A stretch of 64,000 nt of DNA from Vreelandella subglaciescola. Its GTDB lineage: Bacteria; Pseudomonadota; Gammaproteobacteria; Pseudomonadales; Halomonadaceae. Below, piece by piece: positions 1 to 64,000 of the stretch (within the stretch, counting starts at the first letter, position 1; each line of letters begins with the position of its first letter). The stretch covers positions 744,001-808,000 of the forward strand of contig NZ_LT670847.1 of assembly GCF_900142895.1 (NCBI RefSeq), in the 5' to 3' direction. The notes under the pieces were generated by a model, which worked only from the letters and a program-made list of their open reading frames with translations, was not told where the DNA came from and did no database searches. Both the position numbers and the translations under genes were made by a program.

Positions 1-281
1 AAGACGCCAACTGGGCCGCCTTCGGCATCGGCCGCCACCAGATGCCCATGGTCGCCCAAGCCATGCTGCTCGGTGGCCACGCTCGGGTCGGCCTGGAGGA
101 CAATCTCATGCTCAAGAAAGGCGAGTTAGCCACCAACGGCGGTCTGGTCGAGAAAGCCGGCGGCATCATCGAATCGCTCGGCGGCCGCGTCATGACGCCG
201 GCCGAAACCCGCGCGCATCTCAAGCTGCGCGACCCGAACACCGGCCTGACCGTCGACACAGCCGCAGGAGGTGACGCATGA
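1..281 (+). CDS. cdhC: 3-keto acid cleavage enzyme (BKACE/DUF849), C-terminal part; carnitine catabolism
   Basis: Only the last 92 or so residues are in the window; the gene starts before base 1 (frame from base 3). The reading frame has the BKACE tail pattern [12 protein letters not shown], then [11 protein letters not shown] and the [13 protein letters not shown] segment. In this family a Zn-dependent enzyme condenses a beta-keto acid with acetyl-CoA; in carnitine catabolism the substrate is dehydrocarnitine, giving acetoacetate and betainyl-CoA. The stop overlaps the start of the carnitine dehydrogenase gene (ATGA), so the two are translationally coupled. Placement next to carnitine dehydrogenase, a thioesterase and a CdhR-type regulator supports the carnitine assignment over other BKACE substrates. 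Confidence 0.85.
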
Positions 282-1234
282 GCCAGCAATTAACCGTCAT
301 CGGCACCGGCGTCATCGGCAACGGCTGGATCGCCCGGGCGCTGGCCCAAGGCTGGGACGTGGTCGCCTTCGATCCGGCCGAAGGCGCTGAGGCACGCACT
401 CGAACTTTCGTCAAAAGTGCCTGGCCGTCGCTTGAAAAGCGGGGGCTGGCCGAGAGCGCCGACCCTGCGCGGCTGACCTTCGTTGACAGCCTGGAGGCGG
501 CCGTCGAGGGCGCCGACCTGATCCAGGAAAACGTCCCCGAGCGCCTTGAACTCAAGCGCGAGATTTTGGCCAAGCTGGACGCCGTCGCCGCACCGAGCGC
601 GATCATCGGCTCGTCCACTTCGGGTTTTAAGCCGAGCGACCTGCAGCAGGACTGCACCCATGAGCCGGGGCGCGTGATCGTCGCCCATCCCTTCAATCCG
701 GTCTATCTGCTGCCGCTGGTGGAGCTGGTGGGCGGTGAAGCCACCAGCACCGAACACACTGGCATCGCCCAGAAACTCTACCAGTCCCTGGCCATGCGGC
801 CACTGATCGTGCGTCGTGAAATCGAAGGGCATATCGCCGACCGGCTGATGGAGGCGCTGTGGCGCGAGGCCTTGCACCTAGTCAATGACGGCGTGGCCAC
901 CACCGAGGAGATAGACGCCGCCGTGGTCTACGGCTGTGGCTTGCGCTGGTCACTGATGGGCACCTTCCTGACCTTCCACCTGGCCGGTGGCGAGCCAGGC
1001 ATGCGCCATATGCTCGAGCAGTTCGGACCGGCACTGAAGCTGCCATGGACCAAGCTCGAGGCGCCGGAGCTCACCGATGAACTGATCGACAAGGTCGTCG
1101 AAGGCTGCGAATTCCAGGCCGCTGGCCGGCCCGTCGCCGAGCTCGATCGGCGCCGCGATGATTTCCTGGTCGAGCTGCTCGACCTGGTGCAGAAGTATTG
1201 GCCCGAGGCCGAAGGCCTCGAGGGGCGCATTTGA
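278..1234 (+). CDS. cdhA: L-carnitine dehydrogenase
   Basis: A 318-residue member of the 3-hydroxyacyl-CoA dehydrogenase superfamily; it oxidises L-carnitine to 3-dehydrocarnitine with NAD+. The N-terminal Rossmann motif is visible as [11 protein letters not shown] (about residues 7-17). The segment [18 protein letters not shown] carries the catalytic His near residue 137, and the C-terminal helical domain follows ([10 protein letters not shown]). Length fits single-domain carnitine dehydrogenases, without the fused thioesterase seen in some. Start at 278 overlaps the upstream stop by 4 nt, and the stop overlaps the next start by 1 nt, so cdhC-cdhA-cdhB form a tight operon. Family call is strong; substrate rests on context. 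Confidence 0.9.
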
Positions 1235-1695
1235 TGGCATTACTCGAGACCTGCGTCGCCCCGGAATGGGTCGACTACAATGGCCACATGAACGACGCCG
1301 AATACGCCCGTGTCTTCTCCCAGGGCGTGGAAGCACTGATGACCGCCATCGGCCTCGACGAGGCCGGTTGTCGGCAGCATGGCTATACCATCTACACCCT
1401 AGAGACCCACCTTTGCTATCGTCGCGAGGCTCACGAGGGTCAACCGCTCAACGTCGAGGCAACGGTGCTCGACCGCGACGCTAAACGGCTGCATGTATTT
1501 TTCGAAATGCGTGATGCCGAGCGCAATCTGCTGGCCACCAGCGAGCAGATGCTAATGGGCATCGACAGCGAGGCCGGCCGGCCAGCGCCCTTCCCGGCGT
1601 CGGTCGAGGCAGCCATTAGTACGCTGCCGAGTCTCGCCGCCGATGCCTGGCCGCCACTAGCCGGGCGCCGCATTGGACTGCCGAATCGGCGCTGA
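1234..1695 (+). CDS. cdhB: Hotdog-fold thioesterase, probable betainyl-CoA thioesterase
   Basis: A 153-residue hotdog protein starting in the TGATG overlap with the dehydrogenase stop; a longer in-frame start at 1198 would lie inside the upstream gene and is less likely. The motif VDYNGHMNDAEYARVF near the N-terminus is the 4-hydroxybenzoyl-CoA-thioesterase type signature. In the carnitine operon this enzyme hydrolyses betainyl-CoA to glycine betaine and CoA. It is the last gene of the operon; the convergent cdhR gene ends 56 bp downstream. Confidence 0.85.
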   Translation: MALLETCVAPEWVDYNGHMNDAEYARVFSQGVEALMTAIGLDEAGCRQHGYTIYTLETHLCYRREAHEGQPLNVEATVLDRDAKRLHVFFEMRDAERNLLATSEQMLMGIDSEAGRPAPFPASVEAAISTLPSLAADAWPPLAGRRIGLPNRR

Positions 1696-1750
1696 CGCAG
1701 CGTGTGGGCGGTAGATAGATGACTCGCTTACCTTATCACCCGGCATTTGT

Positions 1751-2713
1751 TCAGATCGATCGAGCCTGCCTGGGCGAGCAACGGTAGCGCTGGCGGAAAG
1801 CCCTGGAGAAGCTGGAGCTCGACGCGAAGCCGCAAGCCAGGCCCACCACCAGCACATCAAGATCGGTTTCTGTTAACAGGTAGTGCGCTCGCTGCAGGCG
1901 CAGGTCCAGATACCAGTCGCGAGGCGAACGGCCTAACTCGTGCTCAAAAATACGTTGCAACTGGCGCAGCGAGACCCCGCTGCGCCGTGCAATGTCGGCC
2001 AGCGCGAGCGGCGTTTCCAAATGACGTTCCATCAGATCAACAGCCTCCACCAGCCGAGCGTTGTGGGTATCAAGCCGTCGTGCCAATGTCATACGCTGCT
2101 GATCGTGACGCGTACGCATGCGCTCATGAACCAGCTGTTCAGAGACATCGATGGCTAAACGCTGTCCATGGCGACGGGCGATTACGTCTAGCGCCATGTC
2201 CATGGCTGCTGCGCCCCCAGCACATGAGAAACGCCGCGCCCCGAGTTCAAAAAGTTCGTTTGAGGTGGCGATCGCCGGAAAGCGTTCTTTAAAAGACGGC
2301 AAACTCTCCCAATGTAGGGTGACGCGCTCGCCGTTCAACAGCCCCGCCTCAGCCAGCAGGAAACAACCGGTATCGAGCCCGCCCAGCACACAGCCGGCAG
2401 CGGACATCCGGTGCAGCCAGCGCATCAGGGAACGGCTCAGATAACGTTCGGGATCGAAGCCACTGCATAGGGCCAACGACGGCAGATAATGCACCGCTTC
2501 GATGGACTGATCGGCAAGCAGTGTCATACCGTTGGACGCGGTCACAGGACTTCCGTCCTCGGTGATCAGCATCCACTCAAAGAGCGGTCGGCCACTGATA
2601 CGGTTGGCGATTCGCAGCGGCTCGACAGCCGAGAAAAAAGCCATCATCGAGAAGCGTGGCAATAACAGGAAACCGATTAGCTCGGGAGTCGGACCGGAGT
2701 AGTTGAGGCGCAT
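1751..2713 (-). CDS. cdhR: AraC/GlxA-type regulator of carnitine catabolism
   Basis: A 320-residue two-domain regulator: an N-terminal DJ-1/PfpI (class I amidotransferase-like) domain (about 10-170, with the LGGLDTGCFLLAEAG nucleophile-elbow region) and a C-terminal AraC helix-turn-helix domain (about 215-320, ADIARRSGVSLRQLQRIF then the second HTH and the GFASSSSFSRAFR motif). This architecture is that of CdhR, the carnitine-responsive activator, and its relatives GbdR and SouR. It is convergent with the cdh genes and divergent from caiX, with a 210-bp shared upstream region that contains a perfect hairpin. Inference: it activates caiX and the cdh genes in response to carnitine. Confidence 0.87.
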   Translation of the reverse strand: MRLNYSGPTPELIGFLLLPRFSMMAFFSAVEPLRIANRISGRPLFEWMLITEDGSPVTASNGMTLLADQSIEAVHYLPSLALCSGFDPERYLSRSLMRWLHRMSAAGCVLGGLDTGCFLLAEAGLLNGERVTLHWESLPSFKERFPAIATSNELFELGARRFSCAGGAAAMDMALDVIARRHGQRLAIDVSEQLVHERMRTRHDQQRMTLARRLDTHNARLVEAVDLMERHLETPLALADIARRSGVSLRQLQRIFEHELGRSPRDWYLDLRLQRAHYLLTETDLDVLVVGLACGFASSSSFSRAFRQRYRCSPRQARSI

Positions 2714-2735
2714 GGGACAAAATGTCAGAAAGGAT

Positions 2736-2762
2736 GCGAGGCGGCCATGATGGCCGCCTCGC
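2736..2762. promoter_or_regulatory. Perfect 11-bp inverted repeat between cdhR and caiX
   Basis: GCGAGGCGGCC, five-base loop ATGAT, GGCCGCCTCGC. It starts 23 bp upstream of the cdhR ATG. There is no T-tract on either side, so it is not a classical terminator. It could be a 5'-UTR hairpin of cdhR, an operator, or a transcription barrier between the divergent promoters. Confidence 0.5.
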
Positions 2763-2923
2763 AGCGCCTAAACAAGGAAAGGATTCCAACAATATCATGT
2801 TGCTCTTTTTTTCCTGAATTCAACCCATCATCCAAACCCTACAGCTGGCATGTGAGCCACTCATGGCATGTTTGAACGGCTTCATGCAAGGTAGAAACTG
2901 TATTTATCGACGAGAGGAACCCT

Positions 2924-3892
2924 ATGATTGCAACATTCACGAAACGACGCTGGTTAATGGCAGGTGCACTGTCTACCGGTCTGTTTGCCCTATTCACCCT
3001 CCCCACCGCACAGGCCGCACCGTCCGAGCAGCCTACGCTCGACGAAATCCGTTTCGGTGTGCCGCCCTGGCCGGGCATCACGGTCAAGAGCGAAGTCGCC
3101 AGTCAGCTGCTCGAGACACTCGGCTATAGCACTCGGCAGCGTCAACTGGCGGTCAGCGTAATCCTCAATGCCATATCTGAGGGTGGTCTCGAGGTTTATC
3201 TTGCTGGCTGGTATCCGCAGGAAGCAGATATGCTGGCACCGCTACTTGAGGATGGCACGATCATTGAAATCGTCGACAACGTGCCCTCGGCGCTTACGGG
3301 CATCGCCGTCACCGACGATGCCTGGCAGGCTGGCGTGCGCAGCATTACCGATCTGGACAAGCACGCCGATCGCTTTGATAGCCGCATCTACGGTATCGAG
3401 GCCGGCTCGGGGATCAACGATGCCGTACTCAGCGTCATCGACGATGATCTGTTCGGTCTTGGCGATTGGCAACTGCAAGAGTCCAGCAGCCCCGCGATGC
3501 TCGCCCAGGTGGGCCAGCAGATCGAAGCAGGCGAGTGGGCAGCCTTCATCGGCTGGCGGCCGCACTGGATGAACGTCACCTACGACATGCACTACTTGAA
3601 GGACTCTGACGACTCTGGCGCAGCCGAGCTCGAGGGCCGTGTCGCGACGGTTGTACGTTCCGATCTTGCTGAGCTGGACCCCAACGTCGCACATTTCTTC
3701 AAGCAATTCGTAGTGGGTAGCGAGATCCAGAGTGAGTGGGTCAACGCTTACTCTCGTGATGAACGCGCGGCCGATGAAGTCGCCAGCGAGTGGATCGCCG
3801 AGCACCAGGACACCGTCGCCGAGTGGCTCGACGGCGTCACGACCCGGGATGGAACTCCCGCCATGGAGGCGATGCGCGCCCAACTGCAGTGA
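2924..3892 (+). CDS. caiX: Carnitine/betaine-type periplasmic substrate-binding protein
   Basis: A 322-residue OpuAC-family binding protein. The signal peptide runs from MIATFTKRRW to the TAQA|AP cleavage region near residue 31. The mature part has the family's PPWPGITVKSEVASQLLE segment, the YLAGWYPQE region and IGWRPHWMN, whose tryptophans usually form the quaternary-amine cage. An RBS-like GAGAGGAA lies 6 nt before the ATG. There is no adjacent permease or ATPase, as for CaiX, which uses a shared core transporter (established for Pseudomonas aeruginosa). Position, divergent from cdhR, supports carnitine as ligand. Confidence 0.88.
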   Translation: MIATFTKRRWLMAGALSTGLFALFTLPTAQAAPSEQPTLDEIRFGVPPWPGITVKSEVASQLLETLGYSTRQRQLAVSVILNAISEGGLEVYLAGWYPQEADMLAPLLEDGTIIEIVDNVPSALTGIAVTDDAWQAGVRSITDLDKHADRFDSRIYGIEAGSGINDAVLSVIDDDLFGLGDWQLQESSSPAMLAQVGQQIEAGEWAAFIGWRPHWMNVTYDMHYLKDSDDSGAAELEGRVATVVRSDLAELDPNVAHFFKQFVVGSEIQSEWVNAYSRDERAADEVASEWIAEHQDTVAEWLDGVTTRDGTPAMEAMRAQLQ

Positions 3893-3900
3893 GCCTCCGG

Positions 3901-3923
3901 CTTGGCACCTCTCCGGTGCCAAG
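3901..3923 (+). terminator. Hairpin after caiX
   Basis: Perfect 9-bp stem CTTGGCACC / GGTGCCAAG with a TCTCC loop, 8 nt after the caiX stop. It is followed only by CCCATTAATT rather than a long T run, so termination may be weak. Confidence 0.55.
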
Positions 3924-4017
3924 CCCATTAATTGCACACGCCTGCACACCTGAGCAGGTCAGAATCGCCTCCTCTTTTCCCGGAGTAAGCGACCTTCGAA
4001 CCGCCTTCTGCTGCTTA

Positions 4018-4074
4018 TTCAAGCAGTATCTTTACAGTGGAATCCAGTACGTCACACCAGCTGATGGAAAATGT
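4018..4074 (+). pseudogene. Relic of an IS3-family transposase (OrfB C-terminal motif)
   Basis: A short open stretch reads FKQYLYSGIQYVTPADGK. The same place in the complete IS3 transposase at 14729-15784 reads NKQHLHSGINFVTPADRH, so 12 of 15 positions in the core match. There is no remaining start, and no flanking homology is visible. It lies next to the epmA relic, suggesting an old IS-mediated rearrangement here. The rest of 3930-4373 holds no intact gene. Confidence 0.45.
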
Positions 4075-4106
4075 CGCAACGAGAATCACAACAGCACCGC
4101 CCAACC

Positions 4107-4223
4107 ATTCCTAGTGCTACCCGCTGCTGCTGGTAGGCTGTGTTCAAGGGCGGCCACTAGCCGCGTGTCCATGCCGACCTCAACAAAGCCTAACCGGCGG
4201 CGTTCGGCGTTGTCGGCATCACT
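4107..4223 (-). pseudogene. Degenerate fragment of an epmA copy (C-terminal region)
   Basis: The reverse strand reads NAERRRLGFVEVGMDTRLVAALEH, against NAERREVGFNEVDVDTRLVAALEH in the intact epmA at 58028-59020. Nucleotide similarity to 58105-58222 is clear across about 115 bp and stops abruptly on both sides. The AMP-binding tail (ALGIDRL) is lost by frameshift. This is a non-functional duplicate; a second piece of the same gene's 3' end lies at 8077-8106. Confidence 0.7.
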
Positions 4224-4373
4224 GTACTGACCGCATACGTCATACTGGCCGGATTGGCGTTTGACCGCTTTGTGGCACACGCTGCAACACAGGACTCGGA
4301 CCCGCCGTGCTCATGGCGAGAGCTGCACACAATGCCCTGATACGTCAAGCGCCCAGGCGCAGGAAGGTGAGGA

Positions 4374-5753
4374 ATGAGTATAGCCAAGGCTGTTTGCGGC
4401 GCACAGCGTGCGTTTTTTTCCCGACCCGCCGGACACCTATTCTGGCTGCTGGTAGTGATGGCGTTGACCGGCTGTGCCCTGCAGCCGCAAGCACCGGCGC
4501 TAGACCATGCCGCAGCGGCCGAGTCGATTCGTGCGCACTACGAAGTAGCGCTTTCCGACTTGCCACAGAGCAAACAGCGCCACTATGCCCAGCGACTCTA
4601 CCGGGTGACCGGAGACGCCCGTTATCTCCCGCTTAACCGCGCCTATGGTCAACGCCTGGTAAGCCAGCTCAACGAAGAAATCGAAGCGCTGGGCACGCCG
4701 GGCTATGCAAAACGCCAGGCGCGTGAGGCGGTAGAAAACTACTCCACGAGCAGCAAAAAGCATCGGCGACGCAAGCGTATGCTTGCCGAGTGGGGAGAGA
4801 TAGTTTATGCCAAAAGCCTGGCCTTCGACCTGACCCAGATGAAGCACTATGGCTTATTGAACGAACGCGAGCTGCCTAGCTACCAACGGGCACTCGACTA
4901 CCTGGCCGACGTCGATTTTCGCCCCTTCCTGCTCGACCCCGACGTCATGGCGGTGTATGCAGCCCAGGTGGCCAACCTGACGTTTTACCTCGATGAGCTG
5001 GGCGTTACCGATCTGCGTCAAGAAGTGATAATGGCCTTTCGTCAGCAGTACCCGCCGGCGCGCGATGCAATGCTCTCGAACGCCGAGTACCGCAACAAGA
5101 TTTATGGCATGACTCACTTCGTCATCGCCGCCAGTAACTATTATCAGAAGCCAGTGGCCGCCCAGCAGTTCCGCTGGGTGTTCGACGAATTTGCCGCCAG
5201 TCTGGAGCAGATTCTGGCGCGCACCAAAGCAGATATCTACACGGAGGTAGGGATCAGCTTTCTACTGGCCGGCGAGTCGTCTCATCCGGCCGTGACGCAC
5301 CTACGCGATGCGCTGCTGAAGGCCTACGACCCCGCAGCACGGATGATTCCTTCAGAGCATGGCGATACCGAGCTGGCCAAGGGAGAACATCGCAACGTGC
5401 TGGCCATCATGCTGTTTGACTGGCCCGACAGGCTATACCCGGGACCCTTCGTCAACGACCTACTTGATAAAGTTATCGCGCAGCAGCGAGACAACTTCCT
5501 TGCTGCGCCCGTCCAGCACGGCTTTGAGGCCAAACATCGCCGTCGAGGCGACCTGAGACGCCTCGATCTTGGGCGGCATCACCAGCTCGACCCGGTTGAC
5601 GCGCACGTCCAGCAGCGCAGGGCCGCTGGCGGCGAGCCACTGACGCATGGCGTCGTCCAGCTGGTCCAGAGAATCCACGCGCCAGCCGGGCATACCGCAG
5701 GCCTCGGCCAAGCGCGAGAAATCAGGGTTTTGCAGTTCAGTGAAGGTATCTAG
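4374..5753 (+). CDS. DUF3541-like lipoprotein, C-terminus probably replaced by antisense poxB sequence
   Basis: A 459-residue ORF with an RBS (AAGGTGAGG) just before the ATG and a lipoprotein signal ending MALTGC (Cys about residue 34). The body is helical, with no enzyme motif I can name; it resembles proteins carrying DUF3541 (from memory, moderate confidence). The last 98 or so residues are antisense to the end of poxB: the ORF runs 294 bp past the poxB stop and turns low-complexity, Arg/His-rich. The native end was probably lost near 5455, so this gene is likely truncated at a junction, or the true stop is missing. No function assigned. Confidence 0.6.
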   Translation: MSIAKAVCGAQRAFFSRPAGHLFWLLVVMALTGCALQPQAPALDHAAAAESIRAHYEVALSDLPQSKQRHYAQRLYRVTGDARYLPLNRAYGQRLVSQLNEEIEALGTPGYAKRQAREAVENYSTSSKKHRRRKRMLAEWGEIVYAKSLAFDLTQMKHYGLLNERELPSYQRALDYLADVDFRPFLLDPDVMAVYAAQVANLTFYLDELGVTDLRQEVIMAFRQQYPPARDAMLSNAEYRNKIYGMTHFVIAASNYYQKPVAAQQFRWVFDEFAASLEQILARTKADIYTEVGISFLLAGESSHPAVTHLRDALLKAYDPAARMIPSEHGDTELAKGEHRNVLAIMLFDWPDRLYPGPFVNDLLDKVIAQQRDNFLAAPVQHGFEAKHRRRGDLRRLDLGRHHQLDPVDAHVQQRRAAGGEPLTHGVVQLVQRIHAPAGHTAGLGQAREIRVLQFSEGI

Positions 5754-7175
5754 CAGGCCTTCCACTCGCTGCTCCATCTCGACAAACCCCAGCGCACCGT
5801 TATTGAACACTAAAAGCTTCACCGGCAGCTGCTCTTGCACCAGCGTCAGCAAGTCTCCCATCAGCATGGTCATGCCGCCGTCACCGCACATGGCAATCAC
5901 CTGGCGCTCGGGATAGGCCGCCGCCATGCCCATGGCCTGCGGGTAGGCATTAGCCATGGTGCCGTGCATCAGCGAGGTCAGCAGCTTACGCTGGCCATTG
6001 GCGGTGATGTGGCGCAATAGCCATGCCATGGGCGAGCCGCCATCGCCGGTAAAAATCGCGTCGTCATCGGCCATCCGGTCAAGCATTTGCGTCAATGTCT
6101 GCGGGTGAATCAGCGCCGGATCGTCGCTTTCAGCGGAAGCCGCGTAGCTTTCGCAATCTTTTTTCCAGCGTTCCAGCGCTTTATCCAGATGCTTGGTATC
6201 ACGCTTTTCGGCGATCTTGGGCAACAGCGCTTCAATGGTATCGCCCACGTCACCGACCAGCCCCATGCGCACGGGCGAGCGCCGTCCGATATGCGCCGCA
6301 TCACGGTCGATCTGGATGACGTGTTTGCCCTCGGGGTAAAACTGCGTCCAGGCAAAATCGGTGCCCAGGCAGAGCATGATATCGGCGCGATCGGTGGCCT
6401 CCACGCCGGCCCGGTTACCCAGAATCCCGGTCATACCGACGTTGAACGGGTTATTCGGTTCCAGATACTCCTTGGCCCGGCTGGAATGCACCACGGGCGC
6501 ATTGAGCACTTTGGCAAGCTCGACCACTTGCGGCGCCGAGTGGCGAGCGCCAATGCCGGCATATAACGTGACCGTGCCGGCGTCATTCAGCGCCTGTGCC
6601 AACGCCTCGAGCTCGGCCTCTGCCGGGCGAATGACCGGCGCCGGGCGATGGACGCCCCACGCCAGCGTATCGTCGACGGTCTGTTCGAACATATCACCGT
6701 TGACGATAACCACCGCGACCCCGCCTTTGTTCAGCGCGGCCTGGGCGGCCATGGCGGTAATACGACGCGCCTGATCGGGGTGGCTGATGTATTCACAAAA
6801 AACGCTGGCCTGCTCATACACCTTGCGCTGATCCACCGCCTGGGGGAAACCCAGCCCGGCCTCGGCCCGCGCCACGTCCGAGGCAACCAGCAGCAGCGGC
6901 GCGCCGTTGCGGTGGCTTTCAAAAATACCGTTGACAAAATGCAGGCTGCCCGGCCCGCAGGTGCCGGCGCAGACCGCCAGCTCGCCGGTCGCAAAGGCTT
7001 CAGCACCGGCGGCCAGGGCCCCGGCTTCTTCGTGGCGCACGTGCATCCAGCGCAGGTCGGAGAGACGTATCGCATCGGTGAAGTGGTTGATGGTATCGCC
7101 CACAATGCCCCAGCAACGCTTAGCGCCGGCGCTGACCAGCGTATCGACCATGATTTCAGCGACGTTTTTCGCCAT
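5460..7175 (-). CDS. poxB: Thiamine-diphosphate-dependent pyruvate dehydrogenase (quinone), PoxB type
   Basis: A 571-residue TPP enzyme. The N-terminal PYR domain carries the catalytic Glu in VRHEEAGALAAGAEAFATG (about residues 46-64), a central FAD/DHAP-type domain follows, then the C-terminal PP domain with CGDGGMTMLMGDLL and, after the usual spacing, FNNGALGF. PoxB oxidatively decarboxylates pyruvate to acetate and CO2, passing electrons to ubiquinone at the membrane. The C-terminus RDNFIK looks natural. Good RBS AGGAG before the ATG. Acetolactate synthase is an alternative, but overall spacing and the tail favour PoxB. The gene tails into the truncated lipoprotein gene. Confidence 0.85.
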   Translation of the reverse strand: MAKNVAEIMVDTLVSAGAKRCWGIVGDTINHFTDAIRLSDLRWMHVRHEEAGALAAGAEAFATGELAVCAGTCGPGSLHFVNGIFESHRNGAPLLLVASDVARAEAGLGFPQAVDQRKVYEQASVFCEYISHPDQARRITAMAAQAALNKGGVAVVIVNGDMFEQTVDDTLAWGVHRPAPVIRPAEAELEALAQALNDAGTVTLYAGIGARHSAPQVVELAKVLNAPVVHSSRAKEYLEPNNPFNVGMTGILGNRAGVEATDRADIMLCLGTDFAWTQFYPEGKHVIQIDRDAAHIGRRSPVRMGLVGDVGDTIEALLPKIAEKRDTKHLDKALERWKKDCESYAASAESDDPALIHPQTLTQMLDRMADDDAIFTGDGGSPMAWLLRHITANGQRKLLTSLMHGTMANAYPQAMGMAAAYPERQVIAMCGDGGMTMLMGDLLTLVQEQLPVKLLVFNNGALGFVEMEQRVEGLLDTFTELQNPDFSRLAEACGMPGWRVDSLDQLDDAMRQWLAASGPALLDVRVNRVELVMPPKIEASQVASTAMFGLKAVLDGRSKEVVSLLRDNFIK

Positions 7176-7287
7176 ACCTGTTTCTCCTTGTGTCGATGAT
7201 GCGCCTGCGGGGCGTGCCCAAGGGCGGCTAACAGCCTACCTTATACAGCGGCACGCTTTCAGCGAACCTTGCCGCCGCCGATGTCAG

Positions 7288-7980
7288 TTACATTTTTTCT
7301 TTGACGCCCATACGGATCAGCCACCAGTTCATGGGGCAGGCGGTAATAAAACCGGCAATCATCGCGAACTGCATGGTGAACCAGAAAACGGGAGAGGAGA
7401 CATCCGGCTCGGTCCCGAACAGCGGGCGATAAATGGCAAAAACGGCAACCGCCATGGTGCCATACATGCCCAGCTGCCAGCTCACCAGCGACAGCGTATC
7501 GGCCTTTATCGCGGCCTTCAGCCCTGCTAACGGACGCAGATTGCGCATGGGCGCAATGGCAAAGTATTGAAAAACGATGCCGATACCGAAGGCCAGGATG
7601 AAATCCAGAATCCAGACCGCGAACATCTGCTCGGGGAAAATATCCGGCCAGCCCAGCGGCACCAGAATGGCCGGCAGCAAAAACGCCAGCGGCTCGCCCA
7701 GCATGTCGCCCAGCGTACAACCCGAACCGCAGTGCAGCGTGCCCTTGGCCACGGCGATGGGCAAAGGTGTATCTCCGTGCTGGTGCCCACCGCTTGCCCG
7801 GCCATGCCGCAGATAAAACCACAACAGCGGCACCGAGCCGAACAGCGCACACAGCGGCCACACCAGGCCCATGATGGCCATGTGCTGCGGGTGGCGCCGG
7901 CAATCCACTGCGATCCAGAGCGCGATGGCCACCGCCACCAACAGCGATATGACCGATAGCGTTAATAGCCAAGCGGGCAT
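7288..7980 (-). CDS. DUF4396 integral membrane protein
   Basis: A 230-residue protein with about six hydrophobic segments. Conserved-looking features are CRRHPQHMAIMGLVWPLCALFG near the N-terminus, the Cys pair in GTLHCGSGCTLGD and the C-terminal CPMNWWLIRMG. This pattern matches DUF4396 proteins, whose role is unknown; the HCGSGC motif suggests metal or heme contact (inference). RBS GAGGTG before the ATG. It is upstream of poxB on the same strand with a 112-bp gap, so co-transcription is possible but not certain. Confidence 0.75.
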   Translation of the reverse strand: MPAWLLTLSVISLLVAVAIALWIAVDCRRHPQHMAIMGLVWPLCALFGSVPLLWFYLRHGRASGGHQHGDTPLPIAVAKGTLHCGSGCTLGDMLGEPLAFLLPAILVPLGWPDIFPEQMFAVWILDFILAFGIGIVFQYFAIAPMRNLRPLAGLKAAIKADTLSLVSWQLGMYGTMAVAVFAIYRPLFGTEPDVSSPVFWFTMQFAMIAGFITACPMNWWLIRMGVKEKM

Positions 7981-8076
7981 GCTTCACCTCACGATGTTGC
8001 AGTACAGGAAGAATTGTCTTGCCGCAGGCGCGGCTTACGCGTCTTTTTTCTTCCCCTACAGCGCCATCTTCCGCTC

Positions 8077-8106
8077 AACACCTAGGCGTATCAAAGCTAA
8101 TGACTG
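8077..8106 (-). pseudogene. Relic of the last codons of epmA
   Basis: The reverse strand encodes VISFDTPRC followed by TGA; intact epmA ends VISFDTTRC and TGA at 58028. About 28 of 31 bases match. With the fragment at 4107-4223 it shows that a second epmA 3' region once lay here and was split up. Confidence 0.6.
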
Positions 8107-8249
8107 CGGCAAGGCTGACATATCCCCTAGCACGGCGCCATTAGCCGAGTACGTGCTCAAATTGTCCGGCTTTCAGTGGCCGGGCGCCGAGCCACCACGG
8201 CAGGGGAAGTGGCGTTATTCATGGGGTTAGGCTTCGTGGGCGGCGCGGA

Positions 8250-8279
8250 CTGTCCGGCTTTTGGTTAAAAGACGGACAG
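8250..8279. terminator. Strong hairpin, possible terminator
   Basis: 13-bp arms CTGTCCGGCTTTT / AAAAGACGGACAG with one mismatch and a GGTT loop, followed by TTTG on the + strand. No gene ends immediately upstream on either strand. Confidence 0.4.
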
Positions 8280-8513
8280 TTTGTCCATCGTTTTGGGCAT
8301 TGCCAACCACGAGGGTTTTTACGCAATGTCTGTACGCGAAAACGGCGAAACCTGGCCACCAGCCTCTGGTGGCCATGACGTAAATAAAACGACCGATTGG
8401 CAGCCCCAGCATTACTGGATTCCTTCATCGCGCTGGTTTCAATGTATGGTAGTAGCGCGAAGGTGCGCCAAATCCGGCCTTCGCAGTTAGTGTACTTTAT
8501 ATAGGAGAAGTCT

Positions 8514-8735
8514 ATGCAAGACATAAGACGTCTTGAGGTTGGCATGACCACAAAGATTGACACTGATCAGGTGAAGGAGCCTGAGGTGGGCAGGGAATAT
8601 GTCCGAGGGCTCGATTCCAATAGTTGGCTCCTATTTACCAAAGACATGGCCGATGACAGCCCAGCTGTTGTTCGTATTGATAGTATCGACGGCGATGTGT
8701 GCCACTGCACGGTCACAAGAAAGCCAAATCGATAG
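8514..8735 (+). CDS. Small hypothetical protein
   Basis: A 73-residue ORF with a good RBS (AGGAGA) 8 nt before the ATG. Soluble and acidic-polar, no signal peptide or membrane segment, with a Cys-x-Cys-like CHC near the C-terminus. I do not recognise a family. It precedes the DsrE-like gene by 59 bp on the same strand. Confidence 0.5.
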   Translation: MQDIRRLEVGMTTKIDTDQVKEPEVGREYVRGLDSNSWLLFTKDMADDSPAVVRIDSIDGDVCHCTVTRKPNR

Positions 8736-8794
8736 CAGCGCTTATCATAATTCTTTATGAATCAATATTTATCCGTCGAGAGAGGAGGTTTGAA

Positions 8795-9334
8795 ATGATA
8801 TTTTTACGGCTCTTGACCACACTGCTACTGTCTCTGGGAATCGCTTCCGGCGCCCTGGCAGATCAATGGACCACACCATTCATCGAGGGCTACGGCAAGA
8901 TTCAATACGACGCGGATGCCGCTTTCCAGCCCAAGCAGGACGAGCAATACAAGGTCATTTTCGCCATCGACAGCGATCAACAGCATGACGGCGTCAACGC
9001 GGGCCTGTGGAGCGTCGCCCGCTTCATGAACCTCATGGCCGCTGCCGATATGGACCCAGACAACGTTAAGGCCGTAGCGATGATTTCGGGAAGCGCCACC
9101 CCGCTCGCCATGAGCGATGAGTTCTATCAACAACGTAACGAGGCGTCCAATCCTAATCTGGAGTTGTTAAGGGCGTTAGCGGACAACGGCGTCGAGATCT
9201 ACGTCTGCGAACAGGCTCTGGTCGGTTTTGACATCGATCCCGCTACGCAAGTCAACGAGCATATCGAACCGGTGCTATCCGCGCTGACTACCATCCCGCA
9301 ACTGCAGATGGACGGCTACGTCCTGATGCCCTGA
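8795..9334 (+). CDS. Exported DsrE/DsrF-like protein
   Basis: 179 residues from the ATG after GAGAGGAGG; the ORF extends further upstream, but this start gives a clean signal peptide (MIFLRLLTTLLLSLGIASGALA). The mature part follows the DsrE fold pattern: KVIFAIDS near the start, ARFMNLM, VKAVAMISGSATP, LLRALADNGVEIYVCEQAL with the family's usual Cys, and a final strand. DsrE-like proteins handle sulfur or sit beside copper and thiol-stress genes; a specific role cannot be read. Neighbours are a small membrane protein and a multicopper oxidase. Confidence 0.75.
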   Translation: MIFLRLLTTLLLSLGIASGALADQWTTPFIEGYGKIQYDADAAFQPKQDEQYKVIFAIDSDQQHDGVNAGLWSVARFMNLMAAADMDPDNVKAVAMISGSATPLAMSDEFYQQRNEASNPNLELLRALADNGVEIYVCEQALVGFDIDPATQVNEHIEPVLSALTTIPQLQMDGYVLMP

Positions 9335-9349
9335 AACGGGGAAACGGCG

Positions 9350-9574
9350 ATGTCCCAAGCTCCTGTTCCTGCCGCACTCGCCGTAGTGATGCACAAAGGC
9401 GAGCTTTTGCTTGTGCGGTGCAGAAACGAACCGGACATGGGGCTCTGGGGCTATCGTGGTTCAACAGGGGTGGGCTCTCACCTCTCCGTCCTGTCGACTC
9501 ACCGAACGGAAAATCGTGGTGTCTGGCGCCTAGCCATATATCAACAATGGCCACAAGGAAAACGAAAACCATGA
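9350..9574 (+). pseudogene. Truncated NUDIX hydrolase
   Basis: The first 37 codons read as a NUDIX N-terminus (LAVVMHKGELLLVRCRNEPDMGLWGY), then the sequence leaves the family before the GX5EX7REUXEEXGU catalytic box. With no catalytic helix this cannot hydrolyse nucleotides. It sits between the DsrE-like gene and the small membrane gene. Confidence 0.6.
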
Positions 9575-9807
9575 AAATGTTTACGACAATTCCACTGATG
9601 CTGCTGGCCGTCTTCTTCACCGGCATCGCCGGGGCGGCAGAGCAGTCCGGTCCCGGCCGAATGGGTGACGGCGGCTCGATGATGCAAGGCGGCATGATGG
9701 ACGGCCCGATGATGATCGCATGCATGCTGTTCGCGCTGCTCGTTCTTGTGGTGCTCGTGCTCGCCATTGTGGCTCTGGTCAAGTATCTGCGTGGCGAACG
9801 TCGCTAG
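9571..9807 (+). CDS. Small Met-rich membrane protein
   Basis: 78 residues: a signal-like N-terminus (MKMFTTIPLMLLAVFFTGIAGA), a Met/Gly-rich linker (GGSMMQGGMMDGPMM) and one C-terminal transmembrane helix ending KYLRGERR. Met-rich linkers bind Cu(I). Located 62 bp before a multicopper oxidase, it is probably part of the same copper module (inference). ATG at 9547 is an alternative start. Confidence 0.6.
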   Translation: MKMFTTIPLMLLAVFFTGIAGAAEQSGPGRMGDGGSMMQGGMMDGPMMIACMLFALLVLVVLVLAIVALVKYLRGERR

Positions 9808-9869
9808 TCCGAACGAAGCTTTTGACCAGCTACTGCAACTTACGAACCGGCCGCGTCGAGGAGCACCGT

Positions 9870-11477
9870 ATGAAGCGCATTGATCGAACACGCCGAAAGC
9901 TGCTGGTCGGCATCGGCGGCTTTGCAGGCATTTCAGCCGTGTCGCCGACGTTCTTGCTTGCCGCCTGCAATAGCGAAACGCCCGCCGGCAGCGACAATCT
10001 TGCCGCGACTCCCCACGGCGTTGAAAAGGGCCCGTTCGATGTCAACCTGAGGCTGCGCGCCCAACCCGACACCGTACCGATACTGCCCGGCACGCCCAGT
10101 GAAGTCTGGCGTTACAAGGCGGATTTGACCAAAGGATCGCCGGGTACGTTGACGCCGCTGGGCGAGAGCTATCCTGGGCCGCTGATTCGGCTGCGCCAGG
10201 GCCAGCGTGTACGCATACAACTGGAAAACCGGTTGCCCGAGGACACCACGGTCCACTGGCACGGCTTGCACGTGCCGCCTGACGTCGATGGTCAGCCGCG
10301 CCTGCCGATCAAGCCGGGCGATGACATGACGGTCGCGTTCGACGTGCGCGACCGCGCGGGCTTGTATTGGTATCACCCGCACCCGCACGGCCCGGATGGC
10401 GGTCGCGTGGGTTTTCAAAGCTATGCCGGCCTGGCCGGCCCGCTGGTGATCGAGGACGACATCGAACGCGCGCTCGGCCTGCCCGACGGCGAGCAGGAAC
10501 TGATTCTGATACTGCAGGATCGCAGTTTCGCCGGTGACAACGAATTGACCTATCTCGACGGCATGGGATCGATGATGACCCGCATGCAGGGATTTCTCGG
10601 CGATCGTATTCTGGTCAACGGCCGCCCGCCGGAAACCCGCGATGTCGGCACCCGGGCCTATCGCCTGCGGATTCTCAATGGTTCCAATGCCCGTATTTAC
10701 AAGCTGGCCTGGAGCGACGGCGAGCCGGTGACGGTTATCGGCACGGACGGCGGGCTGCTCGCAAAACCGCAGCGGCTGCCATACGTGACCTTGGCGCCGG
10801 CCCAGCGTGTGGATGTGTGGGTCGACCTGTCACAGGCGGAGGTCGGTCAGCAACTAAGCCTTGTCAGCGAGCAATACCGTGGTGGGATGATGGGCGACAT
10901 GGGCGACATGGGCGACATGGGCGGCATGGGCGGCATGATGGGCAGGTCGGCGTTGCCGGCAGGCGCGCAATTGGATCTGCTGGGCCTGCGCATAACGCAA
11001 CGTGTGCGCGATGGGCGGTCACTACCCCTGAACCTGGATTCGGAGCTTGCGACACCATCTGTAACAGCGGCTACGCCAATCCGTCGTTTCGAACTCGGAA
11101 TGAGGATGATGCGCGGGTTTTCCATCAACGGGCGCCAATTCGAAGGCGCGACGGTGGCCGATGACGAAATCGTAGCGTTGGGCGACACCGAAATCTGGGA
11201 ATTCGTCAATGACACCATGATGCCGCATCCGATGCATGTGCACGGCCTGCAGTTCGCGGTGATCGGACGTCAGAGTTTTAGCGATCGGCGCGGCTGGTCG
11301 GGCCTGGATGCCGGGCTGGTGGATGCCGGCCTGCACGACACGGTGCTGGTGCTACCGGGCGAACGCGTGCGTGTGGCGCTGACCTTCAACGATTTCAAAG
11401 GCCTGTATGTCTACCATTGCCACAACATGGAGCACGAGGACAACGGCATGATGCGCTATTACAGAGTGCGCGCATGA
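9870..11477 (+). CDS. Multicopper oxidase (CueO/CopA-like), Tat-exported
   Basis: 535 residues from the ATG after GAGGAGC. The twin-arginine signal TRRKLLVGIGG is followed by a lipobox-like LLAAC. All copper ligand motifs are present: HWHGLH, YHPHPHG, HPMHVHG and YHCHNMEHEDNGMM (type 1 ligand context). A Met/Asp/Gly-rich insert near residues 340-360 (repeats of MGD and MGG) resembles the CueO methionine-rich segment that feeds Cu(I). Predicted role: periplasmic cuprous oxidase in copper tolerance. A laccase role on phenolics is the alternative. Confidence 0.88.
   Translation: MKRIDRTRRKLLVGIGGFAGISAVSPTFLLAACNSETPAGSDNLAATPHGVEKGPFDVNLRLRAQPDTVPILPGTPSEVWRYKADLTKGSPGTLTPLGESYPGPLIRLRQGQRVRIQLENRLPEDTTVHWHGLHVPPDVDGQPRLPIKPGDDMTVAFDVRDRAGLYWYHPHPHGPDGGRVGFQSYAGLAGPLVIEDDIERALGLPDGEQELILILQDRSFAGDNELTYLDGMGSMMTRMQGFLGDRILVNGRPPETRDVGTRAYRLRILNGSNARIYKLAWSDGEPVTVIGTDGGLLAKPQRLPYVTLAPAQRVDVWVDLSQAEVGQQLSLVSEQYRGGMMGDMGDMGDMGGMGGMMGRSALPAGAQLDLLGLRITQRVRDGRSLPLNLDSELATPSVTAATPIRRFELGMRMMRGFSINGRQFEGATVADDEIVALGDTEIWEFVNDTMMPHPMHVHGLQFAVIGRQSFSDRRGWSGLDAGLVDAGLHDTVLVLPGERVRVALTFNDFKGLYVYHCHNMEHEDNGMMRYYRVRA
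10888..10941 (+). repeat. 9-bp coding tandem repeat (ATGGGCGAC/ATGGGCGGC)
   Basis: Three copies of ATGGGCGAC and two of ATGGGCGGC in a row, encoding the Met-rich MGD/MGG stretch of the multicopper oxidase. Such repeats can change copy number by slippage without breaking the frame. Confidence 0.85.
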
Positions 11478-11524
11478 CGGCCCAGGGCCGCCTACGCGAA
11501 CCACGATACGAACGCTGATCCGCA

Positions 11525-12036
11525 GTGAAGACACAAAATCAGGTCGTCACGGAATACAGGAGGCTCGCGAACGCTTATGACAGGAAGTGGTCGTTCTATA
11601 TCGAAGCGACCACGCGCGAAACGATCGCGCGCCTGTCATTACATGCCGAGGATCGATTGCTCGATATCGGCTGTGGTACCGGCGCCTTGCTGCATCGCCT
11701 CGCCGCGGTGCATCCGGTCTCCCGACTGGCCGGGGTGGATCCCGTGCCCGAGATGCTGGAGGCTGCGCGTGACAAGCTCTCGCCGGCGAGATACAGCGCG
11801 TTTTGCGGCCCGGCGGGCAACTCGTCGTCACGGATTGGTGCGGGGATTACTTGGCGTGCCGGCTGTTTGAGCGATATCAGCGCCTGCGCGGTCGCGCGCA
11901 CGCCCAGATCTATCGAGCGCGTGACTGCAAGCGACTGCTCGAACAGGCCGGTTTCGCAGCAGTGGAAGTCGACGCCTACAAAATCAACTGGCGATGGGGG
12001 CTCATGACCGCCCGGTGCACCCGTGTTCCCGCTTAG
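11525..12036 (+). pseudogene. SAM-dependent methyltransferase with an internal deletion
   Basis: A GTG-started frame encodes a class I methyltransferase N-terminus with the motif I region LLDIGCGTGALLHRLAAVHP. Near 11790 the family match jumps to another frame, which continues RVLRPGGQLVVTDWCGDY and runs to a normal-looking C-terminus at 12036. About 50 residues expected between these blocks (motifs II-III) are missing, so a frame-changing internal deletion is the simplest reading. It follows the multicopper oxidase by 47 bp. Confidence 0.7.
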
Positions 12037-12331
12037 ATCAAACACGAAGACTCACCGCCGAGATACGCCACGATGACGATGGCTGCCGACACGTTGTCCC
12101 TTTGCCCAAAATCCGCGATTGCCCTGACGGCAGTGCCGATGATCGATGCCGAAGCCGGCGTTTTGCGTAATTTATCGGTTGTGGGCTCGCCTTAAGGGCG
12201 CAACCCAGGCCGAAGGCAATGAAAATCGCAGGCATTTGTGCTTTGATCGCGCACGGGCTCGATATTGGCGCAGAGCAACCCCCTGCGCCGTTTTCAGGTG
12301 CGGGTTTGGCGTGTCGATCACGCGCCTGGGG
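12037..12331. other. No recognisable gene
   Basis: Short open frames occur on both strands but none has family features or an RBS. The region separates the methyltransferase relic from a block of transposon fragments. Confidence 0.4.
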
Positions 12332-12780
12332 TTATGTCGCGCCACGCACGGCCAATTTCCAGCAGCGATGTCGGATGGTATTGAACAGCGCCACGGCTTC
12401 GCGGTTGACCTTCAGACACAGTTGTCCGGCGTGACGCACCACCTTGCCGGCGGTCTGGCAGACCCGCCAGCGTAGTGTCTGGATCTGATGCCGATGCCAG
12501 GTGCTGTTCAAAGTCCATTGCGTGAAGCCTTTGAGCAGGTTGTAGGCGAGCCCACCCAGACGAAAGAACACCGCGTTGGCAGCGAACTGGCCGCAGGGCA
12601 TGCGTTCCATGCCAAAGCCGATTTTGAGTTCCTTGATCCGATTCTCGCTGGCTTCGCCGTGTTGGCGGTACCAGGCCATGGTGGCCACAGCACTTTCTTC
12701 GCGATTGCTGGCCACCGCGGCATAGCGATAAGGCGACACACCCGTGTCGAACAACGCGCTTTGATTGCCCCAGTTGCGGC
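12332..12780 (-). pseudogene. IS1380-family transposase, C-terminal fragment
   Basis: The reverse strand carries the IS1380 catalytic Glu region ENRIKELKIGFGMERMPCGQF and the downstream FFRLGGLAYNL segment to a natural end at 12332. The N-terminal half, with the first Asp residues, is absent. Homology ends near 12780, where an IS91-type sequence begins on the other strand. It differs from the complete IS1380-family element at 43568-45284. Confidence 0.75.
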
Positions 12781-12782
12781 GC

Positions 12783-13147
12783 CCGGCGCATGGTCGATGG
12801 CGCGGCATGGCTGGCCGATCAGGTGCTGCCCGAGCGGCCGGTCCGACAATGGGTGTTGAGTCTTCCTTTTCCGCAACTGGCCCACACCATCGTCCGCCGG
12901 GTGGGCCGGCTGCTCGAGCGCGACACCGAACAGCTTGACCTAGGCGAGGTGCTGGACGAAGACGACCCAATGCCCGATCTGGTGGGCCACTCCATCACCT
13001 ACCGCATTGCTGTGGGCCCGCACCGGGGTCGCAAGGTGTTTACGCTCCAAACTATGCCGACCTGCGATGAGGAAGATTGGGCGACTGGCGATCCCGGTTA
13101 CGTGGCCGGCTTTTCCTTGCACGCCGGGGTGGCAGTGAAAGTCTGCC
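12783..13147 (+). pseudogene. IS91-family transposase remnant with internal deletion
   Basis: Reads MVDGAAWLADQVLPERPVRQWVLSLPF, the typical IS91/IS801 segment before the HUH domain, then jumps to the late part of the same protein (KVFTLQTMPT, AGFSLHAGVAVKVCQRS). The central HUH/tyrosine catalytic part is deleted. The remnant stops at 13147, where a permease tail starts. Confidence 0.7.
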
Positions 13148-13286
13148 AGCGATCTTCGGTTTACTTATCGGGACTCTATTTTTTGATGAGACATTCAGTA
13201 CCGTGGAAATTACGGGAATTGCGATCACGGTTGTGGGACTACTGGTGATAATCATAACTCCAAATCAGGAAAAACGTATCATTTAG
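13143..13286 (+). pseudogene. C-terminal fragment of an EamA/DMT-family permease
   Basis: The frame encodes LPAIFGLLIGTLFFDETF then ITGIAITVVGLLVIIITP, the last two helices of an EamA drug/metabolite transporter, ending at 13286. No upstream part exists; the fragment is joined directly to IS91 sequence. Low GC compared with its neighbours suggests a separate origin. Confidence 0.65.
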
Positions 13287-13335
13287 GATATTAGGAGCTG
13301 TAATCGAGAGGTGCAGGTGGTCTAAGAAACTTATC

Positions 13336-13581
13336 TTACCGCTGGGGCGCAATGGTTCGATGGTGGCGACAGGCGCGGCACTGGAATAGCGTGTGGTGCC
13401 GCCGACGCACCCGAGAATAGGCCGTGCCCTCGCAGCGTGGGCAGCGAAAGCCGTTCGGCCAGCGCGTTTGCTCTAACGCCACCGCACACTGCGTTTCGAT
13501 CCCATAGTGCTCGAAAAACTCGGGCATCGACAGGCCGGGCTGAAACTGGATGGGGTTCATCGCCATGGTGTCATCCTCCAT
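13336..13581 (-). pseudogene. IS1595-family transposase, N-terminal fragment
   Basis: 81-codon ORF starting MNPIQFQPGLSMPEF (after short alternative starts) with the zinc-ribbon CPRC ... FQCRAC of IS1595 transposases. It breaks after RACRHH, where the family normally continues into the DDE domain. A matching C-terminal half is at 18150-18639, but with other sequence between, so the two may come from one element torn apart or from two copies. Confidence 0.75.
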
Positions 13582-13599
13582 CCGTCAGCTATACGTATA

Positions 13600-13632
13600 T
13601 GGCTATGTTGGCATCACCTGTTGGTTTGCTCC
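13600..13632 (-). pseudogene. IS1595 3'-end relic
   Basis: The reverse strand reads GANQQVMPT and a TAG stop, nearly identical to the end of the IS1595 fragment at 18150-18180 (GVNQQVMPT, TAG). Both then continue GCC. It lies immediately upstream of, and in the same orientation as, the N-terminal IS1595 fragment, as if two copies had been head-to-tail. Confidence 0.55.
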
Positions 13633-13682
13633 GGTGACACTGTATATAATACTGTATATTCGGTTCCTCTTTGGGGCAAATT

Positions 13683-13862
13683 ATGAAACGAGCCGACATC
13701 AACGCCCTTGAAAAGACCCTGGCCCACCTCCCGGTTGATCTCAAACAACACCTTGCCAATCAGCTCCTTGGGCAAATTAATGCTCAGTCCCACACGCTGC
13801 TCGAAACCGCCAGCCAACGTCACCTTGTCGACACTATTTATCAGTTCATTTTCACAGGTTAG
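13683..13862 (+). CDS. Small hypothetical ORF
   Basis: 59 codons from ATG, preceded by the AT-rich direct repeat ACTGTATATAATACTGTATAT (13639-13659), which could be a promoter or operator. The protein (MKRADINALEKTLAHLPVDL...) is helical and polar with no recognised domain. It may be the start of a broken gene. Confidence 0.3.
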   Translation: MKRADINALEKTLAHLPVDLKQHLANQLLGQINAQSHTLLETASQRHLVDTIYQFIFTG

Positions 13863-14216
13863 ATCATAGTATTGAGAGCTTCTTTTAGCGCCTCTACTTC
13901 CTGGCCAGAGGGCACCGCTTTTTTGCACAGTTATTTATTGCAATTGCCTGCATCTCCGACATCTACAGCTCCCGAAATGAGCGCATCTCAGGTGGTACAC
14001 TCGGTAGACTATTTGCGGCCGTGACAATCACCGGCTCAAGATGAAAACCATGGAGGCGAAGTGGAAATACTACTAATCGGTTTGCTGATGCTCACCGGGC
14101 TGATGTTGGGCACGCTTGGCAGCTACCTCTTTCGTGCGCCCCCCCTCTGTCAGCCTAGTTGTCCAGCTGGCGATTTCGCCTAAATTAACATCAGAATGGG
14201 CGGCATAGGATGGTTC

Positions 14217-14723
14217 ATGCCACGTTATTCCAAGGAACGTAAAGCCGCGGTGCTGAAGAAACTATTACCGCCAGAAAACCGTAGTGTGGCGTCGGTCGCC
14301 GCCGAGGAAGGCATAGCGAACGCAACCCTGTATGGTTGGCTGAAAACATGCCGACAACAAGGAGTGCCTGTGCCAGGCAAGCGTAAGACCGGAGACGAAT
14401 GGTCGGCTGATGCCAAGCTGGCCGTGGTGATTGAAACAGCTCCCCTGTCGGAGACCGAGCTTGGCGCCTATTGCCGGGAAAAGGGCGTATATCCTGAGCA
14501 GGTGCAGCGCTGGAAAGACGCCTGCCTCCAAGGCGCCGATCGGCACGAAGATCAGGAAAAAACGGCCCAAAAACAGCGTAAAGAAGACCGCCAGACGATC
14601 AAGAAGCTGACGTCGGAGGTTCGCCGTAAAGACCGGGCCTTGGCGGAGACGACCTCGTTACTGGTGCTGTCAAAAAAGCTCGAAGCCTTGTACGGCGAAG
14701 ACCCGGACAACGAGGACAACTGA
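14217..14723 (+). CDS. IS3-family OrfA (helix-turn-helix) of copy 1
   Basis: 168 residues from MPRYSKERK. An N-terminal HTH_Tnp_1-type region (VASVAAEEGIANATLYGWLK) is followed by a second HTH-like segment and a coiled-coil C-terminus (QRKEDRQTIKKLTSEVRRK...), as expected for the DNA-binding subunit. An upstream in-frame start at 14196 is less likely. Confidence 0.8.
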   Translation: MPRYSKERKAAVLKKLLPPENRSVASVAAEEGIANATLYGWLKTCRQQGVPVPGKRKTGDEWSADAKLAVVIETAPLSETELGAYCREKGVYPEQVQRWKDACLQGADRHEDQEKTAQKQRKEDRQTIKKLTSEVRRKDRALAETTSLLVLSKKLEALYGEDPDNEDN

Positions 14724-14728
14724 CGCCG

Positions 14729-15784
14729 TTGAGCGAACGTACAAGGCTGCTACAAGACGTTGATGAAGCGGTAGCTGGTGGCGCCGCTCGCTACAAGGCG
14801 GCAGAACTGATGGGGCTAAGCCAGCGCACGTTAAAACGCTGGCGGCAGGCCAATGGCGATGTGACCACGGATCAGCGCTCACAGGCCGTGCGGGTTGTGC
14901 AGGCCCATCAGCTGACTCAAGCGGAAGAAGAGGCGATTCTAACCACTTGCTGCCAAACGGAATACCGGAGCTTGCCACCGTCGCAAATAGTCCCGCGACT
15001 GGCAGACCAAGGCCGTTATTTGGCCTCGGAATCGTCGTTTTATCGGGTGCTGAAAAAGCACCAACAGCTAAACCACCGAGGCCGCATGAAACCGGCCCGA
15101 AAGCTCGCTGAGCCGACCAGTTTTACCGCCTCGGGCCCGAACCAGGTGTGGAGTTGGGACATCAGCTACTGCCCCTCTGTAGTCCGTGGCGAGCACTGGT
15201 ACCTTTACCTGATCATGGACGTCTACAGTCGCAAGATCATTGCCTGGGACGTGTATGACAACGAGTCCGGCGACTTGGCGAAGCAACTGGTGGAGCGCGC
15301 TCTATTGCGTGAAAGCTGCTGGCACACGCCACCAATTTTGCACTCGGATAACGGTGCGCCGATGACCTCGTACACTCTGCGCGCTAGGCTGGCGGAACTG
15401 GGTATGCTGATGTCCCACAGCCGCCCCCGGGTGAGCAACGATAATCCTTATTCAGAGGCGCTGTTCCGCACCGTCAAATACTGCCCGGCGTGGCCCACAA
15501 AGGGCTTTGCATCGCTGGCCGCCGTGCGTAAATGGATGTTGACGTTCGAGCACGCCTATAACAAACAGCACCTTCACAGCGGCATCAACTTCGTTACGCC
15601 CGCCGACCGGCATCGAGGCGTGGATACCCAGCGCCTGGCCCACCGAAAAGCCGTATATGAACGTGCCAAGCGCCTGAATCCCGGGCGCTGGTCGGGCGAT
15701 ATCCGACGCTGGGAGGCCACCGGATCGGTATCGCTCAATCCTGGCAAGCAACAGGAAATAGAGCTCAATAAACTGGCCGCTTAA
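14729..15784 (+). CDS. IS3-family OrfB transposase of copy 1
   Basis: 351 residues, apparent TTG start; expression may instead depend on coupling with OrfA. An N-terminal HTH (AAELMGLSQRTLKRWRQ) is followed by an rve integrase core: D in WSWDISYCPS, D in LHSDNGAP, E in NDNPYSEALFR, then the C-terminal HSGINFVTPADRH motif. All three catalytic acids are present, so the copy could be active. Confidence 0.88.
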   Translation: MSERTRLLQDVDEAVAGGAARYKAAELMGLSQRTLKRWRQANGDVTTDQRSQAVRVVQAHQLTQAEEEAILTTCCQTEYRSLPPSQIVPRLADQGRYLASESSFYRVLKKHQQLNHRGRMKPARKLAEPTSFTASGPNQVWSWDISYCPSVVRGEHWYLYLIMDVYSRKIIAWDVYDNESGDLAKQLVERALLRESCWHTPPILHSDNGAPMTSYTLRARLAELGMLMSHSRPRVSNDNPYSEALFRTVKYCPAWPTKGFASLAAVRKWMLTFEHAYNKQHLHSGINFVTPADRHRGVDTQRLAHRKAVYERAKRLNPGRWSGDIRRWEATGSVSLNPGKQQEIELNKLAA

Positions 15785-16952
15785 ACGTGGCTATTTGGAC
15801 AACTGGGTTGAAAACTACCGCGCCCCGTGTCGTGGGCTATATACTCGCAGGCGTACTGTTTGCTCCAGATTTTCTGGGCGAATCGTTAGGAGTCGAAACA
15901 ACCGAGTGGGCCCAGCCGATCATTGCCGTTACGCTGGGAATCATCGCCTACCTGATTGGCGGGGCGGTCACAGCCTCGCAGTTGCGCCAGCTCGGCTGGA
16001 CCATTGTTACTGCCACGATGGGCAAAGTCACTGGCAGCTTTGTCGCGGTGTTGGTGGGCTTTTCGTTGTTCGGTCTGGCGGTGACCGATGTACCCGGCTG
16101 GTCGCTCGCTCTGCTACTTGCTGCAATTGCCACCACGACCGCACCGGCCGCCATTGTGGCGATTATTCACCAATACCGGGCCCGCGGCCCATTAACCACA
16201 ACACTACTGGGAATGGTCGCGCTCGATGACGTACTGGCGCTGGTGATTTTCTCACTGGTACTGGCCGCAATGGAAAGCACTGGTTTTGCCGCTGCGATTC
16301 CAGCTGTCATTTGGGAGATCATCGCGGCAATCGGGTTCGGGGCGGCTGGTGGTTACGTGATAGAGCGTATCGCACGCCATTTACCCGAGCAGGAGCTGAA
16401 GCTGGTAGCGCTACTCGGCGCAATTATCCTGCTCACCGGGTTGGCCAAGGCCTGGCACTTCTCACCGTTGCTCGCAGCGATGGCACTCGGCTTTTCCACC
16501 CGATTGTTCGCTGGCGCCCATTCCGAGCCGCTATTTCGGCCGCTCGAACAGCTGCAGGAAGTGGTATTTGTGCTGTTTTTCACCGTCGCCGGGCTGCATT
16601 TCGCGCCTGCCGTCGTGCTCAGTCATGCCTGGCTGATTATTATGTACTTCCTGCTAAGGGCTGGCGGGCAGATCGTCGGCGCGATGGTCGGCGCACGACT
16701 TGCTGGCGCACCAAGAGTGGTCAGCCACAACGTTGGGCTGGTAATGTTGCCACAGGGCGGTATAGCCATCGGAATGGCCCTGATGCTCACCAACGTACCA
16801 AATTTGGAGGCCTCCGCGCTCCTGATCGTCAATATCGTCACGGCAACCACCCTGCTGACTGAAACTCTTGGCGCGGTGGCTACCCGATTTGGATTGGCAC
16901 GAGCCGGTGAGCTCGGCCAGGCGACTGAAACCAACAAGATGAGAGGGGCTAC

Positions 16953-17432
16953 ATGAAAACTCGTGAATGGCTCAACGCCCATCCGGTCAAGGCATTGACC
17001 GTAGCCGGTGACTGCAGTCTTCAGGATGCCGCCCGCCTGCTACTGGATGACCCGGAAGGGCGCGATCTTTTTGTTCTCGACGCTGAGGGGCAGGTCTGCG
17101 GGCACCTGGGTTTCTGGCATGTGGCCACCCTGCTATTGGCCGAACTACGGCCCACCCACAGCCTTCGCGAACTGGTCGAACGTATCACACTGGGTAGCGT
17201 GGCTGATCACATGGACGATCATGTGATGTGTGCCGGAGTTGATGACCATATCAACGACATTTTATATCAGCATGATCTCTTCCAGCAGCACGTGGAGCGT
17301 CGCGTTGAAGACATCCCTGTGGTAGACGAGCAGCACCGATTGTTAGGCGTGATTCGTTTATCCGATTTATTGCGCGACGCAATCGCGGGAAATGACAGCC
17401 CAAAGACGCTCAATGCCTCCCGTACTGAATAG
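16953..17432 (+). CDS. CBS-domain protein coupled to the antiporter
   Basis: 159 residues whose start overlaps the antiporter stop by 4 nt. The sequence shows two CBS-like halves: VKALTVAGDCSLQDAARLLLDD...LFVLDAEGQVCGHL and the C-terminal VEDIPVVDEQHRLLGVIRLSDLLRDA. Inference: a nucleotide-sensing regulatory subunit of the antiporter. With the antiporter disrupted its role may be lost. Confidence 0.75.
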   Translation: MKTREWLNAHPVKALTVAGDCSLQDAARLLLDDPEGRDLFVLDAEGQVCGHLGFWHVATLLLAELRPTHSLRELVERITLGSVADHMDDHVMCAGVDDHINDILYQHDLFQQHVERRVEDIPVVDEQHRLLGVIRLSDLLRDAIAGNDSPKTLNASRTE

Positions 17433-17605
17433 ACTTCAGGTCGGTCTTTAAAATTCTAAATAACGCTTCAAACCGTTGTTTAAAAAAGCTTAAAAAGAAA
17501 AATATGGCGGCGCTCAGACAGTTTCAATAGCAGATTTACCGGCTGCCTCTTAACACATTCGCCCTCCATTCATAAGGTACGCGCCGCTTCCTTTGGTGAA
17601 GCGAT

Positions 17606-17682
17606 GGCAAGGTAGCTCAGCTGGTTAGAGCACGGCACTCATAATGCCGGGGTCGGCGGTTCGAACCCGCCCCTTGCTACCA
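17606..17682 (+). tRNA. tRNA-Met (anticodon CAT)
   Basis: 77 nt starting GGCAAGGTAGCTCAGCTGGT, anticodon loop CTCATAA, T-loop GGTTCGAACC, and encoded CCA. The acceptor stem pairs GGCAAGG with CCTTGCT (one G-U). The elongator-Met type is suggested by similarity to the E. coli metT sequence. Confidence 0.95.
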
Positions 17683-17690
17683 GTATTCGA

Positions 17691-17722
17691 AAAAGGTCGC
17701 GATTCACGTCGCGGCCTTTTTT
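17691..17722 (+). terminator. Terminator after tRNA-Met
   Basis: AAGGTCGCG / CGCGGCCTT stem (one G-T pair) with a short loop, followed by TTTTTTATT. Confidence 0.85.
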
Positions 17723-17773
17723 ATTTGCCGGGCGATAAAAATACGCAATGCCCTGCCTTTGCGGAGATACATC

Positions 17774-18214
17774 ATGAGAACCACCGGCGACAGAATCCGG
17801 CAAGCGGTTTCGTTTGAAGTTCTAGGCCTGCTGATTTCGGTTCCCCTTGCAGCTTTTGTCTTCGGCTACTCTCTTGAAAAAACCGGCGTGCTCGGGCTTA
17901 TTGGCGTGACTCTCGCAACCACGTGGAACTACATCTTTAACTTGGGCTTTGATCACACGCTAAAACGACTAACCGGCTCAACCCGTAAATCCCTAAAAGT
18001 GCGCTTTCTGCACGCGTTCAGTTTTGAGCTGGGGCTGTTAGTGGCTTTTCTTCCAATTATTGCTTGGTGGATGGACATAAGCTTGCTGGATGCACTCTTA
18101 TTGGATGTGTCGTTTGCAATGTTTTATTTGGTGTACGCCTTTGTATTCACTTGGCTATGTTGGCATCACCTGCTGGTTTACACCTATCGCAGCACGGAGC
18201 CACGCCTCCTCTGA
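17774..18214 (+). pseudogene. PACE-family efflux protein truncated by IS1595 sequence
   Basis: The ATG at 17774 opens a protein with two bacterial transmembrane pair repeats typical of PACE (AceI-like) exporters: RIRQAVSFEVLGLLISVP, WNYIFNLGFDHTL, then KVRFLHAFSFELGLL and FYLVYAFVFTW. After VFTW (about 18150) the frame runs into the terminal sequence of an IS1595 element, replacing the last dozen or so residues. PACE proteins export biocides or polyamines; loss of only the tail may or may not abolish function. Confidence 0.75.
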
Positions 18215-18639
18215 AGCCGGCGCATTTTCGAACAACCGGCGCCATGCCAGATCGCTCGGCAAATACGCTGTCCCCACGCCATGAAAGCGAGCGATCCAGC
18301 CCTTCAGTCGGCTGATATAACTGTTGACGTTTTGAATGTGGTATTCCCTGCCGATCACTCGTTGATTGTCGAGTGCGATCAGTCGATGGTGGGCAATGCC
18401 ATGGTCGCTGGAGAAGGTTTTATACCAGCTGTGGCCGTCTGAACATAAAATAGAATCACGATTGATAATCGGCGTCAGAAAAGCATGGATCGTTGATTTG
18501 TTCAGTGCCGGATCCACCAGCTCGCTGACATGACCGTTGCGGTCTCGCACAATAACCACCGGAATTTTATCCGCTTTTTTCTTCTTATTACTTTCTCCGC
18601 CACGTTTTCTGGGGCTGCGATGCGTCAGGTTACGCTTGC
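18150..18639 (-). pseudogene. IS1595-family transposase, C-terminal half
   Basis: The reverse strand reads SPRKRGG, then VVIVRDRNGH, LCSDGHSWYKTF, HIQNVNSYISRLKGWIARFHGV and the natural end NQQVMPT: the DDE-type ISXO2/IS1595 catalytic domain. Its 5' part is cut off at 18639 by IS3 copy 2, whose end even supplies an in-frame start. It abuts and truncates the PACE gene at its own 3' end. Confidence 0.8.
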
Positions 18640-19297
18640 GGTAGTTTTCAACCCAGTTGTCCAAATAGCCACGTTTAAGCGGCCAGTTTATTGAGCTCTA
18701 TTTCCTGCGGCTTGCCAGGATTGAGCGATACCGATCCGGTGGCTTCCCAGCGTCGGACGTTGCCAGACCAGCGCCCGGGATTCAGGCGCTTGGCACGTTC
18801 ATATACGGCTTTTCGTTGGGCCAAGCACTGGGTATCCACGCCTCGATGCCGGTCGGCGGGCGTAACGAAGTTGATGCCGCTGTGAAGGTGCTGTTTGTTA
18901 TAGGCATGCTCGAACGTCAGCATCCATTGACGCACGGCGACCAGCGTTGAAAAGCCCTTTGTTGGCCATGCCGGGCAGTATTTGACGGTGCGGAACAGCG
19001 CCTCTGAATAAGGATTATCGTTGCTCACCCGGGGGCGGCTGTGGGACATCAGCATACCCAACTCCGCCAGCCTTGCGCGCAGGGTGTACGAGGTCATCGG
19101 TGCACCGTTATCCGAGTGCAAAATCGGTGGCGTGTGCCAGCAGCGTTCACGCAATAGAGCGCGCTCCACCAGCTGTTTCGCCAAGTCGCCGGACTCGTTG
19201 TCATACACGTCCCAGGCAATGATCTTGCGACTGTAGACGTCCATGATCAGGTACAGGTACCAGTGCTCGCCACGGACCGCAGAGGGGCAATAGCTGA

Positions 19298-21190
19298 GGT
19301 GAGTAGACCAAGGGAGTCGCACCCTCAGTCTCTCGCAGAACGGTGCGTGAACCTCTCGGCTCACACCGCTCCCATCAAGCAAACGCACCCGACATCCCTT
19401 GCGACCAGTGTGCGAACAGTTTTGGTCTCGCTTGTGCCAGTCGCTCCAGTGTGGCCACCGCTTTCTTCTTCCGTCCTCGAAGATGCTTGTACTTCCGCAT
19501 AGCCCACCTGACCAGTCGCTTATTTACATAACGCGATACACGGTACATTAATGACCGGTAATAGCGTCCATAGTAATTCCACCAACCGTGCAGGTAGGGG
19601 TTGATAAAGCTCGCAATATCCATGATGGATAGACTTGTACGCTGCCCTATCCGCCACTCGCGTACCTTTTGAATAACATCCTTGAGAGAAGATCGACTGA
19701 TGCCCGGGGAAAATCCCATAAAGAGATTCCCTGACCGGCTTTTCACGATGCGCTTCTCGAACGTATAACCAAGGAAGTCAAAAGACGTATGCATATGGCG
19801 TTGAGTTCTACGGTGATCCTGGCAGTAAACAATCTTGGTTTTCTCTGGGTGCAGCTCCAGCCCACAAGCCTTGAACCGTTCACGCAGTCGGTCTAGCAGG
19901 AAATTCGCCTGCTTTTGTGTGCTGCAGTGAAGCAGTCCATCGTCAGCATACCGACACCATTCAATGGTCGGAAAATGCTGACTCATCCAGTAATCAAAGG
20001 CGTAGTGCAGAAAAAGGTTTGCCAGAACGGGGCTGATCACCCCGCCTTGTGGCGTTCCCTTATCACGCGTCGCCATTTGACCACCAGCGTGGATCATTGG
20101 GGCCTTCAACCATCGTCGGATATAAAGCCTGACCCATGGGTTTGTGGTGTGTCGATCGACCGCTTTCATCAGCAGACGATGCGGAATGTTGTCGAACAGA
20201 CCACGAATATCAAACTCCAGCACCCATGAGTATCGCCAGCATCGTTTCCGAGTGACTCCAATCGCTTGTATCGCCGATTTCCCCGGGCGATACCCGTACG
20301 AGTCTGGCAGAAAATGTGGCTCTACTTGGGGTTCAAACTGAAGTTTGACGGCCATCTGGGCAATCCTGTCTGACACAGTCGGAATGCCCAGTATTCGTTC
20401 GCCTCCTGATTTCTTGGGAATGGAGACGGCTCGAACAGGAGGTGGCATATAGCTACCCGACGACATTCGGTTCCAGATCTTGTAAAGATTGTTGCTGCGA
20501 TCACGATCAAAATCCTTCAGAGATTGCCGATCGACACCGGCAGCCCCCGCATTGGCTTTGACCCGCTTGTACGCTTCAACGATTAGCCATTTATCAATGT
20601 CGTATGGTTTTGCCTGATGCCGACCCTCCTCCTGCTTTCGCAGTTGAGATCGGCTTTCAGGCGGCTTGATGCTGCCCCTTCGCTCCACCTCCATTACAGA
20701 GGCTTCATCACTACTACGAGCAGCTCCGTCCCAGTATCGTGCCTCGGTACTCTCGGCCTTATGGTGGTCGCCATTTGTGCCTTCTCCCTTGAACATCACG
20801 ATGACTGGTTCCCGCAGTTCCCAGCAAGAGCCTGATATTGAGTCGCGCCCACTTTATGCCGGACACCACTTGCGCAGCATTCGGAATACGCCCACAAGCT
20901 TATCCCGAGGATGGGACACGCCCTCGGTTTTGATGTCACATATGGTTTTCGACACGTCTTCATGGGTTCGCTTTCGCTCGCCTCTCAATATCACACCTGA
21001 CTGCATCAACTGTGCAGCCTTTTAACCCAACGCTCACCACAAACACTCTTAATGCATGCAGCTTGGGCTGGTTTGAAGCCTGCTTCCGACAGCCGACTTC
21101 GGTGGGCCCTACCACCATCTCTTGCTGAGCTTATGGCTCAGTCGAATATCTGCCTCCTTGCAGCCATTCTCCATTGCCTCTACGGCACAC
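19298..21190 (-). mobile_element. Complete group II intron
   Basis: The 5' end is GTGTGCC (group II consensus GTGYG) right after the exon GGAGTTGGGACA. Near the 3' end, domain V-like sequence GAGCCGAGAGGTTCACGC and a domain VI stem precede CTACTCAC at the exon boundary. The intron holds one maturase ORF. The exon joint is exact against copy 1 if the intron ends at 19298; a one-base ambiguity (19298/19299) remains. Confidence 0.88.
19375..20799 (-). CDS. ltrA: Group II intron reverse transcriptase/maturase
   Basis: 474 residues. RT blocks are visible: VDRQSLKDF, PPPVRAVSIPKKSGGERILGIP, the FDIRGLFDNIPH block, GTPQGGVISPVLANLFLHY, catalytic CRYADDGLLHC (YADD) and LHPEKTKIVY. The maturase/X domain ends with INPYLHGWWNYYGRYYRS. 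No HNH endonuclease domain is evident at the C-terminus (ends RKKKAVATLERLAQARPKLF...), so mobility would be endonuclease-independent or limited. It supports splicing and retrohoming of the intron. Confidence 0.93.
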   Translation of the reverse strand: MMFKGEGTNGDHHKAESTEARYWDGAARSSDEASVMEVERRGSIKPPESRSQLRKQEEGRHQAKPYDIDKWLIVEAYKRVKANAGAAGVDRQSLKDFDRDRSNNLYKIWNRMSSGSYMPPPVRAVSIPKKSGGERILGIPTVSDRIAQMAVKLQFEPQVEPHFLPDSYGYRPGKSAIQAIGVTRKRCWRYSWVLEFDIRGLFDNIPHRLLMKAVDRHTTNPWVRLYIRRWLKAPMIHAGGQMATRDKGTPQGGVISPVLANLFLHYAFDYWMSQHFPTIEWCRYADDGLLHCSTQKQANFLLDRLRERFKACGLELHPEKTKIVYCQDHRRTQRHMHTSFDFLGYTFEKRIVKSRSGNLFMGFSPGISRSSLKDVIQKVREWRIGQRTSLSIMDIASFINPYLHGWWNYYGRYYRSLMYRVSRYVNKRLVRWAMRKYKHLRGRKKKAVATLERLAQARPKLFAHWSQGMSGAFA

Positions 21191-21628
21191 TGTCCCAACT
21201 CCACACCTGGTTCGGGCCCGAGGCGGTAAAGCTGGTCGGCTCAACGAGCTTTCGGGCCGGCTTCATGCGGCCTCGGTGGTTTAGCTGTTGGTGCTTTTTC
21301 AGCACCCGATAAAACGACGATTCCGAGGCCAAATAACGGCCTTGGTCTGCCAGTCGCGGGACTATTTGCGACGGTGGCAAGCTTTGGTATTCCGTTTGGC
21401 AGCAAGTGGTTAGAATCGCCTCTTCTTCCGCTTGCGTCAGCTGATGGGCCTGCACAACCCGCACGGCCTGTGAGCGCTGATCCGTGGTCACATCGCCATT
21501 GGCCTGCCGCCAGCGTTTTAACGTGCGCTGGCTTAGCCCCATCAGTTCTGCCGCCTTGTAGCGAGCGGCGCCACCGGCTACCGCTTCATCAACGTCTTTT
21601 AGCAGCCTTGTACGTTCGCTCAACGGCG

Positions 21629-22135
21629 TCAGTTGTCCTCGTTGTCCGGGTCTTCGCCGTACAAGGCTTCGAGCTTTTTTGACAGCACCAGTAACGAGGT
21701 CGTCTCCGCCAAGGCCCGGTCTTTACGGCGAACCTCCGATGTCAGCTTCTTGATCGTCTGGCGGTCTTCTTTACGCTGTTTTTGGGCCACTTTTTCCTGA
21801 CTTTCGTGCTTGTCGGCGCCTTGGAGACAGGCGTCTTTCCAGCGCTGCACCTGCTCAGGATATACGCCCTTTTCACGGCAGTAGACGCCCAGCTCGGTCT
21901 CCGATAAAGGGGCCGTTTCAATCACCACGGCCAGCTTGGCATCAGCAGACCATTCGTCTCCGGTATTACGCTTGCCTGGCACAGGCACTCCTTGTTGTCG
22001 GCATGTTTTCAGCCAACCATACAGGGTTGCATTCGCTATGCCTTCCTCGGCGGCGACCGACGCCACACTGCGGTTTTCTGGCGGTAATAGCTTCTTCAAC
22101 ACCGCGGCCTTACGTTCCTCGGAATAACGTGGCAT
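21629..22135 (-). CDS. IS3-family OrfA of copy 2
   Basis: 168 residues starting MPRYSEERK, nearly identical to OrfA of copy 1 (K/E and a few other changes). Intact frame. Confidence 0.8.
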   Translation of the reverse strand: MPRYSEERKAAVLKKLLPPENRSVASVAAEEGIANATLYGWLKTCRQQGVPVPGKRNTGDEWSADAKLAVVIETAPLSETELGVYCREKGVYPEQVQRWKDACLQGADKHESQEKVAQKQRKEDRQTIKKLTSEVRRKDRALAETTSLLVLSKKLEALYGEDPDNEDN

Positions 22136-22209
22136 GAACCATCCTATGCCGCCCATTCTGATGTGAATTCAGGCGAAATCGCCAACCGGACAACTAGGCT
22201 GACAGAGGG

Positions 22210-22281
22210 GGCTGCCTCCAGCAGCGCCACGATGGCGTGCGAGCCGATGTATCCGGCCCCTCCGGTTACCAATATCTTCAT
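22210..22281 (-). pseudogene. galE: UDP-glucose 4-epimerase N-terminal fragment
   Basis: Reverse frame MKILVTGGAGYIGSHAIVAL, the Rossmann start of GalE-type epimerases, cut after about 24 codons by the end of IS3 copy 2. Its ATG overlaps the stop of the upstream glycosyltransferase fragment (ATGA), so the two were an operon in a polysaccharide cluster. Confidence 0.75.
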
Positions 22282-22622
22282 TTAGTTCCTTGCAGCTGTT
22301 GTTGATCGCTCAGGTCATCGCCCCGGTACACGTCCAAGTAGCGTTGTGCAGTGGCCTCCAGAGAAAAGCGCTCCACCACCCGCTGACGGGCCGCTCGGCC
22401 CAGGTTCTCACGTTCGTCATCCGACAGACGCAGGGCGCGCCCCATCGCCTCTGCCAGCGCCTTGGCATTCCGCGGCGGCACCAGGAAGCCCGCATCTTCG
22501 ACCACCTCCCGCACGCCCCCGCAGTCGGTGGCCACCACCGGGCGCTCGCAGGCCATGGCTTCCGCCACCACCAGCCCGAAGCCTTCCCAGGCGGAGGAGA
22601 GCACGAAAACATCACTGGCGGC
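22278..22622 (-). pseudogene. GT4-family glycosyltransferase, C-terminal fragment
   Basis: 114 codons beginning AASDVFVLSSAWEGFGLVVA, with the GT-B/GT4 donor-binding EX7E region (EGFGLVVAEAM), then PVVATDCGGVREVV and a natural C-terminus. The acceptor domain is missing. The fragment is fused in frame to the end of an ISL3 transposase fragment, giving a 409-codon chimeric ORF (22278-23507). Confidence 0.8.
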
Positions 22623-23507
22623 CATCAGTTCCTGCAGCGCGGCGATTTGGTTAGCCGTCAGGTTGCCGGATTCTGCATTGCGCAGGACGGCCCAGCGTAG
22701 GTGCTTAGGGTGTTCCTGCTCGCGCCGCTCACGCTTTCTGACCTCATCAAGGGCGCGCGTGAAGATCTGCACGATATGGAACCAATCGACGGTGACCTCG
22801 GCCTTGGGCAGGTGCTCTTCCACGCCTTTGAGAAACGCCGGTGACATATCGCAGACCACCTCCTGCACGGTTTGGGGATCGCCCTGATGCGCGGCCAGGA
22901 ACTCGCTGAAGGCCTCGACGGTGGCCTTGCCTCGGCCGGGTACCGCAAAGACAACCGGCTCGGTCTTGCGTTGCATATCCAGGAATACGGTGACGTAGCG
23001 ATGGCCGCGTTTGGCCGCCGTTTCATCAAGCCCAACGGCCTTGACCTGAGAGAGGTCAAGTTGCTCGAGCATGCGCCCGACATAGTGATGCACAATGCGC
23101 CATAGCCGCTTGTCGGTGATCTCGATCAGCCGGGCGGCGGCGAGCACCGGCATCTCCCTGACCAGGGCCATGGCGGCCTGTTCAAACAACAGGGTGAAGT
23201 CGCTACCGGGGCGGGCCCAAGGTACCTCGATCCGCTTAATGCCGTGCGTGGGGCACTTGGTGCGTGGCACGCGGGCGTGCAAGTAGCAGTGATGTTGAAA
23301 GAAGTTCAGGTGCCGCCAGGTCTTGCTGGTGAAATCATGGGCCGGGCAAGCCTCACCACACTCTGGGCAAGAATAGAGGCTGCCACGTTCTGCCTCGACG
23401 GTGAGGTCCAAACGATGGGGTGACACGGCGGTATCCAGGTGCTGGTCCTTGAGAATCCAAGGCGCTTCAAGGCCCAAGCCGAGGGTCATAATCTGGGTGC
23501 CGTCCAT
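22623..23507 (-). pseudogene. ISL3-family transposase, N-terminal two-thirds
   Basis: Begins MDGTQIMTLGLGLEAPW; shows the ISL3 zinc-finger (CPECGEACPAHD ... RTKCPTHG), the HTH and the first catalytic Asp context VKAVGLDETAAKRGHRYVTVFLD, then VTVDWFHIVQIF. It breaks after NQIAALQELM and continues without a stop into glycosyltransferase sequence. The last part of the DDE domain is missing, so it is inactive. Confidence 0.82.
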
Positions 23508-23561
23508 GTCATACGTCCTGTCGTTGTGGGGACCATATTTTGGCCCAGTTCAGGAGGTGAA

Positions 23562-23690
23562 TTCCACACCCAACGTCGAAGAGCCTTTAAATTGTGCTTC
23601 ACTCATTGGGTTATCATTGCTCACGCGGGGCCGACTATGACTGGCGGTTATGGCCAGCTCGGAGAGCAAGTCCAGGTAACAGTGGGCGGT
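23562..23690 (-). pseudogene. Small fragment of another IS3-family OrfB
   Basis: The reverse frame includes ELAITASHSRPRVSNDNPMSEAQFKG, the region around the catalytic Glu of IS3 transposases. It is distinct from the two copies above (they read MLMSHSRPRVSNDNPYSEALF). Both ends are cut. Confidence 0.65.
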
Positions 23691-23696
23691 CATGGG

Positions 23697-23993
23697 AGCG
23701 AGTCCACACGCGGGCCCGCAACCTGATGCGGCTTGGACTGACTGAGCAGAGGGCTTGGGAAAGCGCAACGAATGGGCGGGGGCCGTGGTGGAACAGCGGT
23801 GCATCTCATATGAATGCAGCGTCCCCCTAAAAAGGTCTTTTATCGCCTGTCTCTGGTAAGCTTGCTGGATACGATGAACCGGCTTCAGAGCCGACCGTGA
23901 ACTGCCGTGGTATGGAATCGTCGGTCCGACGCATCGGTGCCCGGTGGCGTGAGAGGACGGAGGAGGAAGCTCCCCCTCCTACTCGATTCCAGT
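23697..23993 (+). mobile_element. 3' end of a second, different group II intron
   Basis: The + strand encodes a maturase C-terminus (RNLMRLGLTEQRAWESATNG, RGPWWNSGASHMNA), then after a frameshift RLSLVSLLDTMNRLQSRP and a stop. The following RNA-type sequence (GTGCCCGGTGGCGTGAGAGG, a GC-rich stem, CCTACTCGATT) is typical of domains V-VI of the introns whose maturases end this way. The 5' nine-tenths are missing. Unrelated to the intron at 19298-21190. Confidence 0.7.
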
Positions 23994-24049
23994 GTTTAAA
24001 TTTCGCTTATGGCTTTAAATTACTTTCACCTGCCGCAACTTGTCCGACA

Positions 24050-24535
24050 TCAATGCTTAATCGGTTTAAAATCCGGGTCATTAAAATACGTGACGTAGTT
24101 TTCAATCGCCCCGATTACCTTTACCGCACCATCCTGCGCATTGGTTTTGCTTTCCATCGCAGTTGAGCCTTCCATCAAATCGGCAATGATCAGGTGCAGC
24201 TGGGCATCTGCCTCAGGCTCAAGCTTGCAATTCTCAACCATGTAATTGACTTCATTGGTGACTTTCTTGGCCAGTGCAGCGTACTTTTCCTCTGCTAGTT
24301 GATTGGAGTGGATAGCATCGTATTCTTTGTCCACGGCATTTCGGATATTAGTCATGGCCCGACTTAATGGTTCATCGATCGCCCACTTGCTGCCGCTATC
24401 GAGTTTAAGTTCCGCCACACCGTCGCCGTGGTCGTGGTCGGTATTTGCCGGTGCAGCTATTGCAGTAGCCCCCAGCAAGCTCAGCACCATACCAGTGATG
24501 GTTGCGAAGCTCGAAAGTCTGGATTTGATATTCAT
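24050..24535 (-). CDS. Exported His-containing protein next to a broken two-component system (DnrO-like)
   Basis: 161 residues with a signal peptide (VLSLLGATAIA|AP), then HDHGDG at the mature N-terminus, a possible metal site. The rest is helical (WAIDEPLSRAMTNIRNAV, a conserved-looking Cys in VENCKLEP). It resembles proteins labelled DnrO in marine gammaproteobacteria (from memory). RBS AGGAGA. A TTAAG-type palindrome lies 58-76 bp upstream of the start, just after the kinase stop, suggesting control by the adjacent response regulator. Confidence 0.65.
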   Translation of the reverse strand: MNIKSRLSSFATITGMVLSLLGATAIAAPANTDHDHGDGVAELKLDSGSKWAIDEPLSRAMTNIRNAVDKEYDAIHSNQLAEEKYAALAKKVTNEVNYMVENCKLEPEADAQLHLIIADLMEGSTAMESKTNAQDGAVKVIGAIENYVTYFNDPDFKPIKH

Positions 24536-24592
24536 AACATTCTCCTGTGGGTAACGCCGTGTCTTCGGCTTGAAAGGAGTATCTCAGACTCA

Positions 24593-24611
24593 CCTTAATC
24601 TAGGCTTAAGG
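24593..24611 (-). promoter_or_regulatory. Putative response-regulator box
   Basis: CCTTAAGCCTAGATTAAGG: an inverted repeat CCTTAA/TTAAGG that also contains the direct repeat TTAAG-N6-TTAAG, like PmrA/QseB-type sites. It lies between the kinase stop and the exported protein gene. Confidence 0.5.
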
Positions 24612-24686
24612 AAACGGATTACCGCCAATATAAAATATCGACCGCCTTTAGACCGGCATCGCCCTAAAACGCACGGTTACAGCTAG

Positions 24687-25515
24687 GGGGCGTTAACAAT
24701 TGATGATGAGCGTTGATCTGATTTAGCATGGAAGGATTTGAGGATAGACTATGGCTCGGCTACTCCTGCGTGATGATCAATGGCGTCGAATTGAGCCCCT
24801 CCTTCACGGCAAGGCCTCGGACCGCGGGGTGACAGCCAAGGACAATCGGCTATTCGTAGAAGCCATTCTCTGGATTGCCCGGACAGGCGCTCCCTGGCGC
24901 GATCTACCCGACGCCTTTGGTCGTTGGCACACGGCCTATATGCGCTATAACCGCTGGTGTAAGAAGGGGGTATGGCAGCAGATTTTCGACACGTTAGCCG
25001 ATGATCCCGACCTGGAACAGCTGATGATCGATGGCAGTATTGTCAGGGTCCATCAACAGGGAGCGGCAAAAAAACCGCTCAGAACACGGAAGCCATGGGC
25101 AAGTCTCGAGGGGGCTTGAGCACCAAGATCCATGCCGCGGTCGATGCGCTGGGTAACCCAGTACGGTTGGTTCTTACACCGGGCCAGGCGTCGGAGTATG
25201 GTGCCGCTCCAGCGTTACTAGACGGTTTTTCCCCGCAAGCGGTGCTGGGCGACAAGGGATATGATTCCACTGCTTTGCGGGACATTATTCAGGCCGTGGG
25301 TGCAGAGCCGGTGATTCCTCCGAAAAAGAATCGCTTGGCGCACATCGAAGTAGACTGGCACTGCTACAAAGATCGCAATCTGGTAGAGAGGTTCTTTCAG
25401 AAAATCAAGCAGTTCAGACGATTGTCTACACGCTATGAGCGACTGGCAAGAAACTACCAGTCACTACTCTGTCTCGTGTCAGCCGTCATATGGCTGGCCT
25501 AATTGTTAACGCCCC
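24687..25515 (+). mobile_element. IS5-family element (829 bp)
   Basis: Perfect terminal inverted repeats GGGGCGTTAACAATT, flanked by the 4-bp duplication CTAG (24683-24686, 25516-25519). Two frames encode the transposase: 24751-25119 and 25095-25502, offset by -1 and joined at an A7 run (25068-25074). This is a plausible programmed frameshift: the joined reading KKTAQNTEAMGKSRGGLSTKIHA matches the family. The DDE residues lie in MIDGSIVRVH, LGDKGYDS and RNLVERFFQKIK, so the element may be active. Confidence 0.9.
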
Positions 25516-26048
25516 CTAGGCCTTCCCCCGTGTCACCATCTTCAAGCGTTAGAGATGCTCCATGCAGCTCCGCTATACGCTCTGCAATCGATAGTCCCAG
25601 TCCGCTGCCTTCCTCACCACTGCCAAGCACACGATAAAAACGCGACACCGCTCCCTTTCGCTCCTCCTCGGGAATTCCTGGCCCGGTATCAACAATCTGA
25701 AGCAACACCTCACTGCCGATTCGTTTAATTCGCACATCAACCAGCCCACCGCTAGGCGTGTAACGAACCGCGTTATCAACAAGGTTTCGCACAAGAACTC
25801 CCAGCAAGGTTGCATCACCAAGGACCAGCCCTTCATCGTTTGCCTCGAAGCCTAGGTCTACGCCCTTACGTATCGCCACCGGTGCATGCAAGGCGACACG
25901 CTCGCTTACCACGGCAGAAAGTTTGATCTGTTGTTGATTAACGGGCGTTTTTTCTGGATCAATGCGCGAAAGCACAAGCAATGAAGTGGTTATAGTTTCC
26001 CGGACACACAAACGCAGGTAATCTCACCTGCCCATCGAGGTGTGTGTC

Positions 26049-26348
26049 ATGAGCCAGAAAAAAGCCAATTCCTATACCGCTGAATTTAAAGAGGCCGCCG
26101 TCAAATTGGCGACGGAATCAAATCAACCGGTGACCCAATCTGCCAGGGAGCTGGGCGTTAACGTCAATACGCTGCATACCTGGGTCGACAAGTACTCTGG
26201 TAAACGAGAGGTCGGCAGTTCCGGCCAGGTGAATGACCCGCACCTGTATGAAGAGCTGAAACAGCTGCGGCGCGAGAATGCTCGCCTCAAGGAGGAACGC
26301 GAACTGCTAAAAAAGGCGGCGGCCTTCTTCGCCAAGGAATCTCGCTGA
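26049..26348 (+). CDS. IS3-family OrfA (kinase insertion)
   Basis: 99 residues; HTH_Tnp_1 motif ([22 protein letters not shown]) and C-terminal leucine zipper ([20 protein letters not shown]). GTG at 26040 is an alternative start. Confidence 0.85.
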
Positions 26349-26395
26349 GGTACGCCTTCATCGAAGCACACCAGAGAGCGTTCGATACTGCCCTG

Positions 26396-27211
26396 ATGTG
26401 CCGAGTGTTTGAGGTGTCTCGCAGTGGTTACTATGAGTGGCGCTCTCGGCCACCCTGCCAGCGAGATCAGCAAGATGAGGCGTTGAAGGCGAGGATCCGA
26501 GACCACCATACGCAGAGCCGGGCAACCTACGGCACGCGGCGTATCCAGCAGACACTGGCCAGTGAGGGCGAGGCGATCAGCCGTCGTCGGCTTGCCAGGC
26601 TAATGAGAGAGGAAGGCTTGGTGTGTAAGACACGGCGGAAATTTAAGGCGACCACGAATTCAAAGCACGGCAAGCCGGTTGCTTCGAATCTTCTGAATCG
26701 CACCTTCTCGGCCGCGCAGCCGGATCAAGCCTATGTCGGTGACATCACCTACATTCCGACACGGGAAGGCTGGCTCTACCTGGCCGTCTTCATCGACCTC
26801 TACTCGCGAGCGGTGGTGGGCTGGTCGATGGATAGCCGCATGCCCGCCTCACTGGTACATGATGCGCTGACCATGGCCGTCCGGAAGCGGCAGCCAGAAA
26901 ATGGGTTGCTGGTACATAGTGACCGAGGTAGCCAGTATGCCTCCGATAGTTTTCAGTGGTTGCTAAAGCAGCATGACTTCCGGTGCAGCATGAGCCGAAA
27001 GGGGAATTGCTGGGATAACGCACCCTCCGAGAGCTTCTTTCACACCCTGAAGACTGAGCTGGTGTACCACGAAGATTTCAGAACGCGAGAAAAGGCGAAA
27101 CAAGCCATTTTCGAGTATATCGAAGTGTTTTATAACCGAGTTCGGCTGCACTCCAGCAACGGCTACATGAGTCCGATGGACTATGAGTCAGAGCGACGAA
27201 CGGCCGCTTGA
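26396..27211 (+). CDS. IS3-family OrfB transposase (kinase insertion)
   Basis: 271 residues in this frame; family homology extends upstream ([15 protein letters not shown]), so translation probably starts by -1 frameshifting from orfA. The catalytic triad contexts [16 protein letters not shown] and NAPSESFF are present. Confidence 0.88.
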
Positions 27212-28131
27212 AAATGTGTCCGGAAAACTGTTGCCAGATCACAATTGCTCAACCAGATGAACGGCACGGTCGGTACCACTGATCACCTTTTCCAACGCCT
27301 GCTCCCGATGGCTCGAATCGCGCGCTGCATAGGCCACCTGCGCCTGTGTTTTTATGGCGGCAAGCGGTGTGCGCAGTTCGTGGGCGGCATCCGCGGTAAA
27401 GCGACGTTCGTGGTCAAGTAAAACCTGCAAGCGGACAAAAAGAGCATTTAAGGCATCTTGCAGCGGTAAAACTTCACGGGGAGTACCCGTGATATCGAGC
27501 GGTTCAAGCTTGTCCGGCTCACGCTGCTTTACTTCACCAGTAAAGCGAGAAAGCGGCGAAAGCCCTGCACCAACAGATATCCAGATCAGTATGCCCAGTG
27601 CAGGAACAGCAAAATACAAAGGATGCAGCAGATGGGTTGCTATGCTTTCGGCTAGTGCGTTGCGTAGTTCATAGCGCTCACCAACACGCACATTGCTAAG
27701 ACCGGCTTTGTCCCAATGGCTATAGATACGGTATTGAGTACCATTGATGGAGGCGTTTTCAAATCCGCCATACTGTGTGCCTAAGCGTTTTTCAGGAGCC
27801 GTACTTGAATTCAAAAGTAAGGTGCCGTCATGCAGCCATACCTGCAGTATGGTGTCGGTATAGTCGGGAATCTGTTGCGAGCTGGTGCTCTCTAAACTTT
27901 TTAAATTCTCTGAGCTATCTAAACCCTTTGAACTATCTAAACCCTCTGAACTTGCAAACTGCACGGATACCCGTTCAGCCGTTTTCACCAAACGGGCATC
28001 GAGCATGGTGCCAATTTCACTACGCGCATCAAGGTAGGTGAAGAACGCCGTGGCAATCCAGGCAAACAGCACCGATACCGCAAGAATCGCAAACAAACGC
28101 CAGCGTAATGATGTTCGAGTTATTGTCAAAT

Positions 28132-29480
28132 CTGGTGTATGGGCATCAGGCAACGTTCCCGTCTGATTGATCCTCCACTGCTTCTCCGTCCTGGAACTCG
28201 ACGTTGTTAACGACCAGTTCCAGGAGCTGAAATCCCTTAATGCGTTTCCACCGTTTCTGGGCGGTTTGCATCAACTTGAATACCATCGCTAAGGTGGTGT
28301 CTCTGGACCCACAGCCCCGGCTTTTCTTCGTCCTTAGCCGCACCGTGGCAAAGGTCGACTCAATCGGGTTGGTGGTGCGCAGATGAATCCAATGCACCGC
28401 CGGAAAATCGTAAAAGGCCAGTAACTCCTCCCGATCTTTTTTAAGGCACCCCATGGCCTTCGGGTACTTGTCCTGGAAACGCTTCAGTGCGCTGTCAAAC
28501 GCCGTGTGGGCGGCGTCCCGGGTCTCGGCCAGGTAGATCTCATGCAAAGCCGACTTGACCTTGGGTTGCAGGGCCTTGGGAAGCTTATCGAGCACATTGG
28601 CCGTCTTATGCACCCAGCACCGCTGGTGCCGGGTCTCTGGGTAGGCCTTGGTCAGGGCCTTCCAAAAGCCCAAGGCACCGTCGCCCACAGCCAGCTTCGG
28701 GGCGACCCCCAAATGCTGGCTCTTCAGGCTCTCAAGCAGTTCCAGCCAACTCGCCTCGGACTCCCGGTGTCCGTCCTCAACAGCGACCAGTTCCTTGTGG
28801 CCATGCTCGGTGACACCGACGATGACCAGCAAGCACAGCTTGTTGTCCATACGCACGTTGCTGTAAACGCCGTCGGCCCACCAGTAGACATAGCGCTTCT
28901 GGCTCAGATCCCGGCGCTGCCAAGCCTTGTGCTCGTCCTGCCACCGGGCCTTCAAGCGGGAGACCGTATTGGCGGATAAACCTTTGGCCTGATCGCCCAC
29001 CAAGGCGCTCAGGGCTTCCTGAAAGTCTCCGGACGAGACGCCTCGCAGGTAGAGCCAGGGGATCAGCTCATCCAGACTCTTGGCCCGCTTCAGGTACGGC
29101 GGCAATAACGTGCTATTGAAACGGATGCCGGTCCCGCTGCGGTCCCGGACCTTGGGTACTTGCACTTCGACATCGCCAACACCGGTCTGGACGTGACGCT
29201 GAGGCAGGTGGCCATTGCGAACCACAGCCTGACGACCGTCCGGTGCCTTACGATCCGCATACTGCTCAAGCAGCGCTGCCAGCTCGGCATCCACAGCCTC
29301 AGCAATTAGCTTGCGGGCCCCATTACGGATCGTTTCGTGCAATAGATCCTGTTCCAACTCTGGTTGTGAAAGAGCGTGCAGGGTAGACTTTGACATGGCG
29401 TATCATTCCTCTGTTGGTTGTGATCTGGCGAGATCAACCAACAGGATACGCCACCTCTTCAGCCTGCTTCCATACACCAG
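28132..29480 (-). mobile_element. IS256-family element (1349 bp)
   Basis: Terminal inverted repeats begin CTGGTGTATGG on both sides, flanked by the 4-bp repeat AAAT (28128-28131, 29481-29484). IS256 elements usually make 8-9 bp duplications, but excision with 4 bp is what restores the kinase frame. One intact transposase gene. Confidence 0.87.
28146..29396 (-). CDS. IS256-family (mutator-type) transposase
   Basis: 416 residues. Shows the family's N-terminal DEL block, RNGHLPQRHVQTGVGDVEVQVPK, catalytic Asp in WWADGVYSNVR, Asp in AVGDGALGFWKAL, QRCWVHKTANVLDKLP and the NPIESTFATVRLRT Glu region. Complete and probably functional. Its 3' end overlaps an apparent TTG start of the kinase remnant, which is an artefact of the insertion. 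Confidence 0.93.
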   Translation of the reverse strand: MSKSTLHALSQPELEQDLLHETIRNGARKLIAEAVDAELAALLEQYADRKAPDGRQAVVRNGHLPQRHVQTGVGDVEVQVPKVRDRSGTGIRFNSTLLPPYLKRAKSLDELIPWLYLRGVSSGDFQEALSALVGDQAKGLSANTVSRLKARWQDEHKAWQRRDLSQKRYVYWWADGVYSNVRMDNKLCLLVIVGVTEHGHKELVAVEDGHRESEASWLELLESLKSQHLGVAPKLAVGDGALGFWKALTKAYPETRHQRCWVHKTANVLDKLPKALQPKVKSALHEIYLAETRDAAHTAFDSALKRFQDKYPKAMGCLKKDREELLAFYDFPAVHWIHLRTTNPIESTFATVRLRTKKSRGCGSRDTTLAMVFKLMQTAQKRWKRIKGFQLLELVVNNVEFQDGEAVEDQSDGNVA

Positions 29481-29504
29481 AAATCACCATAGCTCATGAT
29501 GTTC

Positions 29505-30170
29505 TCATGGCCCAGGCTTCTCAATCATGTACCCAACACCGCGGATAGTGCGGATCAGTTGCCGATCCAGTTTTCGGCGCAAATGATGCACGAAAACTTC
29601 AATCGCATTGCTCTCTACTTCCTCCCCCCAGCCGTACAGCTGCTCCTCGATTTGTGCTTTTGACATAACTCGCCCTGCGTTGAGCAACAGTGTATGAAGA
29701 ATGGCGAATTCACGTGCAGAGAGATCGACAGTGCCGCCAGACAAAGACACCGAATGACTGGCTGGATCGACCCGGAGCTCCCCGTGACTGATGATCGGTT
29801 CAGCATACCCCTTGGAGCGTCGCAGCAATGCCCGGAGCCGTGCCTGCAACTCAGCGAGATCAAAAGGTTTTCCCAGATAATCATCGGCACCCGCATCCAG
29901 GCCAGCGACTCGGTCCTCCACGGCATCACGAGCGGTCAGGATCAGAATCGGTAAGATCTGCCCTCTTGCCCGGACCCGTCTCAAAAGCTCCATGCCCGAC
30001 AGCCTCGGTAGGCCGAGGTCAAGCACAACAGCATCGTAGCTACCCATGGCGAGAGCAGCATCGGCTTGCTGCCCATCCAGCGCCCAGTCAACCACCAGGC
30101 CTGACTGGGCAATGCCAGCAGCAATTCCGTCACCGAGTAATTTGTCGTCTTCAACGAGGAGAATCTTCAT
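29505..30170 (-). CDS. OmpR-family response regulator (QseB/PmrA type)
   Basis: 221 residues from MKILLVEDD (a TTG three codons upstream is possible; no strong RBS at either). Receiver domain: DD near residue 8, phospho-acceptor Asp in YDAVVLDLGLPRLSG, Thr in ILTARD, Lys in GKPFDLAEL. The C-terminal winged helix (LSAREFAILHTLL ... EVFVHHLRRKL) is complete. Its partner kinase immediately downstream is destroyed by insertions, so it is orphaned and may rely on other kinases such as the paralogue at 36110. Confidence 0.92.
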   Translation of the reverse strand: MKILLVEDDKLLGDGIAAGIAQSGLVVDWALDGQQADAALAMGSYDAVVLDLGLPRLSGMELLRRVRARGQILPILILTARDAVEDRVAGLDAGADDYLGKPFDLAELQARLRALLRRSKGYAEPIISHGELRVDPASHSVSLSGGTVDLSAREFAILHTLLLNAGRVMSKAQIEEQLYGWGEEVESNAIEVFVHHLRRKLDRQLIRTIRGVGYMIEKPGP

Positions 30171-30196
30171 GCGTAGCAACTGACAAGGTGAGTGTT

Positions 30197-30225
30197 GTTA
30201 GCCGGAGAAGGCCTGGCCCTCCCCG
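30197..30225 (-). terminator. GC-rich hairpin after the P-type ATPase
   Basis: Nearly palindromic GCCGGAGAAGGCC/GGCCCTCCCCGGC with two G-T-compatible mismatches, 13 bp past the ATPase stop. It lacks a T-tract, so it may only pause or stabilise the 3' end. Confidence 0.35.
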
Positions 30226-30237
30226 GCGCTTATGCCG

Positions 30238-32208
30238 CTAAACAGCCCGTGCTGGCTGCTGAGCAGCAGGCGGAGCCTTCTGCACGCCCGCTGGGCGAGC
30301 ACGTAGCAACCGCATGCCATTGACCACAACCACTAGCACTGAGATCTGGTGGATGAACATGCCACCGGCCATGTGCACCTCGTTGGCGAACACCCCGGCG
30401 AGGAGACCGGTAACCGTTAGCAGCGCAATCACTACGTTCTGGCGAATGTTGTTCAGAGTCGCCCGGGCAAGCCCAATTGCTTCGGGAATCTTGCCGAGAT
30501 CGTCCGCCATCAGCGCGATATCGGCGCTCTCGATTGCCACGTCGGTTCCGGCGGCCCCCATGGCGATGCCGATATCCGCTGCGGCCAAGGCTGGGGCATC
30601 GTTGATGCCATCGCCAACCATCGCCGTGGGCCCGCTCTCTCGCTGAATCTTTTTGATAGCTTCGAGTTTCTGCTCAGGCAAGAGCCCAGCGTGCACCTCA
30701 TCAATTCCCAGTTCGCGGGCAACCCGCCATGCGCTGGCGGCATGGTCGCCGGTGAGCATTACCAAGCGCTTCACCCCAGTCTTACGAAGAGCCTGCAAGG
30801 CCGCAACAGCGTCGGGGCGAACGCGATCGGCGAACCCGAGCAGCCCAATCACAACACCGTCGACGGCGATCGCTGCGGCGGTCTCACCCCGTGAATGAAG
30901 ATCCTCCAGCGCCGTAATCGCTGCCGCAGGCCACTCTTCAACCCGGGTTTCAATCCAATCGGGGCGACCGATCTCGACTTTCCGATCCTGCCAGCCGGCA
31001 CTGATGCCGCCGCCCGGTGCTGTATCGAAGCTATCCGCCCGGGGGCCAACATAGCTCTCTGGCAAGGCGCGCTCGACCGCCCGACCTAAGGGGTGTTCCG
31101 AGCCACTCTCCGCCAGCGCGGCCCAGCGCAGCAAACGAGTGCCGGTCGAACCTTCATCCGTTATTGTCGGCAGTGCTGGAATGCCAGACAGCGGCGTGAT
31201 CGTCATCACTTCAGGGCGCCCTTCCGTGAGGGTGCCGGTCTTATCGAAAGCAACAGCTTTGATACGACCTGCTGTCTCCAAGTATTCACCACCTTTGATC
31301 AAAATCCCGTCGCGAGCCGCCCGGCCGATGCCAGCGATTATCGAGATGGGTGTGGAGATAACCAACGCACCCGGGCAACCGATTACCAGCAGCGTTAGCG
31401 CTAGGGCGACGTCCTTCGATATCACATAGGCGCCGATCGCCAGAACGATGATCATCGGCGTGTACCAGCTAGCAAAGCGCTCGATCATTCTCTGGGTCGG
31501 GGCCTTGGCCTCTTGGGCCTCCTCAACACGCTGGATGATTCGCGCTAGGGTGGTATCGGCACCTACGCCCTCAGCGTGGATCTCAAGGTAACCGTTATGG
31601 CTTACCGTGCCCGCAAACACCTTGTCGCCCACCTGCTTCTCGGCAGGAATTGGCTCGCCGGTAATTGCGCTCTCGTCGATCGCGGAACGACCGCTGAGGA
31701 TTGCACCATCAACGCCGATACGCCCACCTGGGCGAACCACCACCGTTTCCCCGGGAATTACCTCGTGGGGCGCTACATTAATCTCGCTACCCTCGCGGAA
31801 CACCGTAACCTCGGTCGGCGCCAGCGCCAGCATATCCTTCAGCGCGGAGCGGGTGCGGGCCAGAGTACGCGCCTCTAGGTAGCCGCCCAGCACAAACAAA
31901 AATGTGACTGCGGCAGATTCCCAGTATTCGCCGATGAATATGGCGCCAACGGCGGCAATCGTAACCAGCAATTCAATGCTGATCGCCTTTGCACGCAACG
32001 CGGCGAACGCCCGCAGTGCGATATCCGTACCGGCCACGGCCGCAGCGGTAAGCCAAAGCGCATCGGTAAGCCAGGAAGGGCCACCGAGAAAGTAGCTGGC
32101 GACGCCACCGAGGCTCGCCAAACCCGCCACAAGGGCTACTGTGCCGCGCCGGTGCGCTGGTGAGCGCAACTGGCGAGCCCAGTGGGACAATGTATTGATA
32201 AATTTCAT
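30238..32208 (-). CDS. Heavy-metal P1B-type ATPase, CPG variant
   Basis: 656 residues with no N-terminal metal-binding domain. Order of motifs: actuator DESAITGEPIPAEK, membrane metal site VIGCPGALVISTP, phosphorylation [19 protein letters not shown] (HP motif), GDGINDAPALAAADIGIAMG. The canonical CPC is CPG here. ZntA/CadA-like exporters of Cd, Zn or Pb are the nearest relatives by overall sequence, but the altered site makes metal specificity uncertain. RBS GAGGTG. Downstream of a separate HMA protein that may deliver metal. Confidence 0.88.
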   Translation of the reverse strand: MKFINTLSHWARQLRSPAHRRGTVALVAGLASLGGVASYFLGGPSWLTDALWLTAAAVAGTDIALRAFAALRAKAISIELLVTIAAVGAIFIGEYWESAAVTFLFVLGGYLEARTLARTRSALKDMLALAPTEVTVFREGSEINVAPHEVIPGETVVVRPGGRIGVDGAILSGRSAIDESAITGEPIPAEKQVGDKVFAGTVSHNGYLEIHAEGVGADTTLARIIQRVEEAQEAKAPTQRMIERFASWYTPMIIVLAIGAYVISKDVALALTLLVIGCPGALVISTPISIIAGIGRAARDGILIKGGEYLETAGRIKAVAFDKTGTLTEGRPEVMTITPLSGIPALPTITDEGSTGTRLLRWAALAESGSEHPLGRAVERALPESYVGPRADSFDTAPGGGISAGWQDRKVEIGRPDWIETRVEEWPAAAITALEDLHSRGETAAAIAVDGVVIGLLGFADRVRPDAVAALQALRKTGVKRLVMLTGDHAASAWRVARELGIDEVHAGLLPEQKLEAIKKIQRESGPTAMVGDGINDAPALAAADIGIAMGAAGTDVAIESADIALMADDLGKIPEAIGLARATLNNIRQNVVIALLTVTGLLAGVFANEVHMAGGMFIHQISVLVVVVNGMRLLRARPAGVQKAPPAAQQPARAV

Positions 32209-32270
32209 GATTGTTCACCTCATGGTGAAACTGCCGGGCAGGCTTGTGGCCCGCCCGAACGTTTGTGAAC

Positions 32271-32486
32271 TCAGAATGCGCTGATGCGCGCCTCGTAGCC
32301 GACTTCACGCACGGCTGAAAGCAGCTGCTCAGCCTTGACTTGTTCGGCATCGTGCTCGACCTCGATGCGTCCGGTCGCGAAATGGACCTTGGCATTAGTC
32401 ACACCCCCGAGTCGGCCCAGCGCTTTCTCGATCTTGGTAATGCAGGAAGGACAGTTCAGCTCATCGCTACGCAGTAGGGTCTTCAT
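32271..32486 (-). CDS. Heavy-metal-associated (HMA) chaperone-like protein
   Basis: 71 residues with the ferredoxin-like HMA pattern; the metal site is NCPSC near residues 11-15 (usually GMTCxxC). RBS AGGAG. It precedes the ATPase gene, which lacks its own HMA domain, so the pair looks like a split exporter plus chaperone. A GC-rich hairpin (32228-32258) separates the two genes. Confidence 0.85.
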   Translation of the reverse strand: MKTLLRSDELNCPSCITKIEKALGRLGGVTNAKVHFATGRIEVEHDAEQVKAEQLLSAVREVGYEARISAF

Positions 32487-32578
32487 CTCTCATCTCCTGT
32501 CTGTGTTTGGGTCACGACCAGAATGAGTGATGTGCGTGGTGTGTTACATGAGCCGCAACAAGTAGCTCCACTGAATTG

Positions 32579-33337
32579 TCATAAAATGCGGGAAATGCAC
32601 AGGCGGGCCAGGTTCGTGCGAATGCGAATGCGTATCCACTGTCGACCGGTTTCGATGTCACCGCTGCGCCGCAACCCGGAAATGACCCTACTCACGGTCT
32701 CTGCGGTGGTTGCTACCATGGCGGCGAGGTCCTGTTGCGACAGCGGCGACTGGATCAGAATGCCACCATCGTCAGCTTCCCCCAGCCGGTCAGCGAGACG
32801 CACCAGCACCCGTGCGACCCGTGCCTCCACAGGCAAAGTGCTGATCGCGCAGATCGTTGCTTGAGCCGCTTCGAGATCACGGGCCACAGCATCAAGGACG
32901 TTCAATGCCACTTCGGAATGAGTGCGCAGCAAATATCGGAAGTCGGCGGTCGTGATCGCCAGCACGCAACAGGGTGTCTGCGCGAATGCGCTCTAGGGGT
33001 AGCAGCGCTGACCGAGCATGGTCAGGCCACCGAATAAGTCGCTCTGCCCCAACAGGTCGAGCAGCACCTCCTCCCCAGAGGCGCTGTACTGAAGCAGCTT
33101 GACTCTGCCGGGGGCGACCAGAAATAGCGCTTCGGCCGGCTCGCCCTCATGGTAGATCGCCCCACCGGCCGGGTAGTTGAAGGCACGAAAGTGGTAGTTC
33201 ACAGCGTCGAGCGCCGGTGCCGCTAACCCTTTGAAATAGGGAACGTCACTTAGGATCCGAGCGCGCAGTTCGGTCGAGCAGTGGCCAAGCTCAACGCGCT
33301 CATCACTTAGCGGTGTCGTGCGCTTTCGCTTAATCAT
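32579..33337 (-). pseudogene. Crp/Fnr-family regulator with an in-frame amber codon
   Basis: Starts MIKRKRTTP after GGAGAAG. The cyclic-nucleotide-like domain reads FRAFNYPAGGAIYHEGEPAEALFLVAPGRVKLL. At 32993-32995 the frame has TAG (QRCYP*SAFAQTPCCVLAI) and then continues in the same frame through the dimer helix to the HTH (SQQDLAAMVATTAETVSRVISGLR) at 32579. One base change (for example GAG to TAG) explains it. Upstream of the HMA/ATPase genes, it may have controlled them. Confidence 0.85.
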
Positions 33338-33530
33338 TGCTTCTCCGTTACGCAGGCCCGATCGTTGAGATGAGCCAACCATAACCCTTTCATCGATGAC
33401 GGACTTAATCATCAACGGTAATCCCCCGATAGTCCACCGGATGCCACAAAAGGTGTTGTTCGGGATTAGTTGACCGCTACACAATTGTTAGCTGAGCCTA
33501 ATGGCATGAGCATGATAAGCAAACACCACA

Positions 33531-34220
33531 TTATGCAACCACGCCAAATATTCGACCTACTCCGGCCGTAAGTGCCATCGCGAGCGCACCCCAAAATGTG
33601 ACTCTGATTGCGCCGATAGCAATTGAAGCACCACCTGCACTCGCAGCAATCCCGCCCAGAAGAGCGAGAAACACCAGTGAGGACACCGCAACAACAGAAA
33701 TAAGTTGGCTACCGGGTACAAACCACGCTGCCACCAGCGGAAGTGCTGCACCAACTGTAAAAGTGACTGCCGAAGAGAACGCCGCTTGAACGGGCTGGGC
33801 GCTAACACTTTCCGAGATTCCTATTTCATCCCTGGCGTGTGCACCAAGTGCATCGTGAGCCATTAGCTGCTCAGCAACTTGCTTCGCCAGAGCCGACTCA
33901 AGCCCTCTGCCTTCGTATATTAAAGCGAGCTCCTCTTTTTCAGACTCAAAATCTTGTTCTAATGACCGTTTTTCAATGGCTAGATCCGCCTTTTCAGTAT
34001 CAGACTGAGAGCTGACGGACACGTACTCACCCGCAGCCATAGACATAGCGCCTGCCACTAAACCGGCAAGCCCTGCCAGAAGAATGCCTTCTTGAGCACT
34101 GCTGGCAGCTGCTACACCAATAATAAGACTTGCCGTAGAAACTATTCCGTCGTTCGCACCGAGTACTGCGGCACGTAACCAACCTACGCGATGTGACCGA
34201 TGGACTTCACTATGACTCAT
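33531..34220 (-). CDS. VIT1/CCC1-family transporter
   Basis: 229 residues from ATG (an upstream TTG adds four codons). N-terminal LRAAVLGANDGIVSTASLIIGV is the VIT1 signature, followed by AGLVAGAMSMAAGEYVSVSSQSDTE and the metal-binding cytoplasmic helices (EKRSLEQDFESEKEELALIYEGRG). Members move Fe(II)/Mn(II) out of the cytosol. Not in an obvious operon. Confidence 0.9.
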   Translation of the reverse strand: MSHSEVHRSHRVGWLRAAVLGANDGIVSTASLIIGVAAASSAQEGILLAGLAGLVAGAMSMAAGEYVSVSSQSDTEKADLAIEKRSLEQDFESEKEELALIYEGRGLESALAKQVAEQLMAHDALGAHARDEIGISESVSAQPVQAAFSSAVTFTVGAALPLVAAWFVPGSQLISVVAVSSLVFLALLGGIAASAGGASIAIGAIRVTFWGALAMALTAGVGRIFGVVA

Positions 34221-34279
34221 ATGCTTGCCCAATCATTCGAGTTATTAACGAGGTTGTAGAAAAACCCTTCACAGCACGC

Positions 34280-34618
34280 TCACTTCTTGATGGTCAACTC
34301 ATTGTAGATCGTGTGGAAGCCGTCCGCCCCCTGAGTGAGCTTTATGGCGATATCGATTTGGCTCTGTGTGTCGACGACGCCAACGAGACGCACATCACCT
34401 TTCAGCGTGGTCACGGCGATATCAAAGCCATTCAGCGCGGTGTCCCCCAGCAAAGCATTCTTGACGTTTTTTGTCACGTCGGCATCAGCTACGTTGACGG
34501 CGTTCGAGGTGGTCCGCTGTATACCTTCGAAATTTTCGGGGGGCTTGTTGCAAGCCGTCAACAACGCAAGGCTGACCAAGGCGATGCTCAAGAATTGTGT
34601 TCCACGATATTTGCTCAT
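34280..34618 (-). CDS. BON-domain lipoprotein
   Basis: 112 residues; lipobox LALLTAC, then one BON domain (DADVTKNVKNALLGDTALNGFDIAVTTLKGDVRLVGVVDTQSQIDIA). OsmY-like envelope protein; role in this cluster unknown. Confidence 0.88.
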   Translation of the reverse strand: MSKYRGTQFLSIALVSLALLTACNKPPENFEGIQRTTSNAVNVADADVTKNVKNALLGDTALNGFDIAVTTLKGDVRLVGVVDTQSQIDIAIKLTQGADGFHTIYNELTIKK

Positions 34619-34752
34619 TGTAGTCTACTCATTGCTGGCAGGGTTTCCGCCAATTTTTAATCTATCAGACTGCGCCAGCATGCGGCGTCGGTCTGGGCGT
34701 TGCCAAACAACAGCGGCCCGTCAGTGACCGAGGCTGAAAGGCGAGCCCTATT

Positions 34753-36039
34753 TCAGCGAAACTCAAGAAATTCCTGATGAAAGCGTAATGACACGGACTG
34801 TTGCTTCAGTCCGCTTCGCAGGGCTTTTGCCAGGCCTTGTGGCCCACAAAACCAGATATCAACTTTGCGATTTTGAATTCGCAGTTGGTTCGCGGTCAAT
34901 CGCTGCCCCTGCTTGCTGTCGTGGATGTGCAGTGCTATGTCCGGAAGTTGCTGCGTCAGTTGTCGCACACGAGTCACCATTGGATCATTCGCCGCGCCGG
35001 CGGTGCAGTAATGAAGTGTGACTGCAGGACGTTCTTTCTCGGTATTGATCAGGCGGTTCTCCAGTTCTGCCAGAAACGGCGTGATGCCGATGCCGCCGGC
35101 CACCCAGATCTGCTGGGCGCTTTTCCTGCCGCTGTCGAGATTAAAACGCCCATAGGGACCTTCGAGCGTAACCGCCTGGCCACTGCGTAGCTGCTTCGGG
35201 ATCTTGCGGGTGTAATCTCCTAACGCCTTGATCTGAAAACTCAGCTGCCCGCTGGCATTGTTAGCACAGGACAGACTGAAAGGGTGTGCGCCTTCGATTC
35301 GGTCGAAGGTCACCAGGGCGAATTGTCCGGCTCTATGCCCTGGCCAGCGGTTGCCCATGTCGCAGACGACTTCGGTGATGTTGACTGACGTCTGCTTGAC
35401 GGCCTGAACCAGCCCCTTGTAGCGGCGACTCCTTCCGATTTGTCCCGTCAATGATTGCAGGCTCGCGATGGCACCACCCACCATTAACAATGCCATCAGC
35501 CAGCCGATGGGTTGTTGCCACCACTTCAGCGGAGCCAACAATACAGCATGGGCGGCCAGCGCCAAATAAATCAATGGCATCGCCCGGTGCAGGTAGCGCC
35601 AGTAACCGTAGGGCACCCAGCGAATCAGGGTAATGACAACCAGAAACACTAGCAGATACAGGCCGGGTTCGCCCAAGTCTTCAGCGCCGTCCTGAAGGCT
35701 GTCCAGCAAGCCCGAAAAATTTGCTTCCTTTAGGCTGCGATCCGTTCCAAACCGGGCTTCGAGGGCGTCGTCCGCCATTTCGATCAGCCAGTGTGCCAGG
35801 GCAAAAATGACGGCCAGAATGCCGGTCCATTTATGCAGCTGATACATTCTGTCCAGACCACCTAACGGAGATTCAAACCATCCAGGTCGGGTAGCCAGCA
35901 ACATAGTGATGGACATGAAATTGATGGCAAGGTATCCATTGAGTGTCAGGAAGTGCTCATAACTGAGCCCAGGATTCCAGAAACTCAACTGAACAGCTAA
36001 AAGCAGAAAAAGGGTGACACTGGTACGTAGGTTGGGCAC
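34753..36039 (-). CDS. Ferric-reductase-like transmembrane oxidoreductase
   Basis: 428 residues from GTG at 36039 (GGAG seven bases upstream); the ORF is open farther upstream but would overlap the kinase gene. Six or so helices with heme-ligand histidines in YQLHKWTGILAVIFALAHWL and YLHRAMPLIYLALAAHAVLL, then an FNR-type module: HPFSLSC (FAD), GPYGRF, VAGGIGITPFL (NAD(P)H) and FCGPQGL. This matches the ferric reductase / NADPH-oxidase superfamily: electrons go from NAD(P)H through FAD and heme b across the inner membrane. It follows the two-component genes. Confidence 0.88.
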   Translation of the reverse strand: MPNLRTSVTLFLLLAVQLSFWNPGLSYEHFLTLNGYLAINFMSITMLLATRPGWFESPLGGLDRMYQLHKWTGILAVIFALAHWLIEMADDALEARFGTDRSLKEANFSGLLDSLQDGAEDLGEPGLYLLVFLVVITLIRWVPYGYWRYLHRAMPLIYLALAAHAVLLAPLKWWQQPIGWLMALLMVGGAIASLQSLTGQIGRSRRYKGLVQAVKQTSVNITEVVCDMGNRWPGHRAGQFALVTFDRIEGAHPFSLSCANNASGQLSFQIKALGDYTRKIPKQLRSGQAVTLEGPYGRFNLDSGRKSAQQIWVAGGIGITPFLAELENRLINTEKERPAVTLHYCTAGAANDPMVTRVRQLTQQLPDIALHIHDSKQGQRLTANQLRIQNRKVDIWFCGPQGLAKALRSGLKQQSVSLRFHQEFLEFR

Positions 36040-36065
36040 AAACAAACTCCGGCTGGGTTTGTTTG

Positions 36066-36090
36066 AATTCTGCAGGGTTAACCTGACACC
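36066..36090 (-). promoter_or_regulatory. Putative response-regulator box before the ferric reductase gene
   Basis: The minus strand has TTTAAGGTT, five bases, CAGGTTAAC: two related half-sites resembling PmrA/QseB boxes. Position is between the kinase stop and the reductase start. Confidence 0.4.
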
Positions 36091-36109
36091 AACCTTAAAC
36101 GTCCGGGTT

Positions 36110-37438
36110 TTATTCGACCACGGCAATATTGAGTTCGGCTTCAAAACCGTCGCTCTGGCCTGAGGCTGGCGATCGGAGGTTCAGGGTAATGCCCGCACCA
36201 CTGGCGATGGCGTCCACAATCGCAAGCCCGATGCCGGAGCCCACTGTTTTTGTATCGGAGCGGACAAAACGGTTTCGCAACAAGGCGAGTTTCTCTGGTG
36301 GTACGAGCTCACCGCGATTAACCACCCGCAGGATGCCCTCGCCTGTAAGGCTAACATTCACAGGCTCATTGTCCGTGCCGTGCCTGAGGGCATTCTCGAT
36401 CAGATTCCGAACCAGAATGGCGAAGGCATCCAGGTCCAGTAATGACGTAACGTCACCATCAGGCAGGTTGAGCAGGAGTCGACCGGGCGCCTGGTGATCA
36501 TAATCGCTGGCCACCATCCGCAGTATGGGCACCAGGTTGTTAGCCTGCTCCGACAAGGCGCTGCCCCCTTCAGCCTTCGCCAATTCAAGCAGCTTCTCTG
36601 ACAGTCGTGACAGGGTGCGAAGCGACTCTTCAATCTCGCTGGCTCGTACTTTAACGCCTGTATCCTGCGTTTCTGTTTTTAACCGCTGTAGCTTGGCTAG
36701 CGCCGTTGCCAGCGGGGTTCGCAATTCATGGGCGCTGTTGGCGGTAAAACTGCGCTCTGCTTCAAGGGCGCGGCGCAAACGTTCAAGCAACCGGTTCACC
36801 GAGATCATGATGGGTTCAAACTCTTCCGGTAAACGCTCGACCGCGACGGGAGAAAGATCGCCCCCACCGCGGACTTCTATGGACTGCTGCAATTGCACAA
36901 CACGGCGAAGCGAACGTTTTATCACCCACCACACCCCGACCAGGCTGATGGGAATCAGAAATATAAGTGGCAACAGCAATGCAAGGCTCGTATCCAGAAC
37001 GGCTTCGCGCCTGTGGTCCAAAGGTTCGGCAACCTCAATGTACAGGGTTCCGCTGATGGCTGACTCCCCGTATATTCGGTGAGTTAGCGTGTCAGAGAAG
37101 CCCTCTCGCGGTTTGGTGCCAAAAATGTCGGGGTCTGCGTCGTGGGATTGCAGCAGCAGTTTGCCCAACTTATCACGAACCAGATAGGTGAGATACTCGT
37201 TGTGTTCTTTCAGGGCCAATGCCCGCTCCAGGCTTGGGTCCCCTTCCCGGTTCAGTATGTCGGTCACCGCCAATGGCAGGATACGCTGCGCTGTTTCCTC
37301 CAATGCACTGTCGAACACCTCGTTCATTTCGTGCCGGGCCACCACGCCTGACGCGATAACACCCAGCAACCAGAGCAAGGTCACGCCAAGGGTAAGCCAG
37401 GTGCCAAGGGTTCTGTGTAAGCTGGATTTAGTGCTCAT
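36110..37438 (-). CDS. Sensor histidine kinase (QseC/PmrB type)
   Basis: 442 residues: helix 1, a periplasmic sensor of about 130 residues, helix 2 (LALLLPLIFLIPISLVGVWWVI), HAMP-like linker, H-box SAHELRTPLATALAKLQ, N-box LVRNLIENALRHG, and G-boxes ending GSGIGLAIVDAIA. Intact. Overlaps the response-regulator gene by 11 bp, so the two are translationally coupled. Signal unknown; the neighbours suggest metal or redox. Confidence 0.92.
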   Translation of the reverse strand: MSTKSSLHRTLGTWLTLGVTLLWLLGVIASGVVARHEMNEVFDSALEETAQRILPLAVTDILNREGDPSLERALALKEHNEYLTYLVRDKLGKLLLQSHDADPDIFGTKPREGFSDTLTHRIYGESAISGTLYIEVAEPLDHRREAVLDTSLALLLPLIFLIPISLVGVWWVIKRSLRRVVQLQQSIEVRGGGDLSPVAVERLPEEFEPIMISVNRLLERLRRALEAERSFTANSAHELRTPLATALAKLQRLKTETQDTGVKVRASEIEESLRTLSRLSEKLLELAKAEGGSALSEQANNLVPILRMVASDYDHQAPGRLLLNLPDGDVTSLLDLDAFAILVRNLIENALRHGTDNEPVNVSLTGEGILRVVNRGELVPPEKLALLRNRFVRSDTKTVGSGIGLAIVDAIASGAGITLNLRSPASGQSDGFEAELNIAVVE

Positions 37439-38093
37439 TCGGTTCCAGCCTGTAGCCCATGCCTCTGACGGTCACTATGGCATCGTGCCCCAGTTTTTTG
37501 CGCATACGGCTGATGTAAACCTCTATGGTGTTGCTCTCAATTTCGGCGCCGAACTGGTAAAGCCGGTCTTCAAGCTGAGCCCGCGATAGCAGTATTCCCG
37601 GGCGTTGCAGAAAACCCTCAAACAGCGCCCATTCACGGGCAGTAAGCTCCACCGGCTGGCCGTTGCGGCTGATGCGATGGTCACCCAGATCCACTTCAAG
37701 ATCGCCAACACGCACCAGAGGATTCGGGTTGCCGCGATAACGGCGTGCCACGGCGGCCACCCGGGCAGAGAGTTCTGATAAATCAAAAGGCTTTACCAGA
37801 TAATCGTCGGCACCGGCATTCAGCCCTGCAATGCGGTCTGACACCTGGTCTCTGGCGGTCAGAATAATCACGGGGGTTGTGTCACCGGTTGCCCTCAGTT
37901 TTTTCAAAAAATCAAAACCGTGACCGTCTGGCAGCATCAGGTCGAGCAAAATCAGATTATAAGGCGTGGTTTTCACACTCGTATCAGCGAAAGCGAGGCT
38001 CTGAACCCAGTCCACGGCATGGCCATCTTCGCTGATCTGATCCCGCACGGCCTCACCCAACCCGGTTGTATCCTCAACCAACAGTACCCGCAT
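37428..38093 (-). CDS. OmpR-family response regulator (QseB/PmrA type)
   Basis: 221 residues: MRVLLVEDT, phospho-acceptor in YNLILLDLMLPDGHG, LTARDQ, VKPFDLSEL; winged helix LTAREWALFEGFL and EVYISRMRKKLG. Same subfamily and order as the pair at 29505. The 229-bp divergent region to the PepSY gene carries a TTAAG-type site. Probable targets are both flanking gene sets (inference). Confidence 0.93.
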   Translation of the reverse strand: MRVLLVEDTTGLGEAVRDQISEDGHAVDWVQSLAFADTSVKTTPYNLILLDLMLPDGHGFDFLKKLRATGDTTPVIILTARDQVSDRIAGLNAGADDYLVKPFDLSELSARVAAVARRYRGNPNPLVRVGDLEVDLGDHRISRNGQPVELTAREWALFEGFLQRPGILLSRAQLEDRLYQFGAEIESNTIEVYISRMRKKLGHDAIVTVRGMGYRLEPNEH

Positions 38094-38265
38094 ATCTCAC
38101 CCTTCCCGTGATCACCAACAGAACATACTACAGCCATTACCTGACAGCCGTCTGAAACCGCATTATTACTGCTCCGTTCCTCCACCAGCGCCTTCCCTTG
38201 CCTGTTGGGCATTTACTAAACAAAGCGTTTACCTGCAGCTCATTCAGGCCAGTGTCAGGTAGCAA

Positions 38266-38301
38266 CCTTAAGATTGATTCAACGGACACAACGGACACAA
38301 C
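38266..38301 (+). promoter_or_regulatory. TTAAG-type site and 9-bp tandem repeat before the PepSY operon
   Basis: CCTTAAGATTGATTCAACGG (TTAAG, five bases, TTCAA) followed by two and a half copies of ACGGACACA, 22-57 bp before the PepSY start. The first part resembles the boxes at 24593 and 36066. Operator function is inferred. Confidence 0.4.
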
Positions 38302-38322
38302 GGATTCATCGGGAGACATTTC

Positions 38323-38730
38323 ATGAATATAAAACCCATTGTTATTACCTTTTCGCTGCTGCTTATGAGCGGCAGCGCAATGGCTGACGACGATTGCGAT
38401 GACCCGGTTGCCGGATGGCAGCCACGGGAGAACCTGCGACAGAAGCTTGAGGCGGAAGGTTGGAAGGTGTTCCGCATTAAGGTAGATGACGGCTGTTACG
38501 AGGTTAAAGGAAGGGATCCGGAGGGTTATCGGGTGGAGGCCGAGTACTCACCAGCGACCTTTGAGCTGAGGGAAATGGAGCGCGAAGATGACGATGACGA
38601 TGACGATGACGACGACGATCACGATGATGACCGTCATGGCAAGTCACGAAACTACAACGCATCGACCAATGAAGACCCGGTTTCGCCTAAGGGAATCGTC
38701 AAAGGTCGCCCCACCGTGACTGTTGAGTAA
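38323..38730 (+). CDS. Periplasmic PepSY-domain protein with poly-Asp tract
   Basis: 135 residues; signal peptide ending SGSAMA|DD, then a PepSY unit (RENLRQKLEAEGWKVFRIKVDDGCYEVKGRDPEGYRVEAEYSPATFEL). Residues 87-101 are almost all Asp with His (coded by GAC/GAT repeats at 38586-38633), a strong cation-binding feature. First gene of a three-gene + strand operon; RBS GGGAGA. Confidence 0.85.
   Translation: MNIKPIVITFSLLLMSGSAMADDDCDDPVAGWQPRENLRQKLEAEGWKVFRIKVDDGCYEVKGRDPEGYRVEAEYSPATFELREMEREDDDDDDDDDDDHDDDRHGKSRNYNASTNEDPVSPKGIVKGRPTVTVE
38586..38633 (+). repeat. GAT/GAC microsatellite encoding poly-Asp
   Basis: Alternating GATGAC units in the PepSY gene; a length change by multiples of 3 would alter only the Asp tract. 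Confidence 0.85.
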
Positions 38731-38747
38731 TTAAAGGAGAGTAGATC

Positions 38748-39221
38748 ATGAAAAAGATTCTGTTTGCGCTAGGCCTTGCGGCTGTGATGGCAGTACCGGC
38801 CTACGCACAGGCCAGGGAAGTCACTTTCAGCACACAGCTGAGTAATTACGGCGGTGACGGAGCTTATCTTGCGCTCTACCTCACCGATGCCGATGGCCAA
38901 TATCAAGAGACCCTCTGGATATCCGGTGAGAAAAGCAAATATTACAAGCATCTACGTGACTGGGCCCGTGGCAGTGGTTTAAACCAGGCTGAATACGATG
39001 GCCTGACCGGCGCCAGTGTGTCCAGCGGGCGCACACTGAACGTGACCCTGGAACTTGATGACGCATTGATCGACTCCGGTTACCAGGTTCGTGTTGATAC
39101 CGCCGTTGAAGATATGCGCGACAATCGCTCGGATGTGGTGGCCCCGCTAACCACGGAAGGCTCTGGAAAGTCGGTTGCTGGCCGTGGCTACGTCCAGTCT
39201 TTTGTTTATAACCTCAAGTAA
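38748..39221 (+). CDS. DUF2271 periplasmic protein
   Basis: 157 residues, signal peptide AVPAYA|QA, then the DUF2271 pattern: YLALYLTDADGQYQETLWISGEKSKYYKHLRDWARG, DGLTGASVSSGRTL. DUF2271 proteins are regularly found with PepSY and flavin-transfer genes; function unknown. 17 bp after the PepSY gene; [12 protein letters not shown]. Confidence 0.88.
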   Translation: MKKILFALGLAAVMAVPAYAQAREVTFSTQLSNYGGDGAYLALYLTDADGQYQETLWISGEKSKYYKHLRDWARGSGLNQAEYDGLTGASVSSGRTLNVTLELDDALIDSGYQVRVDTAVEDMRDNRSDVVAPLTTEGSGKSVAGRGYVQSFVYNLK

Positions 39222-39239
39222 CTGACGGGAGCCAGCTTC

Positions 39240-41465
39240 ATGCTACGCAAACTTCATGGTTGGCCCGGATTGGTCGCCGCACTGCTGCTTTTGGTGCTGG
39301 CGACCACGGGCGTTATTTTGTCCGTTGTACCCGCTATTGAACGGGCGGGCGCAACCATCCCGGCGACCGGCCAAATCAGTGTTGCTGACCTGGCTGAGCG
39401 TGTAGTGGCGCATTATCCGGGCACCGAGCAGATTGAACGCTCTCTGTCGGGCGAAGTTGTCGTCTATTACAGCCGTGACCGTCAGCCAGGTGCCGATCTG
39501 GTTAACCCGCTGACTGGTGAAGGTATTGCCCCCTATCAGCCTTCAGCCTTTTTGCGCTGGGTAAAAAACCTGCACCGCTCATTTCTATTGGATGATGCAG
39601 GCCGAATGCTTGCAGGCGGCTTGGCGGTAATGATGCTGCTGCTCTGCCTGTCTGGCATGTTTCTGCTGGCTCGACGGATGGGTGGCTGGAAGGCCATTTT
39701 AAAGCCCATTGCAGGTTCCGGTAGCTCGCGGATTCACGCCGAGCTGGCACGGTTTGCGGTGATTGGTTTGTTGCTGTCGGCACTGACCGGCAGCTACATG
39801 TCTGCGGTTCGGTTTGGCCTGCTGCCGGAGGCTGCTGCTGCGGAGCCATCCTTTCCGGCGGAGGTGTCAGGCGGCACGCCGGCACCGGTGAGCTCTCTGC
39901 TCGCGCTAAAAAACGTAGATGCTAACGAGCTACGTGAGTTGGTGTTTCCTTACCCGAATGATCCCAGCGACGTCTATTCCCTGAGCACGACCCAGGGTTC
40001 CGGGTTCGTTGATCAGGCAACCGGAGAACTACTGCAATACCAGCCTCGCTCTACGGGTAATCAGTTCCAGCACTGGATGATTCGCCTGCACACCGGTGAA
40101 GGCCTGTGGTGGCTGGGTTTGATTCTCGGGATGGCTGCGCTGACCGTTCCGGCACTGTCCTTCACCGGCATACAAGTCTGGTGGCAGCGACGTTCAACAT
40201 CCGTGCGCCTGGGTGAAGGTGCCAGTATCGAAGTGGCGGATGTGGTTATTCTGGTGGGTTCAGAAGGCAACACCACCTGGGGTTTTGCCAGGGATCTTCA
40301 AAACAAACTCAATCAGGCCGGCAAAAAAGTACATTGTGCGCCGATGAATGACCTGGCAAAACGCTACCCGCAGGCCTCGGTGCTTTTTGTTCTGACATCA
40401 ACCTACGGTGACGGTGACGCGCCCTCCTCCGCCAGTCAGTTCATGACTCGACTTGAACACTTTCAGGCGAATGACGGATTGGAGTTTGTGGTTCTGGGGT
40501 TTGGTGACCAACAGTTTCCAAAATTCTGTCAGTATGCGCTGGATGTAGACGCTGCCCTCAGTAGTAAAGGCCTGCAGCAAGTGAACCTTGTTACACGAAT
40601 CGATCGCGGCTCCGCCATACAGTTTCGTGAATGGGGCGAGGCTATCGGCGAGCACATGGGCATCTCATTGGCGCTGACCCATAATCCCGCGCCAGCCGCC
40701 ACTGCGGAATTCGAACTTGTTGAGCGCGTGGACTATGGCGTTGCGGTAAACGCGCCAACCAGCATATTGCGTTTCAGGCCGGTACAAGATCGCAGAAATT
40801 TATGGCAAGTGTTGTCTTTCAGAAGCCGGTCGAATCTGCCGAGTTTCGAAGCGGGTGACCTGTTTGGCGTTGCGCCACCCGGAGATAACACGGCCCGATT
40901 GTACTCGCTGGCGTCTTCGGCCTCGGATGGGCAGTTGGAAATCTGCGTCCGGAAACAGACCAATGGCCTGTGTTCAGGTTATCTGCACAGCCTCGAACCC
41001 GGAGATCGGATTTCCGGATTTATCCAGCAAAACCCGGGCTTTCGTCCGGCGGGCGGTGCAACGCCCATTATTCTCATTGGTGCCGGCGCGGGAATCGGCC
41101 CACTAGCCGGTTTTATCCGAAAGAACACGGATCGTAACCCCATGTACCTGTACTGGGGCGGGCGCAATCCGCAATCGGATTTTCTCTATCAACCGGAACT
41201 TGGCTGTTACCTGGATGACCACCGCCTTACCGGGTTGAATACAGCGTTTTCACGATCAGCAGAAAAAGCCTACGTTCAGGATGCCATCATTGCGGATGAA
41301 AGCGCGTTGCGGCAACTGATTGAAAAAGGCGCTCAGGTGCTGGTATGCGGGGGGCGGGATATGGCCTCCGGTGTAAGCCAGGTGTTTGACTCCATCCTCA
41401 AACCCTTGCACATGGATGTCGATGAGCTGAGAGCCGAAGGGCGCTATCTAGAAGATGTTTACTGA
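39240..41465 (+). CDS. PepSY-TM / flavodoxin / FNR fusion reductase
   Basis: 741 residues. N-terminal PepSY_TM part: LHGWPGLVAALLLLVLATTGV, heme-like His in VKNLHRSFLLDDAGR and MIRLHTGEGLWWLGLILGM, about four helices. A flavodoxin domain follows from about 340 (VILVGSEGNTTWGFARDL, STYGDGDAPSSA), then an FAD/NAD(P)H reductase (RLYSLASSAS, GAGAGIGPLAGFI, VCGGRDMASGV, terminal EGRYLEDVY) as in sulfite reductase alpha or nitric oxide synthase reductase. Predicted role: NADPH to FAD/FMN to membrane heme and on to the periplasm. Last gene of the operon with PepSY and DUF2271. Confidence 0.9.
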   Translation: MLRKLHGWPGLVAALLLLVLATTGVILSVVPAIERAGATIPATGQISVADLAERVVAHYPGTEQIERSLSGEVVVYYSRDRQPGADLVNPLTGEGIAPYQPSAFLRWVKNLHRSFLLDDAGRMLAGGLAVMMLLLCLSGMFLLARRMGGWKAILKPIAGSGSSRIHAELARFAVIGLLLSALTGSYMSAVRFGLLPEAAAAEPSFPAEVSGGTPAPVSSLLALKNVDANELRELVFPYPNDPSDVYSLSTTQGSGFVDQATGELLQYQPRSTGNQFQHWMIRLHTGEGLWWLGLILGMAALTVPALSFTGIQVWWQRRSTSVRLGEGASIEVADVVILVGSEGNTTWGFARDLQNKLNQAGKKVHCAPMNDLAKRYPQASVLFVLTSTYGDGDAPSSASQFMTRLEHFQANDGLEFVVLGFGDQQFPKFCQYALDVDAALSSKGLQQVNLVTRIDRGSAIQFREWGEAIGEHMGISLALTHNPAPAATAEFELVERVDYGVAVNAPTSILRFRPVQDRRNLWQVLSFRSRSNLPSFEAGDLFGVAPPGDNTARLYSLASSASDGQLEICVRKQTNGLCSGYLHSLEPGDRISGFIQQNPGFRPAGGATPIILIGAGAGIGPLAGFIRKNTDRNPMYLYWGGRNPQSDFLYQPELGCYLDDHRLTGLNTAFSRSAEKAYVQDAIIADESALRQLIEKGAQVLVCGGRDMASGVSQVFDSILKPLHMDVDELRAEGRYLEDVY

Positions 41466-41502
41466 CCGAGCATGACATGTCCCTTTCAAGGAGTGTTTGG
41501 AT

Positions 41503-42096
41503 GACCACACGATTGCGCGAGTTCTATGCGCACTGATGGTCGGCGTGCTGGTATTCGCAAACTGGGCGGCAGCCGATAGCATAGTCTGGATGCAGATTTA
41601 CTAGTGGAAATGGCAAATTACGGCACTGCTGTCCGCCGCTCTGGCGGGTTTGCTGATCTGGCGCTGGCACTGGCCGCCAACTCAACTGCTGATGCTGACA
41701 GCTGTCGTCGTGACTGCCGCCGTGATCGTGCCAAGCGCACCTGAATTGCCCTTTGCCATCGGCATTGCCGGTTTGATGATTATCGCGGCGTTGCGTGACC
41801 AAGATCGCGAGTGGACCCTACAAAGCTGGGATTTCGCAAAACAGATTCTACCGCTGCTTCTGGGCGGGGTATTCATTGCGGGCTTCGCGCTGGGTCGCCC
41901 CGGCCATGAAGGCATCATTCCTTCAGAATGGGTCGCAATGGCCGTGGGCGATAACACGCTGACCTCCACAGTCATCGCCTCTGTATTGGGCGCACTGATG
42001 TACTTTTCTACCCTGACCGAAGTGCCGATCGTTGAAGCGTTGATGGGATCCGGTATGGGCAAGGGGCCGGCACTGTCATTACCGAACATGCTGGTC
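41503..42096 (+). pseudogene. ArsP-like (UPF0718/DUF318) permease remnant
   Basis: Starts mid-protein (LCALMVGVLVFANW), then an in-frame TAG (QIY*WKWQI), then a good stretch WDFAKQILPLLLGGVFIAGF ... ASVLGALMYFSTLTEVPIVEALMGSGMGKGPALSLPNMLVIRT. A 9-codon gap after GKGPAL (normally followed by ALLLAGPALSLPN) looks like deletion between the two GPAL repeats. Past 42096 the sequence is the reverse of ACR3, so the C-terminus is lost. ArsP exports organoarsenicals; this copy is dead. Confidence 0.75.
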
Positions 42097-43130
42097 ATAC
42101 GCACCAGGGCCAGCATAACCGGTACCTCCACGAGAACACCTACCACCGTCGCCAATGCTGCGCCGGACTGTAAGCCGAACAGGGCAATGGCGACCGCCAC
42201 GGCCAATTCGAAGAAATTACTGGCGCCGATCATACCGGCAGGTGCCGCGATGCTATGGGGCACTTTCCAGGCCTTGGCCCAGCCGTAGGCGATGAAGAAA
42301 ATCAGGAAGGTCTGGATAATCAGCGGTATTGCAATCAGTACGATATGCAATGGATTCGCAATAATCACGTCGCCCTGGAAGGCGAACAGCAACACCAGAG
42401 TGATGATCAAGCCGATCGGAGTGATGGGTGCCAGGCGTTTCATGAAGACGTTGTCGAACCACTCGATACCGCGCCGCTTGATAACAGCCTGACGCGTTAA
42501 ATAGCCAGCGCCCAGTGGAATGACAATGTAAAGCACCACCGACAGGATGACCGTATCCCAGGGAACCTGAATGTTCGAGACGCCAAGCAGGAAAACCACG
42601 ATGGGCGCGAAAGCGAACAACATGATCAGGTCGTTGAGCGCCACCTGCACCAAGGTGTAGGCAGCGTCACCTCGCGTGAGATAGCTCCACACGAAGACCA
42701 TGGCAGTACAGGGCGCAGCACCCAGCAGGATAGCCCCGGCCAGGTATTCAGTGGCTCGTTCGGCAGGAATCAGGGGCGCGAACACCACGGTCAAAAAGAA
42801 CCAGGCAATCGCAAACATGGTGAAGGGCTTGATCAGCCAGTTCACTGTCGTGGTGATAACCAACCCCTTAGGCTGACGCCGGACGCCGAGGACCGACGTG
42901 AAATCGATCTGTACCATCATGGGAAAAATCATCGCCCAGATCAGCACCGCTACCGGGATCGACACTTGCGCATACTCGAAGCGCGACAAGGCCTCGGGAA
43001 TGACCGGAGCAAACTGCCCTATCAGCACACCCGCTACGATGGCCAGGGCTACCCAGAGCGAGAGAAAGCGCCCAAACAGGCCTATACCTTCAGACGTGCT
43101 GGGGGCCTGCGAGAACTTAGATTCGGTCAT
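41682..43130 (-). CDS. acr3: ACR3-family arsenite permease, C-terminus truncated
   Basis: Residues 1-345 (43130-42096) are ACR3: IGQFAPVIPEALSRFEYAQVSIPVAVLIWAMIFPMM, the ILLGAAPCTAMVFVWSYL signature Cys, SNFFELAVAVAIALFGLQSGAALATVVGVLVEVPVMLALVRM. Beyond 42096 the frame is antisense to the ArsP-like remnant, so about 15-20 native residues are replaced by a 137-codon artificial tail. All ten helices may be present, so arsenite export cannot be excluded. Last of the arsR-arsC-acr3 operon. Confidence 0.82.
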   Translation of the reverse strand: MTESKFSQAPSTSEGIGLFGRFLSLWVALAIVAGVLIGQFAPVIPEALSRFEYAQVSIPVAVLIWAMIFPMMVQIDFTSVLGVRRQPKGLVITTTVNWLIKPFTMFAIAWFFLTVVFAPLIPAERATEYLAGAILLGAAPCTAMVFVWSYLTRGDAAYTLVQVALNDLIMLFAFAPIVVFLLGVSNIQVPWDTVILSVVLYIVIPLGAGYLTRQAVIKRRGIEWFDNVFMKRLAPITPIGLIITLVLLFAFQGDVIIANPLHIVLIAIPLIIQTFLIFFIAYGWAKAWKVPHSIAAPAGMIGASNFFELAVAVAIALFGLQSGAALATVVGVLVEVPVMLALVRMTSMFGNDSAGPLPIPDPINASTIGTSVRVEKYISAPNTEAMTVEVSVLSPTAIATHSEGMMPSWPGRPSAKPAMNTPPRSSGRICFAKSQLCRVHSRSWSRNAAIIIKPAMPMAKGNSGALGTITAAVTTTAVSISS

Positions 43131-43567
43131 GCTGCATCTCCTTTTGTGAACAGCGGGCTACGCAACGTGCTTTCGATGACCGCACCGATGCGACCGGGCC
43201 AAGAGAAGGAATTCAAACGGCTCATCGTGCGTCTCGCGGGTGGTGAACCACCTCGCCATCTTCTTTGGTTAAGTGTTCGACGGGGCGCTCAAGAAGATCC
43301 AGTACCCGTTCGGAAGGCCGGCATAGACGAGCCCCTTTGTCAGTCACAACGATGGGGCGATTGATCAAAATCGGGTGCGCCATCATTGTATCGATCAGTT
43401 GATCATCGCTCAAAGCGGGATCGTCGAGCCCCAACTCATCGTAAGGCGTGCCCTTACGCCGAAGGAGTTCGCGAGGTGTTATCTGCATCATCGAAAGCAG
43501 CGCTACCAGTCGCTCACGACTGGGCGGGGTCTTGAGATATTCGACGACTTCTGGCGTTTCGCCTGAT

Positions 43568-45284
43568 CCCGCCTTATTCATCAGGACGCCGAACGAGCGT
43601 TTTACGTCCCGTGGTGACCGGGACCGACCGGCTTTTATGTCATACGGTCGCTGAGTAGCCGATTAGCACATAGCTTTATCGTATCAATGCCGTGATATTT
43701 ATAACTGAAGTTCATTGGTTTCGAGTGACGGCGCAGCCGTGGTCGTCGGCCTCCATAGTGGCCGTTTTGTCTGCTGGAAAAGGCTGAGTAATGCGACGTG
43801 TCAGGTCAATGCCGTCAGCCGCGGCAACCCCTTCAGTAAGGATGGCCACCATTTGTCGGCGGCATCGCCGAGGTGCACGGTGATACGCCGGGCGTGCACT
43901 GTCAGCGTGGCGGCCACCTTGAGCACCTGCTCGCGCATCCGCTTCAGGCTCCAGCCCTGCCGGGTCTGTCGTTCCAACAGGCAACGCAGCCCGTGTAGCA
44001 CCTGATAAGCGCAGAGAGTCAGCAGCAGGTTTACCTCGTTGCGGGCCATGACGTCCTGGACGGTGGAGACACCGCGATCAGTCGAGGAGAGATGCATATC
44101 GAGCGACGACTTCACCTCGCCCATGTGGGCTTCGGCGCTGCCGCGCTTGCGATAAAGCGCCAGGACCTTTTCCGGCGGCCAGTCGAACTTGCCGAGATTG
44201 GTGACCAAAAAGAAGGCATGCAGCAGCAGATCATCGGGCCGCTCTTGTACCACCAGCACCACGCGCCGCGGCGCCGGCCAGGTACCGGCTTGGTACGCCA
44301 GGTCATGGCACCATTCCCGAGGTTGCTCGGGGGGCCGGCCGCGTGGCCGCTTCAGATGTGGCGCTGCCAGTGTCTGCAGGCCCGTATGACTGCGCAACCG
44401 GCCCAGATACTCGATGTCGCGATCTTCCAGCGCCTCAAGCGTGTCGTTGTCGGTGAAGCCGGCGTCGATGCGCACCTTGACCTTGGCCCCGGTGCTCTCG
44501 TTGAGTCGCCGCACCAGATGTGGGATCCAGGTATCGGCATTCTCGGCTGGGCCGGCGTTACCTTCACGCAGCAGGCCGCCCACCATGTCGCCGGTCTCTG
44601 CCAGCGAGGCCACCAAAGGCGAGTATATTCTGGCCCCGTAAAGTCCATGAAACGCCGAACCGCCCTGGTGGCCGTGAACGTCGATCGGCAAGCCGTCGAT
44701 GTCCAGCGTCAGATGCTCGGGGCGTTCGCCGCCGTTCAGCGAGGTCAGTCGCCAGACCGCCAGCCGCAGCAGGCCCTCATGCACGGTATCGATATTGTCG
44801 TCGCGGCCCAGGCACGTCAGCAGCCGCGACAGCGTCGCTTGAGATGGCCGGTCCTGAGCCAACGGCGTTGTCCCGCGGGCATCACTGCAGGCTAGCTGCC
44901 AGAGCGGGTCACGGCGAAGCGTATCGGTATCGCTGAGGTCGATCCAGCCCATCGAACGCTGCAGCACCAGGGTACGCAGCTGGCTGGCTAACGAGTGGCG
45001 GACGCGATCCGGGTCGCGGTGATCGACCAGATGGTCGTCCAGCGCATCGATCATGCCGCTGTTGTCGAGGGCTTCACGCAACAGCAAAGCACCGCTGTCG
45101 CTGGTGGTGCGATGGCCGCTGAGCTCGACGCGGATGGACCCGTTGCATGACGGGGTCCAGGGGGATAAGCTTTCACCCATGGCGAGTGGTCCTCTTGAAT
45201 TGTGTTCGTTCAGGAACATCTTGATTCTACAAGAGAAACTGCTCGCCATCTTCTTTTCTGTCTCAGCCCGGTGAATTAGGCGGG
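43568..45284 (-). mobile_element. IS1380-family element (1717 bp)
   Basis: Terminal repeats CCCGCCTTATTCATCAGG and CCCGCCTAATTCACCGGG; target duplication CTGAT (43563-43567, 45285-45289). One transposase gene. Inserted in arsC in the same orientation. Confidence 0.9.
43801..45180 (-). CDS. IS1380-family transposase
   Basis: 459 residues from MGESLSPWTP (RBS AGAGGA). Motifs: TLDIDGLPIDVHGHQGG, KVRIDAGFTDNDTLEALEDRDIEYLGRLR, and KRGSAEAHMGEVKSSLDMHLSSTDR with the catalytic Glu, MARNEVNLLLTLCAYQVLHG. The longer ORF from 45357 is the arsC start read into the IS. Complete. Confidence 0.9.
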   Translation of the reverse strand: MGESLSPWTPSCNGSIRVELSGHRTTSDSGALLLREALDNSGMIDALDDHLVDHRDPDRVRHSLASQLRTLVLQRSMGWIDLSDTDTLRRDPLWQLACSDARGTTPLAQDRPSQATLSRLLTCLGRDDNIDTVHEGLLRLAVWRLTSLNGGERPEHLTLDIDGLPIDVHGHQGGSAFHGLYGARIYSPLVASLAETGDMVGGLLREGNAGPAENADTWIPHLVRRLNESTGAKVKVRIDAGFTDNDTLEALEDRDIEYLGRLRSHTGLQTLAAPHLKRPRGRPPEQPREWCHDLAYQAGTWPAPRRVVLVVQERPDDLLLHAFFLVTNLGKFDWPPEKVLALYRKRGSAEAHMGEVKSSLDMHLSSTDRGVSTVQDVMARNEVNLLLTLCAYQVLHGLRCLLERQTRQGWSLKRMREQVLKVAATLTVHARRITVHLGDAADKWWPSLLKGLPRLTALT

Positions 45285-45363
45285 CTGATGCCTTGATCAT
45301 CGCCAGCGTGTTTCGTGATGTGCCGCAGTCAGGGTTGTGATAAATCAGTGATTTCATAAGGTC

Positions 45364-45714
45364 TCAAAGCTCGTCTGATTGGGCGGGGCAAGCGATCAGC
45401 GAGGATGTCAGCGGCGCACAGACCTGTGGATGGCCCGCGCAACAATCATTGACCAGAAATTGGATCGTCTCTTGCACCCGATTCAAGTTCGCTCGATAGA
45501 TGATGGAACGACTCTGGCGCTGGGAAAGAACAAGCTCTGCACGGGCAAGCACCGATAAATGTGCTGACATCGTGTTGTGCGGTACACCCAGTTGTCTTGC
45601 GATTTCGCCAGCCGGAAGCCCTTCTGGCTCATGACGAACCAAAAGCCGAAATGCTTCCAATCGAGTCTCTTGGGAGAGAGCACCAAAGCTCGCTATTGCC
45701 TTTAAAGTTTCCAT
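45364..45714 (-). CDS. arsR: ArsR/SmtB-family repressor
   Basis: 116 residues from METLKAIASFGAL (a TTG start 12 codons upstream is possible; no clear RBS for either). wHTH reads LSQETRLEAFRLLVRHEPEGLPAGEIARQLGVPHNTMSAHLSVLARAELV. A Cys pair in NDCCAGHPQVC near the C-terminus is a candidate As(III) site, unlike the N-terminal helix site of E. coli ArsR. First gene of arsR-arsC-acr3; only 6 bp from arsC. Confidence 0.9.
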   Translation of the reverse strand: METLKAIASFGALSQETRLEAFRLLVRHEPEGLPAGEIARQLGVPHNTMSAHLSVLARAELVLSQRQSRSIIYRANLNRVQETIQFLVNDCCAGHPQVCAPLTSSLIACPAQSDEL

Positions 45715-45730
45715 ATATCCAAGAATATGG
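45711..45730. promoter_or_regulatory. Candidate ArsR operator
   Basis: CCATAT, eight bases, ATATGG. It overlaps the proposed arsR start codon, which either argues for the upstream TTG start or means the match is chance. Confidence 0.35.
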
Positions 45731-45814
45731 ACACAATGAAGCTCGGTCAAGTATTACGACTTCAAAGTTAACCCGAACGATCCTGGATGATCGTAACGAC
45801 AGGAAGTCTCGCAC

Positions 45815-46431
45815 TTAAAGTGCCAGAATCCGCCGGGCACCATTTAAGACGATCAAACCCACGATAGCACCGATGATCAAGTCCGGGTAACTGGATCCCG
45901 TCCAGGCGACCAAGGCACCTGCGGCTATCACGCCCAAGTTGATTACCACATCATTAGCCGAGAATATCCAGCTTGCCTTCATATGTGCTCCGCCTTCTCG
46001 GTGCTTGAAAATCAACAGCAGGCAACTGGTATTGGCAATCAACGCGACGAACGCAATGGCCATCATCATCAGCGATGCGGGCTCACTACCTGATACAAAG
46101 CGTCGCGCTACTTCTATGAGTACACCGAGAGCCAAAATCAGTTGGAGTACACCAGCTAGATGCGCGGCATGTACTTGCATTTTCGCACTGCGCCCTACGG
46201 CATAAAGGGCAACGCCATAAACCGCCGCGTCAGCAAACATGTCTAGTGAATCTGCGATCAGGCCGGTGGATTGGGCGATCAGTCCGCCCCCCATTTCTAT
46301 GACGAACATGAGTGCATTGATGCCGAGCAACACACGCAGGGTGCTGGACTCCTGAGCAGCAGAGTCCGTCGAGTTCTCAACGATTTTGATCGTCTCCGGG
46401 CCGGCAACTAGCGTATTCAGAAGGGAAGCAC
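45815..46431 (-). pseudogene. Cation diffusion facilitator, 5'-truncated
   Basis: The frame is open from the IS1182 edge. It reads VLLGINALMFVIEMGGGLIAQSTGLIADSLDMFADAAVYGVALYAVG (the CDF helix 1-2 region with Asp residues) and a second Asp-rich helix SANDVVINLGVIAAG. All six helices seem present, but no ATG remains; the first possible start is GTG at 46333. The family exports Zn/Cd/Co. The 5' end was cut at a CTAG shared with the 110-bp palindromic element before IS1182 landed there. Confidence 0.75.
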
Positions 46432-46435
46432 CTAG

Positions 46436-47985
46436 GAGTCTGCGCGGTAGGAACGTCGTTATGACATAATAGGCTCATCTTCTCCAGCCACGGAATAGAC
46501 GTCACGGGAACGAGTTTTCGATCTTATTCGCCAGATCAGGAGTTGCTGCTGCCTCCCAGTCTTAACGAATGGCTGGCCGAAGGCCATCTGGCCTACTTCA
46601 TTAGTGACGTTGTCGAAGAACTGGACTTAAGCGCCTTTTATGCTCGCTACGAGGGAGACGGTCGCCGCAAGTCGCCTTTTGATCCGCGCATGATGCTGAA
46701 GGTGTTGATTTACGCCTACGCGACCGGAACTTTCTCGTCTCGCAAGATTGCCCGCAAACTCGAAGAGGACGTGGCCTTTCGCGTGCTGGCTGCCGACAAT
46801 TTCCCCAGACATCGAACCTTGTGCGATTTCCGCAAACAGCACTTGAGTGCTTTCAGAGAGGTGTTTGTTCAGGTCATCCAGATTGCCCGGGAGGCTGAGC
46901 TGATTAGTCTGGGAACGCTAGTGATTGATGGCACCAAGGTAAAGGCGAATGCCAGCAAGCACAAGGCCATGAGCTACGGGCGTATGCAAGAGGAAGAAGT
47001 CCGCTTGTCGAAAGAAGTGGATGAGCTTTGTGGTCAGGCTCGGGCTGTGGATGAAGCAGAAGACGAGCAATTTGGTTCTGCCCAGCGGGGCGATGAATTG
47101 CCGGAAGAACTACAACGTCGCCAGTCGCGGTTAAGCAAGATCCGGGCAGCGAAAGCCAGGCTGGAAGCGGAGCAGGCGCAAGCCGATGACGCAAAAGGCA
47201 GGCATCCGGATGACGAACGGCGATCCCCTCGCGGTGGGCGGAACTTCAAACGGGACTATGGCGTTCCGGACGACAAAGCTCAGAGCAATTTTACCGATCC
47301 CGAAAGCCGCATCATGAAAACCCGTACCGGGTTCGAGCAATGTTACAACGGCCAGTTGGCTGTCGATGGCGAGTTCCAGATTATCGTCGCTAACCATCAA
47401 GGCAACAATGCCAGTGATAACGGCTGTCTGGTGCCACTGCTGGACGAGGTAGAAGCAACCCTGGGAGGCCAGCCGGAGCAGTGTCTGGCCGATGCGGGCT
47501 ACCGTAAAGAAGCGGATTTCCAGGCCCTGGAAGAGAAAGGCATTGACGGTTATGTCTCGTTACGCAGAGAAGGTAAAGGGGGTGCGAATGGCCCGGAAGC
47601 TTGCTACCCCAGAGGGTCGGGCGGTCTACGCTCAGCGCAAGCATCTGGTCGAGGCTGTGAACGGTTGGATCAAGAACATTCTGGGCTTTCGTCAGTTCAG
47701 TTTGCGGGGCCTGGAGGCGGTAAAAGGCGAATGGGATCTGGTCTGTCTATCTCTCAACCTCAGGCGTATGAGTTTATTGATGAGACTGACATAGAGGCCC
47801 TGAAGCCACCTTTGCCGGGTGGGCGGCGCGGACGTTGTCCCTGTTGCCGACTCCCCGGGCCATTTCAAGTGGTCGCAGGGAAAACCGTGCTTTCAATCCG
47901 TTTGACCGTGCCAAACCTTATTCTGGCCTGGCAGTAGTCCGGTCATGCAAGACCGATGCTCAAAACACTCCTACCGCGCAGACTC
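46436..47985 (+). mobile_element. IS1182-family element (1550 bp), transposase frameshifted
   Basis: Inverted repeats GAGTCTGCGCGGTAGGA at both ends, 4-bp duplication CTAG (46432-46435, 47986-47989). Sits exactly between the truncated CDF gene and the palindromic mini-element. Confidence 0.9.
46543..47794 (+). pseudogene. IS1182-family transposase, frameshifted
   Basis: The first frame gives LLPPSLNEWLAEGHLAYFISDVVEELDL, KSPFDPRMMLKVLIYAYATG, FRKQHLSAFREVF, LVIDGTKVKANAS, QCLADAGYRKEADFQAL. Near 47575 (GGGGG run) the match shifts to +1: RKLATPEGRAVYAQRKHLVEAVNGWIKNILGFRQF. Some residues between the blocks also look deleted. Family homology begins slightly upstream of 46543 (SYSPDQELL) without an ATG. 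Not functional unless frameshifted. Confidence 0.8.
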
Positions 47986-48095
47986 CTAGACATGATGTTT
48001 TGACCTGCCCTCTCAGTTATGGCTCTGTGTTGGGGCGTGCCCATTTCAGCATAATCCACGCTGCTGAGATGGGCAGATCAAAACATCATGTCTAG
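47986..48095. repeat. 110-bp palindromic mini-element
   Basis: Perfect 18-bp terminal inverted repeats CTAGACATGATGTTTTGA / TCAAAACATCATGTCTAG, extended after one mismatch by CTGCC/GGCAG, and an inner pair TGCCCATTTCAGCA / TGCTGAGATGGGCA. No ORF. One end abuts IS1182 and the CDF remnant, the other supplies the TAG stop of the RND gene. A third copy of the end (16 bp) lies at 52468-52483. Looks like a MITE or the remains of a larger transposon. Confidence 0.8.
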
Positions 48096-51000
48096 ACCCA
48101 CCTACGTCTGGCAAGCGTGTAATACAGCAGTGGCACCACCAGAACCGTCAGCAGGGTAGAAAGCGCAAGCCCGAACACCAGAGAAATTGCCAAGCCGTTG
48201 AAGATCGGGTCGTTAAGAATAAAGTAAGCGCCCACCATCGCCGAGATGGCCGTCAGGGCGATCGGCTTGATACGCACCGCACCGGCTAACACCACGGCCT
48301 TATCCAGCTCAAGACCTTCTTCCAGAAGCTGCCGGATAAACACCACCAGCAAAATGGAGTTACGTACAATAATCCCCGCAAGTGCAATCATCCCTATCAT
48401 GCTGGTTGCGGTAAATTCCCGACCCAGCAGGGCATGGCCCGGCATGATGCCGATCAGGGTCAGCGGAATGGGCGCCATAATCACCAGTGGCAGAATATAC
48501 GAGCGAAATTGCGCCACCAGCAACACAAAAATCATGAACATGCCCACACTGTAGGCGGCGCCCATATCCCGGAAGGTTTCGTAGGTAATCTGCCACTCAC
48601 CGTCCCACTTGAGCGTGCCTTTTTCCGGCAGTGGCGGCTGGTCAATAAAGAACTGTTCGGGTGCGCCCTCCTGCTGCTTGAGCTTCGACACCATGGCAAA
48701 CATGCCGTATAGCGGTGAATCTATTGCCCCCGCCATATCGGCGGTTACGTAGGTCACCGGCAGCAGATTCTTGTGATAGATCGCGCCCATCCAGTCAGCT
48801 TCGCGCACCTGGGCGATACTGGCCAGTGGCACCAGATTACCGGCGCGGCTTCGCACCTGCAGGGACATAAGAACCGACGGCTGCGCCTTATCAGCGTCTT
48901 CAAGCGTTACCCGAATAGGTACCGGGTATTTGGCATGATCATCGTGTAAAAAGCTGACGTTCATGCCCCCCAGCGCCACCTGCAAGGCTTCGACGACCTG
49001 GGCCTGGGATACGCCAAGACGGGCGGCTCGGGCGCGATCCACTGCAATTTCCCATTGCCGTGTGGGCGCTTCCAGCGTGGTGTCGATATCCACCAGCCCC
49101 TGCACCTCAGCCATACCAGCCGCTACAGAGCGAGCCAGCTCAGCGCGCTGGTCAGGGTCAACGCCGTAGATCTCCGCCACCACTGGCGACAGCACCGGCG
49201 GGCCCGGCGGCACCTCAACAATTTTCACGCTGGCGTCGTAACGCTTGCCGATGGCCGTTAACGGATCCCGCAGCGCTTGGGCAATGGCGTGGGACTGGCG
49301 GGATCGCACATCTTCATCGCTGAGGTTTACCTGGATATCGCCCTGGTATGGATCGCTACGCAGGTAATACTGGCGCACCAGCCCATTAAAATTAATGGGC
49401 GCAGCGGTGCCCGCATAGCTCTGCCAACTGGTCACTTCGTCGACGCTCTCCAGATAATGGCCCATTTCCATCAGCACCCGCTGGGTCTGCTCGACCGGCG
49501 TGCTCTCGGGCATATCAACCACAACCTGAAGTTCGGATTTATTGTCGAAAGGCAGCATCTTCATGATAACCGCCTGAAACACCGGTAACGACGAAGCGGC
49601 CAGAGTCAGCAGAATCACCCCAAGCGCCAGCAGGCGGCGACGCCAGCGATGGTCACCCAGGAACGGTGTAAGGACGCCCCCAAAGATTTTCAGGGACATG
49701 GGGCTGACACCATCGGCAGAACTTTCGGCCTCCCCCGCTTCCGTCGCAGCTTCGCCTTTCTGATGTTTCAGCAGTCGCAAGGCCAACCAGGGCACAACTA
49801 CGAAGGCAACAATCTGGGATAGCACCATACCGGCAGACGCGTTAATGGGGATGGGGCTCATGTACGGACCCATCAAACCTGTCACGAACGCCATGGGTAG
49901 CAAGGCCGCCATAATAGTAAGGCTGGCCATAATGGTAGGCGTGCCCACTTCGTCCACGGCCACAGGAATGATATCTCGTACCGGGAGGTTGGAGTTGCGG
50001 ATCCGACGGTTGATGTTTTCCGTAATCACGATGCCGTCATCCACCAGAATACCGATAGAGAAAATCAGTGCGAACAGGGAAACCCGGTTCAGGGTAAAGC
50101 CCCAGGCCCAGGAGAACACCAGCGTCAGCAACAGCGTGATCAGTACAGCGACACCGACAATCAGCGCCTGGCGCCAGCCCATGGCCACAAGCACCAGAAA
50201 CACCACGAACAGCGTGGCGGATATCAAGTCAGAAATGAGCTTTTGCGCTTTGGCAGAGGCGGTTTCGCCGTAATCCCGGGTAACAATAACTTCGACACCT
50301 TCGGGCAGGGCACGGTTGCGAATCTGCTCCAACCGCTCTTCGATAGCGGTTGTGATGTTCACGGCGTTTTGCCCGGGTTTCTTGGCTATCGCCAGTGTAA
50401 CTGCCGGGTAGACATCACCAGGCTTACCGACGCTGCCAGAACCCGCCGCTGGCCCGAAGCCGGTCATGACACTTTGATCTGCAACCGTTCCGCCACGGCT
50501 GACGTTCGCCACATCATCCAGATGCACCGCCGCGCCGTTGTGCATACCAACAACAAGCTGGCGAACATCGTCTACGTTCTCCAGCAGAGTACCAACCTGA
50601 ACCGGAATGGAGAGATTATCGCGGGTAATACGGGCTTCCTGGCTGCTGCTGTTGGCTGCTCTCAGAGCATCGCGGATATCGCTGAGGGTAAGGTTAAACC
50701 CGGCAAGCAGGGCCGGATCAAAATGGATATCCACACGGTCGGGCACTCCGCCCACTGTGTAAACATCCCGGGTTCCGGGCACCCGCTTAATTGCCACTTC
50801 CAACATGTGGGCCAGGCGGGTGAGTTCTTCGCCGGTATGACCATTAATCGGGTCGTACAGGGTCAGCGTCATCACCGGCACATCATCAATGCCTTTGGGC
50901 TTGACCACGGGTTGTGAGGCGCCCAGATCCGGCGGCAGCCAGTCTTGGTTCGAATAGACCTGATTGTAAAGCCGGACAAGCGCTTCCTGTCGTGGAATGC

Positions 51001-51322
51001 CGACTTCAAACTGCACAGTAATAACGGCCTGGCCCTGCCTAGAGACGGAATACACGTGCTCAACACCAGCAATTTCGCTCATCACCTGCTCGGCCGGAGT
51101 CGCAATGGCGCTTTCCACTTCCTGCGTGCTGGCACCCGGAAAGGCGACCATGATATCCGCCATGGTGACGTCTATCTGCGGCTCCTCTTCTTTCGGCGTC
51201 ACGACAACCGCAAGCACACCCAGAATGATCGACAGCAACGCCAGCAAAGGCGTCAGATGGTTATCCTGAAAAATCCGGGCAATGGTACCGGAGGGGCCGA
51301 CCGGAGGCAGTTCGCGACTCAA
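48092..51322 (-). CDS. RND-family efflux pump (inner-membrane component)
   Basis: 1076 residues with the usual 12-helix, two-loop layout: helix 1 near 28-45, FPGASTQEVESAIATPAEQ, periplasmic loop, LVLVAMGWRQALIVGVAV, charged helix 4 GILVDDGIVITENINRR, second loop, GMIALAGIIVRNSILLVVFIRQ. Substrates are not readable; it lacks the Met triad clearly typed for CusA, so a broad-substrate (HAE-like) pump is as likely as metal. The stop codon lies inside the palindromic mini-element end, so a few C-terminal residues may be lost. Overlaps the fusion-protein gene by 4 nt. Confidence 0.88.
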   Translation of the reverse strand: MSRELPPVGPSGTIARIFQDNHLTPLLALLSIILGVLAVVVTPKEEEPQIDVTMADIMVAFPGASTQEVESAIATPAEQVMSEIAGVEHVYSVSRQGQAVITVQFEVGIPRQEALVRLYNQVYSNQDWLPPDLGASQPVVKPKGIDDVPVMTLTLYDPINGHTGEELTRLAHMLEVAIKRVPGTRDVYTVGGVPDRVDIHFDPALLAGFNLTLSDIRDALRAANSSSQEARITRDNLSIPVQVGTLLENVDDVRQLVVGMHNGAAVHLDDVANVSRGGTVADQSVMTGFGPAAGSGSVGKPGDVYPAVTLAIAKKPGQNAVNITTAIEERLEQIRNRALPEGVEVIVTRDYGETASAKAQKLISDLISATLFVVFLVLVAMGWRQALIVGVAVLITLLLTLVFSWAWGFTLNRVSLFALIFSIGILVDDGIVITENINRRIRNSNLPVRDIIPVAVDEVGTPTIMASLTIMAALLPMAFVTGLMGPYMSPIPINASAGMVLSQIVAFVVVPWLALRLLKHQKGEAATEAGEAESSADGVSPMSLKIFGGVLTPFLGDHRWRRRLLALGVILLTLAASSLPVFQAVIMKMLPFDNKSELQVVVDMPESTPVEQTQRVLMEMGHYLESVDEVTSWQSYAGTAAPINFNGLVRQYYLRSDPYQGDIQVNLSDEDVRSRQSHAIAQALRDPLTAIGKRYDASVKIVEVPPGPPVLSPVVAEIYGVDPDQRAELARSVAAGMAEVQGLVDIDTTLEAPTRQWEIAVDRARAARLGVSQAQVVEALQVALGGMNVSFLHDDHAKYPVPIRVTLEDADKAQPSVLMSLQVRSRAGNLVPLASIAQVREADWMGAIYHKNLLPVTYVTADMAGAIDSPLYGMFAMVSKLKQQEGAPEQFFIDQPPLPEKGTLKWDGEWQITYETFRDMGAAYSVGMFMIFVLLVAQFRSYILPLVIMAPIPLTLIGIMPGHALLGREFTATSMIGMIALAGIIVRNSILLVVFIRQLLEEGLELDKAVVLAGAVRIKPIALTAISAMVGAYFILNDPIFNGLAISLVFGLALSTLLTVLVVPLLYYTLARRRWV

Positions 51323-52422
51323 TTCCCTGCCGCCTTATCCGATTCCTCAACAGAAACACCGGCAGCTGGCAGATTCAGACGATCTGTACCAACCAGCTCA
51401 ACAGGATAAACCACGACTTGTTCGCCCTCACTCAAACCGGCCAAGATCTCCAGGCGGCCTTCCTGCTGCATGCCGGTCCGAACCTGCCGCAACCGCGGGC
51501 GGCCCTGATCATCCAGCACAAAAACGGCTCTCAATTCACTGCGACGAACAAGGCTGCTTTCAGGTATCCAGAGTACGTCTCGGCTGGCGACGGGAACACC
51601 GACCTTGACCAACATGCCCGGGAACAGAGAACCGTTGGGCTCAGCAAGGCGCATGCGTAGGCGGAAAGTATGAGTAGCGGAGTTGGCGTACGGATAAAAC
51701 GTCATATCGCCGGTTTTTAGCACCCGCCCGTCCGCAAGAGTGACCTGCGCCTGGCGCTCACGCCTAGCAAGATCCGCGTACTGCTGGGGCAAGTCCACAA
51801 CAACCCGCAGCTGTTCCAGCGAAAGACCACTAAGCAGGGGCTGCCCGGGGCTGACGGATTCGCCAATCTCCACGTGCCGTTCGGTCAATATGCCGCCGTA
51901 AGGTGCGAGTATGCGAGTATAGCTCAACTGCTCACGGGCTTCAGCCACAGCTGCTTCGGCCCGCTCAAGCCGCGCTTTCGCTCCCGCAAGGGTGTTCTGT
52001 GCCCGGTCCAATTCTTGTCGCGACACAAGACCACGTTCTTGCACGGCCTCAATGCGGGTGAACTGCTGTTGCGCATCGGCAAAGGCTGCCCGTGCTTCGT
52101 CCCGGCCACCCTGCGCCTGGCTAACGCGTGAGCTTTGCTCACTGCTTTCCAGTTGCACGATGAGATCACCGGCGACCACCGAGTCATCCACGTCAAACGG
52201 CAACTTCTGTACTTTGCCACTGGCCTGTGCGGACACGGTGCTCTGCTGAACCGCCTCGATCACACCATCAAGCACAAGCGTCTCCTGCAGTTCACTGCGC
52301 TCAACAGGAACTGCTTCCGGTCTGGCTGATGTTTCTTCACTCAGGGCGAATCCCGAACAAACCAACCCAAGCACGATCGTGCCCAGCACAGCAATACGCT
52401 TCACCACCAGCCACCTCGGCAT
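51319..52422 (-). CDS. RND periplasmic adaptor (membrane fusion protein)
   Basis: 367 residues: N-terminal helix/signal (IAVLGTIVLGLVCSGFA), lipoyl halves (VSAQASGKVQKLPFDVDDSVVAGDLIVQLES and TRILAPYGGILTERHVEIGESVSPGQPLL) around a coiled-coil hairpin (RDEARAAFADAQQQFTRIEAVQERGLVSRQELDRA...), then beta-barrel and membrane-proximal parts. First gene of the pair with the RND pump; no outer-membrane channel gene nearby. Confidence 0.9.
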   Translation of the reverse strand: MPRWLVVKRIAVLGTIVLGLVCSGFALSEETSARPEAVPVERSELQETLVLDGVIEAVQQSTVSAQASGKVQKLPFDVDDSVVAGDLIVQLESSEQSSRVSQAQGGRDEARAAFADAQQQFTRIEAVQERGLVSRQELDRAQNTLAGAKARLERAEAAVAEAREQLSYTRILAPYGGILTERHVEIGESVSPGQPLLSGLSLEQLRVVVDLPQQYADLARRERQAQVTLADGRVLKTGDMTFYPYANSATHTFRLRMRLAEPNGSLFPGMLVKVGVPVASRDVLWIPESSLVRRSELRAVFVLDDQGRPRLRQVRTGMQQEGRLEILAGLSEGEQVVVYPVELVGTDRLNLPAAGVSVEESDKAAGN

Positions 52423-52425
52423 AAA

Positions 52426-52441
52426 GTTATTAGTTAATAAC
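52426..52441. promoter_or_regulatory. Palindrome upstream of the efflux genes
   Basis: GTTATTAGTTAATAAC; core TTATTA-GT-TAATAA is a perfect inverted repeat, 4 bp before the adaptor start. Candidate operator; no regulator gene is adjacent. Confidence 0.4.
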
Positions 52442-52467
52442 CAAAGGTTATCAATATACTCAAGACG

Positions 52468-52483
52468 AAAACATCATGTCTAG
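52468..52483 (+). repeat. Solo end of the palindromic mini-element
   Basis: AAAACATCATGTCTAG, identical to 48080-48095 and in the same orientation, so these two ends flank the RND pair as direct repeats. The sequence beyond it is a truncated copper-locus copy. Confidence 0.7.
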
Positions 52484-52745
52484 GCTGGCAGAGGGGAGAT
52501 TCGCCAGGCTGGTATAACCGCTACAATGGCAATAACCAGCATCCATAGCCAATGCCCAGCCCACATGGTGTTACCAAACATGTTCTCGTCCATCACGGCA
52601 TTTCCTTCCTTACAAGTCATAGATTTCAATGGTGGTGTGAGTGAGCCTTCTCACATTGCTTGTTTTCTTACTGAAGATTTCAGGAAAATCTGTGCGGCAA
52701 CCGCAATAACAATTATAGTGGCCACCGCCATGGCCCTGGCTGTAG
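52484..52745 (-). pseudogene. Partial duplicate of the small membrane gene and APC-permease 3' end
   Basis: The reverse strand from 52593 reads [19 protein letters not shown] then VIPAWRI, matching the start of the gene at 56151-56378. It stops at the mini-element end. Upstream of it (52745-52660) the sequence reads VATIIVIAVAAQIFLKSSVR, matching the permease C-terminus at 56409-56530 (VAMIVIAVAEQMYLKSSAR). So the same two-gene junction is present twice, this copy broken on both sides. Confidence 0.8.
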
Positions 52746-52761
52746 CGTGATTTTTTAATGT

Positions 52762-52796
52762 CGTTCTCCGTTTGCCTCATTGTAGGCCGGAGAACG
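52762..52796 (-). terminator. Terminator after the Met-rich protein gene
   Basis: 9-bp perfect stem CGTTCTCCG / CGGAGAACG with a 17-base loop, followed on the minus strand by ACATTAAAAAATC; the T-tract is poor, so strength is uncertain. Confidence 0.45.
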
Positions 52797-52866
52797 CTAA
52801 CTACGCATGCACAGATTTTAGGGGATGGTTACCACCTCATCGGTAACCCCAAGAATGGTCAGGGAG

Positions 52867-53304
52867 TCACTTTGCGCGATCTTGCAGTTCCTGCTGATGC
52901 TCCAACATTTGCTCCATCATCAACTGCATCTGATCCATGCGTTTTTCCATAAATTGGATGCTGTCCTCTGATTTAATCGCAGGGTTGTCTTGGCTCGAAT
53001 TTCCCTGCATTCCCTGGCCACTCATCATTCCTCGCCTGCCCATCATACCGTCCCGCATCATGTGCATCTGCTCTTGCATGCGCTCCATATGCTCCTCCAT
53101 GAGCTCTTGATGGTTTTGTCCGGGATCTTTCCGCATCTGGCCGGTCATATCCTGCATGCGGGACATATTCTGCTGCATTTCCTGCATCTGTTCCGGGGAC
53201 GTCATCATACCACCAGGCCCCTGCTGGCTACCTGAACCATGCGCCCAGACAACCGGTGTGGCCATAATCAACGAGATTGCGATTACTTTGGTGAAACTCT
53301 TCAT
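52867..53304 (-). CDS. Exported Met/His-rich protein, probable copper binder
   Basis: 145 residues from MKSFTKVIAIS (RBS AAGGAG; ORF opens upstream but this start gives a signal peptide ending VVWA|HG). The mature protein is packed with Met, Gln, Glu and His: MTSPEQMQEMQQNMSRMQDM, HMERMQEQMHMMRDGMMGRRGMM, and a second helix MEKRMDQMQLMMEQMLEHQQ. Two amphipathic helical blocks resemble CopK/CusF-unrelated Met-rich or Spy-like proteins. Inference: periplasmic Cu(I) buffering. Confidence 0.75.
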   Translation of the reverse strand: MKSFTKVIAISLIMATPVVWAHGSGSQQGPGGMMTSPEQMQEMQQNMSRMQDMTGQMRKDPGQNHQELMEEHMERMQEQMHMMRDGMMGRRGMMSGQGMQGNSSQDNPAIKSEDSIQFMEKRMDQMQLMMEQMLEHQQELQDRAK

Positions 53305-53437
53305 AGCGAAGCTCCTTAACAAGGTTGATTTGCGACATATACAGTAAACAGCATCCACCTGAATCGGGCCTGAATTTATGTTCAAATCAACCTCTCGATT
53401 GTTGTACATCAATTTTTGTGGCTGGTCGATTCAACCG

Positions 53438-53824
53438 TCAGATTGCGTTGATAACTTCAGACAGCATGTCCCTCACCTCACCTGCAATCTCCTTGAGTTG
53501 CTCATTACCAATTGCTGTCATGGATGAAACGGGGTCAACCGCACTGACTTCAACACCCTCGGTTGTCTCGCGAAGAATGACGTTGCATGGCAACATTGCA
53601 CCTACCCGAGGCTCTACGCCGATCGCTTCCCAAGCCATGTTTGGATTACATGCCCCGAGAATTGTGTAGGCGGGCATATCCTTGTCTAGTTTCTTTTTCA
53701 TGGTCGCCTTGACGTCTATTTCCGTCAAAATCCCAAAGCCCCGATCGACCAAGGCCTGGCGTGTTCGTTCATCCACTTCCGCGAAATCCGCGTTTTTGAT
53801 AACTCGATTAATTGTGTAAGACAT
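53438..53824 (-). CDS. DUF302-domain protein
   Basis: 128 residues: DERTRQALVDRGFGILTEIDVKATMKKKL, then YTILGACNPNMAWEAIGVEPRVGAMLPCNVILRE with a conserved-type Cys in GACNP and LPCN. Typical DUF302 length and motif; cytoplasmic (no signal). Often next to heavy-metal or redox genes; function unknown. Confidence 0.9.
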   Translation of the reverse strand: MSYTINRVIKNADFAEVDERTRQALVDRGFGILTEIDVKATMKKKLDKDMPAYTILGACNPNMAWEAIGVEPRVGAMLPCNVILRETTEGVEVSAVDPVSSMTAIGNEQLKEIAGEVRDMLSEVINAI

Positions 53825-53857
53825 GGAAACCTCCAGTTTTGTTGAGTTTTAACTGCC

Positions 53858-56158
53858 TTAGTCCAATTTAACCGTCCTCAAACGGAGTGCGTTGGCAATG
53901 ACGCTCACCGAAGACAGCGACATCGCGGCAGCAGCAAAAATCGGGGATAAGAGAATCCCGAGAAATGGGTAGAGCACCCCGGCGGCAATCGGTATGCCGG
54001 CAGAGTTATAGACGAAGGCAAAAAACAGGTTTTGCCGGATGTTGCGCATGGTGGCTATCGACAAATGACGCGCTTCGACAATACCCATCAGGTCACCACG
54101 TAGGAGTGTAATGCCCGCACTCTCGATGGCGACGTCAGTCCCGGTTCCCATCGCGACACCAACGTCTGCGGTAGCCAGCGCTGGAGCATCGTTCACACCG
54201 TCTCCGGCCATCGCTACAATCCGCCCCTCGTCTTTAAGTTGCTGAACGACCTTTGCTTTGTCCTCGGGCAGCACTTCCGCTTTCACTTCATCAATATGGA
54301 GTTTGCGGGCGACGGCTTCGGCGGATGTCTGGTTGTCCCCTGTCAGCATGACCACGCGGATGCCGTCCTTCTGCAGTGCGGTAATAGCCGCTTCAGTGGT
54401 TTCTTTGATCGGGTCAGCAATGGCAATCAAGCCACAGACCTGCTCCTCCACCGCCGCGAATATCACCGTTGCGCCGTCCTTGCGAAGCCGATCTGCGTCT
54501 TCCTCAAAGGCGGAGGTATCGACGTTTTGTGACTCCATTAACAGCCGATTTCCAAGCAGAACCGCTTTTCCGTCGATCTTGCCGGTAACTCCTTTGCCAT
54601 TCGGCGAGTCGAAATCCTCTGCGTCAGGCACGCTCAGTCCCATGGTTTTGGCTTTGTCGAGGATAGCGTGAGCCAACGGATGCTCACTGCCCTTCTCCAG
54701 GCCACCTGCATATCGCATCAGATCTTCTTCACTGAAGCCGTTTGCTAGAACCAACTTCGTTACCTGAGGTTTGCCTTCAGTCAGCGTGCCGGTTTTATCG
54801 ACGACTACCGTATCGACTTTCTCCATGCGCTCAAGGGCTTCTGCATCCCGAATCAACACCCCATTCTGAGCACCTCGCCCTACGCCAACCATGATCGACA
54901 TAGGCGTCGCCAAACCAAGAGCACAGGGGCAAGCAATAATCAGCACACTCACCGCTGCAATAAGGCCATAGGCCATTGGAGGCATTGGCCCAAAGGCTGA
55001 CCAAACAATAAAGGCAATGACGGCTATAACAATGACCACCGGAACAAACCAGCCGGCCACTTTGTCGGCCAGTCCCTGAATCGGTGCACGGCTGCGCTGG
55101 GCGCTGGCCACCATCTGCACGATCTGGGAAAGCATGGTGTCACGCCCCACTTTGTCAGCTCGCATAATGAAGCTGCCTTGTTGGTTCATGCTGCCACCAA
55201 TCACCTGGTCGCCTGTCTTCTTGCTGATGGCTAATGGTTCACCGGTTACCAGAGATTCGTCGATGTTGGAGCGACCTTCCAGGATCTCTCCATCCAGCGG
55301 TACCTTATCGCCCGGGCGAACTCGCAAACGGTCGCCGACCTTCACCTGATCCAGAGAGACGTCAGACTCGCCTCCCTCATCGTCCAGCTTTCTTGCTGTG
55401 GCCGGGGCCAGATCCAGCAACGCTTTAATTGCGCCCGAAGTCTTCTCCCGGGCACGAAGTTCCAGTACTTGCCCAAGCAACACCAGCACCACAATGACGG
55501 CAGCAGCCTCGAAATACACGGCTACCGAACCATCTGCCTGCCGGAAGGCATCGGGGAAAATCTGCGGAGCCAAGGTGGCGACAAGGCTATAGATCAACGC
55601 TACGCCGGTACCAATGGAAATTAGCGTGAACATATTCAGGTTGCGGTTGGCGACTGATTTCCAGCCTCGAACAAAGAATGGCAAGCCGCACCAGGCGACT
55701 ACAGGCGTTGCCAGCACTAACTGAATCCAGTTCAAGGCTTGTGGCGACACGATGTGATCAAGGCCAATAAAGTGCCCCGTCATTTCAATTAAAAACACCG
55801 GGAGTGCGAGAACCAGGCCAATCCAGAACCGACGCGTCATATCCGTAAGCTCTTCCGACGGCCCATCGTCGAGGCTTACTTGCTCGGGCTCCAACCCCAT
55901 TCCGCAGATTGGGCAATCGCCAGGGCCCTGTTGACGAATCTCCGGGTGCATTGGGCAGGTGTACATGGTGCCGGGGGCTACCGGTTCCGCAGGCTCGCGC
56001 TCCTCTCCGAGGTGTTTCTCGGAGCTCTCATCAAACTTGGACTGACATCCGGCGGAGCAGAAGTACCAGGTCTTGCCAGCATGTTGGCTGCGATGCTCTG
56101 CCGTATGGGGGTCTACCGACATCCCGCAAACCGGGTCTTTTACAGCGTGCTCACTCAT
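53858..56158 (-). CDS. copA: Cu(+)-exporting P1B-type ATPase
   Basis: 766 residues from [13 protein letters not shown], whose start overlaps the upstream gene's stop; a longer ORF start lies inside that gene. N-terminus: YHS domain (DPVCGMSV ... [14 protein letters not shown]), then a heavy-metal-binding box TCPMHPEI ... [10 protein letters not shown], not HMA repeats. Core: TGEPLAI actuator, [58 protein letters not shown] plus this N-terminal type indicates Cu(I) export. Copper locus with Met-rich, DUF302 and permease genes. Confidence 0.93.
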
Positions 56159-56378
56159 TTCGCGCTCCTGCTTTATCTGCTGGCCAGTCCGCAAACGCAA
56201 TGAAGTACAGGAAGACCAGATTCACCATTGGAATAAGAATCAGGATTCCCATCCAACCCGAGAAACCGGTGCGCTGACAGATTCGCCAAGCGGGTATAAC
56301 CGCCACAATGGCAATGACCAGCATCCAGAGCCAATGCCCGGCCCACATGGTGCTACCAAACATATTCCCTTCCATCAT
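56151..56378 (-). CDS. Small two-helix membrane protein of the copper locus
   Basis: 75 residues from MMEGNMFG (RBS GGAGGG). Met-rich N-terminus, then helices [20 protein letters not shown] and [22 protein letters not shown]. The pattern W-R-I-x-x-R-x-G-x-x-G-W resembles small membrane proteins found with metal exporters. The stop overlaps the copA start. A broken copy is at 52484-52593. Confidence 0.7.
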
Positions 56379-56408
56379 GGGGTTACCCTCCAACTTACGT
56401 GTTGAATA

Positions 56409-57761
56409 TTAGTGCTGGTGTTCGTGGGGCTCATCACGTTCCATAGCCTTTCTTCTGGCAGAAGATTTCAGGTACATCTGTTCGGCAACTGCGATGACAA
56501 TCATAGCGACGACTGCCACACCGAGCACAAAGGGGTCAGTGTTCAGTTTAACCCAGACAAAACCGCCCAGAATCGTCAGGTCCAGGACAATCGACACGAC
56601 TGGCACCCACCTTGTGGCCTTAATATCCTGATGCAGGTAGCGCAGCACCCCCCAATGAATAGAGATATCCATAATCAGATAAAAAATGATGCCTAGGGCT
56701 GCGATTCTTGAGAGGTCAAAAAATGCGGTCAGAACCAAGCCCAGCACCACGGTGTAAACGAGTGTGTGTTTCTGGATGCTGCCAGGCATACCGAAGTGGC
56801 TGTGAGGTACCAGCTTCATCTCGGTCAACATGGCCAGCATGCGTGAGACTGCAAATATACTGGCGAGGATGCCTCCAGCGGTGGCCATCATGGCAATCGC
56901 TACGGTGAACCATAGACCGTAATCACCCAGTGCCGGGCGCGCTGCCGCAGCTAGAGAGTAGTCCTGGGTCTCGATGATTTCGGCGAGGGATAAATTGCTT
57001 GCAACCGCAAAGCCCACCAGTGTGTAGAGAACCACGCAGGCGGCAATGGAGATCACAATGGCGCGGCCTACGTTGCGGTGCGGGTCTTTCACCTCGGAGC
57101 CGCTGTTGGTGATGGTGGTAAAACCCTTAAAGGCCAGTATGCCCAGTGCCGTTGCACCGAGGAAGTTGCCGACGACGCCGGTTTCGCCACTGCTCGAAAA
57201 ATCGACCGCAAGACTGTCGGCCAGCCATACGCCCACCAGCCCGAAAACCAGAATGCCGCCAATTTTTAGAATTCCAATGAACGAAGCAACGCCCTGAATC
57301 CAACGGTTGCCAAGCAGGTTGATCACGAATGCCGCCAAAATAAGCGACACACCCAGCATCGGCACCATACGCCCGCCTTCATCACCCCCGAACAGCTGCA
57401 TGGTGTATGACCCGAACGTGCGGGCCAGGAAGCTCTGGGCAATCACCATCGAGAAATACATCAGCAAGGCATTGAATCCCGTTGCCAAACGATCGCCGTA
57501 CGCCTTATGCAGATACATGCCGATGCCACCCGCTGATGGGTAGGCGTTGGAGATTTTGATATAGGAATAGGAACTGAAGGAAACAACGATTGCGGCAGCC
57601 AGAAATGCCAGCGGAAACAGCGCTCCCGCCATCTGGGCCATTTGTCCGGTAAGCGCAAATATACCGGCACCGATCATGACACCGGTGCCCAGCATCACCG
57701 TCCCTGGTAGGGTCAGGCTGCCTTCCTGATAGCGCGAGGTTCTGTCCTGTTCTTTGCTCAT
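56409..57761 (-). CDS. APC-family permease
   Basis: 450 residues from MSKEQDRTS (RBS AGGAGG; the ORF extends upstream without support). 12 helices; the APC start LPGTVMLGTGVMIGAGIFALTGQ, SYSYIKISNAYPSAGGIGMYLHKAYG and KGFTTITNSGSEVKDPHRNVGRAI are typical of amino-acid/polyamine transporters. The C-terminus is His-rich (DEPHEHQH), hinting at metal contact. Just upstream of the small membrane gene and copA, a pairing seen twice in this window (see 52484-52745). Confidence 0.87.
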   Translation of the reverse strand: MSKEQDRTSRYQEGSLTLPGTVMLGTGVMIGAGIFALTGQMAQMAGALFPLAFLAAAIVVSFSSYSYIKISNAYPSAGGIGMYLHKAYGDRLATGFNALLMYFSMVIAQSFLARTFGSYTMQLFGGDEGGRMVPMLGVSLILAAFVINLLGNRWIQGVASFIGILKIGGILVFGLVGVWLADSLAVDFSSSGETGVVGNFLGATALGILAFKGFTTITNSGSEVKDPHRNVGRAIVISIAACVVLYTLVGFAVASNLSLAEIIETQDYSLAAAARPALGDYGLWFTVAIAMMATAGGILASIFAVSRMLAMLTEMKLVPHSHFGMPGSIQKHTLVYTVVLGLVLTAFFDLSRIAALGIIFYLIMDISIHWGVLRYLHQDIKATRWVPVVSIVLDLTILGGFVWVKLNTDPFVLGVAVVAMIVIAVAEQMYLKSSARRKAMERDEPHEHQH

Positions 57762-58027
57762 TCGACCTCCTGTTATTTTTTTCATAGATGGGATTTTCGA
57801 ACAGCAAAAGAGCTCACGTTTGACATTGGCACGAACGTTGTCATCCGTAAATCGGGACCACATTTTTTTCGATGCTGCCACCAGCCGCCCTTGAAGCACC
57901 CTCCTTGAGCCTCAATCAGGTTGATCAGTTCGTCAGTGGACCAATGTGTGCCATCGAACGGTAGCTTTCAACCGACCTGTCTCATTCCTTAGGGACCATA
58001 AATTCAAAATTACCCACCTTAGCTGCC
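57762..58027. other. Junction between the copper locus and the efp region
   Basis: No supported gene. The reverse strand has short open reading such as GTHWSTDELINLIEAQGG that I cannot place. Marks the right edge of the accessory region; epmA begins directly beyond. Confidence 0.4.
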
Positions 58028-59020
58028 TCAACACCGTGTCGTATCAAAGCTAATGACGTCACTCAGGCGCGGCTTGCCCAGCGCCAGCTGGATTAGCCGG
58101 TCGATCCCTAGTGCTACGCCGCTGCCTTCTGGCAGGCCGTGTTCGAGGGCGGCGACCAAGCGCGTGTCTACGTCGACCTCGTTAAAGCCTACCTCGCGGC
58201 GTTCGGCGTTGTCGGCTTCAAAGCGCGCGCGCTGTTCGGCGGGATCAATCAGTTCGTCGTAGCCGTTGGCAAGCTCCACGCCATTCAGGTAAAGCTCGAA
58301 GCGCGAGGCGACCCAGTCGCCGTGGCGGTCGCGATGGCGGCGCGCCAGTGCGGCCTGGCTGGCCGGGTAGTCCACCACGGCGCTCAGCTCGCCTTGGCCA
58401 AGGGTGGGCTCGATGACCATGCTCATGAGCAAATCCAGGCAAGTATCGCGCGGCTCGTCATCAAGCGCGTGCGCGGGCATAAAGCCGCGCTCGGCAGCAA
58501 GCCGGCGCAGGCGCGCAAGCGACGTGGTGAACGGGTCGACATCGAGGTGGGTATGAAACAGCTCGCGGTAGGCGTAGCGCTTGGGCGCGCCCTGCGGCTT
58601 GGATAGGACAGAAGGGGGCAAGATGGCATGGATCAGCGCGGCGGTTTCGTCCATCAGCGCGGTCAGGCTAAAGCCCGGGCGATACCACTCGAGCATGGTG
58701 AATTCGATATTGTGGCGGCCACCCACTTCGCCATCGCGAAAGCTTTTCGCCAGCTGGAATATAGCGCCGCTGCCCGCCGCCAGCAGCCTCTTCATATGAA
58801 ACTCGGGCGAGGTTTGCAGCCACAGCCGCTGGCGCCCTGCCGGCGTTCGCGCCTCGGCAGACAGCGAGGCCAGGTGGACATCGGTGCTGCCGCCCTGGCC
58901 AAGCATGGGGGTTTCTACTTCCAGCACGTCGCGCTCGGCAAAAAAACTGCGCACGCGGGCTAACAGTTGTGCCCGCGCACGCAGCGTCTCAATCGAGGCC
59001 GAGGGTTCCCAGTCGCTCAT
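58028..59020 (-). CDS. epmA: EF-P--(R)-beta-lysine ligase
   Basis: 330 residues, a truncated class II lysyl-tRNA-synthetase catalytic core without anticodon domain. Motif 2 region FRDGEVGGRHNIEFTMLEWYRPG and motif 3 GLPEGSGVALGIDRLIQLALG are visible. EpmA attaches (R)-beta-lysine to Lys34 of EF-P. Tail VISFDTTRC is the same as in the relic at 8077, so the end is natural. Start overlaps the efp stop, so efp-epmA are co-translated. Confidence 0.95.
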   Translation of the reverse strand: MSDWEPSASIETLRARAQLLARVRSFFAERDVLEVETPMLGQGGSTDVHLASLSAEARTPAGRQRLWLQTSPEFHMKRLLAAGSGAIFQLAKSFRDGEVGGRHNIEFTMLEWYRPGFSLTALMDETAALIHAILPPSVLSKPQGAPKRYAYRELFHTHLDVDPFTTSLARLRRLAAERGFMPAHALDDEPRDTCLDLLMSMVIEPTLGQGELSAVVDYPASQAALARRHRDRHGDWVASRFELYLNGVELANGYDELIDPAEQRARFEADNAERREVGFNEVDVDTRLVAALEHGLPEGSGVALGIDRLIQLALGKPRLSDVISFDTTRC

Positions 59021-59586
59021 CAGGCGCGCGACACATAGTCCCCGGTGCGGGTATCAACTTTCAGCACTTCGCCTTCGTTGATGAACAGCGGCACGCGCAC
59101 TACGGCACCCGAGGAAAGCGTCGCCGGCTTGGAGCCACCCTGCGCGGTGTCGCCTTTCAGGCCGGGGTCGGTTTCGGTCACTTCAAGCGCGATGAAGTTG
59201 GGCGGCGTGATCTGAATCGCGTTATCGTTCCACAGCGTCACGGTGTAGGGCACCTGCTCTTTGAGCCACTTTTCGTCATCACCCAGCGCCTTTTTTTCTA
59301 CCGCGTACTGCTCAAAGGAGCCGTCGGTCTGCATGAAATACCACATGTCGCCGTCGGTGTAGAGGTATTCCATTTCCAGTTCCATCACATCGGCGCCTTC
59401 GAGCGACTCGCCGGACTTGAAGGTGCGCTCGCCCACGCGGCCGGTCATCAGGTTGCGCAGCTTCACGCGGTTGAACGCTTGCCCTTTGCCTGGTTTGACC
59501 AGCTCGTTTTCGACAATCGAGCACGGATCGCCGTCGAGCATTACCTTTAAACCGCCCTTGAATTCGTTGGTAGAATAGTTGGCCAT
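59020..59586 (-). CDS. efp: Elongation factor P
   Basis: 188 residues; N-terminal KOW-like domain with the modified lysine in KPGKGQAF (Lys34), two OB domains and the C-terminal YVSRA. Relieves ribosome stalling at polyproline. Divergent from epmB with an 86-bp gap; both modification enzymes flank it. Confidence 0.97.
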
Positions 59587-59672
59587 GGTGCCTCTCAGAT
59601 TGCGTATATCAAAAACGTCAGCGCTCGATCGCCTGACCGGTGCGCCGCATGATAACCCGAAGGAGGGCTTTT

Positions 59673-60692
59673 TTGCAGGACAACATCATTATCGCCAACG
59701 CCGACGACACCCCCAGCGCGGCCTCCTGGCAGCGCCAGCTTTCCCGCGCGGTGCGCGACCCGCAGACCCTCTGCGAACGGTTGGGGCTTGGCAGTTTATG
59801 GCAGGCCGGCGCCCACACCGGCCATGCGCTGTTTGAAACCTGCGTGCCCGAGGCCTTTCTGGCGCGCATCAAACCCCATGATCCCAACGACCCGCTGCTG
59901 CGCCAGGTGCTGCCGCTTAGTAACGAGGCGCTTGAAACGCCGGGGTTTGTCAGCGACCCGCTGGCCGAGGCCGAGCACCGCCCCGCGCGCGGGCTGATCC
60001 ACAAATACCACGGCCGCGTGCTGCTGATCGCAAGCCCCAACTGCGCGGTTAACTGCCGCTACTGCTTTCGCCGCCACTTCCCGTATGCCGACAACGCGCC
60101 GTCCCGCGCCCAGTGGCAGGAAGCGCTTAACTACCTGCGCGCCGACGAATCGATCCGCGAGGCGATCTTTTCCGGCGGCGACCCGCTGGCGGGAAGCGAT
60201 AGGCAGCTGGCGTGGCTGGTAGGCGAGCTTGAAGGCATTGCGCACCTCAAGCGGCTGCGGATTCACACCCGCCTGCCAGTGGTGATTCCCGACCGCGTGG
60301 ATGATGCCCTGCTTGGGTGGCTTGGCCAAGCGCGGCTGCAAACCGTGATGGTGCTGCACATTAACCACGCCCAGGAGATCGATCGGGCGGTGATTGAGGC
60401 CTGCGCGCGGCTGCAGCAAGCGGGGGTGACGCTTTTGAACCAGAGCGTGCTGCTGCGCGGCGTCAACGACGATGTCGATACGCTTGCCGCGCTTTCCGAG
60501 CGATTGTTTGACGCCCGCGTGCTGCCCTACTACCTGCACGTGCTCGACCCGGTGGCGGGAGCGGCGCATTTCGACGTCTCCGACGACGAAGCGCGCGAGC
60601 TAGTGGCAGGCCTTCGCCAACAGCTGCCGGGCTTTTTGATGCCGCGTCTGGTGCGCGAAATACCCGGGGAAGCGAGCAAAACGCCGCTTTGA
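59673..60692 (+). CDS. epmB: EF-P beta-lysylation protein (lysine 2,3-aminomutase type)
   Basis: 339 residues from TTG at 59673, chosen because AGGAGG lies 6 nt upstream; GTG at 59640 is in frame but lacks an RBS. Radical-SAM cluster motif [15 protein letters not shown], then the PLP-binding lysine region toward the C-terminus. Converts L-alpha-lysine to (R)-beta-lysine for EpmA. Ends convergent to leuA. Confidence 0.95.
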
Positions 60693-60709
60693 CACCCGTC
60701 CTCTGTGAT

Positions 60710-60736
60710 AAAAAAACCGGCACCCGTGGGCGCCGG
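60710..60736 (-). terminator. leuA terminator
   Basis: Stem CCGGCACCC/GGGCGCCGG with a GT loop; on the minus strand it is followed by seven T. It starts 36 nt past the leuA stop and may also stop epmB transcripts less efficiently. Confidence 0.75.
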
Positions 60737-60771
60737 CTATGCGGGAAGGAACGAAGGAAGGAGAAAAAGGC

Positions 60772-62478
60772 TTAGGCGAGCGTGTTCGAGGTAACGTTGG
60801 CCGCCGGTGCTTGGGTGGAGTGGTGACGATTGATGGCGCTGAGCACGCCTTTCATCGAGGCGCTGGTAATGCTGTCATCAATGCCCACGCCAAATATCGC
60901 TTTACCATCGAGACGAACTTCGACATAGGCCACCGCTTCGGCATCGGCGCCCTGGCCGCGTGAGTGCTCGTTGTAGTCGATGATTTCTACCTCGTGGCCG
61001 GCGCTGGCAAGCGCCCCGATAAAGGCTGCTAGCGGGCCGTTGCCTTCGCCGCTCAGGGTCTGACGCTGGCCATCAATATCGACGGTGGCTTCCAGGTTTA
61101 CCTTGGGGCTATCCGGCTCGGACCACAGGCGGTGGCTGGCCAGCGCAAAGGGCTCGCTGCGCTCCAGGTATTCGTCGCTGAAGGCCTGATAAATCATCTG
61201 CGAGGTAATTTCGCGTCCGGTGCGCTCGGCCACTTCTTGCACCACCTGGCTGAATTCGATAGACAGCCGACGCGGCAGCTCAACGCCGTGCTCCTGTTCC
61301 AGCAGGTAGGACACGCCGCCCTTGCCCGACTGGCTGTTGACGCGGATCACCGCTTCATAGCTGCGGCCAACGTCGAGCGGATCAATGGGCAGATACGGCA
61401 CGTGCCAAATAGCATCCGGATGCTCGCGGCGCTCGGTCATGCCCTTCTTGATCGCATCCTGATGCGAGCCGGAGAAGGCAGTAAACACCAGATCGCCCAC
61501 GTAAGGGTGGCGCGGATGCACCGGCAGCTGATTGCAGTGCTCCACCTCGCGCATGATCGGCGTGATGTTGGAGAAATCCAGTGCGGGGTGCACACCCTGG
61601 GTGTACATATTCATCGCCACGGTCACGATATCGACGTTGCCGGTACGCTCGCCGTTGCCAAACAGCGTGCCTTCGACGCGGTCCGCACCGGCCATCAGGC
61701 CAAGCTCGGCGGCCGCCACACCGGTGCCGCGGTCGTTGTGCGGGTGCAGGCTGATAATCAGCGTGTCGCGGTTTTTTACCTGACGGCAGAACCACTCGAT
61801 CTGATCGGCGTAGTTGTTGGGCGTGGCGCACTCCACCGTTGCCGGCAGGTTGACGATCATGCGGTGCTCGGCTGTCGGCTGGTAGGTATCCATCACCGCT
61901 TCGACAATCTCGACGGCGAAATCCATCTCGGTGGTGGTGAAAAGCTCCGGCGAGTACTGGAACGTCCAGTTAGTTTCCGGCGCGGCATTCATGGCGTCGC
62001 GAATCTGACGAGTGGCATCTTGGGCAATCTGGACGCAGTCTTGCTTGTCGACCTTGAACACCACGCGGCGAAACATCGGGTCAGTGGCGTTATACACGTG
62101 GACGATAGCGTTTTTGGCGCCTTTGAGCGCCTCAAAGCTGCGTTCGATCAGGTGCGGGCGCGCCTGGGTGAGCACTTGGATGGTCACATCATCAGGGATC
62201 TTGTCCTGCTCGATCAGCGTGCGCACGAAGTCAAAATCGGTTTGTGAGGCCGACGGAAAGCCCACTTCGATTTCCTTAAAGCCAATATTTACCAGCATGT
62301 CAAAGAGGCGCTGCTTGCGCTCTTGATTCATCGGATCAATCAGCGACTGGTTGCCGTCACGTAGATCGACGCTGGTCCAGATGGGCGGCTGCTCGATGCG
62401 CTTGCCCGGCCACTGGCGATCGGGCAGGTCAACGGCGACAAAGGGGCGGTATTTTTGCGCGGGATCAGACAACATCAT
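60772..62478 (-). CDS. leuA: 2-isopropylmalate synthase (long, type 2)
   Basis: 568 residues. Catalytic TIM-barrel: [12 protein letters not shown] (metal Asp), [57 protein letters not shown], ending in the LeuA dimer/allosteric domain with leucine-site candidates ([19 protein letters not shown]). First step of leucine synthesis: acetyl-CoA plus 2-oxoisovalerate. RBS AGGAG. An upstream hairpin suggests attenuation. Confidence 0.96.
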
Positions 62479-62555
62479 GGCGGCTCTCCTGGAAGAAAAG
62501 AAAACGGTGGGGCATAAAATAAGTATAGCCGGTGCCTCGGGGCACCAACGTAAAA

Positions 62556-62585
62556 CGCCCCTTCACCGCAGGGGATGAAGGGGCG
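62556..62585 (-). terminator. Strong hairpin in the leuA leader (candidate attenuator)
   Basis: 10-bp perfect stem CGCCCCTTCA/TGAAGGGGCG followed by TTTTA on the minus strand, about 78 nt before the leuA start; a 6-bp hairpin GGTGCC/GGCACC follows. No Leu-rich leader peptide is apparent in any frame, so it may be a conventional terminator of an upstream transcript or a different kind of leader. Confidence 0.6.
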
Positions 62586-63071
62586 TTCAAGAAAGAGGCA
62601 CGGCGGACGGTGGCGGCTATGTTGAAGACCGTATCGACGACATTGACGACCGGATCGGCAGCGCGACCCTCGCATAAAAAACAGTGCAAACCTTTGATAT
62701 CCATGACGACCTCGCAACGTGTAACACCTAACGACAATGCCCGCAGCATTGCCCGACCCTGAACCTTCAGAGGCGGGCGCTTAGTAGTCGTAGGTCTAGT
62801 ACAAGATGCGTCATGGAGATATTCATCGCTCTAGAAAATCAGTCCTAGCGTGTTTTGTCAACGCTATTTTCTGTTTGATGACGGCTGCCAGCGGGTGGAA
62901 AGACCAGACAAGCGGCCGGTGTAATCGCCAATATCCACTAAAATTTCACAACGCTGGCTCAACTGGTACTCTTCAGGGTTTGCGCTGTGCCGCGTTGTGC
63001 AGCAACTCAGGATACGACGCCGCGCCACGCTGCGGCAATCAAGGACTTTACCGACCGCTGGATTAACGCCC
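62586..63071. other. Intergenic region between leuA and mrpA
   Basis: The two genes are divergent, so both promoters should be here. No protein of recognisable family; open frames on the minus strand run through the leuA leader but lack Leu codon runs. Confidence 0.4.
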
Positions 63072-64000
63072 ATGACACTGCTGTGGATCGCCCTACTGCC
63101 GCTTTTAGGCGTGCTGGTGCCCCTGATTACCTATCGGCACGGGCGCACCGCCTGCACCCTTGCAACTGCCCTGTTACCGGGCATTGCCCTGGCGCTGACG
63201 CTGTTGCAGATCCCTGCGCTAGCCGAGGGCCAGCCGCTGCGCTTTACCGTGGCCTGGCTACCGGAGCTGGGGCTTGACCTGGCGCTGCGTCTGGACGGCT
63301 TGACGCTGCTGTTCAATCTGCTGATTTTGGGCATCGGCCTGCTCATTTTGCTGTACGCCCACTTTTATCTGCATGAAGACGAGCCCGTCGGGCGTTTTTA
63401 CGCCTTTATGGTGCTGTTCATGGCGTCGATGGTCGGCATCGTCATGGCCAACAACCTGATTCTTTTGTGGCTGTACTGGGAGCTCACCAGTCTGGCCTCG
63501 TTTTTGCTGATCGGTTTTTGGACCACCCAAAGTGCAGCGCGCAAGGGCGCCCGCATGGCGCTGACCGTGACCGGCGCCGGCGGGCTGGCCCTGTTGGCCG
63601 GCGTATTACTGCTGGGCCGCATAGCGGGCAGTTTTGACATGGACGTGGTGCTCTCAAGCGGCACGGCCATTGCCGCCGACCCGCGCTATCCGGCCATGCT
63701 GGTATTGGTGCTGCTCGGCGCCTTTACCAAGTCTGCACAGTTTCCGTTTCAGTTCTGGCTGCCCCACGCCATGGCCGCACCCACGCCGGTATCGGCCTAT
63801 CTGCACTCGGCCACCATGGTGAAAGCCGGTATCTTTCTCATGGCACGGCTGCATCCGGCCCTTGGCGAAAGCGAGCTATGGACGGTTATCGTCGCGCTGA
63901 CCGGTACCGTTACGCTGCTGTACGGCGCCTGGTTTGCGCTGTTCAAGACCGACCTCAAGGGGATTCTGGCGTTTTCCACCGTTAGCCACCTAGGGCTTAT
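63072..64000 (+). CDS. mrpA: Na+/H+ antiporter subunit A, N-terminal part
   Basis: 310 codons up to the window edge, ATG at 63072 (no clear RBS). Hydrophobic start MTLLWIALLPLLGVLVPLI, then the proton-pumping subunit signature GAFTKSAQFPFQFWLPHAMAAPTPVSAYLHSATMVKAGIFLMARL shared with NuoL/MrpA, with the conserved Glu in LWLYWELTSLASFLLIGFW. The start of a multi-subunit Mrp complex important at high salt or pH, consistent with a halophile. Confidence 0.93.
   Translation, partial: MTLLWIALLPLLGVLVPLITYRHGRTACTLATALLPGIALALTLLQIPALAEGQPLRFTVAWLPELGLDLALRLDGLTLLFNLLILGIGLLILLYAHFYLHEDEPVGRFYAFMVLFMASMVGIVMANNLILLWLYWELTSLASFLLIGFWTTQSAARKGARMALTVTGAGGLALLAGVLLLGRIAGSFDMDVVLSSGTAIAADPRYPAMLVLVLLGAFTKSAQFPFQFWLPHAMAAPTPVSAYLHSATMVKAGIFLMARLHPALGESELWTVIVALTGTVTLLYGAWFALFKTDLKGILAFSTVSHLGL

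Follow-up and report, generated by a model that had tools for sequence, protein, structure and literature searches.

Three IS elements of three families in one sensor kinase gene of a Halomonas-clade genome

IS-disrupted pseudogenes have been described in IS-expanded genomes such as those of Shigella, where many IS copies accompany gene interruption and functions are lost during the expansion (PMC7373316). The locus described here resembles these cases but comes from a single Halomonas-clade genome, and three families lie in one regulatory gene. A second likeness is offered by cnrY/cnrX of Cupriavidus metallidurans under zinc (PMC4803752): as here, several IS families have entered one small signaling locus, and the regulator of a metal-related neighborhood is disabled. 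There, however, selection was imposed, each mutant in the strain table carries one lesion, and a sigma factor is controlled rather than a two-component pair, whereas at our locus selection is hypothetical and a single allele carries all three insertions. In the DbfQRS system of Vibrio cholerae, a small exported protein is likewise encoded beside a regulator-kinase pair; that protein, DbfQ, is of the PepSY type and its gene lies upstream (PMC12714742), whereas the 161-amino-acid protein at our locus is encoded downstream, lacks a Pfam match, and is modeled as four helices. Among the literature matches listed, no title or opening of an abstract told of one kinase gene with several insertions. 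On the evidence below, the gene is probably a recently dead, horizontally acquired sensor kinase gene of an IS-rich genome, a dispensable gene that would have been broken during IS expansion and in which later hits would have been neutral.

Anatomy of the interrupted kinase gene

Within the window (the whole 64,000-nucleotide stretch of DNA that was analyzed), IS256-, IS3-, and IS5-family elements divide a QseC/PmrB-like sensor kinase gene of the minus strand (24648-29508) into four pieces. A sequence-only reading had placed elements of three families in a single histidine kinase gene, and domains, element ends, and target repeats confirm this. Piece A (29496..29508) holds the start codon and the codons for MRTS, giving the N terminus of the intact relative P0002 (449 amino acids); its positions 29496-29504 are one copy of a 9-bp target repeat, ATGATGTTC. 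Piece B (27242..28116) encodes the sensor domain (2CSK_N) and most of HisKA (positions 3-57 of 66), the end of the piece falling inside that domain. Piece C (25520..25981) encodes the end of HisKA and the ATPase domain (HATPase_c), and piece D (24648..24682) supplies the last codons and the stop, AVTVRFRAMPV being read from 24651-24683. All three domains are present in P0002 and in the window are spread over pieces B and C, a domain content that makes the kinase a two-component sensor kinase in the broad sense.

When the pieces were compared separately with P0002, they aligned in order along it: MRTS corresponds to residues 1-4, B to 3-284, C to 284-436, and D to 439-449. Piece B is 91% and piece C 97% identical to P0002, while piece D matches its last 11 residues exactly; in length alone, the nonduplicated pieces total 1,377 nt, or 458 codons plus a stop. 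The kinase had been thought to start at 29497, but that position lies at the edge of the IS256 element. Because the IS256 repeat is a 9-bp duplication outside the element ends and not AAAT, the start codon lies at 29508-29506 (MRTSLRWRLF, as in P0002), overlapping the stop codon of the response regulator.

IS256-family elements have long terminal inverted repeats and create target duplications of 8 to 9 bp. The element at 28117..29495 (minus strand, 1,379 bp) has a transposase at 28146-29396 with a Transposase_mut domain (235 bits, residues 17-385 of 416) and 26-bp imperfect terminal inverted repeats that are 81% complementary, and it is flanked by the second copy of ATGATGTTC at 28108..28116; transposase, inverted repeat, and duplication all place it in the family. 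Four genomic copies are identical over 1,379 bp, both 26-bp ends included. The 9-bp duplication outside these ends is exact in three of the four, whereas in the fourth the repeat is 10 bp long and shifted by one base; the copies other than the one in the kinase gene sit at unrelated 9-mers. The AAAT formerly taken for the target repeat was rejected, as these bases lie inside the terminal repeat of the element and are identical in the four copies.

Members of the IS3 family carry orfA and orfB, the latter with an rve domain, have TG...CA ends, and leave duplications of 3 to 5 bp. The element at 25982..27241 (plus strand) belongs to this family, having open reading frames at 26040-26348 and 26396-27211, ends TG...CA, and rve and HTH_21 domains in the second frame, to which the domain scan was applied. 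The CAA repeat proposed earlier is indeed present on both sides, at 25979-25981 and 27242-27244. The one other full copy in the genome is identical and has the repeat CTT; the TG...CA ends and a CAA or CTT repeat thus occur in both full copies.

The IS5 family is characterized by a DUF4096 plus DDE transposase in two overlapping frames and a short duplication of 2 to 4 bp. The third element, which lies within 24683..25519 (plus strand), fits this description, with two overlapping transposase frames carrying DUF4096 (PF13340) and DDE_Tnp_1 (PF01609) and with flanking CTAG; we take it to belong to the two-frame, IS427-like subgroup. Three other genomic copies are 98% identical. The CTAG flanks noted earlier are real, but a TA duplication within a YTAG target is the better reading: TA is found in all four copies, and a 4-bp CTAG duplication fits less well, since the two flanks of one of the four differ, being TTAG and CTAG. 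Across 24530-25600, predictions yielded no clear excess of promoters (1 found versus 0.7 expected) or terminators (2 versus 0.9).

Target repeats are intact at all three elements. The interruption is therefore exactly reversible as sequence, as had been claimed, but not as a realistic cellular event; to our knowledge, there is no realistic event by which a cell would precisely lose all three.

Intact relatives, neighboring genes, and origin

Relatives with an uninterrupted kinase do exist, as the sequence-only reading required: the frame is intact at 13 of 14 named loci, the remaining one (L024) being truncated by the end of its contig, which leaves 13 checkable relatives. An apparent break at L013 was rejected, the match having begun in the regulator frame; the kinase frame itself is intact (442 amino acids). 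QseBC and PmrAB share with our locus the regulator-kinase order, the best family matches for both proteins, and the 2CSK_N sensor domain, but the intact relatives P0002 and P0004 score below the cutoffs for the QseC equivalog NF007664 (294.1 and 293.2 versus 475 bits) and the PmrB equivalog NF008025 (198.6 and 201.5 versus 314 bits) and are thus not members. They likewise fall below the cutoff of the heavy-metal sensor kinase family TIGR01386 (192.4 and 192.0 versus 292.55 bits).

The OmpR-type response regulator (29505..30170, minus strand; 221 amino acids, Response_reg and Trans_reg_C) ends in a stop codon at 29507-29505 that overlaps the kinase start. It is 84 to 87% identical to the regulators adjoining intact kinases at L013-L019, and a heavy-metal ATPase gene adjoins it. 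The downstream partner of the kinase gene (24050..24535, minus strand) encodes the exported protein of 161 amino acids and accompanies the kinase at 11 of the 14 loci. This protein has no match in Pfam or NCBIfam; its predicted structure has four helices (pLDDT 76), and a fold search against the PDB gave 262 matches with E values up to 10, none of them with an E value of ≤0.001. That regulator and exported gene survived while the sensor was lost, as noted earlier, is borne out by two uninterrupted open frames. Selection acting on the sensor would also predict these untouched genes, which counts against our preferred explanation.

The exported partner gene is found in 1 of 82 same-genus genomes, namely, its own (G000), and is absent from the 81 others; the module is therefore accessory. 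Piece B, searched against 36 other same-genus genomes, gave best-scoring full-length matches only 35 to 36% identical. A plasmid origin was rejected: tblastn of P0002 (E limit, 1e-30) matched 474 plasmid records, all at less than 60% identity, and a search for near DNA with window positions 20000-34000 gave 37 records, of which the 20 listed each cover only 9 to 16% of the query. With three outgroups, amino acid changes unique to the window versus unique to P0002 numbered 10:4, 8:6, and 5:3 for piece B and 2:3, 2:3, and 1:4 for piece C. The 10:4 count leans towards relaxation (P = 0.18), which counts against our explanation; decay of the fragments was nevertheless rejected, as these small counts, with low power, hold no significant excess, and the loss therefore looks recent.

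Insertion load and the explanations for the triple hit

The host is a salt-loving bacterium crowded with IS elements, and one protein places it in the Halomonas clade. Its 3.11-Mb genome contains at least 101 transposase loci (20 + 72 + 4 + 5 transposase-domain loci, not full elements), a lower bound because IS66 and other families were left out of the search. One of 21 rve matches fell below its cutoff and was dropped, two neighboring matches among 73 to DDE_Tnp_1 were merged, and PF02371 had no match in the genome. Seven groups of three or more loci lie within 5 kb, whereas 2,000 simulations of uniform insertion gave 1.03 on average and never more than 5. The probability that three hits fall by uniform insertion in one or more bins of gene size is 0.12, 0.24, or 0.52 if insertion is tolerated by half, a third, or a fifth of the genome. 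Several figures count against our explanation. With insertion uniform over the whole genome, that probability is only 0.03. At 3.5 kb, the tightest spacing tested, 3 clusters against a mean of 0.55 are within the simulated range (maximum, 5). Finally, none of the three elements is of the commonest type in the genome, whose score pattern is seen in 40 of the 73 DDE_Tnp_1 matches (two of the 40 were scanned, and both carry PF13701); they belong instead to low-copy families with 4 (IS256), 2 (IS3), and 4 (IS5) copies.

The kinase gene is not the only one so affected. An unrelated surface-protein gene (L049) is divided by three elements into four pieces, colinear with the intact P0242; a PelG gene is split by one element, and a DctM gene has an element on each side of its middle part. 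Because another unrelated gene of the same genome is broken three times likewise, the triple interruption looks like ordinary genome wear. The observed anatomy, intact relatives, IS load, and second triple-hit gene fit the following course. The kinase gene would have been acquired by horizontal transfer; three low-copy elements would then have inserted, independently of one another and with the target duplications usual for them. Once the first of these hits had disabled the gene, it would have been neutral, and further hits could accumulate, as in at least one other gene. The intact regulator, left without its own kinase/phosphatase, may be silent or phosphorylated by other donors.

Selection for loss of the sensor, proposed earlier, is unlikely. 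Loss could have been favored, under metal stress for example, because a regulator without its kinase/phosphatase would be constitutively active and its targets on. Within the module only the sensor was hit, a heavy-metal ATPase gene stands beside the regulator, and in zinc-resistant C. metallidurans isolates cnrY or cnrX is damaged by IS insertion or in other ways (PMC4803752). QseC loss in uropathogenic Escherichia coli lets PmrB phosphorylate QseB (PMC5677524), and in V. cholerae without DbfS, a different donor keeps DbfR phosphorylated (PMC12714742). However, selection accounts for one hit and not three, because once a gene is dead, further hits are neutral; the surface-protein gene was likewise hit three times; and no parallel loss is seen, the kinase being intact in all 13 checkable relatives. 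With at least 101 clustered transposase loci and L049, selection is neither supported nor needed.

Another two-component pair of the same type, intact and recognized by its domains, lies at 36110..38093 on the minus strand (kinase, 36110-37438; regulator, 37428-38093), making it a possible cross-talk partner of the orphaned regulator. Within the flanks examined, it is near the first pair at 6 of the 14 loci (L013, L014, and L016-L019), and a relative of its kinase lies near the first pair in Marinobacter. It is quite improbable that sensor loss rewired the circuit so that this kinase, ~6.6 kb away, now drives the orphaned regulator as well, a single sensor serving both regulators of a metal and redox gene island.

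That the kinase gene is a preferred target of these elements is very unlikely. Its pieces hold 4 CTAG and 16 YTAR motifs versus 1.4 and 6.6 expected per 1,377 nt from the window, which could favor the IS5 element, and the surrounding 13 kb (window positions 15131 to 28242) contains six transposase loci, three of them in the kinase gene. The hotspot suggested earlier thus holds only in the weak sense of this regional cluster and not for the gene as such: the IS256 copies elsewhere occupy unrelated 9-mers, the second IS3 copy lies at CTT, a preference would have to be common to three families whose target rules differ, and all 13 checkable relatives are uninterrupted. Hardly credible is a living kinase with pieces B and C expressed from the elements and reassembling as a split kinase, for although the IS3 cut is close to the HisKA/ATPase domain boundary and the fragments are still open, without significant excess of changes, piece B lacks both its native start codon and the HisKA end (positions 58-66), the record P0001 for the fragment's protein begins inside piece B, and piece C begins inside HisKA and would rely for its start on a TTG in the IS3 end.

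Wear of a dispensable, acquired gene is our preferred explanation. The locus carries a lesson: several insertions in the same regulatory gene are easily mistaken for selection if the genome-wide insertion load is not counted. With the regulator and the exported partner gene still in place, it is also a natural knockout of a sensor that can be used to study the behavior of an orphaned regulator.

Three insertions in a sensor kinase gene

On the minus strand, a module at 24050-30170 encodes a response regulator and a 161-aa exported protein, along with a sensor kinase whose gene is split into four pieces. The kinase pieces encode 2CSK_N, HisKA (positions 3 to 57 of 66) and HATPase_c domains. The joints were assessed without joining, by aligning each piece separately to intact relatives. 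Along P0002, an intact relative of 449 aa, piece A (29496-29508) corresponds to residues 1 to 4, piece B (27242-28116) to residues 3 to 284 at 91% identity, piece C (25520-25981) to residues 284 to 436 at 97% identity, and piece D (24648-24682) to residues 439 to 449; residues 3 and 4 are present twice at the A/B joint because of a 9-bp duplication. Less the duplicated bases, the pieces total 1377 nt, which is divisible by three, and the start codon at 29508-29506 overlaps the regulator stop, with an N terminus common to close relatives. Among 14 named loci encoding a relative, the frame is unbroken in 13, and the remaining locus runs past its contig end. The sequence-only reading, which had proposed three reversible insertions in one kinase gene, thus holds for the insertions, the uninterrupted relatives and the colinear pieces, while its first joint was drawn incorrectly and is corrected here. 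We also observed a 276-aa kinase relative (P0033) that has no ATPase domain and a divergent C terminus, which may reflect a frameshift.

Element ends were set from further copies in the same genome, and target repeats were read from the flanks. The IS256-family element (28117-29495) has four genomic copies, identical across 1379 bp; its target repeat is 9 bp (ATGATGTTC at the kinase), exact in three copies, with the fourth showing a 10-bp repeat shifted by one base. The tetranucleotide AAAT, previously taken for this duplication, is ruled out, since it lies inside the terminal repeat of the element. The IS3-family element (25982-27241) is present in two identical full copies, plus eight short partial matches, and duplicates 3 bp (CAA at the kinase, CTT at the other copy). 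The IS5-family element, within 24683-25519, duplicates TA within a YTAG target and has four genomic copies plus one short partial match. The three copies elsewhere are mutually identical, and the kinase copy departs from them at 17 of 829 positions, suggesting that it may have had a different source and perhaps arrived with the module.

An accessory module and its partners

The genome is a single contig of 3,110,097 bases. Its assignment to Halomonas is based on one protein, LeuA from the window, whose best named matches are to Halomonas sp. MAG (93%) and H. piscis (89%). Of 82 same-genus genomes (73 of them with completeness of 90% or more and contamination of 5% or less), this genome alone carries the exported-protein gene. 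Piece B was also compared with a 58-genome sample in which 36 other genomes belong to the same genus; among the matches listed, the top-scoring foreign ones were near full length and 35 to 36% identical, and short partial ones reached 38% identity. These distributions mark the module as accessory, and its closest named relative is in Marinobacter sp. LV10MA510-1 (85%).

Judged from two intact relatives (P0002 and P0004), the kinase is QseC/PmrB-like in sequence yet outside both curated families: scores were 293 to 294 bits versus a cutoff of 475 for QseC and 199 to 202 bits versus 314 for PmrB. A matching regulator was found with the kinase in 13 of the 14 loci (partial matches in L024 and L025), and none was detected in L026 at the threshold used. 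The exported-protein gene accompanies the kinase in 11 loci (L013 to L023). In six of the 14 loci (L013, L014, and L016 to L019), the flanks covered also contain a PepSY/flavodoxin reductase, a DUF2271 protein and a second two-component pair. In the window, this pair and the reductase genes recur at 36110-41465, and a heavy-metal ATPase, a VIT-family protein and a ferric-reductase-like protein intervene. Nearby, at 41682-43130 (minus strand), a 482-aa sodium/bile-acid-type (SBF) transporter frame was noted whose SBF match stops at residue 258, the C-terminal part seeming, by eye, unrelated.

Searches of Pfam and NCBIfam with the exported protein (24050-24535, minus strand) gave no match. Residues H34, H36 and C103 are invariant across all 12 aligned sequences, and the predicted structure has four helices (pLDDT 76), with nothing in the PDB matching at an E value of ≤0.001.

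Transposase load and other interrupted genes

The genome contains at least 101 transposase loci (20 rve, 72 DDE_Tnp_1, 4 Transposase_mut and 5 ISL3); a genome search for PF02371 found no match. Under a uniform model, the probability that at least one gene-sized bin receives three hits is 0.03 across the entire genome, and 0.12, 0.24 or 0.52 if the tolerant target is half, a third or a fifth of it. A small insertion-tolerant fraction is realistic, since in Shigella the genic/intergenic insertion ratio per base is 0.11 to 0.29, according to an excerpt of PMC7373316. Moreover, transposase insertions are clustered in this genome. Against 2000 simulations of uniform placement, groups of at least three loci numbered 7 within 5 kb (mean 1.03, maximum 5) and 12 within 8 kb (mean 2.37, maximum 7); the 3 within 3.5 kb (mean 0.55, maximum 5) were not extreme. 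The kinase cluster is counted at all three distances.

As a control, the six remaining 5-kb clusters were fetched; ten proteins from five were scanned, and the sixth (L052) was listed only. In L049 (G000:C1:915000-927000), a surface-protein gene at 3790-10318 is broken into four colinear pieces, and each of the three gaps between them, 1.6 to 1.7 kb long, holds a transposase frame. Its intact homologue, P0242, has 502 aa, and a more distant relative is named autotransporter outer membrane protein. The pieces follow P0242 in order (1 to 28, 28 to 364, 355 onward, and 486 to 502, the last at 94% and an E value of 2.5e-5); for the third, the P0242 alignment extends into the element, and that with P0243 stops at 485 of 500. 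The kinase gene is therefore not unique in having been interrupted three times. Selection for loss of the sensor, earlier suggested alongside a hotspot to account for three hits in one gene, is not called for by this evidence, and we consider it distinctly unlikely.

Other clusters also hold broken genes. L047 (G000:C1:160000-171000) has, at about 4188-8028, pieces resembling a TRAP transporter operon among several IS elements: a DctM piece (profile positions 195 to 359 of 413) is flanked by two transposase frames, and a stretch past the second resembles the DctM C-terminal end by eye; the DctP and DctQ assignments were likewise made by eye. In L051 (G000:C1:2885500-2894000), one transposase element splits a PelG exopolysaccharide export gene once (2557-5674).

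Further traces of mobile elements were observed in the window: a single 409-aa frame at 22278-23507 (minus strand), linking the initial portion of an ISL3 transposase with the C-terminal portion of a group 1 glycosyltransferase, is probably a fusion from a past rearrangement; a transposase at 46543-47937 (plus strand) is seemingly frame-broken, with DDE matches (47308-47562 and 47537-47761) in separate open frames; and a group II intron maturase lies at 19375-20799 (minus strand) inside an IS-rich stretch.

Age and consequence of the kinase loss

The loss looks recent, as the fragments carry no significant excess of amino acid changes relative to an intact relative; counts are small, and one comparison tends toward an excess (10:4, P = 0.18). 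The explanation is very probably an ordinary one, in which an acquired, dispensable kinase gene was disrupted amid IS expansion. The regulator is now without its partner kinase, and piece B matches four other kinase loci in the genome, one of them inside the window. Excerpts of PMC5677524 and PMC12714742 describe regulators that are phosphorylated by other donors upon loss of QseC and DbfS, respectively; by analogy with these two systems, the orphaned regulator may be active instead of silent.
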